Of a DNA stretch of 64,000 nucleotides, positions 1-64,000 are shown piece by piece. Both the position numbers and the translations under genes were made by a program. Origin of the DNA: Sanguibacter gelidistatuariae (lineage in GTDB: Bacteria > Actinomycetota > Actinomycetes > Actinomycetales > Cellulomonadaceae). The notes beneath the pieces are model-generated. The model had not been told where the DNA came from. It searched no databases and saw only the letters and a program-made list of their open reading frames with translations. Each line of letters opens with the position of its first letter. Position 1 is the first letter of the stretch. The stretch spans positions 455,997 to 519,996 of the forward strand of contig NZ_FMYH01000002.1 in NCBI RefSeq assembly GCF_900096585.1. The letters run 5' to 3'.

Positions 1-394
1 ACCCGCAGGCGAGCACGACGACGTCCGCGTGCACCCGGCGCCCGCTCGCGGTGGCGACGGAGACCGAGTGGTCAGCGAGCGGGACGGGGTGCTCGAGGTG
101 CCGCGCGGCATCGCCGAGCACAAGCTCGTCGGCGAGCTGGGAGAGGTCGACGCCGAGCTCGTCGGTGAGCCACGCCGGCGCCCGCCGCGTGAACAGCTCC
201 TTGGACAGCGGCGGGCGGTCGTAGGGGGGCAGGCCCTCGGCCCCCAGTACTGTCAGATGCCCGGTGAAGCCGTGCCCGCGCAAGGCCGCGGCGGTCTGCG
301 TCCCGGCCAGACCAGCTCCGACGACAAGCACGGACCGTGGCGGGCGCACGCCCGGCTCGTCGGGGGCGGGCGTCGTGTGGTGCGTCGGTTCCAT
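1..394 (-). CDS. NAD(P)/FAD-dependent oxidoreductase, ferredoxin-reductase-like (partial)
   Basis: This reverse-strand reading frame runs off the left edge, so only the first 131 residues are seen. From ATG at 394 the protein has a short proline-rich leader, then a beta-strand with the dinucleotide-binding motif GAGLAG at residues 26-31. A PPYDRPPLSKEL segment follows, typical of rhodocoxin/putidaredoxin-reductase-like flavoproteins that move electrons from NAD(P)H to a ferredoxin. The last visible residues, VVVLACG, look like the end of the first FAD-binding strand pair. The family call comes from these motifs; the partner ferredoxin or P450 is not in the window. It is divergent from the DUF3017 gene with a short intergenic gap. 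Confidence 0.8.
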   Translation of the reverse strand, partial: MEPTHHTTPAPDEPGVRPPRSVLVVGAGLAGTQTAAALRGHGFTGHLTVLGAEGLPPYDRPPLSKELFTRRAPAWLTDELGVDLSQLADELVLGDAARHLEHPVPLADHSVSVATASGRRVHADVVVLACG

Positions 395-423
395 GGTCGC
401 AACGGTAGTCTCAGTGCGGTGAA

Positions 424-801
424 GTGCTCGTGGACGTGACAGGCAGCGTGATGGTCGACAACGGAAATCAGGTGCCGGCGCCCCAGAGCGCCGATGGCTT
501 GCCGACCCCGGACGTCCCGACCCCTCAGCGTCCCCGTACCCCCGCACCACGGCGGACCACAGCCATGTGGACCATCTGCGCAGCGGTCGTCGTCGTGGCG
601 GTCGTCACGCTCCTCGAGGGCGCGCGGCTAGGAGCCCTCGGCCTCGCCGGGGTACTGGTCGGCGCGGGGGTGGCTCGGCTCGTCGTCCCCGGCCCTGGAC
701 TGGTGGGCATCGCCATCCGCTCCCGCGGCCTCGACGCTGCGATGTACTTCTCTCTCGCCGCGGCCATCGCCGTGCTGGCGCAGACCGCCCCCAACATCTA
801 G
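424..801 (+). CDS. DUF3017 family membrane protein
   Basis: A 125-residue protein read from a GTG at 424; an ATG at 451 (MVDNGNQ) is an equally good or better start. About 45 hydrophilic, proline-rich residues precede three hydrophobic segments: AAVVVVAVVTLLEG, LGLAGVLVGAGVARLVV, and a last one ending in AIAVLAQTAP. The RSRGLDAAMYF stretch between the second and third segments fits the DUF3017 family. These small actinobacterial membrane proteins of unknown function usually lie next to folD and mdh. Here mdh is 1.5 kb downstream, separated by the convergent aquaporin gene, while folD is about 41 kb away. The family call is moderate; no activity can be inferred. Confidence 0.7.
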   Translation: MLVDVTGSVMVDNGNQVPAPQSADGLPTPDVPTPQRPRTPAPRRTTAMWTICAAVVVVAVVTLLEGARLGALGLAGVLVGAGVARLVVPGPGLVGIAIRSRGLDAAMYFSLAAAIAVLAQTAPNI

Positions 802-820
802 CACGGGCACCTGAACGCCG

Positions 821-862
821 ACGAGGTCGTCAATCTCGCTTGAGCGAGATAGACGACCTCGT
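821..862. terminator. Bidirectional hairpin terminator between DUF3017 gene and aquaporin
   Basis: Arms 821-840 and 843-862 pair over 20 bp with a single A-A mismatch and a 2-nt loop. It lies between two convergent genes, so it can serve both. There is no strong T-run, as is usual in high-GC actinobacteria. Confidence 0.75.
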
Positions 863-897
863 GGGGTGGAGCTGGTCGAGCGAGCGGACCGGTGGGG

Positions 898-2022
898 CTA
901 CTTCTTGTCGGACTCGCCGTTGTCGGACTCGGCGTCGGGCTCGGCGGCCTTGACCTCCTCGACCACGACAATCTCCTCGACCACGACCTCCTCGACGACC
1001 ACGTCGGAGGCCGCCGCGGCGTCCTCTTCGACCGCGATCTCGTCGAGCTCGAGGCCACCCTCGACCGCGACGTCGCCGTAGTAGACGTAGTCGACGACGG
1101 TCTCTTCACCCGCGAAGCCGCGGTAGAAGAGCGCGGCGATCGCGGCACCGACGAGCGGGGCGACCCAGAAGATCCAGACCTGGCTCAGCGCCCAGCCGTC
1201 GGAGAACAGCGCCGCGGCGAGCGAACGTGCCGGGTTGAGCGATCCGCCGTCGAACGGTGTGGCGAGCATCAGCAAGATGAAGAACGTGAGTCCGATGACG
1301 ATCGGGGCGGACTTGGCCTTCACGCGCTTGTCGGTCACCGCGAGGATCACGCCGACGAACAGGGCGGTCGCGATGACCTCCATGATCGCGACGGCGGTCA
1401 GGTCGAACTTTGTGAACGTCGGCAGGACGAGCTGACCGGAGTTGATCGCGTCGTTGATCTGCGCCTGGGTCGCACCCTGAGCCAGGTAGGGGGCGAAGAA
1501 CGCCTTCTGGGCCGAGGCGAAGGCGGGGGAGTGATCGCCGAAGCCGTTGGCCGTCGCCGAGAAGAAGTTCTTCAGGCTCGAGTAGGCCGCGGTGTCGCCG
1601 GTTGTGAGCGACTTCGGGATGGTGGCGAAGAGTGCGGCGGCCGCTGCGACCGCGCCGACGATCTGCGTGATCCAGTAGACCGGCACGAGCTTCCACGGCG
1701 TGCGGCCCGCGAGGGCGGCGCCGAAGGTCACGGCCGGATTGAAGTGGCCACCGGAGATGTGCCCGACGGCGGCGATGCCGGCGATCAGCGCGACGCCGAA
1801 GCCGAGCGCGACCTCGAGCGAGCCGATGCCCTGGAGGGAGGCGTAGAGCGCCATGCCCACACCCACGAACACCAGCAGGAAGGTTCCGAGCAGCTCGGCG
1901 CCGATGAGTGCGAACGGCGAGGACGTGAACAAGGCCGGTCGGGAGGAGTGCGCGTCGCGCTCGTGGTCGATGACCACGGTCTCCGTGATGGGTGTCTGCT
2001 GCGCAGAGGCGTCCTGAGACAT
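898..2022 (-). CDS. Aquaporin (MIP family) with long acidic C-terminal tail
   Basis: A 374-residue membrane channel of the major intrinsic protein family, expected to conduct water or small neutral solutes. Both half-helix signatures are present: GGHFNPAVTFG after the second transmembrane helix and GGSLNPARSLAAALF in the second half. The chosen start, ATG at 2022 (MSQDASAQ), follows an AGGATC-like ribosome site. Two features are unusual. About 55 extra residues between the third and fourth helices presumably form an external loop. After the last helix, about 65 residues are dominated by Glu/Val runs such as VVEEVVVEEIVVVEEV. An AqpZ-like water channel is more likely than GlpF, because no glycerol genes are nearby. 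Confidence 0.92.
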   Translation of the reverse strand: MSQDASAQQTPITETVVIDHERDAHSSRPALFTSSPFALIGAELLGTFLLVFVGVGMALYASLQGIGSLEVALGFGVALIAGIAAVGHISGGHFNPAVTFGAALAGRTPWKLVPVYWITQIVGAVAAAAALFATIPKSLTTGDTAAYSSLKNFFSATANGFGDHSPAFASAQKAFFAPYLAQGATQAQINDAINSGQLVLPTFTKFDLTAVAIMEVIATALFVGVILAVTDKRVKAKSAPIVIGLTFFILLMLATPFDGGSLNPARSLAAALFSDGWALSQVWIFWVAPLVGAAIAALFYRGFAGEETVVDYVYYGDVAVEGGLELDEIAVEEDAAAASDVVVEEVVVEEIVVVEEVKAAEPDAESDNGESDKK

Positions 2023-2108
2023 GATGATCCTGTCGTGTGGAGGAGAGAGGTTCTCAAAGAGATGGGCCGAACAGATGAACCGTAGCGCTGCCTCGACGGC
2101 ATGCATAG

Positions 2109-3275
<1,167 letters not shown>

Positions 3276-3291
3276 CGGACTGCTCGGACCC

Positions 3292-3942
3292 ATGCGCGTC
3301 GCGATCCCCGTGTTCCCTCGGTTCACGAGCCTCGACATCATCGGCCCGTACCAGGTCCTGGTGAACCTGCCGGACGTGGAGGTCGTCCTCGTCGCAGAGT
3401 CCACGGGGATCGTGACGGACGACCGTGGTCTGATCAAGCTGTCCGTCGACGCGACCTTCGACGACGTCGACCACGCGGACGTCCTGGTGGTCCCGGGCGG
3501 CCCGGGGTCCAGGGTGCACGGAGACATGCCCGAGATGCTCGCCTGGATCCAGCACATCCACGCCTCGACCACCTGGACGACGTCGGTCTGCACCGGATCG
3601 TTGTTGCTGGGAGCGGCGGGGCTGCTCGACGGATTGACGGCGACCACGCACTTCTCGGCGGTCCGTGAGCTCCAGGCATGGGGAGCGACCTACGTCCCCG
3701 ACCGTGTGGTCACCCAGGGCAAGATCATCACCGCCGCCGGGGTCTCGTCCGGGATCGACATGGCGCTGACCCTCGCCGCACTGCTCACCGATCAGGTGAC
3801 GGCCGAGGCCATCCAGCTGTTGATCGAGTACGACCCTCAGCCTCCGTTCGCGGGCGGATCGGTCGCCTCGGCCTCCGAAGGCGCGCTCGCCAAGGTCCGA
3901 GCGCGGCTCGGGTCGGGCTGGGAGCCCTACGGGGTCACCTGA
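3292..3942 (+). CDS. DJ-1/PfpI family protein
   Basis: A 216-residue protein of the DJ-1/PfpI class I glutamine-amidotransferase-like superfamily. It starts directly with the fold's first strand (MRVAIPVFPRFTSLDIIGPYQ). The nucleophile-elbow cysteine is in TSVCTGSLLLGAAGLL at about residue 100. LVVPGGPGSR and TTHFSAVREL are the other conserved loops. The SLDIIGPYQVL start and TTHFSA motif resemble isonitrile hydratase and GlxA-type sensor domains, but no C-terminal DNA-binding domain is present. The substrate is therefore unknown. It follows mdh by 16 nt, so co-transcription is likely. Confidence 0.85.
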   Translation: MRVAIPVFPRFTSLDIIGPYQVLVNLPDVEVVLVAESTGIVTDDRGLIKLSVDATFDDVDHADVLVVPGGPGSRVHGDMPEMLAWIQHIHASTTWTTSVCTGSLLLGAAGLLDGLTATTHFSAVRELQAWGATYVPDRVVTQGKIITAAGVSSGIDMALTLAALLTDQVTAEAIQLLIEYDPQPPFAGGSVASASEGALAKVRARLGSGWEPYGVT

Positions 3943-4062
3943 TCGAGTGGTCGGCAGCCGACATGCGCCCAATAATGGGATGAATCAACTGCAAGAATGA
4001 TGTGCGTTTTCATCCCGTATCGACCGCATTTTTGAACACCTTCAGGAACCGGTCTGCAACAA

Positions 4063-4096
4063 AATCCGCGTTGCTTGCTGCAACTTGCAGCAACGC
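4063..4096 (+). promoter_or_regulatory. Inverted repeat upstream of amylopullulanase, candidate operator
   Basis: TTGCTGCAA (4075-4083) and TTGCAGCAA (4085-4093) are perfect reverse complements separated by one base. A wider CGCGTTGCT/AGCAACGCG pairing surrounds them. The element is 65-95 bp upstream of the chosen ATG at 4158. TTGCnGCAA-like half sites are known from actinobacterial LacI-type maltose regulators, so a maltodextrin-responsive repressor is a reasonable inference; the regulator itself is not shown. Confidence 0.5.
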
Positions 4097-4157
4097 GTAC
4101 TGTCTGGCCCAATCAGTGATGCGCGCAACGATGCGCGCTTCGACGAAGGGGTCGTGC

Positions 4158-7100
4158 ATGGTCCAGCCAGGTTTCCGTCTTTCCGCGTTGTCTCGAAGGT
4201 CCCGTCAGGTGCCGGCCCTCCTCGCGGCCACCGCGCTGGCGAGCGCGAGCCTGGTGGCACTCCCGGCGGCTGCGCCGGCGTCGGCCGCCCCGCCGGTCTA
4301 TCGCCTTGTGGGTGATCTCCAGAGCGAGCTCGGGTGTGCAGCCGACTGGCTACCGGAGTGCATCGATGGCGAGCTCGTGGCGAGCACCATCGACGGCCTC
4401 TTCGCTGGCGAGTTCTCGCTGCCGGGCGGGTCCTACGAGTTCAAGGTGCTCTCCGGAGGGACCTGGGACGACCAGGCCTGGGGTCGCGCGGGCGCGACCG
4501 GACCGGACGCGGCCAACATCCGCCTCACGGTCGCCGGTGACACGACCATGACGGTCGTCTTCGACGAGGTGAGCGGCCGGACGAGCATCGTCCCCGTTGA
4601 TCCCGTAGCCGCCCCGGTCGAGGCCGACGCGCCCGCCCCGGTCCGCCAGCCGGGCAGCGACGAGCAGTTCTACTTCGTCCTGACCGACCGCTTCGCCAAC
4701 GGCGACCCGTCGAATGACAACGGCCACATCATCGTCGACGGCACCGCCTCGGCCGACCGCGCGGTCACCGGCTTCGACCCGACGGACAAGGGCTTCTACC
4801 ACGGAGGAGACATCGCGGGCCTGCGCAACAACCTCGACTACATCGAGGGCCTCGGGACGACCGCGATCTGGCTCACGCCGTCGTTCAAGAACAACGCCGT
4901 CCAGGGGACCGGCGATGACATGTCCGCTGGGTACCACGGCTACTGGGTCACCGACTTCACGCAGATCGACCCGCACCTGGGGACGAACGCCGAGCTCGAT
5001 GCCCTCATCGACGACGCGCACGCGCGCGGCATGAAGGTCTACTTCGACATCATCGCCAACCACACTGCGGACATCATCGACTACAAGGAGGGTGTCTACA
5101 CCTTCCGTGCGCCGCCCGAGGAGCCGTACACGCCGTCCATCCCGGCGGGCCTGGAGACGATCAAGCAGCCCACGTGGCTCAACGACACGAGCTTCTACAA
5201 CAACCGCGGCAACTCCACCTGGGAGGGTCCGTCGGTCATCCTCGGTGACTTCGACGGCCTCGACGACCTCGACACCTCGCAGCAGCCCGTCGTCGACGGC
5301 TTCATCGACATCTACACGTTCTGGGCGAAGTCCGGGATCGATGGCTTCCGCATCGACACGGTCAAGCACGTCGACTTCTCCTTCTGGGAGCAGTGGACCA
5401 CGGCGATCAAGGCCGCCACGACGGACAACCCCGACTTCTTCATGTTCGGCGAGATCTATGACGCCGACCCCAGCAAGCTCTCGCCCTATGTGCGGGGCAC
5501 CGACATGGACTCGGTCCTCGACTTCACCTACCAGTCCGCAGCCTCGTCCTACGCGAACGGCAACACCGCCAAGGGCCTGCAGCTCCTCTTCGCCGGCGAC
5601 GACTACTACACGACGGCCACGAAGAACGCCTACGCGCTGCCCACCTTCCTGGGCAACCACGACATGGGCCGACTCGGCTTCGTCGTCAAGGACCAGCCCG
5701 ATGCGCTCGAGCGCAGCGAGCTGGCGCACTCCCTGATGTATCTCACCCGCGGCCAGCCGGTCGTCTACTACGGCGACGAGCAGGGCTTCGTCGGCAGCAG
5801 CGGAGACGGCAAGGACAAGAACGCCCGCCAGTCGCTCTTCGACTCCCAGGTCCCCGAGTTCAACAACCAGGTGCTCCTGGACGGCTCCTCGGGCGCCGGC
5901 GACCACTACTCCACGAGCGGGGCGCTCTACACCCACATCGCTGAGCTGGCAGCGCTCCGCACGGCCAACCCGGCGCTGTCCGACGGCGCGCAGATCGAGC
6001 AGTACGTCTCCGCCGGGACGGGGATCTACGCCTTCTCGCGCGTGGACACCGCCGCTGCCGCGCCGGTCGAGTACGTCGTCGCCGTGAACAACGCGACCGA
6101 GGAGAAGACGGCCGAGCTGACCGCGCTGACCCCGTCCGCGGCCTTCGCCCCGCTCTACGGGACCACCGCAGGCGAGTCGTCCGACACCGACGGCACGCTG
6201 TCGGTGACCGTCCCGGCGCTCTCCGCCGTCGTCCTGGTGGCCGGCTCGCCGATCACTGCGGACACCACGGCGATCGCACCGACATTCACCACCCCGACTC
6301 TCGGTCAGGGCCTCGCCGGTCTCCAGGAGATCACGGTAGACCTCGGGACGGAGCGCTACGCGGAGACGTCGATCTCCTACCGGGTCGCAGGCGCGAGCGC
6401 CTGGACCCTGCTCGGGACCGTCGACGACGGCGCACCCCGCCTCTTCCAGGACATGAGCGCCCTCGCGCCCGGGACGGTCATGGAGTACCGCGCCGTCGTG
6501 CGCGACGCCGCCGGCAACCTGACCCAGGCCGTCACCTCCGCGAGCATCGGGGACGACCACGGCACGGGGACCCCCGTCGAGGTCGACCCGAGCGACCGGC
6601 TTACCATCCCGGGCAGCCACGGCGCTTCGATGGGCTGCGCCGGCTGGGACCCGGCGTGCTTCGACGCCGAGCTCCTCAAGGGCGCGAACGGCCTCTACTC
6701 GGGCACCTTCGACGTCACGGCCGGGACCTACGAGCACAAGTACGCCTTCGGCGGTGACTGGAGCAACAACTTCGGTGTCGGCGGCGTCCACAACTCGACC
6801 ACCGGGAACTACTCCTACACCCACCCCGGGGGAGAGCGGACGTTCTACTTCGACCCCGCCACCAAGCTCGGGACGAGCGTGCCAGCAGGTTCGCCGCTCT
6901 ACACGCTGGCCGGAAACTTCCAGACTCAGCTCGGCTGTGCCGCGGACTACTCCGACGCCTGCATCGGCGGCGAGCTCACGCCGGGCACCGACGGCACGTA
7001 CACCTACGCCACGGACAAGCTCACGCCGGGGACCTACAAAGCCAAGGCGATCCAGGACCTGTCCTGGGACACGAGCTTCGGGGACGTCTCCGGAGCTGAC

Positions 7101-10100
7101 GTGACCTTCACGGTCACCGCCGAGTCGCCGCTCGTCACGTTCACCTTCGACCCGGTGACCTCGGTGCTGACCGCCGTGGCTGCCGCGCCCCCGGTGACCG
7201 AGGGACCGGCCCCGCTCCGGGACGTCACGGTCTCGATCGCGGGCACCGTCAACACCGCGATGGGATGCGTCGCGAACTGGAAGGAGACCTGCGTCGAGGC
7301 CGAGCTCACCAACCGCACCGGCTCGGTGTTCTCCCAGTCCTTCGACCTGCCCGCCGGCACCTACGAGTACAAGGCGGTCATCAGCCACTCCTGGGGCGAG
7401 AGCTACGGGCTGACCCGGGTCTCGGGCGGGGACAACATCTCCTTCACCCTTCCGACCGACGCCACGGTGACCTTCGTCTACGACGACGCCTCGCACTTCG
7501 TCACGCACTTCTTCGACGGCAGCACCCAGGGCCGGATCGCGGTGGCCGCCGGAAGCTTCCAGAGCGAGCAGGGCTGCGCCGCGGACTGGGACCCCGCGTG
7601 CCTGGCGTCCTGGCTGCAGAACTACGACCGCGACAGAAAGGTCTACCACCTGGAGACCGACCGTCTCCCGGCGGGCACCTATGACGCCAAGGCGGTCTTC
7701 GGACTGACCTGGGACGAGGCCTACCCGGGCGGCAACGTCACCTTCATCGTGCCCACCGACTGGGCGAAGATGATCTTCCGCTTCGACCTCGAGCTCCAGG
7801 AGCTGGTGATCGCCGCGGACGACTCCGTCCCCGGAGATGGCGACCGGGCCTACTGGCTCGATGCGCAGACCCTCGCCATCCCGACGTCGGCCCTCCCGGC
7901 GGGCGCGGACCTCGCTGACCGGACGTGGACCCTGCACGGCGCCCCGACCGGTGGGATCACCGTCGCCGAAGGCGCCGTGACCACCCCGGTCGGAGGCGTC
8001 GACCTACCGCTGACCCTGCTCGATGGCGGCCTGCCCGCCGACCTCCGCGCGGCCTACCCGCACGTGGCGGGCTACCTCGCGCTGCGCCTCGGCGACGACG
8101 TCGACGCCGCCCAGGTGGCCGACGTCCTGACCGGCGAGCTGCGCCTGACGCAGTCCGGCCCGGACGCGCTGGAGTACTCCACCGGCGTGCAGATCGCGGG
8201 CGTGCTCGACGACCAGTTCACGGTCGACGCGGGCCGCGCGCTAGGCGCGACGTGGGCCGGCGCCGTGCCGAGCCTGGCACTGTGGGCCCCGACCGCGAAG
8301 TCCGTGACCGCGACCGTCTGGCCCGAGGGCAACGGCACCGCCACGGGCGAGGCAGTCAAGGTCTCGGCCACCCGGCAGAGCGACGGCACGTGGACCACCC
8401 CAGGTCAGGGAAGCTGGAAGAACGCCGCGTACGTCTACGACGTCGAGGTGTTTGTCCACTCGACCGGGGCGGTCGAGCACAACGTGGTCACCGACCCGTA
8501 CTCGGTCGGTCTCACGCTCAACTCGAAGCAGTCCGTCCTGGTCGACCTCGCCGACCCGGCGTTCGCGCCGACCCTGTGGTCGCAGACGCCGGCCCCGATC
8601 GTCGAGCGGGACGTGGACCGCAGCATCTACGAGCTGCACGTGCGTGACTTCTCGATCACCGACACGTCAGTTCCGGAGGCCGAGCGCGGCACGTACAAGG
8701 CCTTCACCCGCGACTCCGCGGGGATGGAGCACCTGCGCACGCTGGCCGACGCCGGTATGAACACCGTCCACCTGCTGCCGACCTTCGACATCGCCACGAT
8801 CGAGGAGGACCGTTCCGTCCAGGCCGTGACCGGAGACCTGAGCGGCTTCGCAGCGGACTCGCCCGCCCAGCAGGCGGCCGTGACCGAGATCGCCGACACG
8901 GACGGTTTCAACTGGGGCTACGACCCGCTGCACTTCCAGGTCGCCGAGGGGTCCTACGCGACCGCCGGCAACCAGGAGGGCGGCGCTCGCACCGCGGAGT
9001 TCCGCTCTATGGTCGGCGCGCTGCACGGCAGCGGCCTGCAGGTCGTGCTCGACCAGGTGTTCAACCACACGGCGGCGAGCGGTCAGGACGACAGGTCGAT
9101 CCTTGACCGCGTCGTTCCCGGGTACTACCACCGCCTGAGCGCGACCGGGTCGGTCGAGACCTCGACCTGCTGCGAGAACGTCGCGACCGAGAACGCGATG
9201 GCCGAGCGGCTCATGGTCGACTCGGTCGTCACCTGGGCCCGTGACTACCACGTCGACGGCTTCCGCTTCGACCTCATGGGGCACCACTCGACCAGCAACA
9301 TGCTGGCCGTGCGCGCCGGGCTGGACGCCCTCACGCTCGCCGACGACGGGGTGGACGGATCCTCGATCTACCTCTACGGCGAGGGCTGGAACTTCGGCGA
9401 GATCGCGGACAACGCCCGCTTCACCCAGGCCACCCAGGGTCAGCTCGGCGGGACCGGCATCGGGACGTTCTCCGACCGCCTGCGCGACGCCGTGCACGGC
9501 GGCAGTCCGGTCGACGGCGCCTCGCTCTTCCAGCAGGGTTTCGGCACCGGCCTGGGAACAGACCCGAACGGGCTCCCCGCCCGCCAGGGTGACGACTCGA
9601 CCGTCAACGACGGCTCGGCCGAGGAGCTTGCGGACCTCGCCCACCAGAGCGACCTGGTCCGTCTGGGGCTCGCCGGGAACCTCCGGGCGTACTCCTTCGA
9701 GACGTCGTCGGGCGAGGTGCAGCGCGGCGATCAGATCGACTACCGCGGCGCGCCGGCCGGCTACGCCGACTCACCTGAAGAGGTCGTCAGCTATGTCGAC
9801 GCCCACGACAACGAGACGCTCTTCGACATCCTCACGCTCAAGCTGCCGCTCGACACGTCCATGGCGGACCGGGTGCGGATGAATACGCTGTCGCTGGCCA
9901 CGACCGCGCTCTCGCAGACGCCGTCGTTCTGGCACGCCGGGACAGACCTGCTGCGCAGCAAGTCCCTCGACCGGGACAGCTACAACTCCGGTGACCACTT
10001 CAACGCGATCGACTGGACAGGCACCCAGAACAACTTCGGGATGGGGCTGCCGCTCGAGGGCAAGAACGGTGAGAGCTGGGATGTGCAGGGACCGCTGCTG

Positions 10101-10970
10101 GCCAACCCGGCGCTCAAGCCCGCGACCGCGGACATCACGACCGCGACCCAGGGCGCTCAGGACCTGCTGCGGCTGCGCTACTCCACGCCGCTGTTCCGGC
10201 TCGGGACCGGTGCGTCGATCCAGGAGAAGGTCACCTTCCCCGGATCGGGCACCGGAGCGGTTCCCGGCGTGATCGTCATGCGGGTAGACGACACCGTCGG
10301 AGCCGACGTCGACCCCGCGCTGGCCGGCATGCTCGTCGTCTTCAACGCGAGCCCGTCCGCGGTCACCCAGACCGTGGACGGCCTCGTCGGGCACGAGCTG
10401 ACGCTCTCGCAAGTCCAGACGGACGGCACCGACCCGGTGGTCCGCACGACGGCGTGGGACGCGACCGCCGGTCAGGTCACCGTGCCGGCACGCACGGTCG
10501 CGGTCCTCGAAGAGGTCCAGGCGACCGACCCGGTGGACCCGGTGGACCCCGTCGACCCGTCGGCGCCCACGGCGAGCGTGTCGCTCTCGGCGACGTCGGT
10601 CCGTCCGGGTGAGACGGTCACCGTGACCGGCTCCGGCTTCGCGCCGGGCGAGACCGTGCAGGTGTGGATCCACTCCACCCCGCAGCTGCTCGCCGCCCGG
10701 GTGGCGGGCGCTGACGGCACGTTCACGGCGGCGGTGACCGTCCCGGTCGACGCGACCGTCGGCAAGCACGCGATCCGGGTGGTCGGTCTGACCTCCGCGC
10801 TCGAGGCCAGCGCCCCGCTCACGGTGGTCGCCGTGGTCGGTGGCGGTGGGGAGCTCGGCACGACCGGGTTCTCGCCGATCATCGGCGTCGCCGGGGTGCT
10901 CCTGCTCATCCTCGGGGCGGGTGTCTACCTCACGGCCCGCAACCGCCGGGAGGAGCTGGACACGCTCTGA
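4158..10970 (+). CDS. Secreted, surface-anchored bifunctional amylopullulanase
   Basis: A 2270-residue starch/pullulan-degrading enzyme. ATG 4158 is chosen because it opens a classical signal peptide ending in ASA; upstream ATGs in frame add only an implausible leader. Order of parts: a starch-binding X25-type module (about 45-150); a first GH13 alpha-amylase domain (about 168-700) with catalytic Asp in [10 protein letters not shown], Glu in MFGEIYD and Asp in LGNHDMGR; an Fn3-like segment (about 705-800); four more X25-like modules starting near 815, 914, 1021 and 1125, each with the paired-Cys pattern GCAADW...C; a CBM48 module (from about 1363); and a second GH13 pullulanase domain with [26 protein letters not shown] and [18 protein letters not shown] linker, an Ig/TIG-like domain, LGTTG, a membrane helix and a basic tail follow. 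Bifunctionality is inferred from two intact GH13 catalytic triads. Confidence 0.93.
10528..10560 (+). repeat. Tandem 9-bp coding repeat (DPV linker)
   Basis: Nine-base units encoding Asp-Pro-Val are repeated three times and followed by Asp-Pro, between the pullulanase domain and the C-terminal Ig-like domain. It is a flexible linker and a likely site of length variation. Confidence 0.8.
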
Positions 10971-10977
10971 CAACGAT

Positions 10978-11015
10978 GCGGGGCCCGGATCCGACGTGCT
11001 GGATCCGGGCCCCGC
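10978..11015. terminator. Strong bidirectional terminator hairpin
   Basis: GCGGGGCCCGGATCC (10978-10992) pairs perfectly with GGATCCGGGCCCCGC (11001-11015) over an 8-nt loop. It lies between the convergent amylopullulanase and discoidin/beta-helix genes. Confidence 0.85.
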
Positions 11016-11048
11016 GCCGAGCAGAGGGCCATCAGGTCGTGATGTCCC

Positions 11049-13649
11049 TTACTGGTAGCTGCTCACGTAGCTCGGGATCGTCGCAGTGCCCTGGGCGGGG
11101 CCGCCCGTGCCGTTGATCACGTGCTGGACCGTGCCGTTGCCGCCGAGGGAGACCGTCAGCAGGTTGTGCATCCGGACCCCCGGGGTGATCGGCACCTCGA
11201 AACCGTTGTCGAGGACGATCGTCGGGTCGGTCGAGAAGTACGTGTAGGCACCGAGCCCCCATGCCTCATGAGAGGTGACCGTGTCGGCGACCTTGTAGGC
11301 GGCGTAGCCACGGGTGGACCCGTTCTGATATGCGGCCTGGCTGGGGACGTCATAGGGCAGCTCGTTCTGGTAGAAGACCGTGCGGCCCCCGTTTCCGTTC
11401 CAGAGGGTGTTGTACTTCTGGAAGTGCTCCACAAACAGCCCGTAGGCCGAGACCCGGTCACCGTTGACCACGAACCCGTAGTCAGAGGTGTTCACGTCCC
11501 AGCCGATGCCGGCTCCGTGGTCACCACGCCAGGACCAGATGTGGTCGACGATCGTGTCGTCGCTGTTGATCTGGATCGCGGTGTCGACCTTGCCGGCGAC
11601 GGCCCCGCCGACGCGGGCGAACACGTCGTGGATCGACGTCGGGTTGGCGGCGTGCGAGATGTGCGAGCCGGGGGTGCCGACCTGGAGCAGGAACGGGGAC
11701 TTCGTGGTGCCGGCATCAAAGAGCAGAGCCGCGATCTTGACGCCGCCGACGTCGGCCACCTTCATGGCGGTCACGCCGCCTTCGGGGACGATCGTCGCGT
11801 AGCCGAGGCCAAGGACCACCGTGTTCGCGCGGGTGACGTTGATCGTCTTGTCCAGGTGGTAGACGCCCGGGGTGAAGAGCAGGTTGAGCCCTTGGGCCAG
11901 TGCCTGGTTGATCGTGTCGCCGGTCACGCCCGGCTTCGCCACATAGAACTGGCTGATCGGGATCGACGTGCCTGGGGTTGAGCCACCTGCCCAGGTGGTG
12001 CCGCGTGCGTTGGTGCGGACGCTCGGCACGAACACCGCGTAGTTGGAGCCGTCGAGGTACAGATACGGCTTCTCGGCGATGACCGGCGTGGTGGGCAGCA
12101 CGGTGTGCGACGGGTTCGGGAAGTTCGGAACCGGTGACCCGTTGACGCCCGAGAACACCATGTTCCAGACCGAACCCTCCCACTTGCCGAGGGTCGAGTC
12201 ACGCGTGAACCACTGCTGCTGGGAGTAGGACCCGACGGTGCCGTCGACGACCGAGTCGGCGATGAAGCCACCGCTGGCCCAGCCGTAGCTGGACGGTGCG
12301 AGGTTGAGGCTTCCCTTGACGTGCATCCGACGGAACGGGGCCGCCTGGGACACGGCCCAGCGGGCTTCGCCACCCAGCGGCTCGATGGCCATGTTCTCGG
12401 CCGACCGCCAGAAGTTCTGGGTCGCGTTGCCGTCGAACCAGCCGGCGTCCACCCAGATGCCACCCCTGATCGTGACGTCGTCGGGATTGCGCCCGAGCCC
12501 CGAGATCGAGGTGTTGAAGCCGATGTTGGCATTGACGTCGTAGGTGCCGGGGGCGAAGAGGAACTGGTCGCGCCGCGGCCCGAACTGGTTCTCCTCCTGG
12601 GCCGTGAAGGCCTCGTCGAGGCTGGCCTGGATGGTGGCCGTCGGCGTGGACGGGGTGAAGACGTGGACGTTGGGTCCCAGGTCTCCGCCGCCGGGAAGCT
12701 GCGGCCCGGTCGGGGTCCCGTCGCCGGTGCGCACGGCAACCTCCCAGAGCGAGTACCCGTAGCCGTTGGCCCGTCGAGTCAGGTCGAGCCGGACGTATCG
12801 GCCGGTCGCGGCGACGTCGAGCGACTGCTTCCCGCCGGTTCCATCTGTCACGGTGGTGGCCGTTGTCCAGGTGACCCCGTCGAGCGAGGTCTGCACGCGG
12901 AAGTCCTTGCCGTAGGAGGCCTCCCAGGTCAGGTCCACCCCGCAGATCGCGGTGGGTGCGCCGAGGTCGACCTGCCACCACTGTCCGTCGCTGAACTGGC
13001 TCGACCACCGGGTCGCTGCGTTCGCGTCGACCGCGGAGCTTGCCGGTGTGCCGCTGTTCTCTGTCGAGGAGGCGGTGGCCACCTTGCCGAGGGCCGCATT
13101 GGCAGTTCCGCACTGGCCGGGGGTGACGGGTGGGTCGGGATCGACCGGTTGGCCCCCGGCGGTGCCGAAGACCTGGACCTCCCACAGGGAGTAGCCGTAT
13201 CCGGTGCCCCGTGCGGTCAGGGCGAGACGCACGTAGCGTCCGTGCCCGTCGACACCGAGCGTCTGCTCGCCGCCGGTGCCGTTCGTGACGGTCGCCAGCG
13301 TGGTCCACGTGGCGCCGTCCTCGGACGCCTGGACCGTGAAGGCCTTGCCGTAGGCGGCCTCCCACGTCAGGACGATCTCGGACAGCTGCGAGCTCTCGCC
13401 GAGGTCCACCTGGATCCATTGGAGGTCAGTGGCTGCGGACGCCCATCGGGTCGCGGTGTTGCCGTCGAAGGCGGCGCGGGCGCCAAGATAGTCGGGGTTC
13501 TCGGTCGACGAGGCCGTGACGACCTTGTCTTGGGAGAGCAGGGTCGCTGGCGCGGCCGTGGCTGGGGAGAGCGGTGCCATCGTGGCGCTGACGGCGAGGG
13601 CGAGGGCGAGTGCCGCCCAGCGGTACCGGGTTCTGGATCGGGTGTGCAT
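11049..13649 (-). CDS. Secreted protein with two discoidin (F5/8 type C) domains and a right-handed beta-helix region
   Basis: An 866-residue exported protein. A signal peptide (MHTRSRTRYRW... to SPATAAPA) leads into two F5/8-type carbohydrate-binding domains at roughly 35-160 and 185-315. Each carries the pattern TASSTEN...A.DGN.ATRW...W.QVDLG and ends in GYGYSLWEV. From about residue 330 the sequence is rich in Gly/Asn/Val turns (TIQASLDEAF, FAPGTYDVNANIGF, GLGRNPDDVTI, VDHIWSWRGDHG), as in parallel beta-helix polysaccharide-active enzymes. Relatives are often named only as coagulation factor 5/8 domain proteins. A glycoside hydrolase or polysaccharide lyase is plausible, but I cannot identify catalytic residues. 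The neighbouring LacI gene and two operator palindromes suggest sugar-controlled expression. Confidence 0.8.
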   Translation of the reverse strand: MHTRSRTRYRWAALALALAVSATMAPLSPATAAPATLLSQDKVVTASSTENPDYLGARAAFDGNTATRWASAATDLQWIQVDLGESSQLSEIVLTWEAAYGKAFTVQASEDGATWTTLATVTNGTGGEQTLGVDGHGRYVRLALTARGTGYGYSLWEVQVFGTAGGQPVDPDPPVTPGQCGTANAALGKVATASSTENSGTPASSAVDANAATRWSSQFSDGQWWQVDLGAPTAICGVDLTWEASYGKDFRVQTSLDGVTWTTATTVTDGTGGKQSLDVAATGRYVRLDLTRRANGYGYSLWEVAVRTGDGTPTGPQLPGGGDLGPNVHVFTPSTPTATIQASLDEAFTAQEENQFGPRRDQFLFAPGTYDVNANIGFNTSISGLGRNPDDVTIRGGIWVDAGWFDGNATQNFWRSAENMAIEPLGGEARWAVSQAAPFRRMHVKGSLNLAPSSYGWASGGFIADSVVDGTVGSYSQQQWFTRDSTLGKWEGSVWNMVFSGVNGSPVPNFPNPSHTVLPTTPVIAEKPYLYLDGSNYAVFVPSVRTNARGTTWAGGSTPGTSIPISQFYVAKPGVTGDTINQALAQGLNLLFTPGVYHLDKTINVTRANTVVLGLGYATIVPEGGVTAMKVADVGGVKIAALLFDAGTTKSPFLLQVGTPGSHISHAANPTSIHDVFARVGGAVAGKVDTAIQINSDDTIVDHIWSWRGDHGAGIGWDVNTSDYGFVVNGDRVSAYGLFVEHFQKYNTLWNGNGGRTVFYQNELPYDVPSQAAYQNGSTRGYAAYKVADTVTSHEAWGLGAYTYFSTDPTIVLDNGFEVPITPGVRMHNLLTVSLGGNGTVQHVINGTGGPAQGTATIPSYVSSYQ

Positions 13650-13673
13650 GTTCTCATCTCTTCAATCGGGAAG

Positions 13674-13700
13674 TGCCCGGCGGGAGGTCCCTGCCGGGCA
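13674..13700 (-). promoter_or_regulatory. Hairpin in the leader of the discoidin/beta-helix gene
   Basis: TGCCCGGC (13674-13681) pairs with GCCGGGCA (13693-13700), and GGGA/TCCC extends the stem inside. The hairpin sits 25 nt upstream of the ATG at 13649 and just after the stop of a small ORF. It could be a terminator of the small ORF, an attenuator or a processing site. Confidence 0.5.
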
Positions 13701-13720
13701 GGACGGGACGTGCGGGGGCC

Positions 13721-13864
13721 TCAGGCGGTCGAGACCGGACCGGTGAGGCCGGCCGCGGCAAGGAGGGCGGCCGTCACAAAGGACAGGGCGCCGTTGCTGG
13801 CGGTGCCTGGTCGCCAAAACCGGCGATGGGGACTGGGGCGATGGTGCACGGTCGACTTCGACAC
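13721..13864 (-). CDS. Small 47-residue protein or leader peptide, unknown function
   Basis: GTG at 13864 is preceded by a good AAGGAG with 8-nt spacing, and the frame stays open for 47 residues. The N-terminal half is basic and His/Pro/Arg-rich (STVHHRPSPHRRFW). The C-terminal half is one hydrophobic stretch (ALSFVTAALLAAAGLTG) ending in VSTA, like a signal peptide or a single membrane span. The stop is followed after 20 nt by a hairpin and then by the discoidin/beta-helix gene in the same direction. It may be a leader ORF, a tiny membrane protein or the remnant of a secreted protein. The support is the ribosome site and position only. Confidence 0.4.
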   Translation of the reverse strand: MSKSTVHHRPSPHRRFWRPGTASNGALSFVTAALLAAAGLTGPVSTA

Positions 13865-13998
13865 GAGTGGGACTCCTTCGAGAGGGGCCGAGAGAGGGCA
13901 GAAGGCTCGCGTCGCCGTCAGGACGTCGTCGTCGTTACGGTCGCGCAAGCACACAGTTCGTCATTGATCTGGTCGCTGCGGAGAATCCGAATGCTCAG

Positions 13999-14008
13999 AG
14001 AGCGCTCT
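13999..14008. promoter_or_regulatory. LacI-type operator palindrome, distal copy
   Basis: AGAGCGCTCT is a perfect 10-bp palindrome with a central CpG, the usual form of LacI-family operators. It lies about 135 bp upstream of the small ORF start and shares its core with the palindrome next to the lacI-family gene. Confidence 0.6.
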
Positions 14009-14227
14009 ATCAGAATCCCAGGGTGGGGGATGGTCTGGTGAGCTGTCGAGGGTGTCGAAGCAGTTCTGATGCCTCTTGAAGACCGTTATACCCGGTCTAG
14101 CGGGTGATTTGCTACCCCTGGGCGGATATTGCTCCGCTCGCGGTGCGTGGACGGTGAGCGGACGGCGCCTGGGTGGAGCGCGTGCGGAGCGCCTAGAGAA
14201 GGCTGCGGGCGAGACATCCATCAAGTT

Positions 14228-14239
14228 GAGAGCGCTCTC
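14228..14239. promoter_or_regulatory. LacI-type operator palindrome, autoregulatory copy
   Basis: GAGAGCGCTCTC is a perfect 12-bp palindrome 24 bp before the ATG at 14263. This placement suits repression of the regulator's own gene. The same AGAGCGCTCT core occurs at 13999-14008. Confidence 0.65.
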
Positions 14240-14262
14240 CTGGCGCCTGTTACGATCGTCCC

Positions 14263-15309
14263 ATGTCACAGGAATTCCCTCACCGTGGGTCGCCCACGCT
14301 CGAGGACGTTGCCCGCGTGGCAGGCGTTTCCCGCGCAACCGTCTCCCGTGTGGTGAACGGCAAGCAGGACGTCGGTGAGAAGTTCGCCGTGCTGGTCCGG
14401 GATGCGATCGCGGCGACGGGCTATGTCCCCAACCGTGCGGCTCGCTCCTTGGTCACCGGGCGTGCAGGCACGGTTGTCGTTGTCGTCTCGGGGCTCTCCG
14501 AGGCAGGGACGGGCAGCTCGCCGGGTGCCGACTTCGACGACCCGTTCTTCGGCCGCGTGGTCAGCGGGTTGCTGCGCGCGCTGCGCCCCCGCGACCTCGA
14601 CCCGGTGCTCATGCTCGCAGAGACGGACGAGGACCGGAACCGGGTGCTGGCCTTCCTGCGCAACGGGAGCGCCGACGGCGCCCTGCTGGTGACGACCCAC
14701 TCCGACGACCCGTTGCCCGCACTGCTGGTCGAGGCGGGGGTCCCGTTGGTCACCTTTGCCCGGCCGGGGCTGTCGCTTCCGGTGAGCTTCGTCGATGTGG
14801 CCAACCGCGACGGTGGTGTCCTTGCCGCCCAACGGCTGCTCGCCCTCGACCGGGGAGCGGTCGTGACGATCAGCGGTCCCCTCGACGTCCCAGCCGCCCA
14901 TGATCGGCTCACCGGGTTTCGTGACCACCTTGCGCGGTCGGGGCAGGCGTACGTCCCCACGGTCGCGGGTGACTTCAGCTTCGAGAGCGGCGCGGTCGCC
15001 ATGCGGCTGCTGCTTGGCGAGGTCCCCCAGCTCGATGGTGTCTTCGCCGCGAACGACCTCATGGCACTCGGCGCGATGAGAGTCCTCCAGGAAGCAGGTC
15101 GGCGCATCCCGGAGGACGTCGCGGTGATCGGCTTCGACGACTCCAAGATCGCGGCTGTCTCCTCCCCGGGGCTGACCAGCGTGCGTCAGCCGATCGAAGG
15201 GATGGTCGTCGAGATGGCAACGATCCTGCTGGACCTGCTGGCCGACCCGACCCGTCGAGCTACCTCGGTCATCTTCGAGCCGACCTTGACCGTCCGCGGC
15301 TCCGCCTAG
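14263..15309 (+). CDS. LacI family transcriptional regulator
   Basis: A 348-residue repressor. The N-terminal helix-turn-helix and hinge region (TLEDVARVAGVSRATVSRVV, then GYVPNRAARSLVTGR) is canonical LacI. The rest is a periplasmic-binding-protein-like effector domain, with FVDVANRDGG, GVFAANDLMALGAM and DVAVIGFDDSKIA in the expected places. A perfect palindrome at 14228-14239 overlaps its own leader and a second copy lies in the same divergent region, so it probably represses itself and the discoidin/beta-helix gene. The effector sugar cannot be read from sequence. It ends 97 nt before the ROK gene. Confidence 0.95.
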   Translation: MSQEFPHRGSPTLEDVARVAGVSRATVSRVVNGKQDVGEKFAVLVRDAIAATGYVPNRAARSLVTGRAGTVVVVVSGLSEAGTGSSPGADFDDPFFGRVVSGLLRALRPRDLDPVLMLAETDEDRNRVLAFLRNGSADGALLVTTHSDDPLPALLVEAGVPLVTFARPGLSLPVSFVDVANRDGGVLAAQRLLALDRGAVVTISGPLDVPAAHDRLTGFRDHLARSGQAYVPTVAGDFSFESGAVAMRLLLGEVPQLDGVFAANDLMALGAMRVLQEAGRRIPEDVAVIGFDDSKIAAVSSPGLTSVRQPIEGMVVEMATILLDLLADPTRRATSVIFEPTLTVRGSA

Positions 15310-15406
15310 GAGGATCCGCTCGCGCAGGAGGGCTGGGCAGAGCGGACGGTGGCGCTAACCTGAGGCCAGGTGTCAGCGACGACGGACTGGTTGGAGATGA
15401 GCGCAG

Positions 15407-16639
15407 ATGCGTCGAGGGACAAACCTGCCCCGCATGGGCGGCTACAACCAGATGGTCGTGATCGACGAGATCCGGCGCGCGCCGGACGGGGTGAGCCGCG
15501 TCGAGCTGGCCGGGTTGACGGGCTTGTCGCTGCAGACCATCTCCAACATCTGTGGGCGGCTGCTGACCGACGGTGTCATCGTCGAAGGCGAGAAGCGCAG
15601 CGAGGGACTCGGCAAACCGCGCACCATGCTGCACCTCGAGCCGTCCGCCGGCTATGCGCTCGGAGTCCATGTCGACCCGGTCGCGATGACCATCATCGTG
15701 GTGGATCTTGACGGGGAGATCTTGGAGAAGCGGGTCGTCGAGACCCCCGTCGGCGCCGAGAACGCCATCGCCGCGATCGTGACCACGGCGGAGGATCTCC
15801 TTGATCGTTCGGGCATCCTCCGATCCAAGGTCTTGGGGATGGGCGTTGCTGTTCCTGGGCCGATCGACATGGATACCGGCCGGGTGGTGCGCCCACCGCT
15901 CCTGGTGGGGTGGGACGACGTCCCTCTCCGTGATGCCTTGGGCGAGGCCTTGGACATGCCCGTCCTGCTCGAGAAGGACGTCAGCGCGGCCATGATCGCG
16001 GAGATGTGGCAGGAGGTCCGCCTGGCGAGGGGCACAGCGATCTTCTTCTACATGGGTTTCGGTGTCGCGGTGGCCTTTGCGCACGGCGGCGAGCTCCTGG
16101 CAGGGTCGTCGCGCAACGCCGGCGAGGTGGGACACCTCATCGTCGATGGCGATGGCCCGCTGTGCTCGTGCGGCAATCGAGGGTGCATCGGGGTGTCGTC
16201 GTCGCCGATGACCTTTGTCGACGAGGCGATCAGCCGGGGGATCCTGCCGGAGACGACGGTTGTGGCCATACCCGCTGATGTGGACCGTGCGCTGACGGTG
16301 CTGTGCGCCGCGGCGGAGGGTGGAGACGAGCGGGCGATCGACATCATCGAGACCTCCGCACGACGTGTCGCGCACGGGATCACGATCCTGACGGACCTGG
16401 TCGACGCCGACATCGTGGCGTTCGGTGGTCCGTGCTGGTCACGGTTGCAGGGGCGTTTTCTGCCGGCCGTGCGTGAAGAGCTGGCTACCCGCGCGACGTT
16501 GCGAGAGATGCACCCGGTAGAGATCCTCGGGTCCACGGTGGGGGAGCACGTGGGTGCGGTCGGCGCGGCGAGCCTGGTGCTCGATGATGCCTTCACCCCG
16601 CGGCCGTCGGGGTTGCTCGCAGGAGCTCGTCGCTCCTGA
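15407..16639 (+). CDS. ROK family transcriptional regulator
   Basis: A 410-residue NagC/Mlc/XylR-type regulator. An N-terminal winged helix (RVELAGLTGLSLQTISNICG at about residues 32-50) is followed by a ROK domain. The ROK zinc motif appears as CSCGNRGC after GEVGHLIVDGDGP. The ATP-binding DxGGT motif is degenerate (ALGVHVDPVAM), although the Asp that would be the kinase base is kept (LLEKDVSAAM), so this is a sensor rather than a sugar kinase. It stands directly upstream of, and in the same direction as, the mannoside uptake operon. It is the natural candidate to bind the palindrome at 16744-16756. Confidence 0.93.
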   Translation: MRRGTNLPRMGGYNQMVVIDEIRRAPDGVSRVELAGLTGLSLQTISNICGRLLTDGVIVEGEKRSEGLGKPRTMLHLEPSAGYALGVHVDPVAMTIIVVDLDGEILEKRVVETPVGAENAIAAIVTTAEDLLDRSGILRSKVLGMGVAVPGPIDMDTGRVVRPPLLVGWDDVPLRDALGEALDMPVLLEKDVSAAMIAEMWQEVRLARGTAIFFYMGFGVAVAFAHGGELLAGSSRNAGEVGHLIVDGDGPLCSCGNRGCIGVSSSPMTFVDEAISRGILPETTVVAIPADVDRALTVLCAAAEGGDERAIDIIETSARRVAHGITILTDLVDADIVAFGGPCWSRLQGRFLPAVREELATRATLREMHPVEILGSTVGEHVGAVGAASLVLDDAFTPRPSGLLAGARRS

Positions 16640-16720
16640 TCGGTGCGAATGTGGCGCGAATGTGGTGTGGGTCACGCCGCAATCGTGACCAGATCGGGAT
16701 GATCAAGGGCTCACTTCGTC

Positions 16721-16756
16721 TTGACAACACTTCTTCAATTTGATGGAGTTACTCCA
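16721..16756 (+). promoter_or_regulatory. Promoter with overlapping operator for the alpha-mannoside operon
   Basis: A consensus -35 TTGACA lies at 16721-16726. A 17-bp spacer leads to TGGAGT at 16744-16749, a weak -10. The -10 is inside TGGAGTTACTCCA (16744-16756), a 13-bp palindrome perfect apart from its central base. A repressor bound there would block RNA polymerase. The ROK regulator just upstream is the likely binder; this is inference. Confidence 0.6.
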
Positions 16757-16806
16757 CCGGAGGGACTTGGCAAAGAAGCCAGGTCGACGGCGGCAAAGGA
16801 GCAACG

Positions 16807-18162
16807 ATGCGACTCGCTAAACCACTTGTGGCACTCACCGCGGCAATCTCGCTCATCGGACTCGCCGGATGCGGGGGGAGCGACGACAGCTCAGACAGCA
16901 AGACAGTCAAGATCGCCTATCAGAAGTTCGGCAACTTCACGCAGGCCGACGAGCTCTTCCAGGGAGTCAAGAAGGAGTTCGAGGCAGCCAACCCCGGTAC
17001 CACGGTCGAGCTGGTCCCCATCGAGGCCAGCCAGAACGACTACTTCACCAAGCTCGCCCTGATGAACCGCTCAGCAAGCACCGCACCGGACCTCATGTAC
17101 GAAGACACCTTCATGATCAAGTCCGACGTCGAAGCCGGGTACCTCGCCCCGCTCGACGACTACCTCAAGGACTGGTCCGACTGGAGCCTCTACCTCGACG
17201 CCGCCAAGCAGGCCGGCAAGGGCGACGACGGCAAGACCTACGGCGTCTCCATGGGAACCGACACCCGGGCGCTCTGGTACAACAAGGAGGTCTTCGCCGC
17301 AGCCGGCCTGCCCACCGAATGGGCCCCCAAGACCTGGGATGACGTCCTCGAGGCCGCCCGCACCATCAAGGCCAGCGACCCGAGCGTCATCCCCTTCAAC
17401 ATGTACTCGGGCAAGCCCATGGGTGAAGCCTCCGTCATGCAAGGCTTCGAGATGCTCGAGTACGGCACTGGCGGAACCCTCTACGACGAGGCATCCTCCA
17501 AGTGGGTCGTCGGAAACCCGGACTTCATCGACTCCCTCGGATTTGTCAACACCGTGTTCTCCGAGGGACTCGCGCCCACCGCCGAGCAAGCCCTCGACGC
17601 GAACATCGGCAACACCGTGGCCTCGGACTGGTTGCCCAACAACAAGCTCGGCATCGCCCTCGACGGGTCGTGGATGGGTGGCACCTGGATGGAGAGCGGC
17701 GGCACGCCCTGGGCCAAGTGGACCGACGTCATGGGCGTCGCCCCGATGCCCACCAAGAACGGTGATGCCCCCGGATCAGTGAGCATGTCGGGTGGTTGGA
17801 CCCTCGCCGTCGGTGCCAAGTCCAAGAACCCAGAGCTCGCTTTCAAGGTCCTGACGACGGCGATGAACGCCAAGAACTCCCTGGCCTTCACGATCGACAA
17901 CAGCCAGATCGCCGTCCGCTCCGACGTCGCGGCTGACCCCAGCTACACGGCGGCGAACCCCACGATCAAGGCGTTCACCGACCTTGTCGCGGTCACCCAC
18001 TTCAGGCCGGCGACGTCTGACTACGCACAGATCTCCAACGCCATCCAGGTGGCCATGGAATCCGTCATGACCGGCCAGCAGACACCTGAAGAAGCTGCCG
18101 CGGCCTACGACAAGGCCGTCATCGGCGTCGTCGGCGAAGAGAACACCACGTCGGGTTCCTGA
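16807..18162 (+). CDS. CUT1 ABC transporter sugar-binding lipoprotein (mannoside locus)
   Basis: A 451-residue family-1 extracellular solute-binding protein. The lipoprotein signal peptide ends in the lipobox LAGC at about residue 22. A strong AAAGGAG lies at 16795-16801. FEAANPGTTVELVPIEA and MYEDTFMIKSDVEAGYLAPLDDY are typical of oligosaccharide-binding proteins. Two CUT1 permeases follow immediately, with no ATPase in the operon, so a shared MsiK-type ATPase encoded elsewhere is expected, as is common in actinobacteria. The GH38 alpha-mannosidase at the end of the operon suggests that it binds alpha-mannosides. Confidence 0.93.
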   Translation: MRLAKPLVALTAAISLIGLAGCGGSDDSSDSKTVKIAYQKFGNFTQADELFQGVKKEFEAANPGTTVELVPIEASQNDYFTKLALMNRSASTAPDLMYEDTFMIKSDVEAGYLAPLDDYLKDWSDWSLYLDAAKQAGKGDDGKTYGVSMGTDTRALWYNKEVFAAAGLPTEWAPKTWDDVLEAARTIKASDPSVIPFNMYSGKPMGEASVMQGFEMLEYGTGGTLYDEASSKWVVGNPDFIDSLGFVNTVFSEGLAPTAEQALDANIGNTVASDWLPNNKLGIALDGSWMGGTWMESGGTPWAKWTDVMGVAPMPTKNGDAPGSVSMSGGWTLAVGAKSKNPELAFKVLTTAMNAKNSLAFTIDNSQIAVRSDVAADPSYTAANPTIKAFTDLVAVTHFRPATSDYAQISNAIQVAMESVMTGQQTPEEAAAAYDKAVIGVVGEENTTSGS

Positions 18163-18163
18163 C

Positions 18164-19099
18164 GTGACCACGACCGTGGCTCCCTCACGAGTGTCACGGG
18201 CACCGGTGGATCCTGTGCGTCAGCGCGCCATGCGCTGGCGCACAGGGCGCCGCCTGATGCCCCTGCTGCCCGCCGTCGCACTGCTTGCACTGTTCATGCT
18301 CGGCCCGGTGCTGTGGTCCTTCTACGGCTCCTTCACCAACGCGGCGCTCACCGGTGTGAACGCCGCCAACCCTGACTGGGTCGGCCTCGACAACTACCGC
18401 AAGCTCTTCGCAGACCCAGACTTCCCCAAGGCGATCTGGCTCACGGTCGTCTTCGTCTTCGCCTCCGCCGTGGTGGGCCAGAACGTCCTCGGGGTGCTCC
18501 TGGCCATGCTCATGCGTTCGTCGCAGAAGATCATCCGCGTGGTCGTGGGGACGCTCATCGTGACGGCGTGGATCCTCCCGGAGATCGTGGCCGCCTTCGC
18601 TGCCTACGCGTTCTTCAGCAAGGAAGGCAGCCTCAACTCCTTGCTGGCCATCGTGGGAATCACCGGCAAGAGCTGGCTGTACGCGACCCCCATGCTCGCG
18701 GTGATCCTGGCGAACGTCTGGCGGGGGACGGCCTTCTCCATGATGGTCTACTCCGCGGCGCTCAACGACGTCCCACCGGAGATCACCGAGGCCGCGACGG
18801 TTGATGGCGCTGGCGGATACAAACGGCTCATCTACATCACCCTGCCCATGATCCGCCGCTCCATCTCCACCAACCTCATGCTCACGACCCTGCAGACCCT
18901 GTCGGTCTTCACGCTCATCTACGTCATGACCGCGGGCGGACCAGGGACGAACAGCTCGACCCTGCCGATCCTCGCCTACCAGCAGGCCTTCAAGTTCGCC
19001 CAGGTGGGCTACGGAACGGCGATCGCCACGATCATGCTGATCATCGGCGGAGTGTTCGCTGTCATCTACATCCGCACACTGAAGCCTGAGGTCGACTGA
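18164..19099 (+). CDS. CUT1 ABC transporter permease (MalF-type)
   Basis: A 311-residue inner-membrane permease with about six transmembrane helices, the first at about residues 30-50 (LMPLLPAVALLALFMLGPVL). The EAA loop, which contacts the ATPase, reads EAATVDGAGGYKRLIYITLP. The GTG start lies one base after the stop of the binding protein, indicating translational coupling. Its stop overlaps the next permease's ATG by one base. It should pair with that MalG-type subunit to form the channel for the sugar delivered by the 16807-18162 lipoprotein. Confidence 0.95.
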   Translation: MTTTVAPSRVSRAPVDPVRQRAMRWRTGRRLMPLLPAVALLALFMLGPVLWSFYGSFTNAALTGVNAANPDWVGLDNYRKLFADPDFPKAIWLTVVFVFASAVVGQNVLGVLLAMLMRSSQKIIRVVVGTLIVTAWILPEIVAAFAAYAFFSKEGSLNSLLAIVGITGKSWLYATPMLAVILANVWRGTAFSMMVYSAALNDVPPEITEAATVDGAGGYKRLIYITLPMIRRSISTNLMLTTLQTLSVFTLIYVMTAGGPGTNSSTLPILAYQQAFKFAQVGYGTAIATIMLIIGGVFAVIYIRTLKPEVD

Positions 19100-19944
19100 T
19101 GAGTCAGATGACGATAGCCGCCCCTCGCCAGCGCTTTGCCCGCGGTGCCTCGAACACCATCCTCATCATCATCGGATTGTGCTTCCTCGTCCCGCTGGGC
19201 TGGATCCTCTTCGCGTCCTTCGACACCCGAGCGACGCTCGCCGTCGAATGGCCCAAGAACCTCTCGATCGACAACTTCACCGCGATCATGACGGTCGACC
19301 AGACCTGGCGACCGCTCTGGAACTCCACGCTGCTCTCCACGGGAGCAGCGGTCATCACCGTCCTGGCGTCCATCCTGGCCGCGTACCCGCTGTCGCGGTT
19401 CGCCATGCGGTTCAACAAGCCGTTCATGTACGCCGTGCTCTTCGGAACCTGCTTGCCCATCACCGCGATGATGGTCCCGGTGTACTCGCTCTTCGTGCGG
19501 CTCAACCTGCTCGACTCCCTCTGGGGAACCGTGTTCTTCATGGCGGCGACGTCGTTGCCGATGGCCATCTGGATGACCAAGAACTTCATGGACGGCGTCC
19601 CCATCTCCCTCGAAGAAGCCGCCTGGACGGATGGTGCCTCCGCGATGGTGACCCTGCGCGCCGTGGTGCTGCCGCTCATGCGACCCGGCCTGGCCGTCGT
19701 CTTCATCTTCGTGTTCATCCAGGCCTGGGGGAACTTCTTCGTCCCCTTCGTGCTGCTGCTCTCACCGGAGAAGCAACCCGCAGCCGTGAGCATCTTCGCG
19801 TTCTTCGGCCAGCACGGGGCTGTCGCCTACGGACAGCTCGCAGCATTCTCGCTCATCTACTCGATCCCCGTCCTGGGGCTCTACGTCCTCGTCTCCCGGT
19901 TCACCGGGTCGTCCTTCGCGATGTCCGGAGCCGTCAAGGGCTGA
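19099..19944 (+). CDS. CUT1 ABC transporter permease (MalG-type)
   Basis: A 281-residue permease, the partner of the preceding MalF-type subunit. Six hydrophobic helices are visible, and the EAA loop is EEAAWTDGASAMVTLRAVVLP. Its ATG overlaps the preceding stop (TGATG). The alpha-mannosidase gene begins 51 nt downstream, so all five genes from the binding protein to the glycosidase are probably one transcript. Confidence 0.95.
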   Translation: MSQMTIAAPRQRFARGASNTILIIIGLCFLVPLGWILFASFDTRATLAVEWPKNLSIDNFTAIMTVDQTWRPLWNSTLLSTGAAVITVLASILAAYPLSRFAMRFNKPFMYAVLFGTCLPITAMMVPVYSLFVRLNLLDSLWGTVFFMAATSLPMAIWMTKNFMDGVPISLEEAAWTDGASAMVTLRAVVLPLMRPGLAVVFIFVFIQAWGNFFVPFVLLLSPEKQPAAVSIFAFFGQHGAVAYGQLAAFSLIYSIPVLGLYVLVSRFTGSSFAMSGAVKG

Positions 19945-19995
19945 CGCCCACGGTTCCCGTCTCGTTCGCCTGCCCTCACCTTCTGGAGTGCCTTC

Positions 19996-22900
19996 ATGCA
20001 TGACAAGAGCACGTTGATCACCGCCCGCCTAGACCGATTCGTCCGTGACCTGCTCGAGCCGGCCATCTACCGGGCGCGTTCGCCGCTGACCGTCACGTCC
20101 TGGGACGTGCCGGACGAACCCGTTCCGTTCGCCGAGGCCCGCGCCGCCGACTTCACGCCCTTCGCCGCTGGCTCGCCCTGGGGCAAGCCCTGGGGAACCG
20201 TGTGGTTCCACGTCAGCGGAGACGTGCCCGCAGAATGGGCCGAGCAATCCGACGTCGCGATCGAGGTCCTCGTCGACATCGGCTTCACCACGGCCCAGCC
20301 GGGGTTCCAGGCCGAGGGCACCGTGTACGGCCTCGACGGGCACATCATCAAGGGCCTCGAACCGCTCAACCAGCACATCCCTGTGACCCAGGGTCCCGGA
20401 GAGGCCCTCGAGATGTATGTCGAGGCGGCTTCCAACCCCGACGTCCCTGACGGCCAATGGACCCGCCCGACGACGCTCGGCGACGTGGCCACCGCGGGGG
20501 ACCGCTCCCTCTACACGACGCGCGCCTTCGACGTCGCGCTCCTCGACGTGCCCGTCTGGGAGCTCCTCCAAGACATCTGGACTCTCGACGGCCTCGCCCG
20601 GGTGCTCCCCAAGACCTCACCGCGGCGCGCCGAGATCGTGCACACCCTCGACCTCATGGTCGACGCCGTCGACCCAGACGACGTGTCAGGGACCGCAGCA
20701 GTCGGCCGCGCCGTCGTGGCGCCGGCCCTCGCCCGACCGGCGAACGCCAGCGCGCACGTGGTGCACGCCGTCGGGCATGCGCACATCGACTCGGCGTGGC
20801 TGTGGCCGGTGCGCGAGACCGTGCGCAAGTGCGCGCGGACCTTCTCCAATGTCTTGGCGCTCATGGACGAGGACGAGCACTTCACCTTCGCGTGCTCCTC
20901 CGCCCAGCAGTACGCCTGGGTCAAGGAGCACTTCCCGGAGCTCTTCGAACGCATCCGCGAACGGGTCGCCGAGGGACGCTTCATCCCCGTCGGCGGCATG
21001 TGGGTCGAGTCGGACACGAACATGCCCGGTGGTGAGGCGCTCGTGCGCCAGTTCGTCACCGGCAAGAAGTTCTTCGCCGACGAGTTCGGGGTCGAACCGC
21101 GCGAGGTGTGGCTGCCGGACTCCTTCGGGTACACCGGAGCGTTCCCGCAGATCGCCGCGCTGGCCGGGTGCGAGAACTTCCTCACGCAGAAGATCTCCTG
21201 GAACGACACGAATGCCATGCCGCACCACACGTTCTGGTGGGAGGGCATCGACGGGTCGCGCGTCTACACGCACTTCCCTCCCGTCGACACCTACAACTCG
21301 GTGCTCAGTGGCGAAGAGCTCGCCCGCGCCGAGCACAACTTCGCCGAGAAGGGCCGCGCGAACACCTCCCTCGCGCCCTTCGGATTTGGCGACGGCGGCG
21401 GTGGCCCCACCCGCGAGATGGTCGCCGCGGCGCACCGCACCCGCGACCTCGAAGGGTCGCCGATGGTCAAGCTCAGCTCGCCGCAGGGGTTCTTCGACGC
21501 CGCACGCGAGGAGTACCCGGAGCCGCCGACGTGGTTGGGGGAGATGTACCTCGAGTACCACCGCGGCACCTATACGTCGCAGGCGCGCACCAAGCGCGGC
21601 AACCGCCGCAGCGAGCACCTGCTGCGCGAGGCAGAGCTGTGGGCGACGACCGCCGTCGTGCGGTCGGGCGCGGAATACCCGACGCAGGCGTTGGACCGCA
21701 TCTGGCGGCTCGTGCTGCTGCAGCAGTTCCATGACATCCTGCCCGGCTCGTCGATCGCCTGGGTGCACCGCGAGGCGGAACGCAACTACGCCGCGATTGC
21801 CATCGAGCTCGACGAGATCATCACGACGGCGCTGACGACCCTGGCCGGGCCGGGGGAGCAGACCGTCGTCGCGAACGCGACGCCGTTCGCCCGCGGGGGA
21901 GTGGGCGCGCTGGGCACGAGCGTTGCGGCTGCCGAGCCGCGTGGGGGTTCGCTCACCGCAGAGGGCACCGGCTGGGTCTTCGCCTCCGACACGATCCGTG
22001 CCGTATTCGACGAGCGTGGCCTGCTCACCTCGTACGTCGACCTGGCCAGCGGCCGTGAGACCGTCCCTGCGGGCACGGTCGGCAACCTCTTCCAGCTGCA
22101 CCGTGACATCCCCAACCAGTGGGAGGCATGGGACATCGAGCAGAACTACCGCCGGACGGTCACCGACCTGGTCGACGCCGTCGTGGTCGAGGCCGTCGAC
22201 GACCGGACGCTGCGGATCGTCCGCGAGTTCCGGGCGTCGCGCATCGAGCAGCTCGTGACCCTGGCCGATGGGCCGCGGGGTGGGTTGCGGTTCACGCTGA
22301 ATGTCGACTGGCACGAACGCCAGAAGCTCCTCAAGCTGGCGTTCCCGCTCGACATCCACACCGACCGGGCGACGTCCGAGATCCAGTTCGGGCACGTCCA
22401 CCGCGCGACCCACACGAACACCTCCTGGGACGACGCCCGCTTCGAGACCGTCGCGCACCGGTGGGTGCACGTCGGTGAACCGGACTTCGGGGCGGCGATC
22501 ATCAACGACTCCACCTACGGGTACGACGTCACGCGCTCGCCGGGGAACCAAGGCAGCAGCACGACCGTGCGGCTGTCGATCCTGCGCGCGCCGCTCTTCC
22601 CCGACCCGGAGGCAGACCAGGGGCAGCACACCCTCACGTGCGAGCTGGTCCTGGGGGCGACCATCGCGGACGCCATCGAGCACGGATACGCGCTGAACCT
22701 CCCCACCAGGGCGGTGACCGGTGGCGCCGGGTCTGCGCCGCTCGTGCGGGTCAGCAACCCGGCGGTCGTGGTGGAGTCCGTGAAGCTGGCCGAGGACGGC
22801 AGCGGCGACGTGATCGTCCGCCTCTACGAGTCTCTCGGTGGGCGGGCCGCCGCGTCGGTGAGCGTCGACTTCGAGCACACGGGCGTGCACGCGACCGACC

Positions 22901-23022
22901 TGCTGGAACGCCCCCTAGGCGATCACCCCGAGATCGCCGCGACGTCCGACGACGGCGCCCCGGCGTCGTACCCCGTCGCCTGTGGTCCGTTCCAGATCGT
23001 GACGCTCCGCGTGCAGAGGTAG
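19996..23022 (+). CDS. Alpha-mannosidase, GH38
   Basis: A 1008-residue glycoside hydrolase family 38 enzyme, the normal length for Ams1-type bacterial alpha-mannosidases. The zinc-binding signature GHAHIDSAWLWP is at about residue 260 and the nucleophile Asp is in WLPDSFGYTG at about residue 374. QKISWNDTN and WEGIDGSRVYTHFPP are further family motifs. No signal peptide is present, so it acts in the cytoplasm on mannosides brought in by the upstream CUT1 system. It releases mannose from the non-reducing end, for example of fungal mannan or N-glycan fragments. The source is inferred. Confidence 0.97.
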   Translation: MHDKSTLITARLDRFVRDLLEPAIYRARSPLTVTSWDVPDEPVPFAEARAADFTPFAAGSPWGKPWGTVWFHVSGDVPAEWAEQSDVAIEVLVDIGFTTAQPGFQAEGTVYGLDGHIIKGLEPLNQHIPVTQGPGEALEMYVEAASNPDVPDGQWTRPTTLGDVATAGDRSLYTTRAFDVALLDVPVWELLQDIWTLDGLARVLPKTSPRRAEIVHTLDLMVDAVDPDDVSGTAAVGRAVVAPALARPANASAHVVHAVGHAHIDSAWLWPVRETVRKCARTFSNVLALMDEDEHFTFACSSAQQYAWVKEHFPELFERIRERVAEGRFIPVGGMWVESDTNMPGGEALVRQFVTGKKFFADEFGVEPREVWLPDSFGYTGAFPQIAALAGCENFLTQKISWNDTNAMPHHTFWWEGIDGSRVYTHFPPVDTYNSVLSGEELARAEHNFAEKGRANTSLAPFGFGDGGGGPTREMVAAAHRTRDLEGSPMVKLSSPQGFFDAAREEYPEPPTWLGEMYLEYHRGTYTSQARTKRGNRRSEHLLREAELWATTAVVRSGAEYPTQALDRIWRLVLLQQFHDILPGSSIAWVHREAERNYAAIAIELDEIITTALTTLAGPGEQTVVANATPFARGGVGALGTSVAAAEPRGGSLTAEGTGWVFASDTIRAVFDERGLLTSYVDLASGRETVPAGTVGNLFQLHRDIPNQWEAWDIEQNYRRTVTDLVDAVVVEAVDDRTLRIVREFRASRIEQLVTLADGPRGGLRFTLNVDWHERQKLLKLAFPLDIHTDRATSEIQFGHVHRATHTNTSWDDARFETVAHRWVHVGEPDFGAAIINDSTYGYDVTRSPGNQGSSTTVRLSILRAPLFPDPEADQGQHTLTCELVLGATIADAIEHGYALNLPTRAVTGGAGSAPLVRVSNPAVVVESVKLAEDGSGDVIVRLYESLGGRAAASVSVDFEHTGVHATDLLERPLGDHPEIAATSDDGAPASYPVACGPFQIVTLRVQR

Positions 23023-23047
23023 CTGCACTCGGCACGGATCAGACCCG

Positions 23048-23084
23048 GTCGCGGCCGCGGCGCCCAGTGCGCCGTGGCCGCGAC
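23048..23084 (+). terminator. Terminator hairpin after alpha-mannosidase
   Basis: Arms 23048-23063 and 23069-23084 pair over 16 bp with one G-U pair and a 5-nt loop, 25 nt after the alpha-mannosidase stop. Confidence 0.75.
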
Positions 23085-23114
23085 TTGTGTGTTGCAAGCT
23101 GGGCGAGTGAGGCG

Positions 23115-23142
23115 CTGCAACCGGCTTGGGTGTGAGTACGAT
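23115..23142 (+). promoter_or_regulatory. Possible promoter of the DUF4190/DUF2752 pair
   Basis: CTGCAA (23115-23120), a 16-bp spacer and TACGAT (23137-23142) give a fair sigma-70-like promoter 110 bp upstream of the start at 23252. The -35 is weak. Confidence 0.35.
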
Positions 23143-23251
23143 CGAGACGCTCTGCACAAGGGGCGCATCTAGCGCTCACCTGACTTCTCGCCTTGGGCAG
23201 CTGCACTCCGATGACCAGGTCCCAGGACCATACGACACCAGGACGGCGACG

Positions 23252-23674
23252 ATGACCTACCCTCCGCAGGACCCGTACTCCAAGGACCCCGCCGGTGGCC
23301 AGCCGCCGTACGGTCAGCAGCCCGGCCAGGGTGGTCAGTCGCCCTACGGTGGTCAGCCGCCCTTCGGTGGTCAGCCTCCTTACGGCGGTCAGCCACCCTA
23401 CGGTGGTCAGCCGCCTTACGGCCAGGGGCCGGTGCCGAACAAGAACAGCCTCGCTGTCTGGGCGCTCGTCCTGGGCATCGTCGGGCTGCTGTGCTGCGGC
23501 CCTGCCGGGATCGCTGCGATCATCGTCGGCAACAATGCGAAGAAAGCCGTCGCCTCAGGGCAGGCGAACAATGGTGGCATGGCGAAGGCGGGCGTGATCC
23601 TCGGCTGGATCGCCATCCCGGTCTGGATCATCGCCCTCATCGTGAGGGCGAACGCTGGTGCCTTCAACTTCTAG
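23252..23674 (+). CDS. DUF4190-type membrane protein with Gly-Gln-Pro-Tyr repeats
   Basis: A 140-residue protein. ATG 23252 (MTYPPQDPYSK) is chosen as the usual start of this class. Residues 1-65 are low complexity: five 18-bp units (23330-23419) encode GGQPPY/F-like repeats. The second half has two membrane helices (VWALVLGIVGLLCCGPAGIA and GVILGWIAIPVWIIALIV) joined by GNNAKKAV, the DUF4190 pattern. Such proteins are common in actinobacteria and their role is unknown. Its 3' end overlaps the GTG of the next gene by 17 nt. Confidence 0.8.
   Translation: MTYPPQDPYSKDPAGGQPPYGQQPGQGGQSPYGGQPPFGGQPPYGGQPPYGGQPPYGQGPVPNKNSLAVWALVLGIVGLLCCGPAGIAAIIVGNNAKKAVASGQANNGGMAKAGVILGWIAIPVWIIALIVRANAGAFNF
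23330..23419 (+). repeat. Five 18-bp tandem repeats within a coding region
   Basis: Units of the form GGTGGTCAGCCGCCCTAC, varied mostly at third codon positions, encode GGQPPY. It is a coding minisatellite, not a CRISPR: units are adjacent and there are no spacers. Confidence 0.85.
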
Positions 23675-24155
23675 CACCTCCTCCGAGGGTGCCTCGCGCC
23701 GGCCCGATTACGGTGTCGCCGGACTGCCCGAGGCGGCGGTGCCTCGTCACCGACGGCTGCGGCTCCCTATGGCAGTCGGCGCGGCGACCGCGGCGGCAAC
23801 AGTCGTGGTCGCGTTCGTCGACCCGCACCGGCCCGGCCAGTTTGGGATCTGCCCCACTCTGTGGCTCACGGGATGGTACTGCCCGGGATGCGGTGCGCTG
23901 CGGGCCACCTTCGACCTCGCCCACCTCGATCTCGCGGCGGCTTGGGCCATGAACCCGTTGTGGGTCCTCGCTGTTCCCGTCGTGGCGGTGGTGTGGGCGG
24001 CCTGGTTGCGGCGCGCCTGGCGGGGCACCTCGGCCCGCCCGTTCCCAGGCTGGCTGGGCGTGGTCCTCCTGGTGGTGCTCGTCCTCTTCGGGGTGCTGCG
24101 CAATGTCCCGGCGCTGGCATCCTGGCTCGCCCCCGGTGGGGCGACCGGGGCATAA
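23658..24155 (+). CDS. DUF2752 membrane protein
   Basis: A 165-residue protein with the DUF2752 core: FGICPTLWLTGWYCPGCGAL, then AHLDLAAAWAMNPLWVL. The CPGCG motif and a third Cys form the family's hallmark. Three hydrophobic segments flank it (AVGAATAAATVVVAFV, LAVPVVAVVWAAWL, LGVVLLVVLVLFGVL). The GTG start lies inside the last codons of the upstream gene, so translation is probably coupled. The function of the family is unknown. Confidence 0.85.
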   Translation: MPSTSSTSSEGASRRPDYGVAGLPEAAVPRHRRLRLPMAVGAATAAATVVVAFVDPHRPGQFGICPTLWLTGWYCPGCGALRATFDLAHLDLAAAWAMNPLWVLAVPVVAVVWAAWLRRAWRGTSARPFPGWLGVVLLVVLVLFGVLRNVPALASWLAPGGATGA

Positions 24156-24180
24156 GTCAGTCCAGGCTCGGCGCGCAGAA

Positions 24181-24212
24181 GAACCCCGGACGGTTGTTGC
24201 CGTCCGGGGTTC
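24181..24212. terminator. Bidirectional terminator hairpin
   Basis: GAACCCCGGACGG (24181-24193) pairs perfectly with CCGTCCGGGGTTC (24200-24212) over a 6-nt loop, between the convergent DUF2752 and permease genes. Confidence 0.85.
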
Positions 24213-24248
24213 CTCTGTGTCGAGCTCGGGTGTGCGCGAGGGCCCCGA

Positions 24249-25139
24249 TCAGCCCTTGACGGACCCGGACATGAGACCGCCGATGAAGTACTTGCCGAGC
24301 AGGATGTAGACGATCAGGGTCGGGAAGCTGGCCAGCAGCGCCCCGGCCATGGACACCCCGTAGTTCTGCAGCATGGCCCCGTTGGCGAGGTTGTTCAGCG
24401 CGACCGTCACGGGGCCGTTCTGGCTCGAGGAGAAGAACACCGCGAAGAGGAAGTCGTTCCAGGCCGAGGTGAACTGCCAGATGAGCACGACGACAAAGCT
24501 GGGGATCGAGATCGGGAGCACAACCGAGTAGTAGGTGCGCAGCATCCCCGCGCCGTCGATCCGGGCAGCCTCGATGAGCTCGTGCGGGATCGACTGGTAA
24601 TAGTTGCGGAAGATCAGCGTCGTGATCGGCAGGCCGTAGACGACGTGCAGGAAGATCAGGGTCGGCACGCCATTCGGCAGCCCGATGTCCACGACGAGCT
24701 TGGAGAGCGGGATGATCACCGCCTGGTACGGGATGAACATGCCGAAGAGGATCAGCGTGAACACCAGGTCCGCCCCGCGGAACCGCCACCGGGCCAGCAC
24801 GAACCCGTTGAGCGACCCCAGGAACGAGGAGATGATCGCGGCTGGGATGACCATCTGGAAGGTCCGCCCGATCGCCGGGGCGAGGGTGTCCCACGCGGTC
24901 TGCCAGTTCTCCAGGGTCCAGACCTGGGGCAGGTTCCACGCGCGTGCCGGGCTCGCATCGCCGGCCCCCTTGAAGCTCGTGATGACCAGCACGTAGACCG
25001 GGATGAGCACGACGAGCAGGAAGAACAGCAGCAGCGCGTACTTGAGGGTCCGGCCCACGCTGAACCGGCCCACGGATGGCTTGCCGCCCGAGGCGGGCTT
25101 GATCGGCGAGGTCAGGTCGCGGGCTGCGACGGCGGTCAT
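24249..25139 (-). CDS. CUT1 ABC transporter permease (MalG-type)
   Basis: A 296-residue permease with six helices. The start ATG at 25139 overlaps the stop of the upstream permease by 4 nt (ATGA). An N-terminal 25-residue cytoplasmic segment precedes the first helix (YALLLFFLLVVLIPVYVLVI). The EAA loop reads EAARIDGAGMLRTYYSVVLP. It is the last gene of a reverse-strand operon running binding protein, MalF-type permease, MalG-type permease, and it ends near a strong bidirectional terminator. No ATPase gene is present in the operon. Confidence 0.95.
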   Translation of the reverse strand: MTAVAARDLTSPIKPASGGKPSVGRFSVGRTLKYALLLFFLLVVLIPVYVLVITSFKGAGDASPARAWNLPQVWTLENWQTAWDTLAPAIGRTFQMVIPAAIISSFLGSLNGFVLARWRFRGADLVFTLILFGMFIPYQAVIIPLSKLVVDIGLPNGVPTLIFLHVVYGLPITTLIFRNYYQSIPHELIEAARIDGAGMLRTYYSVVLPISIPSFVVVLIWQFTSAWNDFLFAVFFSSSQNGPVTVALNNLANGAMLQNYGVSMAGALLASFPTLIVYILLGKYFIGGLMSGSVKG

Positions 25140-26038
25140 GACTTGCCTTCCCGGTGGTTGTGGATGAGGTACGGCACGATGAGCACCCCGACGATGATCA
25201 GGAGGATCGACCCCACCGCAGCCGCGTTCGCGTAGTCGAAGCTCGACTTGAGGACGTACATGTCGACGGCGGGGACCTTGGTCTGGTAGTTCGCAGGCTT
25301 GGAGATCGACATGATGAGGTCGAAGGCCTTGAGCGACATGTGACCCACGATGATCACCGCGGACAGGGCCACGGGGCTCAGCTGCGGGAAGATCACGTGG
25401 CGGTACAGCTTCCACTCGGTCGCCCCGTCCATCCGTCCGGCCTCGCGGAGCTCCTCGGGGATGCCGCGGAACCCGGCCAGGAACAGCGCCATGACATAGC
25501 CGGACAGCTGCCAGATCGCAGGGATGGCGATCGCGGCGATGCCGGTGTTGACGTTGTTCCACCAGTTGTTCTGCAAGAACCCGAGGCCGACCATCTGGAA
25601 CAGCCGGTTCAGCCCGAGGGCCTGCTCGCCCTGGTTGGAGTTGAGCAGCCACCGCCACACGACACCCGAGGCGATGAACGACACGGCCATCGGGAACAGG
25701 TAGATGGACCTGAAGATCCCTTCGAAGCGGACCCGCCGGTCGAGCAACCAGGCCCACAGGAAACCGAAGGCCATGGTTCCCACGAGGAACACGACGGTGT
25801 ACAGCACGAGGTTGCGCAGCGAGTGCTGGAAGTCGGCATTGCCCAGCAGGTCGAAGTAGTTGCGCAGCCCGACAAACGTGGTGGGGGCATCCCCGACCGA
25901 CCGGGCGGCATCGTGCGCGTCCGTGACGGATGTCTTGAAGTTGACGGCTAGCAGCCCGTAGACGAACACGCCCAGCAGGAGCAACGTCGGGGAGATGAGC
26001 AGGACGGGCGGTCCCCAGTGCCTGATCTTTCGAAACAC
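25136..26038 (-). CDS. CUT1 ABC transporter permease (MalF-type)
   Basis: A 300-residue permease. The first helix is PPVLLISPTLLLLGVFVYGL and the EAA loop is REAGRMDGATEWKLYRHVIFP. It lies between the binding-protein gene and the MalG-type permease and overlaps the latter by 4 nt. A perfect 15-bp hairpin separates it from the binding-protein gene, which should lower its expression relative to that gene. Confidence 0.95.
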   Translation of the reverse strand: MFRKIRHWGPPVLLISPTLLLLGVFVYGLLAVNFKTSVTDAHDAARSVGDAPTTFVGLRNYFDLLGNADFQHSLRNLVLYTVVFLVGTMAFGFLWAWLLDRRVRFEGIFRSIYLFPMAVSFIASGVVWRWLLNSNQGEQALGLNRLFQMVGLGFLQNNWWNNVNTGIAAIAIPAIWQLSGYVMALFLAGFRGIPEELREAGRMDGATEWKLYRHVIFPQLSPVALSAVIIVGHMSLKAFDLIMSISKPANYQTKVPAVDMYVLKSSFDYANAAAVGSILLIIVGVLIVPYLIHNHREGKS

Positions 26039-26061
26039 GGCAGGCCTCTTCCTCGAGAACG

Positions 26062-26095
26062 GGTGCGGCCCCGGGACGTGTCCCGGGGCCGCACC
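26062..26095 (-). terminator. Intercistronic hairpin between binding protein and permease genes
   Basis: Perfect 15-bp stem (26062-26076 with 26081-26095) and a 4-nt loop, 7 nt after the binding-protein stop. Inside an operon such a hairpin usually protects the upstream message from 3' decay or acts as a partial terminator, giving an excess of binding protein. Confidence 0.75.
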
Positions 26096-26102
26096 CTGTC
26101 GG

Positions 26103-27389
26103 CTACTTCGTGACTGCTGCTGCGAGGTCGCTCTGGTACGTCGCGAGGTCGGAGGCGCCCGTGGTGAACTTGCTGGTGGCGTCCGAGATCGCGTTCAGGG
26201 TGGCGATCGGAGCGGCCGCCCCGTGGGCGAGGGAGGAGACGATCGTGTCCTTGCCGAAGGACGTGATCGCGGTCTGCTGGTACTCGCTGAAGTCCTTCGG
26301 GTTGGCGTCGGTGCGAGCCGGGATTGAGCCCTTCGCCTTGTTGAACGCCGTCTGCCCCTCGAGGGAGCCGACGGTCTCGAGCCAGGCCTTGGCACCGTTC
26401 GGGTGCGGTGCGCCGACCGGGAGGGTGAAGGAGTCCGCGAGGAAGTCGAAGACGCCGTCGGTTCCCGGGACCGGGAAGTACGTGAAGTCTGTTCCCGGCT
26501 TCTTTCCGGCTTCTTCGAAGGCCGCCACGGCCCAGTCACCCATGACGTTGAATGCGGCCTGGCCGTCGATGACCTGCTGGGTCGCGTCCGGCCAGTCGAG
26601 CCCGTCGCGGTCGGTGTTGGTGTAGCTCATGAGCTTCTGGAAGTCGGTCAGGGCGGCAGTCACCTCGGGGCTCGTCCAGTCGGTCTTCCCGTCCCACAGG
26701 CCGGAGTAGCCGTCTGCGCCGAGGTCGGCGAGCAGGACCGTCTCGAGCAGGTTGACCTGGGTCCACGTGGTCGCGACCGACAGCGGCGTCTTGCCGGTGG
26801 CCTTGACGGCGTCGAGCGCCGGGAACCAGTCGGCGATCGTGGCGTAGGTGGCCGTCGGGTCGAGGCCGGCCTCCGTGAGCACGGCCGGGTTCGCCCAGAC
26901 CATGTTGGCGCGGTGGATGTTGGAGGGGATCGAGTAGATCTTGCCGTCCACGGTGAGCCTGCTGAGCAGGTCCGCGGGGAAGACGTCGGTGAGCTTGAAC
27001 TCGGTGTAGAGATCCGAGATGTCCTGGATCTGGCCGGCTGCGATGTAGTCGGTGAGCTCTGCGCCGGCGTGGGCCTGGAACGTGTCCGGCGGGTTCTTCG
27101 CCTGCAGCCGGGACTGCAGCAGGTCCTTCGCGGCGGAGCCGGCGCCGCCGGCGACCGCCCCGTTGACGAACTTGATGTCGGGGTGCTGGGTGTTGAAGAC
27201 CCCGACGAGCGCGTCGAGTCCGAGCTTTTCGGAGCCGGAGGCCCACCAGGTGAACACCTCGACCTCGTTGTCGCTGCCGGATGCGGTGGTGCCGTCGTCC
27301 TTGTTGTCCGAGCCACATGAGCTCAGAGACAGTGAGGCGACCGCGAGAGCTGCGGCCACCGCTGTGAATCGCATGAGTTTGCGTGTCAT
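26103..27389 (-). CDS. CUT1 sugar-binding lipoprotein, glucose/mannose-binding-like
   Basis: A 428-residue solute-binding protein. ATG 27389 (MTRKLMR) follows GGAGG and opens a lipoprotein signal peptide with lipobox LSSC. EVFTWWASGSEKLGLDALVG, NGAVAGGAGSAAKDLLQSRL and PDTFQAHAGAELTDYI closely resemble glucose/mannose-binding proteins of the Thermus and Streptomyces type, so monosaccharide or short glucoside uptake is the best guess. It heads an operon with two permeases and is divergent from a ROK regulator that may control it. Confidence 0.93.
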   Translation of the reverse strand: MTRKLMRFTAVAAALAVASLSLSSCGSDNKDDGTTASGSDNEVEVFTWWASGSEKLGLDALVGVFNTQHPDIKFVNGAVAGGAGSAAKDLLQSRLQAKNPPDTFQAHAGAELTDYIAAGQIQDISDLYTEFKLTDVFPADLLSRLTVDGKIYSIPSNIHRANMVWANPAVLTEAGLDPTATYATIADWFPALDAVKATGKTPLSVATTWTQVNLLETVLLADLGADGYSGLWDGKTDWTSPEVTAALTDFQKLMSYTNTDRDGLDWPDATQQVIDGQAAFNVMGDWAVAAFEEAGKKPGTDFTYFPVPGTDGVFDFLADSFTLPVGAPHPNGAKAWLETVGSLEGQTAFNKAKGSIPARTDANPKDFSEYQQTAITSFGKDTIVSSLAHGAAAPIATLNAISDATSKFTTGASDLATYQSDLAAAVTK

Positions 27390-27479
27390 TGTGCTTACGC
27401 CTCCGTTGCCGTAATGGGGTTCGTCGTCGCCGGTTGCGACCATGGGGAGCACCGTCGCGCCCCGTCTCGATCCATGTTC

Positions 27480-27508
27480 ATCAAATGCCCCACAGGCCTT
27501 GGCGTCAA
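27480..27508 (-). promoter_or_regulatory. Promoter of the 27389-24249 CUT1 operon
   Basis: Read on the reverse strand: TTGACG (27508-27503), a 17-bp spacer, then TTTGAT (27485-27480), about 90 bp upstream of the binding-protein ATG. An 8-bp palindrome TTGGCCAA lies just upstream at 27524-27531. Confidence 0.55.
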
Positions 27509-27612
27509 GAGGTGAAGACAAGGTTGGCCAAATCGTGATCTTGGCTTCAGGGTGTGGATTCGCGATTTTGCGCTGTTCCGCCAGATCATCCAGTGGTTGT
27601 ACGCTGTGGCGC

Positions 27613-28797
27613 GTGAGTAATGACCGGGTGACGCCGGGCTCTCAGACTTCACTACGTGAAGCCAACCGGGCCCGCATCGTGAGTGCGGTCCAGCAGCGTG
27701 GCTCCCTCACGCAGGTCGAGCTGGCCGGGGTGACAGGGCTGTCACCAGCGACGATCTCCAACATCGTCAAGGAGCTTGCGGGCGCGGGCGTGCTCAGCAC
27801 CGCGCCCACCTCACGCAGCGGGCGCCGCGCCCTCCAGGTCACCCTCGCGCGCAACCTCGGCCTTGTCGCCGGGATCCATTTCGGGTCACGCTCCCTGCGG
27901 GTCGCGGTGGCCGACACCGCGCACCAGATCATCGCAGAGCAACGCATGCCGTTGCCGCCCGATCACAGGGCAGACGCCGGCATGGAGCGAGCCGCGCTGC
28001 TCCTGACCGAGCTGGTCGAGCAGGTGGACGCACCGTTGGAGGAGCTGCTCGCGGTCGGGGTGGGGGTCCCGGCCCCGGTCGACGTGCGGACCGGGCGGGT
28101 CTCCGCACTGGGCCTGCTCCGGGGATGGGAAGGATTCTCCGTCTCCGAGGAGCTCACCCAGCGCTTGGGTGTGGCCGTCCACGTCGACAACGACGCCAAC
28201 CTCGGTGCGCTCGCGGAGGCCCGGGTGGGTGCCGCGAGCGGCTTCCAGCACGTCGTGTACATCCGCGTCTCGCACGGCGTGGGCGCGGGGCTGATCCTCA
28301 ACGGTCAGGTCTTCCACGGGCGCAGCGGGACGGTCGGGGAGATCGGTCACCTCACGGTCGAGGACCACGGCCCGATCTGCCGCTGCGGGAGCAGAGGCTG
28401 CCTGGAGATGTACGTCGGCGCCTCCCTGCTGCTCGACATGCTCACCACGAGCCACGGCAACCTCACCCTGCCCGAGGCCATCCACCTGGCTCAGAACGGT
28501 GACCTGGGGTGCCGCCGGGTGATCTCCGACGCCGGCCAGCACCTGGGGGTGGCCGCCGCGAGCATCTGCAACTTCATCGATCCCGAGCTCCTGGTCATCG
28601 GCGGGGAGCTGGCGCAGGCCGGTGACCTGTTGCTCGATCCGATCCGAGCAGTCCTGGGCCGCCGGTCCATCCCGTCCTTCGACGGGCCGGTCGGAGTGGT
28701 GGCGTCGGCTCTGGGCAGCCAGGCCGAGGTGCGCGGGGCGTTGCTGCTTGCGATGGACCATGCGAAGATCGCGGCCCCGATGGGAGGGGGACTGTGA
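27613..28797 (+). CDS. ROK family regulator heading a CUT2 transporter operon
   Basis: A 394-residue ROK regulator. GTG 27613 (VSNDRVTPGSQTSLREANRA) is chosen by alignment to the paralogue at 34282-35517, which begins TTDRSTPGSQASLREANRA. The winged helix contains VTGLSPATISNIVKEL. The ROK domain has DNDANLGALAE and GEIGHLTVEDHGPICRCGSRGCLE, including the zinc motif CRCGSRGC; the glycine-rich ATP loop is poor (VAGIHFGSRSL). It overlaps the following binding-protein gene by 4 nt, so regulator and transporter are one operon and the transcript is likely autoregulated. Confidence 0.93.
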   Translation: MSNDRVTPGSQTSLREANRARIVSAVQQRGSLTQVELAGVTGLSPATISNIVKELAGAGVLSTAPTSRSGRRALQVTLARNLGLVAGIHFGSRSLRVAVADTAHQIIAEQRMPLPPDHRADAGMERAALLLTELVEQVDAPLEELLAVGVGVPAPVDVRTGRVSALGLLRGWEGFSVSEELTQRLGVAVHVDNDANLGALAEARVGAASGFQHVVYIRVSHGVGAGLILNGQVFHGRSGTVGEIGHLTVEDHGPICRCGSRGCLEMYVGASLLLDMLTTSHGNLTLPEAIHLAQNGDLGCRRVISDAGQHLGVAAASICNFIDPELLVIGGELAQAGDLLLDPIRAVLGRRSIPSFDGPVGVVASALGSQAEVRGALLLAMDHAKIAAPMGGGL

Positions 28798-29891
28798 CAC
28801 GACGACAGGGCAGGCCGAGGCAGGGCAGAGCACGGCTGTGCGTCGCGATGGCGGCGACCACCGCGCTCGTGGCGCTTCTTGCACTCACCAGCTGCTCCGA
28901 CGCCGACGGCGCGTCCGCGGGGACGATCGCCTTCCTGCTCCCAGAATCCAAGACCACCCGCTACGAGTCGATCGACCGCCCGATGTTCGAGTCGGTCGTC
29001 TCGCAACGATGCCCGGACTGCACCGTGCTGTACTCCAATGCCAACCAGGACCCGGAGCGTCAGCAGGTCCAGGCCGAGGCCGCCCTGGCGCACGGGGCGA
29101 CCGTCCTGGTGCTCGACGCCGTGGACACCGCGACCGCACAGTCCATCCTGGCGTCCGCCCGTGCCCGCGGGGTGGCCGTGGTCGCCTACGACCGCTTCCT
29201 CGCGGGCGCGGACTACTACGTGTCCTTCGACAGCCGGCGGATCGGTCAGATGCAGGGCGAAGCCCTGGTCCGCGCGCTCCGCAACAACGGGGTGACCGAG
29301 GGTCACATCCTCGTGGTCAACGGCGCGGCGACGGACCCCAACTCTGCCGAGCTGCGCGAGGGCCTGGCCCTCGCGCTCGAGAACAGCGACCTGACCATCT
29401 TGGCCGAGTACTCGACCCCCGACTGGAGCCCCGACTCGGCGCATGAGTGGGTCTCGGGGCAGCTCACCCGCTTCGAGGGGGATGTCGACGGGGTCTATGC
29501 GGCCAACGACGGGACCGCCGGAGGGGCGATCACCGCGATGCGCGCGGCTGGCCTGTCCCCGATCCCGCCGGTCACCGGCCAGGACGCCGAGCTCGCGGCG
29601 GTCCAGCGGATCGTCACCGGTGACCAGTACATGACCGTCTACAAGGCCATCAGCCAGCAGGCCTGGACCGCTGCAGAGTTGGCGGTGCGCCTCGTGCAGG
29701 GGGAGACCCCGGTGGCTACGGCCACCGTTCGCGGCGTCCCGGCGATGCTGCTCACGCCCATGGCGGTCACCCGCGAGACGATCCAGGGAGTCCTCATCGC
29801 CGGTGGGGTCTTCACGGCGGCGCAGATCTGCGTCCAGCCATTCACTCAGGCCTGCATCGACGCCGGCCTGCTCGACCCAGCGGAGAACTGA
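28794..29891 (+). CDS. CUT2 ABC transporter sugar-binding lipoprotein (XylF-like)
   Basis: A 365-residue type-1 periplasmic-binding-protein-fold lipoprotein with lipobox LTSC near residue 35. IAFLLPESKTTRYESIDRPM, VLVLDAVDTATAQSI and VDGVYAANDGTAGGAI match xylose/ribose-type binding proteins. The GTG start overlaps the upstream ROK stop by 4 nt, and the ATPase gene begins directly after its stop. Compared with the ChvE-like protein at 35731 it has two extra cysteine pairs (RCPDC and CVQPFTQAC). Substrate: an aldopentose or related sugar is likely but unproved. Confidence 0.9.
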   Translation: MTRRQGRPRQGRARLCVAMAATTALVALLALTSCSDADGASAGTIAFLLPESKTTRYESIDRPMFESVVSQRCPDCTVLYSNANQDPERQQVQAEAALAHGATVLVLDAVDTATAQSILASARARGVAVVAYDRFLAGADYYVSFDSRRIGQMQGEALVRALRNNGVTEGHILVVNGAATDPNSAELREGLALALENSDLTILAEYSTPDWSPDSAHEWVSGQLTRFEGDVDGVYAANDGTAGGAITAMRAAGLSPIPPVTGQDAELAAVQRIVTGDQYMTVYKAISQQAWTAAELAVRLVQGETPVATATVRGVPAMLLTPMAVTRETIQGVLIAGGVFTAAQICVQPFTQACIDAGLLDPAEN

Positions 29892-29892
29892 C

Positions 29893-30738
29893 ATGGCGCC
29901 CTCCGACCTGCCCGACGACGCGTGGCGCGCGGGCGCGCCCGCCCGCCCCGTGCTGGCCCTGCGCGGGGTGAGCAAGAGCTTTGGCGCAGTCCGCGCCCTC
30001 GTCGGAGTCGACCTCGAGGTCCACGCCCACGAGGTGCTGGCCATCGTCGGGGACAACGGCGCCGGCAAGTCCACCCTCGTGGAGATCCTCTCCGGTGCGC
30101 AGGTCCCCGACGCCGGCCACGTCGAGGTCGACGGCGAGGAGGTCACCTTCACCTCGCCAGGAGCAGCCCGCGCGCAGGGGATCGCCACGGTGTTCCAGGA
30201 GCTCGCGCTGTGCGAGAACCTCGACGTGGTGGAGAACCTCTTCCTGGGCAACGAGCTGGAACGAGGCCCGCTGCTCGACGAGGTGACGATGGAGCGCCGC
30301 GCCTGGGAGGTGCTCGGCCAGCTCGCCGTGCGGGTGCCCTCGGTCCGGGTGCCGGTCGGGGCGCTCTCGGGCGGCCAGCGCCAGGCCGTCGCCGTCGCAC
30401 GGTCGTTGCTGGGGGAGCCCCGTGTGGTCATCCTCGACGAGCCGACCGCGGCTCTGGGCGTGATGCAGACGGCTGAGGTGCTCAATCTCGTCGAGAGGCT
30501 GCGCGAGCGAGGACTCGCGGTGATCCTCATCAGCCAGAGCCTCGCCGACGTCCATGCGGTCGCGGACCGTATCGCGGTCTTGCGCCTGGGCCGGACCAAT
30601 GGCCTCTTCTCGGCGAGCACCACCACCTATGAGGATCTCTTTGCCGCCGTGACCGGGGTGCGGACCGGTCACCACCGCCCGGCCGACGGCGACCCGCCGA
30701 CGGCGTCCCACGACGCCTCCGGGGGGTGGGCCCGATGA
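29893..30738 (+). CDS. CUT2 ABC transporter ATPase, single nucleotide-binding domain
   Basis: A 281-residue ATPase with Walker A GDNGAGKST, Q-loop VFQELALCENLDV, signature LSGGQRQ, Walker B VVILDEPT and switch ISQS, where the usual switch His is replaced by Gln. It has one domain only, whereas most CUT2 importers use a fused two-domain protein of about 500 residues (compare 36944-38494). FrcA/half-size relatives work as homodimers, so this is not a truncation: it ends cleanly in an ATGA overlap with the permease gene. The Gln in the switch could slow hydrolysis. Confidence 0.92.
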   Translation: MAPSDLPDDAWRAGAPARPVLALRGVSKSFGAVRALVGVDLEVHAHEVLAIVGDNGAGKSTLVEILSGAQVPDAGHVEVDGEEVTFTSPGAARAQGIATVFQELALCENLDVVENLFLGNELERGPLLDEVTMERRAWEVLGQLAVRVPSVRVPVGALSGGQRQAVAVARSLLGEPRVVILDEPTAALGVMQTAEVLNLVERLRERGLAVILISQSLADVHAVADRIAVLRLGRTNGLFSASTTTYEDLFAAVTGVRTGHHRPADGDPPTASHDASGGWAR

Positions 30739-31931
30739 GTTCATCGACGCCGATGGTCGGCCAGTCGTTCATCCACCGAGTCCGCAGCGGCGAGCTCGGT
30801 TTCCTGCCGATCGTCGGCGCGCTGCTGGTCATCTGGGCGGTCTTCGGGCTGCTCAACCACACATTCCTGAGCAGCGACAACCTCGTCAACCTTACGCTGC
30901 AGTCCGCGGCGAGCGGGATCATCGCGCTGGGCATCGTGCTGACGCTGATGATCGGGCAGATCGACCTGTCGGTCGGCGCGGTGAGCGGGCTCGGCTCCGC
31001 CGTCGTCTCGGTCACCGTCATGCGCGCGGGGCTGCCGTTGTGGCTCGCGATCGCCGCCGCCCTCGTTGTCGGCGTCATGATCGGGGCGGCCTACGGGCTG
31101 CTGTTCACCCGGCTGGGCCTGCCCAGCTTCGTCTTCACCCTCGCCGGGCTGCTTGTGGTGCTCGGGATCCAGCTCAGGGTGCTCGGCAGCACCGGGACGG
31201 TCAACCTGCCCTACGAGTCGTGGCTTGTGCGGTTCTGCCAGCAGATGTTCCTCTCGCCGTGGCTGTCCTACCTGCTGGTGGCCGTCGTCGTCATCGGCTA
31301 CGCGGCCTCGCTCGTGGTGACCCGGGAGCGGCGGCTGCGGGTGGATCTGCCGGCCGACCGATGGGCCTCGATCGCCCTCCGGGTGGGCGTGCTCACCCTG
31401 GTCGCCGTGGTGGCGACCACCTACCTCAACACCAACCGCGGCGTGCCGTACATGTTCGCACTGTTCCTCGCGCTCGTGGCCGGGACGGATGTCGTGCTGC
31501 GGCGCACCCGGTGGGGGCGTGCCGTCCGGGCCGTGGGGGGGAACCTCGAGTCCGCCCGCCGGGCGGGCCTGCCGGTGCGCGGCGTCGTCGTCTCGGTGTT
31601 TGTCGCCTGCTCGACGTTCGCGGTGATCGGCGGCGTGCTCTCCGCGGGCCGGCTCGCCTCGGCCTACCAGGGGACCGGTGGGACGGACGCGAGCCTCACC
31701 GCGATCGCGGCCGCCGTGATCGGCGGAGTGAGCCTGTACGGGGGCCGGGGGAGCGCGTGGTCGGCGTTGCTGGGCATCCTCGTGCTGCAGTCGATCTCCA
31801 ACGGTCTGACGCTCATGAACATGGGCGCGTCCGCGACCTACACGGTGACCGGCATCGTGCTGGCGGTCGCGGTGATCATCGACGAGCTGTCCCGTCGGGC
31901 CCGGGGAGCCCGCGGGGCCAGCCGGGCCTAG
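30735..31931 (+). CDS. CUT2 ABC transporter permease (XylH-like)
   Basis: A 398-residue permease with about ten membrane helices. The start ATG 30735 overlaps the ATPase stop (ATGA); a GTG 9 nt upstream is also in frame. Hallmarks are GIIALGIVLTLMIGQIDLSVGAVSGLGSAV in pieces, VGGNLESARRAGLPVRG and AAVIGGVSLYGGRGSAWSALLG. It ends the four-gene operon ROK, binding protein, ATPase, permease. The convergent purU gene begins 22 nt after its stop. Confidence 0.95.
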   Translation: MSSSTPMVGQSFIHRVRSGELGFLPIVGALLVIWAVFGLLNHTFLSSDNLVNLTLQSAASGIIALGIVLTLMIGQIDLSVGAVSGLGSAVVSVTVMRAGLPLWLAIAAALVVGVMIGAAYGLLFTRLGLPSFVFTLAGLLVVLGIQLRVLGSTGTVNLPYESWLVRFCQQMFLSPWLSYLLVAVVVIGYAASLVVTRERRLRVDLPADRWASIALRVGVLTLVAVVATTYLNTNRGVPYMFALFLALVAGTDVVLRRTRWGRAVRAVGGNLESARRAGLPVRGVVVSVFVACSTFAVIGGVLSAGRLASAYQGTGGTDASLTAIAAAVIGGVSLYGGRGSAWSALLGILVLQSISNGLTLMNMGASATYTVTGIVLAVAVIIDELSRRARGARGASRA

Positions 31932-31953
31932 ATCACAGGCTCAGCCCGCCGGC

Positions 31954-32835
31954 TCAGCGGAAGATGACGGTCCGGTGGCCGTTGAGCAGCACCCGGTGCT
32001 CGGCGTGCCAGCGCACCGCGCGGGCCAGTACCCGGCGCTCGACGTCCTGCCCCTGGGCGACCAGCTCGTTCACGTGGCGGGAGTGGTCCACCCGCTCCAC
32101 GTCTTGCTCGATGATCGGTCCCTCGTCGAGGTCCCCGGTGACGTAGTGGGACGTGGCGCCGATGAGCTTGACACCACGGTCGTGGGCCTGGTGGTAGGGC
32201 TTGGCGCCCTTGAAGCTCGGCAGGAAGGAGTGGTGGATGTTGATGATCTTCCCCTCGAGCTCGCGGCACAGGTCGTCGGAGAGCACCTGCATGTAGCGAG
32301 CGAGCACCACGAGCTCGACGTCGAGCTCACGGACGAGGGCGAGCAGGGCGGCCTCGGCCTCGGCTTTGGTGTCCTTGGTGACCGGGATGTGGTGGAAGGT
32401 CTTGCCGTAGAACTCGGTCAGCGGCTCGAGGTCACGGTGGTTGCCCGCCACGGCCACGATGTCGATCGGCAGGTTCTCCGACCGCTGGCGGAAGAGCAGG
32501 TCGTTGAGGCAGTGCGCGGCCGTGCTCACCAAGATCAGGGTGCGTACCGGGCGGCCGACGACGTCGAGCGACCAGGTCATGTCAAAGTCCGCTGCGAGGG
32601 CCGTCAGCGCGGCGCCAAGATCGGCTCGCGAGGCTGCGGACTCGACCTGGACCCGCATGAAGAACAGGTGCGTGTCCGGGTCGCCGAACTGCTGGGACTC
32701 GGTGATGTTCCCGCCGTGCTCGGCGAGCAGCCCGGCCACGGCATGCACGATCCCAGGGCGGTCCGGGCAGGACAGGGAGAGCACCCAGTGCTCGGGGGAT
32801 CGCTCGGGGGATGCGGAGGCGTCGGAGGTCGTCAC
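31954..32835 (-). CDS. purU: Formyltetrahydrofolate deformylase
   Basis: A 293-residue enzyme hydrolysing 10-formyl-THF to formate and THF. It balances the one-carbon pool and can feed formate to purine synthesis. GTG 32835 (VTTSDASASP) is chosen, since the longer frame adds only a non-conserved leader. An N-terminal ACT domain (VLSLSCPDRPGIVHAVAGLL) is followed by a formyltransferase-like domain. The active-site segments are INIHHSFLPSFKGA and GATSHYVTGDLDEGPIIEQ. E. coli PurU has 280 residues. It is divergent from the GNAT gene. glyA, folD and this gene make the window rich in folate one-carbon functions. Confidence 0.96.
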   Translation of the reverse strand: MTTSDASASPERSPEHWVLSLSCPDRPGIVHAVAGLLAEHGGNITESQQFGDPDTHLFFMRVQVESAASRADLGAALTALAADFDMTWSLDVVGRPVRTLILVSTAAHCLNDLLFRQRSENLPIDIVAVAGNHRDLEPLTEFYGKTFHHIPVTKDTKAEAEAALLALVRELDVELVVLARYMQVLSDDLCRELEGKIINIHHSFLPSFKGAKPYHQAHDRGVKLIGATSHYVTGDLDEGPIIEQDVERVDHSRHVNELVAQGQDVERRVLARAVRWHAEHRVLLNGHRTVIFR

Positions 32836-32900
32836 CCGCTCAGAGTAGTTTGTGCGGCGCGGGTGCGGGGAGGCCGCCACAAGTCTGAGACGATACGTAC

Positions 32901-33431
32901 ATGAGCGATCTAGACATCACGATCAGCCTGGTGACCGACGAGGCAGCCGGAGAGCTCCTCACGCTGCGGCGTGCCGCGTTCGTCACAGAGGCGCAGGTCT
33001 ACGGAGACCCGAACATCCCGCCCCTGACGCAGACCCTCGGCGAGCTGCGCGCCGACCTGCGCGCTCCCGGCGTCGTCACGCTCGGGGCCTGGTCCGGGCA
33101 CCGCCTCGTGGGTTCTGTCCGGGTGGAGATCGAGGATGACAAGGCCACGCTCGGCCGCCTCGCCGTCGCCCCCGACCTGCAGGGCAAGGGGATCGGCACA
33201 CAGATGATGTTCGCGGTGCTGCCGCACCTGCCCGAGGAGACCAAGGAGATCTGGGTCTTCACCGGCAAGGACTCCAAGCAGAACCTCGCGATGTACCAGA
33301 AGCAGGGCTATGAGCACCAGTACGACCAGGTGGCCGGCGACCTGACGTTCGCGTACCTGCGCCGGATCCTCGGCGAAGCCGCACAGTCCGACGACGCCGA
33401 TGCCGGCGACGCGCTCGACGCTGAGGACTGA
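32901..33431 (+). CDS. GNAT family N-acetyltransferase
   Basis: A 176-residue acetyltransferase. Acetyl-CoA-binding motif A is LAVAPDLQGKGIGTQMM at about residues 92-108. IWVFTGKDSKQNLAMYQKQGYEHQ supplies the terminal strand and helix typical of the fold (quoted in part). The last 20 residues are acidic and probably disordered. No neighbour points to its substrate. Confidence 0.9.
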   Translation: MSDLDITISLVTDEAAGELLTLRRAAFVTEAQVYGDPNIPPLTQTLGELRADLRAPGVVTLGAWSGHRLVGSVRVEIEDDKATLGRLAVAPDLQGKGIGTQMMFAVLPHLPEETKEIWVFTGKDSKQNLAMYQKQGYEHQYDQVAGDLTFAYLRRILGEAAQSDDADAGDALDAED

Positions 33432-33443
33432 TCGCCGGCTCGG

Positions 33444-34205
33444 TCAGCGCGTCTGCGTCGAGAAGTCGGCCGCGCCGGTGATCGCGGCGATGATCTCCTC
33501 GTAGCTCGTCGAGTAGCCGGGGAAGCTGCCGTTGTTGCGGCCGTGCCGCAGCACCTCGATCCGGTCGGCGACCGCGCGCACGTCGCTCATGTTGTGGCTG
33601 ATCAGCACCACGGCGTGGCCGAGGTCGCGCATTCGCTCGATGTGGGTGAGGACCTCGGCCGTCTGGGAGACGGACAACGACGCCGTGGGTTCGTCGAGCA
33701 CGACGATCCGCGGGTTGCCCAGCAGCGTGCGGGCGATCGCGACGCTCTGGCGCTGACCGCCGGAGAGGGACGAGAGCAGGGTCCGCACCGACGGGATCCG
33801 TGAGGTGAGGTCGCGCAGGATCTTGCGCGCGATCTCCTCCATCGCGGCCTCGTCCATGTACCGCCCGCGCCGCAGCTCACGCCCGAGGAAGAGGTTGGAG
33901 ACGACGTCGAGGTTGTCGCACAGGGCGAGCTCCTGGAAGACCGTCGCGATTCCCAGGGCGTGCGCGCTCGCGGGCGTCGGGATGGTCACGGGGATTCCCT
34001 CGGACTCGATGATCCCCGCGTCGGGGGTGATCACCCCGGCGATGATCTTGGCCAGGGTCGACTTGCCGGCGGCGTTGTCGCCGACGATCGCGACGACCTC
34101 CCGCGGGTAGATCGTGAAGTTGACCTCGGAGAGCGCCTGGACGGCGCCGTAGGCCTTGTCGATTCCCCGCAGCGACAGTGCTGGGGTGGAGGTGGTGTCG
34201 CTCAC
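33444..34205 (-). CDS. Orphan CUT2-type sugar ABC ATPase, single domain
   Basis: A 253-residue ATPase with Walker A GDNAAGKST, VFQELALCDNLDV, signature LSGGQRQ, Walker B IVVLDEPTAS and switch ISHN. It is a clear paralogue of the 29893-30738 ATPase, sharing for example GIATVFQELALC and RIPSVR. No permease or binding-protein gene accompanies it. It follows the ROK gene 34282-35517 by 76 nt in the same direction. It might energise the 30735 permease, act with a system elsewhere, or be a relic; the intact motifs argue against decay. Confidence 0.9.
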   Translation of the reverse strand: MSDTTSTPALSLRGIDKAYGAVQALSEVNFTIYPREVVAIVGDNAAGKSTLAKIIAGVITPDAGIIESEGIPVTIPTPASAHALGIATVFQELALCDNLDVVSNLFLGRELRRGRYMDEAAMEEIARKILRDLTSRIPSVRTLLSSLSGGQRQSVAIARTLLGNPRIVVLDEPTASLSVSQTAEVLTHIERMRDLGHAVVLISHNMSDVRAVADRIEVLRHGRNNGSFPGYSTSYEEIIAAITGAADFSTQTR

Positions 34206-34281
34206 GTCAGTCCTCTGTTCGGGGAGTACCTGGAGGGGCTCTCTGGACGGCCACGTCGTCGTGGCACGGTGCGCGGCGGGG

Positions 34282-35517
34282 TCATGGCGCGGGTGTCCGG
34301 CGGGAACGGCCGGCCATGGACTCGTCGGTCAGGGTGCTGATGGTCTGGTGGTCGGTGGCGACCTCGGTGGACTGGAGCGCAAGGGTGAGCGCGCCCATCA
34401 CCTCGGCCTGGGGGCCAAGCTCCCCGAGCACGACCTCGACGGGTGCGATCGTGTTCGGCGGGGTGTGGCGCAGGACGGCCTCGCGGAGCGGGCCGACGAG
34501 GATCTCGCCCGCTGCGGCGAGCTCGCCACCGACGACCACGACCTGCGGGTTGAGGGTGTTGACGACCTGGGCGACGACGGCTCCGATCCGGTCGCCGGCG
34601 TCGGCGATCACCCGGCGGCACCCGGGGTCGCCCTCGGTGGCCCGGGTGATGAGGTCGCGCAGCGTGAGGTCGCCATGGCTCGAGCGCACCAGGTCGAGCA
34701 GCGCGGTCGAGCTCACCACGGTGTCCAGGCAGCCGCGGTTCCCGCACCGGCAGATGTCACCCATGGGGTCGACCTGGACGTGCCCGATCTCGCCGGCGGT
34801 CCCGGCATACCCACGGTGCAGGTGGCCGCTGAGGAGGATGCCAGCGCCCGTGCTGTAGGAGGCGCGGACGAAGACCATGTCCTGGTGGCCGCGTCCTGCT
34901 CCAAGCTCGTGCTCGGCGAGGGCGCCGAGGTTGGCATCGTTGTCGACGATCACGGGACGGGCGAGGCGCTTGGACATGGTCTGCCCGATGTGCAGGTCGT
35001 CCCAGCCGCGCATCACGCCGCGCACCGAGATCATCCCGGTCGACGTGTCGACGGGCGCGGGGAGCGCCACGCCGATCGTGAGCAGCTCGTCCATGGACGC
35101 GCCGACCCGCTCGAGCAGGTCGACGACGAGCAGCGCGGCGCGGTCGAGGCCGGTGTCCACCCGGTGATCGAGGGGGAGCGGCATCTGCTGCTCGGCCACG
35201 ATCGTGCGGCCGAAGTCGCCGAGGGCGACCTTGAGGTGGCGGTGGCCGAACTGGACGCCGGCGACGAGCCCGAGCTGGCGGGCCAGGGTGACCTTGAGCG
35301 CTCGGCGCCCCGACCGCGAGGTGGGGCGCGTGTCGACGACGCCCGCGCCGGTGAGCTCCTTGACGATCGTGGAGATGGTCGCAGTCGACAGGCCGGTGGT
35401 CTCCGCGAGCTCGATCTGGGTCAACCCACCGAAGCGCTTGACGGCATCAACGATGCGCGCTCTGTTCGCTTCTCGGAGAGAAGCCTGCGATCCGGGCGTG
35501 GATCGGTCGGTGGTCAC
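34282..35517 (-). CDS. ROK family repressor, divergent from chvE-mmsA-mmsB
   Basis: A 411-residue ROK regulator read from GTG 35517. The winged helix has ETTGLSTATISTIVKEL. The ROK domain has VDNDANLGALAEHELG and the zinc motif CRCGNRGCLD. It is paralogous to 27613-28797 over its whole length. Its promoter region is shared with the monosaccharide operon and contains two perfect 10-bp inverted half sites, TTGAGTTTGA and TCAAACTCAA, 45 bp apart. Repression of the mms operon in the absence of sugar is the obvious model. Confidence 0.93.
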   Translation of the reverse strand: MTTDRSTPGSQASLREANRARIVDAVKRFGGLTQIELAETTGLSTATISTIVKELTGAGVVDTRPTSRSGRRALKVTLARQLGLVAGVQFGHRHLKVALGDFGRTIVAEQQMPLPLDHRVDTGLDRAALLVVDLLERVGASMDELLTIGVALPAPVDTSTGMISVRGVMRGWDDLHIGQTMSKRLARPVIVDNDANLGALAEHELGAGRGHQDMVFVRASYSTGAGILLSGHLHRGYAGTAGEIGHVQVDPMGDICRCGNRGCLDTVVSSTALLDLVRSSHGDLTLRDLITRATEGDPGCRRVIADAGDRIGAVVAQVVNTLNPQVVVVGGELAAAGEILVGPLREAVLRHTPPNTIAPVEVVLGELGPQAEVMGALTLALQSTEVATDHQTISTLTDESMAGRSRRTPAP

Positions 35518-35564
35518 ACGGCCGAGCGTACCGCAGCACCCCTTCTGTGAGGTAGACCACCCTC

Positions 35565-35629
35565 TTGAGTTTGAGACTCGAACACAAAATGGTTACGAAG
35601 TTGTCTTTGTGCTTGACGGTCAAACTCAA
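35565..35629. promoter_or_regulatory. Widely spaced inverted repeat in the ROK/chvE divergent promoter region
   Basis: TTGAGTTTGA (35565-35574) and its exact reverse complement TCAAACTCAA (35620-35629) are separated by 45 bp. The right copy lies inside the proposed chvE promoter, overlapping the spacer after the -35. The layout suits a dimeric or looping ROK repressor controlling both directions. Confidence 0.6.
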
Positions 35630-35641
35630 AGGCCATAGTTT
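35613..35641 (+). promoter_or_regulatory. Promoter of the chvE-mmsA-mmsB operon
   Basis: TTGACG (35613-35618), a 17-bp spacer and TAGTTT (35636-35641), 90 bp upstream of the chvE ATG. The spacer contains the right half of the inverted repeat. Confidence 0.5.
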
Positions 35642-35730
35642 TCTCGACATCGGCCACGTGGAACGACCCACTCGGCCACCGGGCGACGCACTGGCGACGC
35701 CCACCACGCTGATTCAACGGTGAAAAGGAC

Positions 35731-36852
35731 ATGACGATGACGTCACTGCGCAAGACGATTGCCGCCCTTGCGGGCACGACCCTGCTCTTCGGAGCGCTCG
35801 TGGGATGCAGCTCGGAGCGTTCGGATGCCGAGACCACGGACGCCGCGTCCGACACGCCCCTGATTGGCATCGCGATGCCGACCAAGAGCCTCGAGCGCTG
35901 GAACAACGACGGCAAGCACCTCGACGAGCTGCTCAAGAAGATCGGCTACGAGACGACCCTGCAGTACGCCGACAACAAGGTGGACCAGCAGATCACCCAG
36001 CTGCAGAACATGATCAACGACGGCGCGGACGTCCTCGTCATCGCCTCGATCGACGGGACGGCCCTCGGCCCGGTCCTGCAGACCGCCGCGGACAAGAAGA
36101 TCCCGGTCATCGCGTACGACCGCCTCATCAACGACACGGCGAACGTGGACTACTACGCCACGTTCGACAACGAGCTCGTCGGGACGCTCCAGGGACAGTT
36201 CATCGAGGAGAAGCTCGACCTCGCCGGCGGCGCCGGGCCGTTCAACCTCGAGCCCTTCGCCGGTTCTCCGGACGACAACAACGCGCGCTTCTTCTTCAAG
36301 GGCGCCTGGGACGTGCTCCAGCCCTATGTCGAGAAGGGCCAGCTGGTCGTCCCGTCCGGCAAGGGTCCGGCCACGCTCGATGACTGGACCACGATCGGGA
36401 TCCAGGGCTGGGAGTCCGCCAAGGCCCAGTCCGAGATGGAGAACCGTCTCAACTCCTTCTACACCGACAAGAAGGTCGACGTCGTCCTCTCCCCGAACGA
36501 CTCGCTCGCCCTCGGCATCGAGCAGGCGCTCTCCGGCAGCGGCTACACCTCGGCCGACTGGCCCATCATCACCGGCCAGGACGCTGACGAGGCCAACGTC
36601 AAGAACATGATCGCCGGAATGCAGTCGATGACGGTCTGGAAGGACACCCGCACCCTGGGCGACCAGGTCGCGAAGATGGTCGGCCAGATCATCGACGGCC
36701 AGACGGTCACCGTCAACGACGAGAAGACCTACAACAACGGCGTCAAGGTCGTCCCGGCCTACCTCCTCCCGCCCGAGGTCGTCGTCCCGGACACCATCCA
36801 GTCCCTGCTCGTGGACTCCAACTTCTACACAGCCGACAAGCTCGGCCTCTGA
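35731..36852 (+). CDS. chvE: Multiple-monosaccharide-binding lipoprotein
   Basis: A 373-residue CUT2 binding protein of the ChvE group. AAAAGGA precedes the ATG. The lipobox is LVGC at about residue 28. Binding-fold landmarks are IGIAMPTKSLERW, DVLVIASIDGTALGPV, VIAYDRLI and VVLSPNDSLALGIEQAL. ChvE-type proteins bind several aldoses, such as glucose, galactose, arabinose, xylose and fucose. The gene order binding protein, two-domain ATPase, permease is exactly that of chvE-gguA-gguB/mmsAB systems. A 19-bp hairpin separates it from mmsA. Confidence 0.93.
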   Translation: MTMTSLRKTIAALAGTTLLFGALVGCSSERSDAETTDAASDTPLIGIAMPTKSLERWNNDGKHLDELLKKIGYETTLQYADNKVDQQITQLQNMINDGADVLVIASIDGTALGPVLQTAADKKIPVIAYDRLINDTANVDYYATFDNELVGTLQGQFIEEKLDLAGGAGPFNLEPFAGSPDDNNARFFFKGAWDVLQPYVEKGQLVVPSGKGPATLDDWTTIGIQGWESAKAQSEMENRLNSFYTDKKVDVVLSPNDSLALGIEQALSGSGYTSADWPIITGQDADEANVKNMIAGMQSMTVWKDTRTLGDQVAKMVGQIIDGQTVTVNDEKTYNNGVKVVPAYLLPPEVVVPDTIQSLLVDSNFYTADKLGL

Positions 36853-36860
36853 TCCACCTG

Positions 36861-36900
36861 GTGTCGGCTCTGGTCGGTCACGACCGACCAGAGCCGACAC
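36861..36900 (+). terminator. Intercistronic 19-bp hairpin between chvE and mmsA
   Basis: Arms 36861-36879 and 36882-36900 are perfectly complementary, so the physical stem is about 17-18 bp around a tight loop. It starts 9 nt after the chvE stop and probably stabilises the chvE message or partly terminates transcription before mmsA. Confidence 0.8.
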
Positions 36901-36943
36901 CGCCCCGGATCGGCAGCAGAGCTGGCATGAGTGAGGAGCACGG

Positions 36944-38494
36944 ATGGGTGACAACGACTACATCCTCGAGATGCGCGAGATCACCAAGGAGTTTCCTGGG
37001 GTCAAGGCGCTCAGCGACGTCACGCTGAACGTCCGACGCGGTGAGGTCCACGCGATCTGCGGGGAGAACGGGGCCGGGAAGTCGACCCTCATGAACGTGC
37101 TGTCCGGGGTGTACCCCCATGGCAGCTATGACGGCACGATCGTGCTTGACGGCAAGGACTGCGAGTTCCGGTCCATCCGGGACAGCGAGGCTCGCGGGGT
37201 GGTGATCATCCACCAGGAGCTGGCCCTCATACCGTATCTGTCGATCGCGGAGAACATCTTCCTCGGCAACGAGAAGTCCTCGGCCGGGATTATCGACTGG
37301 AACCAGGCCCTGCACGACGCCGCGGACCTGCTCGCGCGGGTTGGGCTCAAGGACAACCCGCAGGTCAAAGCGATGGACATCGGCGTCGGCAAGCAGCAGC
37401 TGGTCGAGATCGCCAAGGCCCTGTCCAAGAAGGTCGACCTGCTCATCCTCGACGAGCCCACCGCGGCGCTCAACGACGAGGACAGCGCCCACCTGCTCTC
37501 CCTCATCGCGCAGTTCCGCGACAACGGGATCACCTGCATCATCATCTCCCACAAGCTCAACGAGATCTCGGCGATCGCCGACCGGGTGACGATCATCCGG
37601 GACGGATCCACGATCGAGACCCTCGACCTGCACGGACCGGAACCTGTGACCGAGGACCGCATCATCCGCTCGATGGTCGGCCGGTCGATGGACAGCCGTT
37701 TCCCCGAGCACACCCCCGTGATCGGTGCGGAGGTGCTGCGGGTCGAGCACTGGACCGTCCACCACCCCGTCGACTCCGAACGTCTTGTCGTCGAGGACGC
37801 GAACATCAGCGTGCACGCCGGAGAGATCGTCGGACTGGCCGGGCTCATGGGCGCGGGGCGCACGGAGCTGGCGATGAGCGTCTTCGGGCGCTCCTACGGC
37901 TCCCGGATCAGCGGGACGGTCTACAAGGACGGCGAGCCGGTGCGGATGCGCACGGTGTCCGAGGCCATCGGCCACGGCGTCGCCTATGCGACCGAGGACC
38001 GCAAGCGCTACGGGCTCAACCTCATCCAGACGATCCGCGAGAACATCTCCGCATCCGCCCTGGGCAAGGTCGCGCGCTGGGGCATCGTGGAGGCGGAGGC
38101 CGAGATCAAGGTCGCCGAGAAGTACCGCGCCGAGTTCAGGATCAAGTCGCCCACGATCGAGGCGGTCGTCGGCAAGCTCTCGGGCGGCAACCAGCAGAAG
38201 GTCGTGCTGAGCAAGTGGGTCTACTCAGACCCCGACGTGCTCATCCTCGACGAGCCGACCCGCGGCATCGACGTGGGCGCCAAGTACGAGATCTACGGGA
38301 TCATCAACGCTCTTGCCGACCTCGGCAAGGCCGTCATCGTCATCTCCTCCGAGCTTCCCGAGCTCATCGGGCTGTGCGACCGCACCTACGCGATGAGCCA
38401 GGGCCGGATCACCGGTGAGGTGGCGCGAGCCGATGCCACCCAAGAATCACTCATGCATTACATGACTATGGGCAAGGGAGCAGCAGTCCGATGA
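36944..38494 (+). CDS. mmsA: Multiple-monosaccharide ABC transporter ATPase
   Basis: A 516-residue ATPase with two fused nucleotide-binding domains. Domain 1 has Walker [29 protein letters not shown], Walker [12 protein letters not shown] and ISHK. Domain 2 has the degenerate Walker A region GLMGAGRTE, signature LSGGNQQK and Walker [17 protein letters not shown]. The [10 protein letters not shown] insert after the first Walker A is typical of GguA/MmsA. The stop overlaps the ATG of mmsB by 4 nt. It powers uptake of the sugar delivered by ChvE. Confidence 0.95.
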
Positions 38495-39663
38495 ACGCCG
38501 TCAGGGAATACCTCGGTCGTAACGTCCGTCAGTACGGGATCGTCGCGGCGCTGATCGTGATCGTCTTGTTCTTCCAGGTGAAAACGGACGGGCGACTCCT
38601 CTACCCGAACAACGTCGCCGCCCTCTTCCAGCAGAACGCCTACGTGATGATCCTCGCGATCGGCATGGTCATGGTGATCGTCGCCGGGCACATCGACCTC
38701 TCGGTCGGGTCCGTCGTCGCCTTCACCGGCGGACTGTGCGCCATCATGCTCACCCGATGGGACATGCCGTGGCTGCTCGCGGTCGTGCTGACACTGCTCG
38801 TCGGCGCACTGGTGGGTATGTGGCAGGGATTCTGGGTGGCCTACGTCGGGATACCGGCGTTCATCGTGACGCTCGCCGGCATGCTCATCTTCCGCGGTCT
38901 GGCGATCATCCTCGTCGGAACGACGGTGGCCGGCCTGCCCAAGCCCTTCAATGCGATCTCAAACGGATCGCTGCCGAACTGGTTCGGCTTCGCCGGTAAC
39001 CTTGATGTGGTCACGATCTGCGTCGGTGTGATCGCCATCCTCGCCTTCGCCCTGACCCAGTGGCGCTCCCGCGCCTCGCTGCGCAAGCACGAACTCGCGG
39101 TCGAGCCGATGGCCGCCTTCGTCATGAAGATCGTCTTCACGGCGGTGATCATCGGTCTCTTCACCTACTGGCTCGCGCAGAGCTCGGGCGGAACCCCGAT
39201 CGTGCTGCTCATCGTCGGGATGCTGGTCATCGCGTACTCCTTCATGCTCAACCGCAGCGTGTTCGGCCGTCACATCTACGCGGTCGGCGGCAACCGTCAC
39301 GCGGCCGTGCTGTCGGGTGTCAACTCACGACGGGTCGACTTCGGCATCTTCGTCAACATGGGTGTCCTCGCCGCGGTCGCCGCGGTGGTCACGACCGCGC
39401 GCGCCGGTGCGGGTGTGGCCACGGCTGGCACGAACTACGAGCTCGATGCGATCGCCGCCTGCTTCATCGGCGGGGCCGCAGTGACCGGCGGTGTTGGCAA
39501 GGTCTCTGGCGCGATGATCGGTGCGCTCATCATGGGCGTGCTCAACATGGGCCTGTCGATCCTCGCGGTCGACGCAGCCTGGCAGCAAAGCATCAAGGGT
39601 CTGGTGCTGCTCGCCGCGGTCGCCTTCGACATGGTGAACAAGCGCCGCTCCAGCGTCGGCTGA
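38491..39663 (+). CDS. mmsB: Multiple-monosaccharide ABC transporter permease
   Basis: A 390-residue CUT2 permease with about ten helices. [20 protein letters not shown] and LSVGSVVAF form the conserved N-terminal core. [20 protein letters not shown] and [20 protein letters not shown] are the conserved C-terminal loops. The ATG overlaps the mmsA stop. The operon ends at a perfect 27-bp hairpin. Confidence 0.95.
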
Positions 39664-39680
39664 TACCACCGGCCGTGAAC

Positions 39681-39741
39681 GCCAGAACCGCCGGAGGGCG
39701 GGACGCAGCAGCCTTGCGTCCCGCCCTCCGGCGGTTCTGGC
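39681..39741. terminator. 27-bp perfect terminator hairpin after mmsB
   Basis: Arms 39681-39707 and 39715-39741 are exact reverse complements over 27 bp with a 7-nt loop, the longest hairpin in the window. It isolates the sugar operon from the glyA riboswitch transcript that begins shortly after. Confidence 0.9.
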
Positions 39742-39768
39742 ATCCGGGCAGGCTCATGCGTTAGGCTC

Positions 39769-39898
39769 TTCAACGTCGCGACTGGCGCAGCCGAACCGGC
39801 GGATCGACCCTGGAGACAGGGCGCATCCAGCGGATCGCATGGTGGACCACCACCGGGGAGCGACACGTTTTCAGACTTCGGGTCGTTCGCCTGGGCCC
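39769..39898 (+). ncRNA. ZTP (pfl) riboswitch upstream of glyA
   Basis: Three conserved blocks of the ZTP/ZMP aptamer occur in order: GTCGCGACTGGCG at 39774-39786, CCACCACCGGGGAGCGAC at about 39847-39864, and CGCCTGGGC at about 39888-39896. The first and third blocks can pair (GGCG with CGCC) to form the known pseudoknot. ZTP riboswitches sense the purine precursor ZMP/ZTP, which rises when 10-formyl-THF is short, and turn on folate one-carbon genes. glyA is a standard target. A TAGGCT at 39762-39767 may be the -10. Confidence 0.88.
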
Positions 39899-39971
39899 CG
39901 GTCACCCACACGTGTGTGCGGTGCCCGGATGAGCACATCTGGGCATCTCACACAGTAGGTACGTCGACTGA

Positions 39972-39991
39972 GCAGATCCGCACGGATCTGC
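39972..39991 (+). promoter_or_regulatory. Probable expression-platform hairpin before glyA
   Basis: GCAGATCCG (39972-39980) pairs with CGGATCTGC (39983-39991), 18 nt before the AAGGAG ribosome site of glyA (40010-40014 region). An imperfect hairpin, GCCCGGATG with ATCTGGGC, lies upstream near 39923-39945. One of these presumably switches with the ZTP aptamer; no T-run is seen, so translational or Rho-type control is possible. Confidence 0.45.
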
Positions 39992-40018
39992 CTGCCGCCT
40001 CCCGCTGCAAGGAGAACC

Positions 40019-41308
40019 ATGACCGCCCAGAACGAGATTGTTATGAACCAGGGCCTGGCCCAGGTCGACCCCGAGATCGCCGCCGTCCTCGACGGCGAGC
40101 TGGCCCGCCAGCGCGACACCCTGGAGATGATCGCGAGCGAGAACTTCGTCCCGCGTGCCGTCCTCGAGGCCCAGGGCTCGGTGCTGACGAACAAGTACGC
40201 CGAGGGGTACCCCGGACGCCGCTACTATGGCGGCTGCGAGCAGGTCGACATCGCCGAGAACCTCGCGATCGCCCGCGTCAAGGAGCTCTACGGGGCCGAG
40301 CACGCCAACGTCCAGCCGCACTCGGGTGCGACGGCCAACGCCGCGGTGCTGCACGCCCTCATCAACAAGGGTGACAAGATCCTCGGCCTCGAGCTGGCCC
40401 ACGGTGGTCACCTCACGCACGGCATGAAGATCAACTTCTCGGGCAAGCTCTACGAGGTCTCCGCCTACGGCGTCGACCCCGAGACGCACCTGGTCGACAT
40501 GGACAAGGTCCGCGAGACGGCCTTGGCCGAGCGTCCCGATGTCATCATCGGCGGCTGGTCCGCCTACCCTCGCCACCTCGACTTCGCGGCCTTCCGGGCG
40601 ATCGCGGACGAGGTCGGCGCGAAGCTCTGGGTCGACATGGCTCACTTCGCCGGGCTCGTCGCCGCCGACCTGCACCCGAACCCGGTGCCCTTCGCCGACG
40701 TCGTCTCCTCGACCGTGCACAAGACCCTCGGTGGCCCGCGGTCCGGCTTCATCCTGTCCAAGCAGGAATTCGCCAAGAAGATCGACTCGGCCGTCTTCCC
40801 CGGGCAGCAGGGTGGCCCGCTCATGCACGTCATCGCCGCGAAGGCCGTGGCCTTCAAGATCGCCGGCTCGGCCGAGTTCGCCGAGCGTCAGGAGCGCGTG
40901 CTGCGCGGGGCGAAGATCATCGCCGAGCGCCTCGTGGCCGACGACGTCACGAAGGCCGGCGTCTCGGTCCTGACCGGTGGCACCGACGTGCACCTCGTGC
41001 TCGTCGACCTGCGTCACTCCGAGCTCGACGGCCAGCAGGCCGAGGACCTCCTGCACGCCGTCGGCATCACGGTCAACCGCAACGCGGTGCCCTTCGACCC
41101 GCGCCCTCCGCGCGTGACCTCGGGCCTGCGCATCGGCACCCCGGCGCTCGCCACGCGCGGCTTCGGCGACAAGGAGTTCACCGAGGTGGCAGACATCATC
41201 GCGACCGCCCTGAAGAACGGCGCGGCGACCGACGTCGACTCCCTCAAGGCCCGCGTCGACAAGCTGGCAGCCGACTTCCCCCTCTACCCCGGCCTCCAGC
41301 AGTACTAA
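40019..41308 (+). CDS. glyA: Serine hydroxymethyltransferase
   Basis: A 429-residue PLP enzyme converting serine and THF to glycine and 5,10-methylene-THF, the main entry of one-carbon units. The PLP lysine is in [14 protein letters not shown] at about residue 235. [19 protein letters not shown] and [15 protein letters not shown] are the N-terminal signatures. [12 protein letters not shown] is the C-terminal one. AAGGAG lies 5 nt before the ATG. The 250-nt leader carries a ZTP riboswitch. folD follows after a terminator-like hairpin. Confidence 0.98.
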
Positions 41309-41350
41309 CCCCATTCCGCCGAGTCCCCGACCCGCTGCGTCCCGATCCGC

Positions 41351-41408
41351 TGAGTGCGGTCAAACGGCTGCCCGATGTCCGTTTTAGGCAGCCGTTTGCC
41401 CGCACTCA
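41351..41408 (+). terminator. Terminator hairpin between glyA and folD
   Basis: Arms 41351-41372 and 41387-41408 pair over 22 bp with one mismatch and a 14-nt loop. It may only partly terminate, since folD is in the same pathway and direction. Confidence 0.8.
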
Positions 41409-41514
41409 CCGCGGGTTTTGGCCGCAGTCGGCGGCCGGGTGGGCGCTCGGTAGACGTGCGCGGTGGTGCACGGTGGTGGGTGTGTCCGGTGGTTCGTGGA
41501 TAAAGGAGCGCAAC

Positions 41515-42417
41515 ATGACTGCACAGATTCTTGATGGCAAGGCTGCCGCGGCGCAGATCAAGGCCGAGCTGACCGCCCGCGTCTCGGCGCTGCGCGCGAG
41601 CGGCTCGACGCCGGGGCTCGGCACCCTGCTCGTGGGCGCGGACCCGGGATCCACCTGGTACGTCGCGGGCAAGCACCGCGACTGCGCAGAGGTGGGCATC
41701 GAGTCCATCCGCGAGGATCTGCCGGCCGAGGCGACCCAGGACGAGATCGAGGCGGCAGTGCGCCGCCTGAACGACGACCCCACCTGCACCGGGTACATCG
41801 TCCAGCTGCCGCTGCCGCGCGGCATCGACACGAACCGGGTGCTTGAGCTCATCGACCCCGACAAGGACGCCGACGGCCTGCACCCGATGAACCTCGGCCG
41901 CCTGGTGCTGCGCACCAACGAGCCGATCACCTCCTCGCTGCCGTGCACCCCGGCCGGGATCATCAACCTCATCGAGCGCAACGGGATCAGCCTCGCCGGC
42001 AAGCACGTCGTCGTCGTCGGGCGGGGGACCACGGTGGGTCGCTCGATCGGCCTGCTCCTTACCCGACGCGCCGTCAACGCCACGGTCACCCTGACCCATA
42101 CCGGGACCACGGACCTGCCGGCGCTGCTGCGCACGGCCGACGTGATCGTCGCGGCCGCGGGTGTGCCGGGCATCGTCCGCGCGCAAGACGTCAAGGCCGG
42201 AGCCGTGCTCATCGACGTCGGCGTCAGCCGTGCGACCGACCCCGAGACCGGCAAGTCCGTCGTCGTCGGTGACATCGACCCGGCCGCGGCCGAGGTGGCC
42301 GGCTGGATCTCGCCCAACCCGGGCGGCGTCGGCCCGATGACGCGGGCCATGCTGCTCGCGAACGTCGTCGACAGCGCCGAGCGGCGCCTGGCAGGACTGG
42401 CCGCGGCAGGAGCCTGA
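41515..42417 (+). CDS. folD: Bifunctional methylene-THF dehydrogenase/cyclohydrolase
   Basis: A 300-residue FolD, interconverting 5,10-methylene-THF and 10-formyl-THF with NADP. ATG 41515 follows AAAGGAG at 41502-41508. The catalytic Tyr and Lys are in [38 protein letters not shown] and [11 protein letters not shown] are invariant family segments, and [17 protein letters not shown] is the dinucleotide loop. It lies next to glyA, which makes its substrate. In many actinobacteria folD instead precedes DUF3017 and mdh, which are at the other end of this window. Confidence 0.97.
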
Positions 42418-42426
42418 CCAGCGCGG

Positions 42427-42461
42427 ACGGGACCTTCTGACGCAAGATCAGGAGGTCCCGT
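42427..42461 (+). terminator. Terminator hairpin after folD
   Basis: ACGGGACCTTCTGA (42427-42440) pairs with TCAGGAGGTCCCGT (42448-42461), including one G-U pair, over a 7-nt loop. Confidence 0.75.
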
Positions 42462-42487
42462 CGACGTTGAGGGGCTAGTGTGCGGCA

Positions 42488-43858
42488 ATGAGCTCAGTGC
42501 GCCGGCCGCCACCAGCCTCTCCCGCGAGCACGCTCCTGCGACGCGGCCGGGTGAGTGTGACTGCTGCCTACGCCGTCCAGGGCATGGCCTTCGCCGTCAT
42601 GCTGACGAACGTCCCCACGTACAAAGACCGCCTCGGCATGGACGACGCGATCATCACGCTCGCCGTCCTGTGGGTCTGTGTCTGCGCCGGCACGGGCAGC
42701 GCTCTCTCCGGGCTGCTCGCCGCGCGCTACGGTTCCGCCAAGGTAGTCACCGGCGGCCTGATCGGTGCGGCGCTGGCGGTTCTCGCGGTCGGCTTCGCGA
42801 CGACGTGGCCCGCCTTCCTCGTGGCCTTCGGTGCCTATGGGCTGTGCCTGGGCTCGGTGGACGCGTCGATCAACATGCAGGGCATCATGGTCGAGCGCGG
42901 CTACGGGCGCAGCGTCCTCGCCTCCTTCTTCGCGGCCAACGCCGCGGGCGGCGTGCTCGGCGCGCTGAGCGTGTCGGCCGCGGCCCTGGCCGACGCCGAG
43001 CTCGACCAGTCGCTCCCGCTCGTCGCGGTCGTGGTCGTCGCCGCGACGCTCGTGCTCTCCCGCGGCCTGCTGCACGGGGCGGAGACGCCCGCACCCACAG
43101 TCCCCGCACCGACCATGCCCGACGACGTCGCGCACGCTCTGCCCTCCGCCTCGCCCTCCGCAGTGCCGCTGTCCACGATCGTCGTGCTCGGTGCGGCGAT
43201 GCTCGCCTACCCGGTCGCCGACTCCTCCGCGTCTACGTGGGGCGCGCCGTTCCTGCGCGACATCCTGGACGCCGGGAAGGTGGTCGCCCCGCTCGGGTAC
43301 GCCGCCTATCAGGCGACGCTCATCGCCTCCCGACTGTTCGCCGACTCCTGGGTGGCCAGGGCTGGGCGGGTCACGGTCGTGCGCCTGGGTGGGACGGTCG
43401 GCGCGGCCGGGTTGCTGACCGTTGCACTCGCGCCGGGCTGGCCGGTCGCGCTCGTGGGTTTCGCGGCGACCGGGCTAGGTCTCGGCGTGGTCGCACCGCT
43501 CGCCTTCTCGGCTGCGGGGGACCGTGCGGCCGAGGCAGCCGCGCGTGCGGGCCAGGCGACGACCGTCGTCGGGACGTCGGCCGTCTCGACCGCCGAGACG
43601 TCTGTCGAGACGGTCACCGACCAGGCGGTCGCCAGGCTCAACATCTTCACCTACGTCGGTGCGGTCCTGGGCGGGGCGCTGACCGGCGTCTTCGCGACCG
43701 CGGACGCCCTGCGGGCCGGATTCGTCGTGCTGGCCGGGCTCGCTCTCGTGTCTGCCGTCCTCGCGCGGCGATTCCGCGAGACGGCGCTGCCTGAGACTGC
43801 CCCGCCGGAGACTGCGCTGCCCGTCAGGCCCGCGCCGGACGGCACGTCCCGACCCTGA
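42488..43858 (+). CDS. MFS transporter
   Basis: A 456-residue major facilitator with about 12 hydrophobic helices (for example ITLAVLWVCVCAGTGSALSG, LIGAALAVLAVGFATTW, AGLLTVALAPGWPVALVG). The loop ARYGSAKVV between helices 2 and 3 is a weak form of the MFS motif. A hydrophilic Pro/Thr-rich loop (about residues 198-220) separates the two halves. The C-terminus has short imperfect repeats of the form ETALPETAPPETALP. The layout resembles sugar or drug efflux MFS proteins; no substrate can be assigned. Confidence 0.88.
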   Translation: MSSVRRPPPASPASTLLRRGRVSVTAAYAVQGMAFAVMLTNVPTYKDRLGMDDAIITLAVLWVCVCAGTGSALSGLLAARYGSAKVVTGGLIGAALAVLAVGFATTWPAFLVAFGAYGLCLGSVDASINMQGIMVERGYGRSVLASFFAANAAGGVLGALSVSAAALADAELDQSLPLVAVVVVAATLVLSRGLLHGAETPAPTVPAPTMPDDVAHALPSASPSAVPLSTIVVLGAAMLAYPVADSSASTWGAPFLRDILDAGKVVAPLGYAAYQATLIASRLFADSWVARAGRVTVVRLGGTVGAAGLLTVALAPGWPVALVGFAATGLGLGVVAPLAFSAAGDRAAEAAARAGQATTVVGTSAVSTAETSVETVTDQAVARLNIFTYVGAVLGGALTGVFATADALRAGFVVLAGLALVSAVLARRFRETALPETAPPETALPVRPAPDGTSRP

Positions 43859-43918
43859 AACCACCGTTCCACCCGCGAGCCGACACAGACTGTCGGTGGC
43901 ATGCGGTTGGATGGGGGC

Positions 43919-44719
43919 ATGGTCACCATCGCAACTGCCAACGTCAACGGCATCCGTGCCGCCTACCGCAACGGCATGGCCGCCTGGCTCGCCGAGCGCC
44001 AACCCGACATCCTCCTGCTGCAAGAGGTCCGCGCCCCTGACGAGATCGTCACGGGGTTGCTCGGCGAGGAGTGGCACATCGTCCACGAGGCTTGCGAGAT
44101 CAAGGGCCGCGCCGGCGTCGCGATCGCCTCCCGGCTGCCCTTCCACGCCGTGCGCATCGGCCTGGGCAATGGCGAGCCGGAGGTTCCCGTCGACACGGGT
44201 CGCTGGGTCGAGGCCGAGCTCGACCTGCCGTCGGGGGAGCGGATCACCGTCGTCTCCACCTACATCCACTCCGGGACCGCCGGCACGCCGAAGATGGACC
44301 AGAAGTACGCCCACCTGGAGAAAGTCACGGCGCGCCTGACCGAGCTCGCGGAGAGCGGGCAGCACGTCGTGGTGGCGGGCGACCTCAACATCGCCCACAC
44401 CAACAACGACATCAAGAACTGGAAGGGCAACCTCAAGAGCGCGGGCTTCTTGCCCGAGGAGCGGGCCTACCTCGACGCCTGGTTCGCCCAGGGCTGGGTC
44501 GACCTCGGCCGGGTGCACGGCGGCGACGGCCCCGGCCCGTACACGTGGTGGTCCAACCGCGGCCAGGCCTTCGCCAACGACTCCGGCTGGCGCATCGACT
44601 ACCAGCTGGCCACCCCGGCCCTGGCGGAGCACGCCTCCGGCGTACGCGTCGACCGGGCGGACTCCTACGAGGCCCGCTGGAGCGACCACGCCCCGCTCGT
44701 GGTCGACTACGCGCTGTGA
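43919..44719 (+). CDS. xth: Exodeoxyribonuclease III
   Basis: A 266-residue AP endonuclease/3'-5' exonuclease of the EEP family, acting in base excision repair. Conserved parts: ATANVNGIRAA at the N-terminus, LLLQEVRA with the metal-binding Glu, GDLNIAHTNNDIKNWKGN, SNRGQAFANDSGWRIDYQL and the terminal SDHAPLVVDY. ATG 43919 is chosen because conservation begins at MVTIATANVNG; an ATG at 43901 would add six residues. Convergent with the lipoprotein gene at 44726, leaving 6 nt. Confidence 0.95.
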   Translation: MVTIATANVNGIRAAYRNGMAAWLAERQPDILLLQEVRAPDEIVTGLLGEEWHIVHEACEIKGRAGVAIASRLPFHAVRIGLGNGEPEVPVDTGRWVEAELDLPSGERITVVSTYIHSGTAGTPKMDQKYAHLEKVTARLTELAESGQHVVVAGDLNIAHTNNDIKNWKGNLKSAGFLPEERAYLDAWFAQGWVDLGRVHGGDGPGPYTWWSNRGQAFANDSGWRIDYQLATPALAEHASGVRVDRADSYEARWSDHAPLVVDYAL

Positions 44720-44725
44720 TCTAGG

Positions 44726-45706
44726 TCAGGGGGGCGCCGTCTCCGGCAGTCGTGGGGTGTTCTCCCGGACGGTGAGGAGCAGCGCGTCGAGCTCCTTGCG
44801 GTTCTCCTCGAGGAACTCCTGCTCTCGGGCGATGCGGATCCCGTCTGTGATCGCGTCGTAGTCGAGGTCTGTGCGGCACGCGAGGTCGGCAGCAGCAGCC
44901 GCCACCTCGTCCGCTCGCTGGGCCTCGATCTCGTCGGGCGTCAGCTCGCCGTCGTTCGGGGGGAGCGCCTCCTCGAAGGTGGATGACGCGTTGCCGGGCG
45001 TGGTGTAGCCGAGGTACCCGGAGTCGGTCATGCACTGCGCCCACCGGGCGGCGATCTCGATCGTGCGCGGGTCGGTCCCGTCGGACGCGTACAGCTCGAA
45101 GATCTCCTCGTACAGGGCGAGGAGATCGGGGGTCGTCGCGAGGGCGCTCTCGATCGAGTATTCCGCCGTCGCCTGGTCGTTGCACCCGCCGACGTCCAAG
45201 AAGGCCGCGTAGTACGCCTCGCGCGCGGCCGGGGACAGGGCCAGGGCGATCTTGAGGTTGGGGTCGGGCTCGGACGCCGTCTGACCGGTTAGTGAGACGA
45301 GGGCGGCGGGGTTCTCCATCCCGACGCCCGTCTGCCCGGCCGTCACCCCCCACCCCTCGACAAGCTGGAATGCGGCCCAGTCGTCAGGCTCTGGCAGTGT
45401 GAACTCAAGCGGGCCGGCCAAGGACGGGATGTACTCGAAGCCCGCATCGCCCATGCATGTAGCAATGAAGTCTTGCTGCAAGCGGGCTTGTGCGACAAGG
45501 TCGACGCCGGCGTAGACCTCGGAGACGTACTCCTGGAGCAGGTAGGCGGACTCGGTGGGCGCCGTGGCCGGCTTGTCGTCGTCGGAGTCGCATCCGGCCA
45601 GCACCAGCGAGGAGCCCATCAGGGCCGCGCCGGTGGCGATCCCGAGGCGCCGCCGACGACCACTGCGCGGAGCGGGACGACCTCCGGTGCTCGCAGTGTT
45701 CGTCAT
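44726..45706 (-). CDS. Four-cysteine lipoprotein, subfamily A, copy 1 (unknown function)
   Basis: A 326-residue predicted lipoprotein: Arg-rich start, hydrophobic segment, lipobox LAGC at about residue 39. I do not recognise a named family. It shares with seven neighbours four cysteines after the lipobox: in CMGDAGFEYIP, VGGCNDQA, WAQCMTDSGYLGYTTP and AADLACRTDLDY. The last helix has EFLEENRKELDALL. The two CM..xG.xY..P motifs look like an internal duplication. Its ATG overlaps the stop of copy 2 by 4 nt (ATGA). It is the last gene of the operon that contains the MacAB-like transporter. It is probably attached to the outer face of the membrane, with two disulfides inferred. Confidence 0.8.
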   Translation of the reverse strand: MTNTASTGGRPAPRSGRRRRLGIATGAALMGSSLVLAGCDSDDDKPATAPTESAYLLQEYVSEVYAGVDLVAQARLQQDFIATCMGDAGFEYIPSLAGPLEFTLPEPDDWAAFQLVEGWGVTAGQTGVGMENPAALVSLTGQTASEPDPNLKIALALSPAAREAYYAAFLDVGGCNDQATAEYSIESALATTPDLLALYEEIFELYASDGTDPRTIEIAARWAQCMTDSGYLGYTTPGNASSTFEEALPPNDGELTPDEIEAQRADEVAAAAADLACRTDLDYDAITDGIRIAREQEFLEENRKELDALLLTVRENTPRLPETAPP

Positions 45707-46668
45707 GGAGTTTCCGTCTTCTCCGGCAGCCGTGGGGTGTTCTCTTGGGCGGCGATCACCATCGCGTCGAGGGCGTCCTGATTCTCGGTGACAAACTCGA
45801 TGTTGCGGGCGGAGCGGATGTCCAGGGTGACCTGGTCGTAGTCGAGCGCCTCGCGGCACTGCTCGTCCGTGACGGCGGTCGCGACCTCGAGGGCGCGCTG
45901 GGTCTCGAACTCGTCGGGAGTCAGCGGAGACAGGGGATTGGCGACGATCTCCTCGAAGCGGCTCGAGGCGTTGAATGGGGTGGTGTACCCGAGGTACCCG
46001 GCGTCCGTCATGCACTGCGCCCAGCGGGCGTCGAGGTCGAGTATGCGGGGGTCGGACCCGTAGTTGGAGCGCACCTCCCGCATCTCCTCATACACGGCGG
46101 CGAGGTCCGGGGTAGGCGCGAGGGCTCCCTCGATCGAGTACGTCTCGCGGGCCACCTGGGAGCAGCTGGTCGTCGACACAAGCTCACCGGTCGCGCGATC
46201 GATGCCGTAGAGCGCAAGGTCATAGGCGTCCTTGGTGGACGCGGACATCGCGTCGACGATCACTTCGTTGGGGTCCACGTCGACGACGGGAGTGAGCCGG
46301 GTGGACGACCCGGGGCCGGCCATGCCGGTCCCCGACTGCTCGGCAGTGACTCCCCACCCCTCGACGCGCCGGAACTCCGCATTCTCGGCTGGGTCGCCGA
46401 AGTCGAGGCTGATGGCGGCCGCGCGCGCGAACGTCGGGATGTACTCGAAGCCGAGGTCCCCCATGCAGGCAGCGATGGCGTCCTGCTCGAGGGACAGGCT
46501 CGCCGTGTAGTCGAAGCCGGCGAAGATCGCGTCCATGTAGGACTCGAACTCGTCCCCGGGGGAGACCGCCGTATCCGGGGTGCCGGGAGTCGAGCACCCG
46601 GCCAGCGCGGCGACGCACAGCCCCAGGGCGCTTCCCAGCACCAGAGAGCGTGCAACGCCGGCCGCCAC
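45703..46668 (-). CDS. Four-cysteine lipoprotein, subfamily A, copy 2 (unknown function)
   Basis: A 321-residue lipoprotein read from GTG 46668, 4 nt after the stop of the transporter permease gene. The lipobox is LAGC at about residue 25. The cysteine motifs are CMGDLGFEYIP, TTSCSQVA, WAQCMTDAGYLGYTTP and DEQCREALDY. It shares VEGWGVTA, a counterpart of the GYG motif in the other subfamilies, with copy 1, and both end in ENTPRLPE. The tight coupling to the permease gene suggests that it works with, or is handled by, the transporter. Confidence 0.8.
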   Translation of the reverse strand: MAAGVARSLVLGSALGLCVAALAGCSTPGTPDTAVSPGDEFESYMDAIFAGFDYTASLSLEQDAIAACMGDLGFEYIPTFARAAAISLDFGDPAENAEFRRVEGWGVTAEQSGTGMAGPGSSTRLTPVVDVDPNEVIVDAMSASTKDAYDLALYGIDRATGELVSTTSCSQVARETYSIEGALAPTPDLAAVYEEMREVRSNYGSDPRILDLDARWAQCMTDAGYLGYTTPFNASSRFEEIVANPLSPLTPDEFETQRALEVATAVTDEQCREALDYDQVTLDIRSARNIEFVTENQDALDAMVIAAQENTPRLPEKTETP

Positions 46669-46672
46669 GGCG

Positions 46673-48109
46673 CTAGATCCCCCCGCGCAGCGCGGTGATC
46701 GGTTCGATCGCCGCGGCTTTCATCGCCGGGTACAGGCCGGCGAGCAGGCCGATGACCCCGCCCATCGCGGCGGCGCCGAGCGCCATCTTGATGTCGAGGA
46801 TCGCCGTCCAGTCCTTCATGATCGACACACCCACCACGACGAACACCCCGATCGAGGCGCCGATCAGCCCGCCCAGCAGACCGATGACGACGGACTCCAC
46901 GACGAACTGCCACGCGATGTTGCGCCGGGTGGCCCCGAGCGCACGGCGCAGGCCGATCTCCCCGCGCCGTTCCATGACGGACAGCAGCGTGACGTTGGCG
47001 ATCCCGAGCCCGCCGACCAGCAGCGCGACGCCGCCCAGGGCGAGGAAGATCGCGTTGATGTCCGCCTGGACGTTCGCCCGCAGGTCCGATCCGGCCGGGG
47101 GAGCCTTGACCTTGAAGTTCTCCGGTCCGTTCGGGTCGAGCGCGATCGGTGCCTGTACCTTGACGAGCGGCCCGGCGCCGGTCGCGATCTGGATCTGCAG
47201 CTCGTCCGGGCGGGTGAGGCCGAAGTCCGCCTGCGCGGTGCCCATGGGGAGGATCACGGCGTCGAGCATGTCCGGGCGACGCTCCATCGCATTGACGATC
47301 CCGATGACCGTGTAGCTGTCGTCGCCGATGAAGATCGACGGCTGGCTCTCCAGCCGGCTGATCCCCAGCTTCTCCGCGGCCCGCTCGCCGAGCACGACGA
47401 CGCGGTCGGCGCGGGCGCTGTGCCCGTCGTCGAAGTAGCGTCCGGTGTTGACCTGGCCGCGGACGGCGTCGAGCAGCCCGCCGGAGGTCGCCAGGACCGC
47501 GGGGCCGATGCTCGCCGACGCGGAGGGGTCGTTGACCGGGACGGCCGTGACTTTGGCGCTGTTGGTGTTGACGATTGCGATGAGGCCCGCCTGCTCGACG
47601 CCGTTGAGCCGCATGACGCGTTCGGGGGCGTCCCACGGCAGCTTCGTCTTAGGCTGGGCGTTCCCGCTCCAAGAGTTGCCCGTCGTGTCCGGCTCGACGA
47701 CGACCTGCGTCGCGGCGACCGCGTCGAACTGCGCGCTGATCTGGCCGGCCGCGGTCTGGGCGAGGCCGACGGTCACCACGACGCTGCCGATGCCGAGCAC
47801 GGTGCCCAGGATGGTCAGCAGCAGCCGGCCGGGGCGGGCGCCGATGCCGTGGGCGGCTTCGGCGAACAGGTCACGGACCGAGAAGCGGTCCCGTCGGGCG
47901 CTGAGGTGGATCTGCGCCTTCGCGGTGCGCTCGCCGCGCCCGCGGCGCAGGAAGCCGGGCACCCGCAGGCGGCGACGGGCCTTGGGACGTTCCTGCCCGA
48001 CGTCGGGCAGGACGCCGGCGAGCAGGTCACCCTGCGGAGTGGTCGTCTCGGCGGTCGCCTCAGGGGTGGCCTCGGGCTGCGGGGCGCCCCGGGTCGAGAT
48101 GCGGTCCAT
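46673..48109 (-). CDS. MacB/FtsX-type ABC transporter permease
   Basis: A 478-residue permease of the MacB family. About 95 hydrophilic N-terminal residues (Arg/Lys-rich) precede the first helix (RLLLTILGTVLGIGSVVVTVGL). A large external domain (about 130-340) follows. Three C-terminal helices lie around ALGGVALLVGGLGIANVTLL, the FVVESVVIGLLGGLIGASIG region and AMGGVIGLLAGLYPAM. The motif MERRGEIGLRRALGATRRNI is the family's coupling segment. Its start overlaps the ATPase stop by one base. MacB-type systems do not move substrate through the membrane core; they transmit force to outer proteins or expel lipoproteins, peptides and toxins. Confidence 0.92.
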   Translation of the reverse strand: MDRISTRGAPQPEATPEATAETTTPQGDLLAGVLPDVGQERPKARRRLRVPGFLRRGRGERTAKAQIHLSARRDRFSVRDLFAEAAHGIGARPGRLLLTILGTVLGIGSVVVTVGLAQTAAGQISAQFDAVAATQVVVEPDTTGNSWSGNAQPKTKLPWDAPERVMRLNGVEQAGLIAIVNTNSAKVTAVPVNDPSASASIGPAVLATSGGLLDAVRGQVNTGRYFDDGHSARADRVVVLGERAAEKLGISRLESQPSIFIGDDSYTVIGIVNAMERRPDMLDAVILPMGTAQADFGLTRPDELQIQIATGAGPLVKVQAPIALDPNGPENFKVKAPPAGSDLRANVQADINAIFLALGGVALLVGGLGIANVTLLSVMERRGEIGLRRALGATRRNIAWQFVVESVVIGLLGGLIGASIGVFVVVGVSIMKDWTAILDIKMALGAAAMGGVIGLLAGLYPAMKAAAIEPITALRGGI

Positions 48110-48822
48110 CAGGCGACCTCCGTCAGTTCGCCGTCGGTGATCCGGACCCGGCGGCTGGCGCGGGAGGAGACGGCGAGGTCGTGGGTGATGACGATGAGGG
48201 TGAGGCCGTCACGGTGCAGCTCGTCGAAGAGGTCCATGATCCCGGCGGAATTTGTCGTGTCGAGGTTCCCGGTGGGCTCGTCGGCGAGAAGCAGCTTGGG
48301 GCTGGCGACGACGGCCCGGGCGATGGCCACGCGCTGGCGCTCGCCGCCGGAGAGGGTCGACGGGGTGAAGGTCATCCGGTGTCCCAGGCCCACTCGTTCG
48401 AGGGCGACCTTGGCCCGCTTCGTGCGCTCGCCCCGCGGGACGCCGGAGTACAGGGTGGCGAGGAGCACGTTGTCGAGCACGGTGCGGTTGGGCAGCAGGT
48501 GGAAGGACTGGAACACGAAACCGATCCGCCCGCCGCGCAACGCCGACCGGTCGGACTCGGAGGCCTTCCCGGTGGGCAGCCCGTCCAGCAGGTACTCCCC
48601 GCTCGTGGGGCGGTCGAGCAGCCCGAGGATGTGCAGCAGGGTCGACTTGCCCGAGCCGGATGGGCCGATGATCGACAGGTAGTCACCGGGGTTGACGACC
48701 AGGTTCGCCCCGGTGAGCGCGTGGACGTCGGGCGGACCCGGGAACGTCCGAGTCAGCCCGGCGAGCTCGACGACAGGGTGCGTGACCGGTCCCTGCAGGT
48801 GGATCTCTTCGGTGACCGTCAC
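48109..48822 (-). CDS. MacB/LolD-type ABC transporter ATPase
   Basis: A 237-residue ATPase with Walker A GPSGSGKST, Q-loop VFQSFHLLPNRTVLDNVLL, signature LSGGERQR, Walker B LLLADEPTGNLD and switch His in VITHD. These match the MacB/LolD/FtsE group. It overlaps the upstream adaptor gene by 4 nt and the downstream permease gene by one base. The three genes form a complete MacAB-like unit set between lipoprotein genes. Confidence 0.95.
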   Translation of the reverse strand: MTVTEEIHLQGPVTHPVVELAGLTRTFPGPPDVHALTGANLVVNPGDYLSIIGPSGSGKSTLLHILGLLDRPTSGEYLLDGLPTGKASESDRSALRGGRIGFVFQSFHLLPNRTVLDNVLLATLYSGVPRGERTKRAKVALERVGLGHRMTFTPSTLSGGERQRVAIARAVVASPKLLLADEPTGNLDTTNSAGIMDLFDELHRDGLTLIVITHDLAVSSRASRRVRITDGELTEVA

Positions 48823-50393
48823 TTGCCCACCACGACGAGGTCGCCGTCGGTGAGGTCGATCTCCGAGGAGACGATCTGGACGTACCCGCCCGCAGCCAGG
48901 CCGGTCTCTACCTTGATCAGCTCGGTCGTGTCACCGGTGACCTTGCGCTCGACCCGCGACTCCCCGCCCGGCCCGGCGGTCAGCGCGGCCGAGGGGACCG
49001 CGAGGACCTTGTCGCCGGTCGAGTTGACACCGATCGTGACCTTGATGTTGCTGCCCTGCAGGGTGGCGATCTGTTCCGGGGTCAGCGCGTCCGGGGTGAA
49101 GAGGACGGTGAAGCGGCCGGTGGTGGTCCCGGAGTCGCCGGTATCTCCCTCGTCGGTGCCGGTCTTCTCGGCGGCCTTGATCTCGGTGATCGTCGCGGTG
49201 GACGTGGTGCCGTCGGGGAGCGGGAAGGTCCCCGTCATGCCAGCCTCGAGCAGGTCGGCGTCCGAGCCCGCGACGGAGCCGGAGACGACGATGTTCGCTC
49301 CGGAGACGCTCATGACCGCCTTGGCGCTGGTGACGGTCTCGCCACGGGTCACAGTGACCTGGTCGACGCGTCGCGGGAGCGCGGCGAAGTACGTGATCTC
49401 GCTCGCGGGGAGGGAGGTCAATGTCGCCTCGAGCGCTAGGGCCAGCTCGGTCTCGGCGTCCTTGACGGCCTGGCTCGCGCTGTTGCGTGCGGTCTGCTGG
49501 GCGGCTGTGCCGGTCCCGGCGATCACGGCGTCGCGCTGGACGATCACGAGGTTGAGGCGATCCTGGGCGTCGGCGACGTCGTTCTCCTGCCCGCGGATGT
49601 CCTTGGGCAGGGCCACACCGTCGGCATCGACCTCGGCCGGGGCGTCACGCACGGCGATCGCCGTGTTGAGTGCGCGCTGGGCGCTGTTGACCTCGTTGTC
49701 GGCCGCGAGTCGCTCCGCCTTGGTCGGTCCGGACTTCGCGGTGGTGAGCTCGGCGTCGGCGGCGGTGAGCATGTCCTTGGCCGAGGCGAGCGAGGCGCGT
49801 GCCCCGGTCAGCGCGGCTGCGGCGTCCGCCGACGCGACGGGCGAGGGGTACCCGGCCATGACGTAGAGCTTGTCGACGGCGGCGGCAGTGCGGGCGTCGT
49901 AGAGGTCGGACTCGACGTTGCCCGGGTCGATCCCCAGGCTCGCGAGGGCCTGCTTGAGCTGGATGACGTCCGGGCCGGAGACTCCCACCCGCAGGCTGCG
50001 GAAGGCAGGCAGCTCGCCGGGCAGGGCGATGACCGGGCGCCCGGCGATCTCCAGCAGGATCGACGCCGCGGCGAGCTCGGTCCCGACCTCGGGGACCTTG
50101 CCCGTGACCACGGCGGCCCCGGAGATCTCGCCGGTCTCGATCTTCACCTCGACCGCCTCGTCGTAGAGGACGTCGGCGCGCATCGTCACGTCGTTGGCGA
50201 TGACCCGGTTCTCGACCGGGACGGTGATCAGACCGGCGGTCGGCGGCTGGGCCTTCGCGGCGGCGTCGCTCGGGGACTGGATGAAGCGGCTGAGCAGCAT
50301 GCCGGCAGCGAGCGAGAGGACGGCGACGATCGCGATCAGCCAGATGACTCGGTGACCGCGCAGCAGCGCGGTCCCGCGACCTGCGCCGCTCAC
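48819..50393 (-). CDS. Membrane-fusion/adaptor protein with peptidoglycan-binding domain
   Basis: A 524-residue single-pass adaptor of the MacA/HlyD type. GTG 50393 is chosen because it overlaps the stop of the upstream lipoprotein gene by 4 nt (GTGA). The membrane anchor is at about residues 12-30. A peptidoglycan-binding-1-like domain follows at about 130-185 (SLRVGVSGPDVIQLKQAL, AVDKLYVMAGY). Next comes an Ala/Glu/Asp-rich helical hairpin (about 195-345) and beta-rich lipoyl/barrel domains, with GLAAGGYVQIVSSEIDLTDG near the end. In a Gram-positive cell the wall-binding domain would tether the adaptor to peptidoglycan instead of an outer-membrane channel. Confidence 0.87.
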   Translation of the reverse strand: MSGAGRGTALLRGHRVIWLIAIVAVLSLAAGMLLSRFIQSPSDAAAKAQPPTAGLITVPVENRVIANDVTMRADVLYDEAVEVKIETGEISGAAVVTGKVPEVGTELAAASILLEIAGRPVIALPGELPAFRSLRVGVSGPDVIQLKQALASLGIDPGNVESDLYDARTAAAVDKLYVMAGYPSPVASADAAAALTGARASLASAKDMLTAADAELTTAKSGPTKAERLAADNEVNSAQRALNTAIAVRDAPAEVDADGVALPKDIRGQENDVADAQDRLNLVIVQRDAVIAGTGTAAQQTARNSASQAVKDAETELALALEATLTSLPASEITYFAALPRRVDQVTVTRGETVTSAKAVMSVSGANIVVSGSVAGSDADLLEAGMTGTFPLPDGTTSTATITEIKAAEKTGTDEGDTGDSGTTTGRFTVLFTPDALTPEQIATLQGSNIKVTIGVNSTGDKVLAVPSAALTAGPGGESRVERKVTGDTTELIKVETGLAAGGYVQIVSSEIDLTDGDLVVVGK

Positions 50394-51390
50394 TTCCGGG
50401 TGTCCTGGACGGCGGCGACGAACTCGTCGAGGGCGGCCTTGTTGTCCTTGACGAAGGCTTCCTCGAGCTCGAACTGAACCTTCTGCGAGATCTTGGCCAG
50501 GTCGACCGATTCCTTGCACTTGAAGTCGGCGAGCGCGGTCGAGAGCTCGATCTCACGGAAGGCCGCGATGGCCTCGCTCGAGGGGCCGGTGTAGTCCTCG
50601 GCCATCTCACCCTCGAAGCTGTAGAGCTCGTTCTGCGCTTCGCTCACGGAGGTCATGGCGTCGTCGGGGGTGGCGAACTCGGCGAAGCCGGCGTCAGCCA
50701 TGCAGTCGGCCCATTTGGCGGACAGCTCGACGACGCGGGGGTCCTTCTGCGCGGACGTGTAGAGCTCGTTCATGGAGTCCATGAGGTCTTCGAACCGAGG
50801 GTCGGAGTAGATGTCCTGCTCGTCGCCGCTGATCTCGTGCTGAGCGGAGCCCTGGCAGCCGCTGTCCTCCCAGTTGTACTCGTAGGTCTCCATCTCTTCT
50901 TCGGTCATCTCCGGCTGGACACCGTAGAGCACCTCGTAGAAGGCCGTCATCTCGGTCTCGGACAGGGTGGCGACGTAGTCCGCGTTCGGGTCGACCCACT
51001 CCTGCGTCGGCTCGCCATCGGTCGGCTCCTCGGTCGCCTCCATGCCCATCGACATGCCGTAGCCGTTCTTGGCCACCCACTCCTCGGTGTTCATGTCGGC
51101 GAAGTCGTCCTCGTTGAAGGACATCGACATGCTCGAGTAGTCCTGCGGGGTGTACTCGAAGCCCTCCGCGGCCATGCACTCGGCGACCAGGTTCTCTACC
51201 TCGGCCTGCTGACGGGTGCTCTCCTCCTGGTCATACTCGCCAAAGGCGGCGCTCATGATCTTGGACAGCGGACCTTCCTCAGGCTCGGCGCCGGTGGACC
51301 CGGGCTTCTCGTCGCCCGAGCACCCGGCCAGGGCAACAGGCCGACGAGTGCAACTGCTGAGGACAGGCGCAGGAGGGAAGGTCGGATCAT
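50390..51390 (-). pseudogene. Four-cysteine lipoprotein, subfamily B, frameshifted in the signal peptide
   Basis: The mature part (from about 51330 to 50390) is intact: lipobox VALAGC followed by SGDEKPGSTGAEPEE, then CMAAEGFEYTPQDYSS, WVAKNGYG, DSGCQGSAQHE, WADCMADAGFAEFATP, LADFKCKESVDL and EEAFVKDNKAALDEFV. The expected signal peptide starts at ATG 51390, behind AAAGGAG, and reads MIRPSLLRLSSAVALVGL, but in a different frame. One missing base near 51337 would join it to VALAGC. As written, the only in-frame ATG for the mature part is 51256, which removes the lipobox. This is either a real mutation or a sequencing error. It is the first gene of the transporter operon. Confidence 0.75.
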
Positions 51391-51463
51391 GGTCGGCAGG
51401 TCTCCTTTGACGAGGAATGCAATATGGTTGAAACCGGTACTAGACGGCATGCTGCTTGCCACA

Positions 51464-51507
51464 ACCCTAGACGCTGTGAGTCTCCTATGGGTCCACCCAT
51501 AGGTGGA
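51464..51507 (-). promoter_or_regulatory. Palindrome plus -10 box upstream of the lipoprotein/transporter operon
   Basis: TCCACCCATAGGTGGA (51492-51507) is an inverted repeat (TCCACC/GGTGGA around CATA). Reading on the reverse strand, TAGGGT follows after 22 bp (51469-51464). The palindrome starts 101 bp before the ATG at 51390. Three other lipoprotein units have related elements. Confidence 0.6.
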
Positions 51508-51535
51508 CATTCACTCACGTTCTCGCAGGTGGGGA

Positions 51536-52386
51536 TCATCCGATCGGCTGACGGGCCTCCGTGAGTGCGGCGACGTATTCATCGAGGAGGGCCTTGTTGT
51601 CTTTGATGAAGGTCTTCTCGAGCTCGAACCGGACTTGTTGCTCTGTCGTGTCCCAGTCCACCTTCTGCTTGCACCTGAAGTCAGCGAGCGCGGTCGAGAG
51701 CTCGAGCGCGCGAAACTCGGCCCTGGCATCACTTGAGGGGCCGCTGCCCGCCGGGGATCCCGCACTGAGGTCGCGGTCAGCTGAACGCATAGACGTCTCG
51801 TCGTCCTCGGGGGTGGCGAGGTCGGTGAAACCGGCGTCGGCCATGCAGTCCACCCAGTCGGCGGCGGCCTCGGCGACGCGAGGGTCGTCCAGCTCCGCGG
51901 AGAAGAGGACGGAGAGGGCCTCGGTGAAGGTCTCGTAGGTCACGCTCTGGTAGACGGCATCTTCTTTGGCGTTGATCTCGTGCTGAGCGGCGCCGTCACA
52001 GCCGCCGCGCTCTGGGCCGACTCCCGAACCGTGTCCATGGCGGTCGATATGCCGTAGCCGTTCGTGGCCACCCACGCCTCGGTGTTCTGGTCGGCCAGGT
52101 CCTCGTCGGTGGCCACGGTGACGGTTCCCGTGAGGTCCCGTGGAAGGTACTCAAAACCCTCCGCGGTCATGCACTCCGCGATCAGGTTCTCAGATCTGAC
52201 CCCGATCTTGTCGTAGTACTCCTGGTCACGGGCGCCCTCGGCGTCCCCGAGGAGCTGGGCCAAGGGGCCCTCCCTGTCCCCGGGGGCAGCAGTTGGCGCC
52301 GCCGTGCTGCCCGAGCACCCGGCAACGATGACCAGGCCGATCAGAGACGCCACTGACATCTCCCACGTGGGCATACGCCCGCTCAT
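51536..52386 (-). pseudogene. Four-cysteine lipoprotein, subfamily B, deleted and frameshifted copy
   Basis: The N-terminal half (from ATG 52386) has lipobox VAGC, CMTAEGFEYLPRD and WVATNGYGISTAMD. The C-terminal half, in another frame, has GGCDGAAQHEINAKED, WVDCMADAGFTDLATP, LADFRCKQKVDW and EKTFIKDNKALLDEYV. Compared with its neighbour at 50390, about 50 residues between GYG and the second cysteine (the DPN..Y..LS region) are missing and the frame changes at about 51990-52040. All four cysteine motifs survive at DNA level, so the decay is recent or the locus is recombining. It lies 5 nt after the upstream lipoprotein stop. Confidence 0.8.
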
Positions 52387-52391
52387 GCCGT

Positions 52392-53453
52392 TCACTCCCT
52401 GGCCTCGTGGTACGCCGCGACGAACTCGTCGATCTCGGCCTTGTGGTCGTCGACGAAGGTGGCCTCGAGCTCGAAGACGACCGTGTTCCACGTCGACTGC
52501 CAGCCGACCTGCTCCCGACAGGTGAAGTCCGCAAACGCGAGGGCGATCTCCTGCTCGCGGAACTCCGCGAGCTGCTCGCGGGTGGGACTGACGTAGTCGC
52601 CGGGAGTCCCGACGTCGCTGAAGAGTGCATTCGAGGCGCTGCTGAGGGAGTCCGCGGCCTCCGCCGGAGCGGGGAAGTCGGTGTACCCCTCGTCGGCCAT
52701 GCAGTCGGCCCATGCAGCATCGGCGGCCATCGTGCGGGGATCTTCCTTCACATCGGCGTAGATGTCGTTCATCGCCCGGAAGAGGACGGTGAACTCGGGG
52801 CCGTTGAAGAAGGCGGACTCGTTGCCGGAAACCTTCTCGTCGGCTATGCCGGAGCACCCGGCCGTCGACGGGTCATAGGAACTCTCGCCCGACTCCACCT
52901 CCTCCTCGGTCAGGCCCTTGGACTCGCCGTAGAGAGCCGCGCGGTACGCGGCCGACTCCGCTTTCGACAGGGACGCGGCATAGTCCGTGTTGGGGTCGGT
53001 ATGCAGGGGAACGGGCTCGCCGTCGGCCTGGGTGTTGACCAGCACGATGCCGTAGCCGTTCGTGGCGGCCCACTCGGCGGTGCCCTGCCCGACGAACCTC
53101 TCCTCATCGACGGCGTCGAACAACGACGAGTAGTCGACCGGGATGTAGTCGAAGCCCTGCTCGGTCATGCACGCCGCGATCTCGTTCTCAAGGGCGGCGC
53201 TCCTGGTACGCATCTCCTGAGGGTCCGGTCTGCCCAAGATCCCGCCCATAGCCTTCGAGAGCGGGCCGTCCTGCGGCCACGTGGCGGTGGCCTCGGGAGT
53301 TGGTGTCTGTGAGGCGCATCCGGTGAGGGCCATCGCCGCGACGAGGATCGTGACGCGCAGCGGTTGGTAGTTCACGGGGCGAGGCGCGCCACGCTCTCGC
53401 GAGCGTCGCGTGCTTGCTCGGGGGAGCAGGCCGTCGGCGGGGTGGTGTGACAT
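52392..53453 (-). CDS. Four-cysteine lipoprotein, subfamily B, intact copy (unknown function)
   Basis: A 353-residue lipoprotein. ATG 53453 has an AAGGA ribosome site; GTG 53375 (VNYQPLRVTILVAAMAL) gives a more normal signal peptide with lipobox LTGC and is a serious alternative. Motifs: CMTEQGFDYIPVDYSS, WAATNGYG, HTDPNTDYAASLSKAE, TAGCSGIADEKVSGNE, WADCMADEGYTDFPAP, FADFTCREQVGW and EATFVDDHKAEIDEFV. It heads a two-gene unit whose second gene is the degraded copy at 51536-52386, and it carries the shared palindrome about 98 bp upstream. Confidence 0.8.
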   Translation of the reverse strand: MSHHPADGLLPRASTRRSRERGAPRPVNYQPLRVTILVAAMALTGCASQTPTPEATATWPQDGPLSKAMGGILGRPDPQEMRTRSAALENEIAACMTEQGFDYIPVDYSSLFDAVDEERFVGQGTAEWAATNGYGIVLVNTQADGEPVPLHTDPNTDYAASLSKAESAAYRAALYGESKGLTEEEVESGESSYDPSTAGCSGIADEKVSGNESAFFNGPEFTVLFRAMNDIYADVKEDPRTMAADAAWADCMADEGYTDFPAPAEAADSLSSASNALFSDVGTPGDYVSPTREQLAEFREQEIALAFADFTCREQVGWQSTWNTVVFELEATFVDDHKAEIDEFVAAYHEARE

Positions 53454-53522
53454 GGGCGAGCATCCTTGCTCGAGACGCTTGCAACGGCCAGATCCGGCAC
53501 CGGGCGGCGTTTTGATACGCCC

Positions 53523-53567
53523 ACCCTAGGTGCCTGGATCGCCCGCGTCTATCCATCCCGGGACGGA
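53523..53567 (-). promoter_or_regulatory. Palindrome plus -10 box upstream of lipoprotein 52392-53453
   Basis: TCCATCCCGGGACGGA (53552-53567) is an inverted repeat with one mismatch in each arm pair; flanking TAT/ATA extends it. TAGGGT follows 23 bp downstream on the reverse strand (53528-53523), and TAGACG 17 bp before it is a fair -35. Confidence 0.55.
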
Positions 53568-53587
53568 TATCACCACCACACCGACCG

Positions 53588-54757
53588 TCAGACGACGCTG
53601 AGCCCCAGCCGGCGTCCGGCCAGCCCGCGGCCGCGCGCCGCGAGCGTGCGGGAGATCTCGATGAGGGCCAACGCGGCGGGGGAGGTGGGGTCGCTGAGCA
53701 CGACGGGGATTCCCTCGTCCCCGCCCTCGCGCAGCGTCACGTCGAGCGGGATGTGGCCGAGGAGCGGCACCTCGCCGCCGGTCAGCGACGTCAGGTTCGC
53801 GGCGACCCGCTCCCCGCCGCCCGTCCCGAACAGCGCGAGCCGGGAGCCGTCGGCCTGCTCGAACCAGGACATGTTCTCGATCACGCCGACAAGTCCCTGG
53901 TTGGTCTGCACGGCCACCGACCCGGCGCGCTCGGCGACCTCGGCCGCGGCCACCTGCGGGGTGGTCACCACGACGATCTCGCTGTTGGGGAGTAGCTGGG
54001 CGACGGAGATGGCGATGTCACCGGTGCCGGGGGGCAGGTCGAGCAGCAGCACGTCCAGGTCGCCCCAGAACACGTCCGCGAGGAACTGCTCGAGCGCGCG
54101 GTGCAGCATCGGACCGCGCCACACGACCGGCTGCCCGGCGGGCACGAACATGCCGATCGAGACGACCTTGACCTCGTGGGCGATCGGCGGCAGGAGCATG
54201 TTGTCGACCTTGGTCGGCTGGCCGGTCACTCCCAGCAGGCGGGGGATCGAGAAGCCGTAGATGTCGGCGTCGAGCACACCGACCTTGAGGCCGTCCGCGG
54301 CCATCGCGGCCGCGAGGTTCGCGGTCACGGTCGACTTACCGACCCCGCCCTTGCCCGAGGCGATCGCGTACACCTTGGTCAGGGAGCCAGGCTTGGAGAA
54401 GGGGATCTCGGGGGCGCCGGTGCCGCCGCGCAGCAGGGTGCGCAGGCCCAGGCGCTGCTCGGTGCTCATCACCCCGAGCTCGATGCGCACGTCTTCGATG
54501 CCCTCCACGGTGAGCGCCGCGGCGCTCGACTCGGAGGTCAGCGTGCTCTTCATCGGACACCCGGCCGTCGTGAGGTCGATCCCGACGACGGCGCGCGCCG
54601 CCCCCGGGCGCCCCGCGATCTCCTGCACGACGACGGAGCGCACCATCGACAGCTCGGTGATCGGTCGGCGGATCTCTGGGTCGATGACCGTGGTGAGCGC
54701 CTCGTGGACGGCGGTCTCGAGGGCGGTCAGGTCAGCCGGGAGCAAGGAGTCAGCCAT
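53588..54757 (-). CDS. mrp: Mrp/ApbC family iron-sulfur cluster carrier ATPase
   Basis: A 389-residue P-loop protein that carries or inserts Fe-S clusters. An N-terminal MIP18/DUF59 domain (about 1-105, with TAGCPMKSTL) is followed by the deviant Walker A SGKGGVGKST at about residues 133-142. LDADIYGFSIPRLLG and LLLDLPPGTGDIAI are further family motifs. The C-terminal CxxC of E. coli Mrp is absent: the equivalent MSWFEQADGSRLALFGTGGGE has none, as in other actinobacterial Mrps. It stands between two blocks of the lipoprotein array; DUF1003, MgtE and stress-protein genes usually lie close to it. Confidence 0.93.
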   Translation of the reverse strand: MADSLLPADLTALETAVHEALTTVIDPEIRRPITELSMVRSVVVQEIAGRPGAARAVVGIDLTTAGCPMKSTLTSESSAAALTVEGIEDVRIELGVMSTEQRLGLRTLLRGGTGAPEIPFSKPGSLTKVYAIASGKGGVGKSTVTANLAAAMAADGLKVGVLDADIYGFSIPRLLGVTGQPTKVDNMLLPPIAHEVKVVSIGMFVPAGQPVVWRGPMLHRALEQFLADVFWGDLDVLLLDLPPGTGDIAISVAQLLPNSEIVVVTTPQVAAAEVAERAGSVAVQTNQGLVGVIENMSWFEQADGSRLALFGTGGGERVAANLTSLTGGEVPLLGHIPLDVTLREGGDEGIPVVLSDPTSPAALALIEISRTLAARGRGLAGRRLGLSVV

Positions 54758-54821
54758 GGCGCCATCCTACGCAGCGTGGGGCCGTGGAAAGTGTGACCTT
54801 GGTCGATCGGAGGCTTGCGGA

Positions 54822-55820
54822 CTACTTCGCCTGGGAGGCCTGGACGACATAGTCGATGTACTCGTCGATCTCGGCCTTGTTGTCTGCGAGGAACTGGGCC
54901 TCGACCTCGTCGATGACGGAGTCCCGTACCGTCTCCCAGTCCACGGCTTCCTTGCAGTCGTAGTCGGCGAGGGCGACGGCGATCTCAAGGGCCTTGACCT
55001 CGTCGGAGGTGATGTAGGGGTCACCATCGGGACCGGGAGTGCCCTGGATCACGGCCGAGACGGACTCCCAGGCGTCGGTCGGAGAGGTGTAGACGTGCCC
55101 GGCGTCGGCCATGCAGTGCGCCCACTCGGTCGCCAGGTCCACCATCCTGGGGTGGGTGTCCAGGTCGCGCCAGGTAGTGGCGTACATGCGTTCCAGCAGG
55201 TCGGCATAGTCGGCGAAGAAGGCAGTGTCCCTGTCGGCATGCTGGACGAAGGCGGCCCAGGTGTAGCACCCGTCGGCCCGGGACCAGGGGGTGGACTCAT
55301 CCCTGTCGTTGGAGAGCGGGGGTCCGTTCAGCGCGAGATCGTAGGCGGCCTTGGTGCCCTCGGACAGCTGGGCGTAGATCGCGTCGTTCGGGTCGACTGA
55401 CGGGGGCCGCGCGGCGTTGGCGACACCGGAGGCGATCCAGGCGTCTCGTTCTGGACCTTCCAGCATTCCGCCGCTGAGGTCGTAGCCGACCCGGGCCACC
55501 CAGTCTCGGGTGCCCTTGTCGGAGACCTCGAGGTGGATCGTCTCGGGGGCGATGTAGGGGATGTAGTCGAACCCTGCCTCGGCCATGCAGGTGGCGATCC
55601 CCTCCTGGATCTCGATGTTGAGCGCAAGCTGTGCATCCTCGCCCGTCAAGGCTTCGGTGACCGGCGCCAGGTACTCCGTGAGCGGTCCCTCATAGCCCGT
55701 GCTGGGGCTGGCCGTGGCTTCGGGTGCGTCGCTCGCCGAGCAGCCTGACAGGACGAGGCTCAGTGCGGCGAGGAGCGCAGCAGTGCCTGCAGCGGTCCAG
55801 GGGTGAGCGGGTGCAGGCAA
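54822..55820 (-). CDS. Four-cysteine lipoprotein, subfamily C, copy 1 (unknown function)
   Basis: A 332-residue lipoprotein. TTG 55820 is chosen because GAGGAG lies 7 nt before it and it opens a clean signal peptide (PAPAHPWTAAGTAALLAALS) with lipobox LSGC; a GTG at 55847 is possible. Motifs: CMAEAGFDYIPYIAP, WVARVGYDLSGG, VDPNDAIYAQLSEGTKAAYDLAL, ADGCYTWAAF, WAHCMADAGHVYTSP, LADYDCKEAVDW and EAQFLADNKAEIDEYI (some quoted in part). It is the only gene of its unit, between mrp and the 55943-57945 pair, with its own palindrome upstream. Confidence 0.82.
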   Translation of the reverse strand: MPAPAHPWTAAGTAALLAALSLVLSGCSASDAPEATASPSTGYEGPLTEYLAPVTEALTGEDAQLALNIEIQEGIATCMAEAGFDYIPYIAPETIHLEVSDKGTRDWVARVGYDLSGGMLEGPERDAWIASGVANAARPPSVDPNDAIYAQLSEGTKAAYDLALNGPPLSNDRDESTPWSRADGCYTWAAFVQHADRDTAFFADYADLLERMYATTWRDLDTHPRMVDLATEWAHCMADAGHVYTSPTDAWESVSAVIQGTPGPDGDPYITSDEVKALEIAVALADYDCKEAVDWETVRDSVIDEVEAQFLADNKAEIDEYIDYVVQASQAK

Positions 55821-55880
55821 CTGACATCTCCTCAGGTGCGGCCGCACGACGTCGGACGGCGCGAGTAGCTGATGCTAGGC

Positions 55881-55924
55881 ATCCTAGGATCGGCGGTTCC
55901 CCGCGACATCCCCCCACAGGCGGA
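55881..55924 (-). promoter_or_regulatory. Palindrome plus -10 box upstream of lipoprotein 54822-55820
   Basis: TCCCCCCACAGGCGGA (55909-55924) matches the 58035 element at 15 of 16 positions. TAGGAT follows after 22 bp on the reverse strand (55886-55881). Confidence 0.6.
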
Positions 55925-55942
55925 TATGACGTACGGACTGCC

Positions 55943-56941
55943 CTATTCGAGCATGCTCTCCACGGCGGCGATGTACTCGTCGATCTCGGCCTTATTGTCG
56001 GCGAGGAACTGGGCCTCGACCTCGTCGCGGACCGTGTTCCTCATGGCATCCCAGTTCAAGGATGCCTGGCAGTCGTAGTCGGCCAGGGCAACGGTGATCT
56101 CAAAGGCCTTCAACTCCTCGGATGTGGCGTAGAGGTTGCCGCCCGCGCCGGGATCACCGTGGATCACGGCGTAGACGGAAGCCCATGCGTCCTCCGGCGA
56201 GGTGTAGGCGTGCCCGGCGTCGGCCATGCAGTGCGCCCACTCGGCCGTGAGGTCGATGATCTGGGGCTGAGAATCCAGGGTCTGCCATGCCGCATCCATG
56301 CGCTCGAGGAGATCGGTGAACTCGCTGAGGTCGTCCCGAGTCCGGCGGTCGGCCTGCTCGATCGCCCAGCTGGAGCATCCATCCTCCTTGGTCCACGTCG
56401 GGGAAGGGAGCGGCGAGCCGTTGACATCGATCGTGACCTGGTTGCGATTCTCCGGACCGTCGAGCGCGAGGTCGTAGGCGGCCCGGGTGCCCGGGGAGAG
56501 CTGCGCGTGCGGAGCGGCGTTCGGGTCGACGTAGTCGGGTATGTTCGCCTCCGCAGCCGCCCATGCCTGGGCCTCAGGCGTGCCCATGGCTCCGCCGCTC
56601 AGGCGGTATCCATGCCTGGCCACCCAGTCTAGGGTGCCCGCGTCCGAGACGGGTGCCACGACGAAGGGCGGCGCCACGAAGGGGATGTAGTCGAAGCCTG
56701 CCTCGGCCATGCAGCTGGCGACATCCTCCTGGTAGACGGCGTCGTCCGCCGCGGTCTGCTCGTCGCTCATGGTGGGGGCCAGGTATTCCAGGAGCGGCCC
56801 GCGGTGCTCGGTGGAGGTGGCAATGGCGGGGGTGCCCGGGGTGTCAGCTGATGAGCAGGCAGTCAGAACGAGCGCGACCGCGACGAGCGCCACAGCCGGC
56901 CCCCCGGTGGCCGCTGGTCGCGAGCGGGGAGACGCGCGCAT
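55943..56941 (-). CDS. Four-cysteine lipoprotein, subfamily C, copy 2 (unknown function)
   Basis: A 332-residue lipoprotein with signal peptide and lipobox LTAC near residue 29. Motifs: CMAEAGFDYIPFVAP, WVARHGYRLSGG, YVDPNAAPHAQLSPGTRAAY, EDGCSSWAIE, WAHCMADAGHAYTSPEDAW, LADYDCQASLNW and EAQFLADNKAEIDEYI (last one as in copies 1 and 3). Its ATG overlaps the stop of copy 3 by one base (TGATG), so the two are one transcript with coupled translation. Confidence 0.82.
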   Translation of the reverse strand: MRASPRSRPAATGGPAVALVAVALVLTACSSADTPGTPAIATSTEHRGPLLEYLAPTMSDEQTAADDAVYQEDVASCMAEAGFDYIPFVAPPFVVAPVSDAGTLDWVARHGYRLSGGAMGTPEAQAWAAAEANIPDYVDPNAAPHAQLSPGTRAAYDLALDGPENRNQVTIDVNGSPLPSPTWTKEDGCSSWAIEQADRRTRDDLSEFTDLLERMDAAWQTLDSQPQIIDLTAEWAHCMADAGHAYTSPEDAWASVYAVIHGDPGAGGNLYATSEELKAFEITVALADYDCQASLNWDAMRNTVRDEVEAQFLADNKAEIDEYIAAVESMLE

Positions 56942-57945
56942 CAGGGCTGTGGCCCTTGGAGCACGGCGGCGATGAACTCGTCGATCTCGGCCTTGTTATC
57001 GGCGAGGAACTGGGCCTCCACCTCGTCGACGACCGAGTTCCGCACCTCGTCCCACTTCAGGGTCTCCCTACAGTCGAAATCGGCCAGTGCGACTTCGATC
57101 TCGAGGGCCTTCGCCTCGTCAGAGGTGACATAGGGGTCGCCGTCAGGTCCGGGGTCGCCCTGGATCACGGCATAGACGGATTCCCACGCGTGTGTCGGGG
57201 AGGTGTAGACGTGCCCGGCGTCGGCCATGCAGTGTGCCCACTCGGTCGTCAGGTCCACCATCCGGGGTTGGCTGTCCACGGATATCCGGGAGACGATCAT
57301 GCGTTGTGCCAGGTCGTCGTAGTCGCTCAGGTGGGCTGAGCGCCGAGCGGTGACCTCGCCGGACGCCCAGAAACTGCACCCGTCGTCGCGGGTCCACTCG
57401 ACGCGCGTCCCAATCTCGTCGTCCGCTCCGTCGTCCTCGGTGAACCCAGGTCCGTATAGCGCGAGGTCGTAGGCGGCCTGGGTGCCCGGGGAGAGCTGGG
57501 CGTAGAGGGTCGTATTCGGGTTGACCCACTGGGGCAGCTCGGCGTTCGCGGCATCTTCGGCGAGCATGGCCTCGAGCTCCGGTCCCTCCACGACGCCACC
57601 GCTGAGACCGTAGCCGCGTCGAGCCACCCAGTCCCGCGTACCTGCGTCCGAGACCGGAACGCTGACACCGTTAGGGGTGGTGGCGTAGGGGATGTAGTCG
57701 AAGCCCGCGTCGGCCATGCAGCTGGCGATGGCCTCCTGGGTTTCGGTGTTGAGCGCGAGGTTTGCCTCTTCGCCCCCCACAACGTCGGCGATAGGGGCCA
57801 GGTACTCCGAGAGCGGCCCCCGGTGCGCCTCGGCGGTGGCCGCCGCAGCCTCGGGTCCCTCGCCCGCGGAGCAAGCCGTCAGGGTGAGGGCGAACGCCGC
57901 GGCCAGGGTGGCGGCGACCAGGGCGATCGGGCGGCGAGCGGTCAT
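56941..57945 (-). CDS. Four-cysteine lipoprotein, subfamily C, copy 3 (unknown function)
   Basis: A 334-residue lipoprotein. ATG 57945 follows AAGGAG and gives the signal peptide MTARRPIALVAATLAAAFAL with lipobox LTAC. Motifs: CMADAGFDYIPYATTP, WVARRGYGLSGG, WVNPNTTLYAQLSPGTQAAY, DDGCSFWASG, WAHCMADAGHVYTSPTHAW, LADFDCRETLKW and EAQFLADNKAEIDEFI. The paired CMADAG motifs in the two halves show best here how the protein may have arisen by internal duplication. It is the first gene of its unit. Confidence 0.83.
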   Translation of the reverse strand: MTARRPIALVAATLAAAFALTLTACSAGEGPEAAAATAEAHRGPLSEYLAPIADVVGGEEANLALNTETQEAIASCMADAGFDYIPYATTPNGVSVPVSDAGTRDWVARRGYGLSGGVVEGPELEAMLAEDAANAELPQWVNPNTTLYAQLSPGTQAAYDLALYGPGFTEDDGADDEIGTRVEWTRDDGCSFWASGEVTARRSAHLSDYDDLAQRMIVSRISVDSQPRMVDLTTEWAHCMADAGHVYTSPTHAWESVYAVIQGDPGPDGDPYVTSDEAKALEIEVALADFDCRETLKWDEVRNSVVDEVEAQFLADNKAEIDEFIAAVLQGPQP

Positions 57946-58021
57946 CGCGGTCTCCTTCACCGAGAGCCGCAGGTCCCGCGACGCCCCAGGCGGGCTGGTG
58001 GCCCCAGCCCTCGATGCCGGG

Positions 58022-58050
58022 AATCTACCGCACATCCGCCCACAGGCGGA
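58022..58050 (-). promoter_or_regulatory. Palindrome plus -10-like box upstream of lipoprotein 56941-57945
   Basis: TCCGCCCACAGGCGGA (58035-58050) is an inverted repeat with perfect 6-bp arms, the best-formed copy of the element. Here the nearest -10-like box, TAGATT (58027-58022), is only 7 bp away, unlike the 22-23 bp of the other three, so either the promoter geometry differs or this box is not used. Confidence 0.5.
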
Positions 58051-58076
58051 GATCTTCGGTGGGCGCGCCAGCGCCG

Positions 58077-58646
58077 TCAGGCCTGGGCGTCCTTGCCGGT
58101 CGGCGTCTCGCCCTCGCGCTCCGCCTCACGCTCCGCCTGACGATCGGCCTCGCGTTCGGCGTCGCGTGCGCTGTCCTTGAGGGCGATCTCCTCGAGCAGG
58201 TTGCGGATCTCAGAGCGGACGAAGTCGCGGGTGGCGACCTCGCTCAGCGCGATGCGCAGCGCGGCCATCTCCCGGGCGAGGTACTCGGTGTCGGCGAGGT
58301 TGCGCTCGCCGAGCTGGCGGTCCTGCTCGGCGGTGACCCGGTCCCGGTCGGTCTGACGGTTCTGGGCCAGCAGGATGAGCGGCGCCGAGTATGACGCCTG
58401 GAGGGAGAGCATGAGGGTCAGCGCGGTGAAGCCGAGCGCCGCGGAGTCGAACTGCAGGCTCTCCGGCCCCCACACGTTCCAGGCCAGCCACGCGATGCAG
58501 AAGATCGTCATGTAGACGAGGAAGCGCGGCGTCCCCATGAAGCGGGCGATGCCCTCGGCGGTGCGGCCGAAGGCGTCCTGCTCGACCCGGATGGTCGGCA
58601 GCAGGGAGCGCTTGGCCTCCTTGGGCGTGTCCAGACGGTCAGCCAC
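58077..58646 (-). CDS. DUF1003 membrane protein
   Basis: A 189-residue protein. GTG 58646 (VADRLDTPKEAKRSLLP) is chosen because GAGGGGGG precedes it and it overlaps the end of the MgtE-like gene. Two helices (FLVYMTIFCIAWLAWNV and AALGFTALTLMLSLQASYSAP) carry the DUF1003 motif, followed by ILLAQNRQTDRDR and a long charged C-terminal helix ending in repeated RE/AE residues. The function is unknown. It belongs to a conserved actinobacterial group with the MgtE-like and 17M-like genes. Confidence 0.88.
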   Translation of the reverse strand: MADRLDTPKEAKRSLLPTIRVEQDAFGRTAEGIARFMGTPRFLVYMTIFCIAWLAWNVWGPESLQFDSAALGFTALTLMLSLQASYSAPLILLAQNRQTDRDRVTAEQDRQLGERNLADTEYLAREMAALRIALSEVATRDFVRSEIRNLLEEIALKDSARDAEREADRQAEREAEREGETPTGKDAQA

Positions 58647-59922
58647 GTGGTCCCCCCTCACGGGTGCTCTCGGAGTCGTCACTCTCCCGCCAGTCCTCGG
58701 GGAGCATGTGGTCGAGCGCGTCGTCGACGCTCACCACCCCCACGAGGCGGCGTTCGGCGTCGAGCACGGGCAGGGCGAGCAGGTTGTACGCCGCGAGCAG
58801 GCGCGCGACCTGCCCGAGCGGGGCGTCGGTGCGCACGTGCTCGACGTCGGAGTCGAGCACCGAGCCCAGGGGCTCGTGCGGCGGCTCGCGCAGCATCTTC
58901 TGGAAGTGCACGACGCCGAGGAAGCGCCCCGTGGGCGTCTCGAGCGGCGGGCGCACGACAAAGACCATGGAGGCCAGCGCGGGCGACAGGTCGGCGCGGC
59001 GGATGTGCGCCATGGCCGCCGCGATCGACGTCTCGGGGGACAGGACCACCGGCTCGGTGGTCATCATGCCGCCCGCGGTGTTCTCGTCGTAGGCGAGCAG
59101 GCGTCGCACGTCCTTGGCCTCGTCGGGCTCCATGAGGCCCAGCAGCTCGGCGGCGTGCGCGACGGGCAGCTCGTGCAGGAGGTCAGCGGCGTCGTCGGGC
59201 TGCATGGCCTCCAGGACGTCCGCGGCGCGGTCGTTGTCGAGGGAGGACAGGATCGAGACCTGGTCGTCGCCGGGGAGCTCCTCGAGGACGTCGGCTAGGC
59301 GTTCGTTGTCGAGGGCGGTGGCTACCTCCAGGCGCCTGCTCGCGCCCAGCTCGTGCAGCACGTCGGCCAGGGCGGCGGGCTTGAGGTCGTCGTACGCGGC
59401 GAGCAGCCGGGCCGCGCCCTGGGAGGCGGCGGTGTGGGCGAGGCCGGTCACCGCGTCGAGGTCGACGACCTGGGTATGACCCCGGCGCCGCAGGCCGAGC
59501 GCGGACTTGCCCACGGGAGCGCGGCGGATGAAGAGCTTGTTGACCCGCCAGTCCCCGGTGCGCTGCTTCTCGATGGCCAGGTCTTCGACGATGGCCTTGC
59601 CCGAGCCGTCGGTCAGCTCAACCGTGCGGTCCAGCAGCTCACCGACGGCCAGCGTCTCCATCGCCCGCTGCTCGAAGCGGCGCATGTTGAGCAGGCCTGT
59701 GCTGATCACCTGGCCGGCATCGATGCTCGTGACCCGGGTCAGCGGCAGGAAGACGCGGCGGCGTCCGGGGACCTCGACGACGAGCCCGACGGCTCGCGGC
59801 GCGCCCTTGGACCCCATGAGGATGACGACGTCGCGCACCCGCCCTACCTGGTCGCCGATCGGATCGAAGACGATGGTCCCGGCGAGGCGCGCGACGAATA
59901 CTTGAGTTCCGGCGCTGCTCAC
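58639..59922 (-). CDS. Soluble MgtE-N/CBS domain protein
   Basis: A 427-residue cytoplasmic protein read from GTG 59922. A PRC-barrel-like N-terminal part (about 5-130; FVARLAGTIVFDPIGDQVG) is followed by an MgtE N-terminal superhelix (about 160-260) with repeated LADVLEELP, AADVLEAMQPDDAADLLHELP-like units. Two CBS motifs (about 265-400; TTEPVVLSPETSIAAAM, LLALPVLDAERRLVGVVSVD) come next. The membrane domain of true MgtE magnesium channels is absent. Proteins of this shape are usual next to DUF1003 and mrp in actinobacteria; a magnesium- or nucleotide-sensing role is inferred. Confidence 0.88.
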   Translation of the reverse strand: MSSAGTQVFVARLAGTIVFDPIGDQVGRVRDVVILMGSKGAPRAVGLVVEVPGRRRVFLPLTRVTSIDAGQVISTGLLNMRRFEQRAMETLAVGELLDRTVELTDGSGKAIVEDLAIEKQRTGDWRVNKLFIRRAPVGKSALGLRRRGHTQVVDLDAVTGLAHTAASQGAARLLAAYDDLKPAALADVLHELGASRRLEVATALDNERLADVLEELPGDDQVSILSSLDNDRAADVLEAMQPDDAADLLHELPVAHAAELLGLMEPDEAKDVRRLLAYDENTAGGMMTTEPVVLSPETSIAAAMAHIRRADLSPALASMVFVVRPPLETPTGRFLGVVHFQKMLREPPHEPLGSVLDSDVEHVRTDAPLGQVARLLAAYNLLALPVLDAERRLVGVVSVDDALDHMLPEDWRESDDSESTREGGPRG

Positions 59923-60035
59923 GCGGTAAGCCTACGCACTGGTCTGCACTTCGGCGTGCGACGACCACTGTTTGTGCAGGTGAAGGTCACAGATCCGGAT
60001 CTGGCGGGTTGGCGGCAGGTGGGCGAGAATGAGGT

Positions 60036-60734
60036 ATGAGCATGCCTCGCCAGAATGTTGCGCCCAAGCTTCCTACCCTCCCGCGCGGTGACCAGATCGC
60101 CGCCTACTCGACGTACCTCGAAGCGCAGAAGGCGGTCGAGGCGCTGTCTGCTGCGGGCTTCCCGGTCCAGCACGTCACGATCGTGGGGACCGACCTGAAG
60201 ATGGTCGAGCGGGTCACCGGCCGGCTGACATACTCCCGGGTGGCCGCGGCTGGCGTGGCCTCAGGGGCCTGGTTCGGGCTCTTCGTGGGCCTGCTGCTGT
60301 CCCTGTTCGGGGGCACCGGGACGGCCCTGCCGCTGTTCGTGGCGATCGGCATCGGCGCCGGTTTTGGGCTGCTCTTCTCGGTCCTGTCGTACTCCCTGAC
60401 CCGCGGCAAGCGTGACTTCACCTCCGCGAGCCAGATCGTCGCCATGTCCTACGCCCTGCTCTGCGACAGCGACCGCGCCGGGGAGGCCGGGCGGATCCTG
60501 CGCGAGAAGAACCTGCAGGGCACGGCGGCGGTCCTCCAGCAGCCGGTCGGATACTCGGCACCGGTCCAGGCGGGCACCCCAGCACCGTATGTCGCCCCGG
60601 GACAACCGGCCGCGACCCCGCCGTCAGGGCCGCCAGCAGGTCCGACGCCCCCCGCCCCGACCGGCGAACCCAAGTACGGCGTCCGCGTGGTCGACGGCAA
60701 GCCCCAGTACCCGACCCAGCCCCCCACCCCCTAG
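60036..60734 (+). CDS. General-stress-protein-17M-like membrane protein
   Basis: A 232-residue protein. The N-terminal part, YSTYLEAQKAVEALSAAGFP, matches the general stress protein 17M-like domain. Two membrane helices follow (VASGAWFGLFVGLLLSLFGG and LPLFVAIGIGAGFGLLFSVL). The C-terminal 70 residues are Pro/Ala-rich and probably disordered. Divergent from the MgtE-like gene; its stop overlaps the stop of the convergent aminopeptidase gene by 3 nt. Role unknown, envelope stress suggested by the family name only. Confidence 0.82.
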   Translation: MSMPRQNVAPKLPTLPRGDQIAAYSTYLEAQKAVEALSAAGFPVQHVTIVGTDLKMVERVTGRLTYSRVAAAGVASGAWFGLFVGLLLSLFGGTGTALPLFVAIGIGAGFGLLFSVLSYSLTRGKRDFTSASQIVAMSYALLCDSDRAGEAGRILREKNLQGTAAVLQQPVGYSAPVQAGTPAPYVAPGQPAATPPSGPPAGPTPPAPTGEPKYGVRVVDGKPQYPTQPPTP

Positions 60735-62272
60735 CGGAAGGTGGCCATCCAGGCCTCGACTGCCTCGGGGCGGCGGGGGAGGGCGGCCGAGAGGTTCTCG
60801 TGGCCGTCGGCGGTGATCAGGACGTCGTCCTCGATCCGGACGCCGATCCCGCGGAACTCCTCCGGGATCGAGAGGTCGTCGCTCTTGAAGTACAGGCCCG
60901 GCTCGATCGTGAAGACCATGCCCGGCTCGAGGCGGGCCTCGAGGTACATCTCGCGCCGCGCCTGCGCGCAGTCGTGCACGTCGAGCCCGAGGTGGTGGCT
61001 CGTCCCGTGCACCATCCACCGACGGTGGAACTGTCCCTCGGGGGCGAGGGACTCCTCGGCGGTCCCCGGCAGCAGGCCCCAGTCGGCCAGCCGGTCCGCG
61101 ATGACCTCCATCGCTGCGGCGTGCACGTCCGCGAACCGGGAGCCCGGGCGCGCGACGGCGAAGGCGGCGTCCGCGGCGTCGAGCACGGCCGTGTAGACCT
61201 TGCGCTGGACGTCGGTGTACGTGCCGCTCACCGGGAGGGTGCGGGTGATGTCCGCCGTGTACAGCGATTCCACCTCGACGCCCGCGTCGACCAGGATGAG
61301 GTCGCCCGAGCGGACCTGGCCGTCGTTGCGGATCCAGTGCAGGATCGTGGCGTGCTCACCCGAGGCGGCGATCGTCTCGTAGCCCACGGTGTTGCCCTCG
61401 AGCCGGGCGTGGGCGTCGAAGGTCGTCTCCACGACGCGCTCGCCGCGGCGGTGATCGGTGGCTTGGGGGAGCGCGCGGACCACCCCGGAGAATCCGTCGA
61501 TCGTGGCGGCGACCGCCTCGCGCATCTGGGAGATCTCGTAGGGGTCCTTGACCAGGCGCAGCTCAGAGAGGGCCTCGGCCAGCTCGGCGTCCAGATCGTC
61601 GTAGGCGGCGGCCTGGGCGTCCGTCTCGGCCTCGGCGCGCAACGACTCGACCAGGGCGGCGACGAGCTCGTCTGCGTCTGGCACGACCCGCAGGCGCACG
61701 GTACCGGCGTCGAGCGCGAGCGCGTCGGCGAGGGAGTCGATGTGCGCGGCCCGGATGCCGGTCAGCGTCGTCATGTCGTCGAGGGAGGGGCGGGCGCCCA
61801 CCCAGAACTCCCCATAGCGGGAGTCGGCGTAGAACTCCTCGGTGTCGCGCGCGGCGAGCGGACGCACGTAGAGCACGGCGTCGTGGGAGCCGCCGGCCAC
61901 CGGCTCGAGGACGAGCACGGCGTCGGGCTCCTGATCGGTGCCCAGGCCTGTGAGGTGGGCGAAGGCCGAGTGCGGGCGGAAGCGGTAGTCCGTGTCGTTG
62001 GACCGCTGCTTGAGCGTGCCGGCCGGGATGACCAGACGGTCACCGGGGAAGGCCGCCGAGATCGCGGCGCGGCGGGAGACGGTGAACGCAGCGGCGGGAC
62101 CGGCCTCGACGGACAGGCCCGCGCGCGGGGCCCAGCTGCTCGTGATGAAGTCCCGGAAGGCGGGGGAGGACGGCCGCTGAGAGCGGTTGTCGCCCCGGTC
62201 GGCGAGAGGCTGGTCGTCGGAGTGCGTCGCAGGGTGGGCGGCGTCGGGGACGGGAGTGGTCTGGTCGTTCAT
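60731..62272 (-). CDS. Aminopeptidase P family (M24B) metallopeptidase
   Basis: A 513-residue Xaa-Pro aminopeptidase-like enzyme that removes N-terminal residues before proline. ATG 62272 (MNDQTTPVPD) is taken as the start. The N-terminal creatinase-like domain (GDRLVIPAGTLKQRSNDTDY) is followed by the pita-bread catalytic domain. Metal ligands are visible: Asp in ILVDAGVE and YTADITRT, His in GTSHHLGLDVHD, Glu in FTIEPGLYF and Glu in VRIEDDVLIT. The length suits actinobacterial PepP proteins. Confidence 0.94.
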   Translation of the reverse strand: MNDQTTPVPDAAHPATHSDDQPLADRGDNRSQRPSSPAFRDFITSSWAPRAGLSVEAGPAAAFTVSRRAAISAAFPGDRLVIPAGTLKQRSNDTDYRFRPHSAFAHLTGLGTDQEPDAVLVLEPVAGGSHDAVLYVRPLAARDTEEFYADSRYGEFWVGARPSLDDMTTLTGIRAAHIDSLADALALDAGTVRLRVVPDADELVAALVESLRAEAETDAQAAAYDDLDAELAEALSELRLVKDPYEISQMREAVAATIDGFSGVVRALPQATDHRRGERVVETTFDAHARLEGNTVGYETIAASGEHATILHWIRNDGQVRSGDLILVDAGVEVESLYTADITRTLPVSGTYTDVQRKVYTAVLDAADAAFAVARPGSRFADVHAAAMEVIADRLADWGLLPGTAEESLAPEGQFHRRWMVHGTSHHLGLDVHDCAQARREMYLEARLEPGMVFTIEPGLYFKSDDLSIPEEFRGIGVRIEDDVLITADGHENLSAALPRRPEAVEAWMATFR

Positions 62273-62282
62273 ACGTCCATCT

Positions 62283-63107
62283 TCACACCCCGTGCGCCAC
62301 GGCCACACCCGAGGCGGCCGGAACATCGACCGGGGCGGGCGTCCGCGCCGTCGCGGGTTGCGTGGCGCGCTCGTGCTCGATGTCCTCCAGGACGGTGAGC
62401 ATGACCCGGTTGAACTCGTGCGGGGCCTCGAAGCTCACGTCGTGACCGGCCTTGGGGATGACCACGAGGCGGGAGGTCGGGACGGCGGCGAGGTACTTCT
62501 TCTCCTCGAGGCGCAGGTGGTCGCGCTGGCCGTTGACGAACCAGATGGGGACGGTGATCTGCTTGAGGTTCTCGATCGAGGACCGCCCGGCGAGCTGACC
62601 GAGCATGTCGGTGACTACGTCCCAGCCGGGACGGAACGGTGCGGTCGAGCCGTCGACACGGAGCCGACGGCCCGCGAGGTCGGGGACAAGAGCCGGGGTC
62701 CACCGGCCGGCCCAGGCCTGCACGGAGGAGATGGCGCGGGTCACGTGGTGGGCGACCTGACCGTACATCCGCACGGGCTTGCCCTTGGGGTCGCAGGTGC
62801 AGGCGGAGGCGATCACGCCGGCGAGGCGTGCGGGACGACGGGCGGCGTACTCGAGGGTCACGTACCCGCCGAGGGACAGGCCGACGAGCACGACGGGGCT
62901 GGTGCCCTCCCCGACCGAGGCGATCGCGTCGTCGATCACGGTGAAGGCGTTGTCCAGGGTGAAGCGTTCGTCCCGGCGCGCGCCATGGCCGGGGAGGTCG
63001 ACGGCGACCGCCTCGTAGCCGGCCGCGTGGGCGGCGCGGATCTGGGCATCCCACAGTGCGCTGGAACTACGGACGCCATGGATGAACACGAGAGCCGGAC
63101 GCCTCAC
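62283..63107 (-). CDS. Alpha/beta hydrolase
   Basis: A 274-residue alpha/beta-fold hydrolase. GTG 63107 (VRRPALVFIHGVRSSS) is chosen because AAGGCGG lies just upstream and the fold begins here; the frame is open further upstream without a better start. Oxyanion motif: FIHG. Nucleophile Ser: VGLSLGGY at about residue 77. Acid: NGQRDHL. Catalytic His: KAGHDVSF. The substrate cannot be told. It starts 118 bp from the divergent PHP gene. Confidence 0.88.
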   Translation of the reverse strand: MRRPALVFIHGVRSSSALWDAQIRAAHAAGYEAVAVDLPGHGARRDERFTLDNAFTVIDDAIASVGEGTSPVVLVGLSLGGYVTLEYAARRPARLAGVIASACTCDPKGKPVRMYGQVAHHVTRAISSVQAWAGRWTPALVPDLAGRRLRVDGSTAPFRPGWDVVTDMLGQLAGRSSIENLKQITVPIWFVNGQRDHLRLEEKKYLAAVPTSRLVVIPKAGHDVSFEAPHEFNRVMLTVLEDIEHERATQPATARTPAPVDVPAASGVAVAHGV

Positions 63108-63224
63108 TGAAACCGCCTTGGTGATAGAGAACCGATGGGAGAAGTGACCTTCTACGAGGGTGCCACCGACCGTGCCGTCGGTGGCGAGAGCACTGGGCGC
63201 GAGACGTGAAAGTACAGTGAGGGT

Positions 63225-64000
63225 GTGCCTCGCGACCCGGTGATCGACCTCCATACCCATTCCAACGCCTCCGACGGCACGGAGAGTCCCGCCGCGCTGG
63301 TCGCCGCTGCCGCGGAGGCCGGGCTCGACGTCGTGGCCCTCACCGACCACGACACGACCGCCGGATGGGCCGAGGCCGCGGGCGCCGCGCGCCGGTTCGG
63401 CGTGGCGCTCGTACCGGGGACGGAGTTCTCGGCCCGAGCACGCGGGGTGAGCGTCCACCTGCTCAGCTACCTGCACGACCCGGCCCACGAGGCGCTCGTC
63501 CTGCAGAATGCCGAGGTCCAGGCCGCCCGCACCGAACGCGCCCGGCGCATGGTCGGCCGTCTCGCCGTCGACTACGCGATCACCTGGGAGGACGTCCTGG
63601 CCCACACCGAGCCGGGCACGACCATCGGGCGCCCGCACATCGCCGACGCGCTGGTGGCCCTGGGGTACCTGCCCGACAGGTCCGCCGCGTTCTCGTCGAT
63701 CCTGCGCCCCGGGACCCCGTACTACGTGCCCCACTTTGCCCCGGACGGCCTTGAGGTGATCCGCGCGGTGCGCGACGCCGGCGGTGTCCCCGTCTTCGCC
63801 CACCCGGGAGCGGACGGGCGGGGTCGAGTGGTCCCCGACGAGGTCATCGAGGAGATGGCCGCCGCAGGGTTGGTCGGACTCGAGGTCTACCACCGGGACA
63901 ATAGTCAGGCACAACAGGTGCGACTCACAGAGATCGCACGGTCGCTCGGCCTGCTCATGACGGGGTCGAGCGATTATCACGGGACCGGAAAACCGAACCG
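63225..64000 (+). CDS. PHP-domain phosphoesterase (partial at window end)
   Basis: At least 258 residues; the gene continues past the right edge. GTG 63225 gives VPRDPVIDLHTHSNASDGT, the standard N-terminus of this family; an in-frame GTG at 63240 is the alternative. PHP metal-binding motifs are DLHTHSNASDGT, LTDHDT, VPGTEFSA, FAHPGADG and SSDYHG. The relatives are 5'-3' exoribonucleases/3',5'-nucleotide phosphatases (RNase AM/YciV type), acting on pAp-like nucleotides or RNA 5' ends. The assignment to that subgroup is by overall resemblance. Confidence 0.9.
   Translation, partial: MPRDPVIDLHTHSNASDGTESPAALVAAAAEAGLDVVALTDHDTTAGWAEAAGAARRFGVALVPGTEFSARARGVSVHLLSYLHDPAHEALVLQNAEVQAARTERARRMVGRLAVDYAITWEDVLAHTEPGTTIGRPHIADALVALGYLPDRSAAFSSILRPGTPYYVPHFAPDGLEVIRAVRDAGGVPVFAHPGADGRGRVVPDEVIEEMAAAGLVGLEVYHRDNSQAQQVRLTEIARSLGLLMTGSSDYHGTGKPN

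What the first reader, a model, noticed from the sequence alone, without database searches (positions are those of the whole stretch)
44726..57945. Eight-copy family of four-cysteine lipoproteins built around a MacAB-like transporter
Seen: eight reverse-strand lipoprotein genes or remnants share, after the lipobox Cys, four cysteines in fixed motifs (CM.xxGF.Y.P, a GC followed by a short polar stretch, W..CM.D.G, and AD..C), plus a W...GYG-like motif and a C-terminal F...N...lDe helix. They fall into three subfamilies by sequence and position: A 44726-46668, B 50390-53453, C 54822-57945. A complete permease-ATPase-adaptor set lies inside the array and overlaps lipoprotein genes at both ends (50390/50393; 4-nt gap at 46668/46673). 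Known: MacB-type systems work mechanically on periplasmic or lipoprotein partners. Inference: the lipoproteins are partners, sensors or cargo of the transporter, and copy number has grown by tandem duplication under diversifying selection. I recognise no named family.
Basis: partly seen in the sequence, partly recalled or inferred. Interest (0 to 1): 0.87.

Follow-up and report, generated by a model that had tools for sequence, protein, structure and literature searches.

The report
Fast-evolving lipoproteins around a MacAB-like transporter
An actinobacterium carries eight related but diverging lipoprotein genes around one MacAB-like transporter; the family has no name, usually accompanies this transporter type in close relatives or a small secreted protein in distant ones, and may be a capture system for harmful molecules outside the cell.

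Summary
Eight paralogous four-cysteine lipoprotein genes (one a remnant, one with its signal peptide in another frame) surround an adaptor-ATPase-permease operon. Pfam, NCBIfam, PHROGs and PDB sequence searches gave no family; a confident all-helical model (pLDDT 88) finds no convincing fold match. In the window's own taxonomic family, 89 of 94 adaptor places have the lipoprotein immediately upstream; three more have one within about 1.3 kb and two lie at contig ends. Class-wide, 33 of 35 close adaptors, but 2 of 63 more distant ones, have it nearby. One 'core' copy abuts the adaptor; accessory copies arose in the locus and mostly diverge faster (12 of 16 loci). Identity falls from ATPase and permease to adaptor to lipoprotein. 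In the wider family only 37 of 123 genes lie near such an adaptor; others often sit beside a small secreted-looking I36 protein (31 of 77 places in 39 genomes), and two loci hold all three. Best reading: a surface capture subunit that hands harmful extracellular peptides or proteins to a MacAB-like pump, the array being a repertoire. The partnership is well supported; the capture function is inferred. Diversifying selection is not shown (gene-wide dN/dS below 1).

The parts
56941..57945 (-). C1: accessory four-Cys lipoprotein
   Evidence: ORF, lipobox LTAC by eye, family alignment
55943..56941 (-). C2: accessory four-Cys lipoprotein; start shares one base with C1 stop
54822..55847 (-). C3: accessory four-Cys lipoprotein
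52392..53453 (-). B1: accessory four-Cys lipoprotein, fast evolving (terminal branch 0.97)
51536..52386 (-). B2: broken remnant; N-terminal and C-terminal pieces in different frames
   Evidence: pieces matched separately
50390..51390 (-). B3: core copy; mature domain open 50390-51256, signal peptide from 51390 in another frame; stop overlaps adaptor start
48819..50393 (-). Adaptor with PG_binding_1-like segment
   Evidence: PG_binding_1 at E<=0.1 in 11 of 12 members, in the window protein just under the cut-off; 1 of 12 matches RND_mfp; NCBI names two plasmid homologues peptidoglycan-binding protein
48109..48822 (-). ABC ATPase, LolD/FtsE/MacB-like
46673..48109 (-). MacB-type permease (MacB_PCD + FtsX)
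   Evidence: best PDB match 5xu1_M E 5.9e-24
45703..46668 (-). A1: accessory four-Cys lipoprotein, 4 nt after permease stop
44726..45706 (-). A2: accessory four-Cys lipoprotein

Best explanation
The locus encodes a MacAB-like extracytoplasmic transporter of an actinobacterium with a dedicated lipoprotein subunit. Shown by sequence and comparison: one core lipoprotein gene overlaps the adaptor gene and is conserved with it; accessory copies arise beside it and mostly diverge faster. Inferred: the lipid-anchored, disulfide-stabilised helical domain sits outside the membrane, binds harmful peptides or small proteins and passes them to the adaptor, so that the MacB-type permease, driven by the cytoplasmic ATPase, expels them from the space under the cell wall. 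The accessory copies would be a changing set of capture variants sharing one pump. This works like LanI plus LanFEG or YknXYZ, without being shown to be a member of either.
For: In 221 family genomes, 88 have the adaptor (E<=1e-30) and 87 of these a strong lipoprotein match. 89 of 94 adaptor places have it immediately upstream; three others have one within about 1.3 kb and two start at contig ends. Class-wide 33 of 35 close adaptors against 2 of 63 distant ones (Fisher p 2.5e-21, genomes not independent). Overlapping stop and start codons. Window against its nearest relative: ATPase 92%, permease 91%, adaptor 82%, core lipoprotein 69% identical, no accessory copy above 45%; dN/dS 0.10, 0.16, 0.22, 0.45 at dS 0.37-0.53. 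The core has the shorter terminal branch in 12 of 16 loci (Wilcoxon p 0.0013). Core distances track adaptor distances after allowing for ATPase and permease (37 loci, partial r 0.54, p 0.001). Copies without a transporter beside secreted-looking I36 proteins (31 of 77 places; two plasmids) point to a secreted ligand. Regulators beside relatives: two-component systems, SigE-family sigma factors, PadR. The MacB review reports AMP protection for Gram-positive MacAB-like pumps (PMC5985334, passages seen).
Against: No ligand is known and no binding was tested. Five family genomes have a strong lipoprotein without such an adaptor (G030, G128, G129, G147, G157; three are under 85% complete), and 31 of the 150 listed lipoprotein places are not within 15 kb of one on the same contig. 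The own genome has no I36 gene. Accessory copies also track the adaptor (partial r 0.36, 16 loci) and in a 27-locus subset the lipoprotein also tracks the permease (r 0.25, p 0.008), so the distance test does not single out a core-adaptor contact. In 4 of 16 loci the core is not the slower copy. No gene-wide dN/dS above 1. The core copy itself has its signal peptide out of frame in this assembly.
Confidence: 0.5

Rival explanations
1. Structural or regulatory subunit: the lipoprotein binds the adaptor and fixes its assembly, conformation or wall position, much as YknW may act on YknX, and does not itself bind substrate.
For: Tight pairing of the core copy with one adaptor subfamily, overlapping genes, distance correlation with the adaptor.
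Against: Does not explain several divergent copies per single transporter, nor the 86 of 123 class-level genes with no close adaptor within 5 kb.
Confidence: 0.25
2. Immunity or receptor proteins of a secreted-protein antagonism system: I36-type secreted proteins are the toxins or ligands, the lipoproteins their cognate immunity or docking proteins, and the transporter one way of using them. The window array would be an orphan immunity set.
For: 31 of 77 lipoprotein places in 39 genomes have a PF03995 match within 2 kb, 30 of the 31 on the same strand; about 0.14 is expected from gene density (my arithmetic), in eight families by the tool's labels. Two loci hold I36, lipoprotein and transporter together (L132, L154). 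Two Streptomyces plasmids show the pair.
Against: I36 members are named as protease inhibitors, and no call shows killing; the own genome has none; 46 of 77 places lack a PF03995 neighbour.
Confidence: 0.2
3. Cargo: the transporter extracts the lipoproteins from the membrane, as LolCDE does, and moves them to the wall or outside.
For: The ATPase's best NCBIfam match is LolD (220.6 bits); MacB-type permease.
Against: The LolD score is below its cut-off of 307.75; one permease plus an adaptor; relatives are encoded without the transporter nearby.
Confidence: 0.12
4. Chance neighbourhood: unrelated lipoproteins that happen to sit in a conserved Mrp-to-ExoIII region.
For: Mrp, DUF1003, MgtE and ExoIII genes flank many of the loci.
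Against: The pairing also holds where those flanks were not found, for example in Leucobacter, Leifsonia and Kribbella (L051, L052, L057), in L125-L127, L132, L138 and L162 (flanks not sought there), and on plasmids.
Confidence: 0.02

Closest known systems
Gram-positive MacAB-like pumps (YknWXYZ, AS-48FGH, SpMacAB)
   Same: ATPase and MacB-type permease with an adaptor in an operon, no outer membrane; YknX binds peptidoglycan (PMC5985334, passages seen). The permease's best solved relative is 5xu1 (that it is the pneumococcal MacB is recalled)
   Different: A four-Cys lipoprotein in multiple copies, where those systems have YknW or AS-48E; adaptor with a PG_binding_1-like segment and no Pfam HlyD match
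LanI/LanFEG lantibiotic immunity (NisI/NisFEG)
   Same: A LanI protein and the LanFEG transporter both protect the producer (start of the abstract of PMC4828448 seen in a search listing; that NisI is a lipoprotein is recalled)
   Different: MacB-type permease with adaptor; no sequence relation of the lipoprotein found; lanthipeptide genes were not searched for and none was noticed among the neighbouring ORFs
LolCDE lipoprotein release
   Same: LolD-like ATPase and a permease distantly like LolC/LolE
   Different: Single permease, an adaptor, scores far below LolD/LolC/LolE cut-offs
Peptidase inhibitor family I36 (PF03995)
   Same: Frequent neighbour of the same lipoprotein family in other Actinomycetes
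   Different: A separate protein, absent from the own genome

Membership tests
MacB-type ABC transporter | Permease with MacB_PCD and FtsX domains | tested here: met
   MacB_PCD 70.6 bits (cut-off 27) and FtsX 65.2 bits (cut-off 25.5); PDB 5xu1_M E 5.9e-24 over residues 88-475
MacB-type ABC transporter | ABC ATPase partner | tested here: met
   ABC_tran 113.8 bits (cut-off 25)
MacAB-TolC tripartite pump | MacA/RND-type periplasmic adaptor | tested here: inconclusive
   1 of 12 members matches TIGR01730 RND_mfp, E 2.1e-6; no Pfam HlyD match, PG_binding_1 in 11 of 12 at E<=0.1; structure not obtained
MacAB-TolC tripartite pump | ATPase and permease fused in one MacB chain | tested here: not met
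   Separate genes 48109-48822 and 46673-48109
MacAB-TolC tripartite pump | TolC exit duct | not tested
   No search for TolC was run
YknWXYZ | YknW-like membrane protein in the operon | tested here: not met
   The genes between 44726 and 58035 are lipoproteins, Mrp, adaptor, ATPase and permease; the rest of the genome was not searched for YknW
LolCDE | ATPase and permease above LolD/LolC/LolE cut-offs | tested here: not met
   LolD 220.6 of 307.75 bits; LolC 27.9 of 473; LolE 26.5 of 439
LanI/LanFEG | Known LanI-type lipoprotein | tested here: inconclusive
   No Pfam or NCBIfam match of the lipoproteins, but it was not checked whether these libraries hold a LanI model
Any named lipoprotein family | Match to a curated family | tested here: not met
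   No match near a cut-off in Pfam or NCBIfam; weak sub-threshold hits only, also in PHROGs; none in PADLOC or PDB sequences
Any known fold | Similarity of the model to a solved structure | tested here: inconclusive
I36-linked lipoprotein pair | I36 gene next to the lipoprotein | tested here: not met
   0 PF03995 matches at E<=0.01 in the own genome

The most novel reading that the evidence does not exclude
A so far undescribed actinobacterial surface system: a four-cysteine helical lipoprotein family recognises secreted beta-gamma-crystallin-like (I36) proteins used between cells, serving alone as immunity or docking protein, or feeding a MacAB-like pump; arrays such as this one are polyspecific immunity repertoires against neighbours.
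Probability: 0.2. Interest if true: 0.85.

Novelty: new variant of a known kind. Interest (0 to 1): 0.62.

Why it matters
The adaptors of Gram-positive MacAB-like pumps have no outer membrane to bridge, and their role is an open question (PMC5985334, passages). A dedicated lipoprotein, tied to one adaptor subfamily and multiplied in diverging copies, would be a testable specificity element. The link to I36 proteins offers a concrete candidate ligand class and a possible competition system in Actinomycetes. The family is common (117 of 221 genomes of its taxonomic family; 70 of 296 drawn from its class), yet its four relatives found on named plasmids are called hypothetical protein.
Full report
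What is there. The window holds eight reverse-strand copies of one lipoprotein family at the stated places. B2 is a remnant in two frames. B3 has its mature domain open but its signal peptide lies in another frame, while the nearest relative (L067) has an intact copy. Between B3 and A1 lie an adaptor (48819-50393), an ABC ATPase (48109-48822) and a MacB-type permease (46673-48109). B3 and the adaptor, and the adaptor and ATPase, share GTGA at stop and start; ATPase and permease share one base; A1 starts 4 nt after the permease stop. An Mrp-type gene separates the B and C copies. In the own genome no other place matches the family profile better than E 0.2; a single-protein search gave one further short stretch at E 9.6e-4, not confirmed by the profile.

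Association with the transporter. In 221 genomes of the window's taxonomic family, 117 have the lipoprotein at E<=0.001 and 88 the adaptor at E<=1e-30. Of the 88, 87 have a strong lipoprotein match (E<1e-40); the 88th (G088) has a weak one, and its adaptor lies at a contig end. Five genomes have a strong lipoprotein without such an adaptor: G030, G129 and G147 (67-84% complete), G128 and G157. Of 94 adaptor places, 89 have a lipoprotein immediately upstream on the same strand. Of the other five, two start within 330 bases of a contig end, and the three others, fetched as L180-L182, have a lipoprotein 0.3, 0.6 and 1.2 kb away, the last on the other strand. Of the 150 lipoprotein places that one search listed, 119 lie within 15 kb of an adaptor on the same contig and 31 do not. 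Of 12 named loci, 11 have the adaptor next to the lipoprotein (Leucobacter, Leifsonia, Oerskovia, Cellulomonas, Kribbella, Actinotalea and one MAG); the twelfth, L062, is a 5.4-kb contig. In 296 genomes drawn from the class, 33 of 35 adaptor genes with E<1e-24 have a lipoprotein within 2.5 kb, against 2 of 63 weaker ones (Fisher p 2.5e-21; genomes are not independent). Of four Streptomyces plasmids with a match, two carry the four-gene operon, named hypothetical protein, peptidoglycan-binding protein, ABC ATP-binding protein and ABC permease.

The other context. Class-wide only 37 of 123 lipoprotein genes lie within 5 kb of a close adaptor. I fetched 40 loci from the hits: 9 have the adaptor beside the lipoprotein. 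Of the other 31, 22 have a hit to profiles of small secreted-looking proteins; those profiles were built from proteins of 18 of these same loci. Of six such proteins scanned, five match PF03995, peptidase inhibitor family I36, above its cut-off and one has no match. An independent count with the Pfam model: in 39 genomes chosen for having a lipoprotein hit, 31 of 77 lipoprotein places have a PF03995 match (E<=0.01, a few below the cut-off) within 2 kb, 30 of the 31 on the same strand; 36 of 103 I36 places are so placed; by my arithmetic about 0.14 would be expected. The 31 come from eight families by the tool's labels. The other two Streptomyces plasmids show annotated I36 genes beside the lipoprotein. 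Two loci, L132 and L154, hold I36, lipoprotein and transporter genes together. The own genome has no I36 match. A quick tree of 67 rows has two sides: one with 38 rows, 33 labelled transporter (the window's eight by hand, as C lies over 3 kb away) and 5 with neither neighbour; the other with 29 rows, 18 I36-linked, 4 transporter, 2 both, 5 neither.

Evolution. A tree of 82 copies shows the A pair and the C trio as window-only clades on long stems and B3 beside the core copy of the nearest relative. Where a locus has several copies, the core has the shorter end branch in 12 of 16 loci (Wilcoxon p 0.0013), not in the other 4. Against the nearest relative, identity falls from ATPase 92% and permease 91% to adaptor 82% and core lipoprotein 69%; no accessory copy exceeds 45%. 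dN/dS is 0.10, 0.16, 0.22 and 0.45 in that order (flanking Mrp 0.15, MgtE 0.06); between paralogues it is 0.39-0.81. This fits exposure to changing ligands or relaxed constraint; positive selection is not shown. Distances of the core lipoprotein follow those of the adaptor after allowing for ATPase and permease (37 loci, partial r 0.54; by ranks 0.32; both p 0.001), with little left for permease or ATPase. But in a 27-locus subset the permease also shows 0.25 (p 0.008), and accessory copies show 0.36 with the adaptor in 16 loci. This supports coupling, not a specific contact.

Mechanism. Shown: a family with lipobox and four conserved cysteines, co-encoded and overlapping with one adaptor subfamily, with one conserved and several diverging copies. 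From the literature: Gram-positive MacAB-like pumps protect from extracellular peptides such as SDP, probably acting from outside the membrane, and YknX binds peptidoglycan (PMC5985334, passages seen); nisin producers are protected by NisI and NisFEG (PMC4828448, start of abstract in a listing). Inferred: the lipoprotein captures a harmful peptide or small protein and hands it to the adaptor and permease, and the array widens the range of ligands. Members that lack the transporter but sit beside a secreted-looking protein suggest that binding something secreted is the basic property and that the pump is one way of using it. Regulators beside relatives (two-component systems; SigE-family sigma factors; PadR) fit an envelope response. 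I rate the partnership with the transporter about 0.9 likely and the capture role about 0.5.

Standing. The transporter belongs to the MacB-type group by domain and solved-relative tests. It is not a classical MacAB-TolC pump (separate chains), not YknWXYZ (no YknW in the array) and not LolCDE (scores under cut-offs). The adaptor's MacA kinship is only weakly supported. Searches of open-access papers aimed at the family or the I36 link found nothing on them; subscription journals are not covered. Hence: a new variant of a known kind, with a less likely but more novel reading as an immunity repertoire tied to I36-type secreted proteins.

Noticed in passing
window 39770-39903 (+): ZTP riboswitch upstream of genes that look like glyA (40019-41308) and folD (41473-42417) (gene names from reading the translations), an ordinary arrangement.
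   Followed up: partly
L056 6805-9856; also seen in L053, L069, L164-L168, L170-L172, L175-L178, L183: A second MacAB-like set sits upstream of the lipoproteins in many loci of the family (in L056 an HlyD-type adaptor, ATPase and MacB permease; elsewhere a second ATPase and/or weaker permease hit). It was not seen upstream of the array in the window.
   Followed up: partly
L154 9722-10995: Three tandem small secreted-looking genes (the one scanned matches I36) upstream of a four-Cys lipoprotein, with the adaptor operon divergent.
   Followed up: partly
L138 and plasmid locus L186: Same order in both: two-component system, DUF3152 gene, lipoprotein, peptidoglycan-binding adaptor, ATPase, permease.
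   Followed up: no
G162:C9:296930-317633: Lipoprotein and adaptor genes appear as a mirrored pair on one contig, either a large inverted duplication or an assembly artefact.
   Followed up: no
G157 (L183): Lipoprotein and the second transporter lie between Mrp and ExoIII, but no match to the main adaptor: an apparent loss.
   Followed up: no
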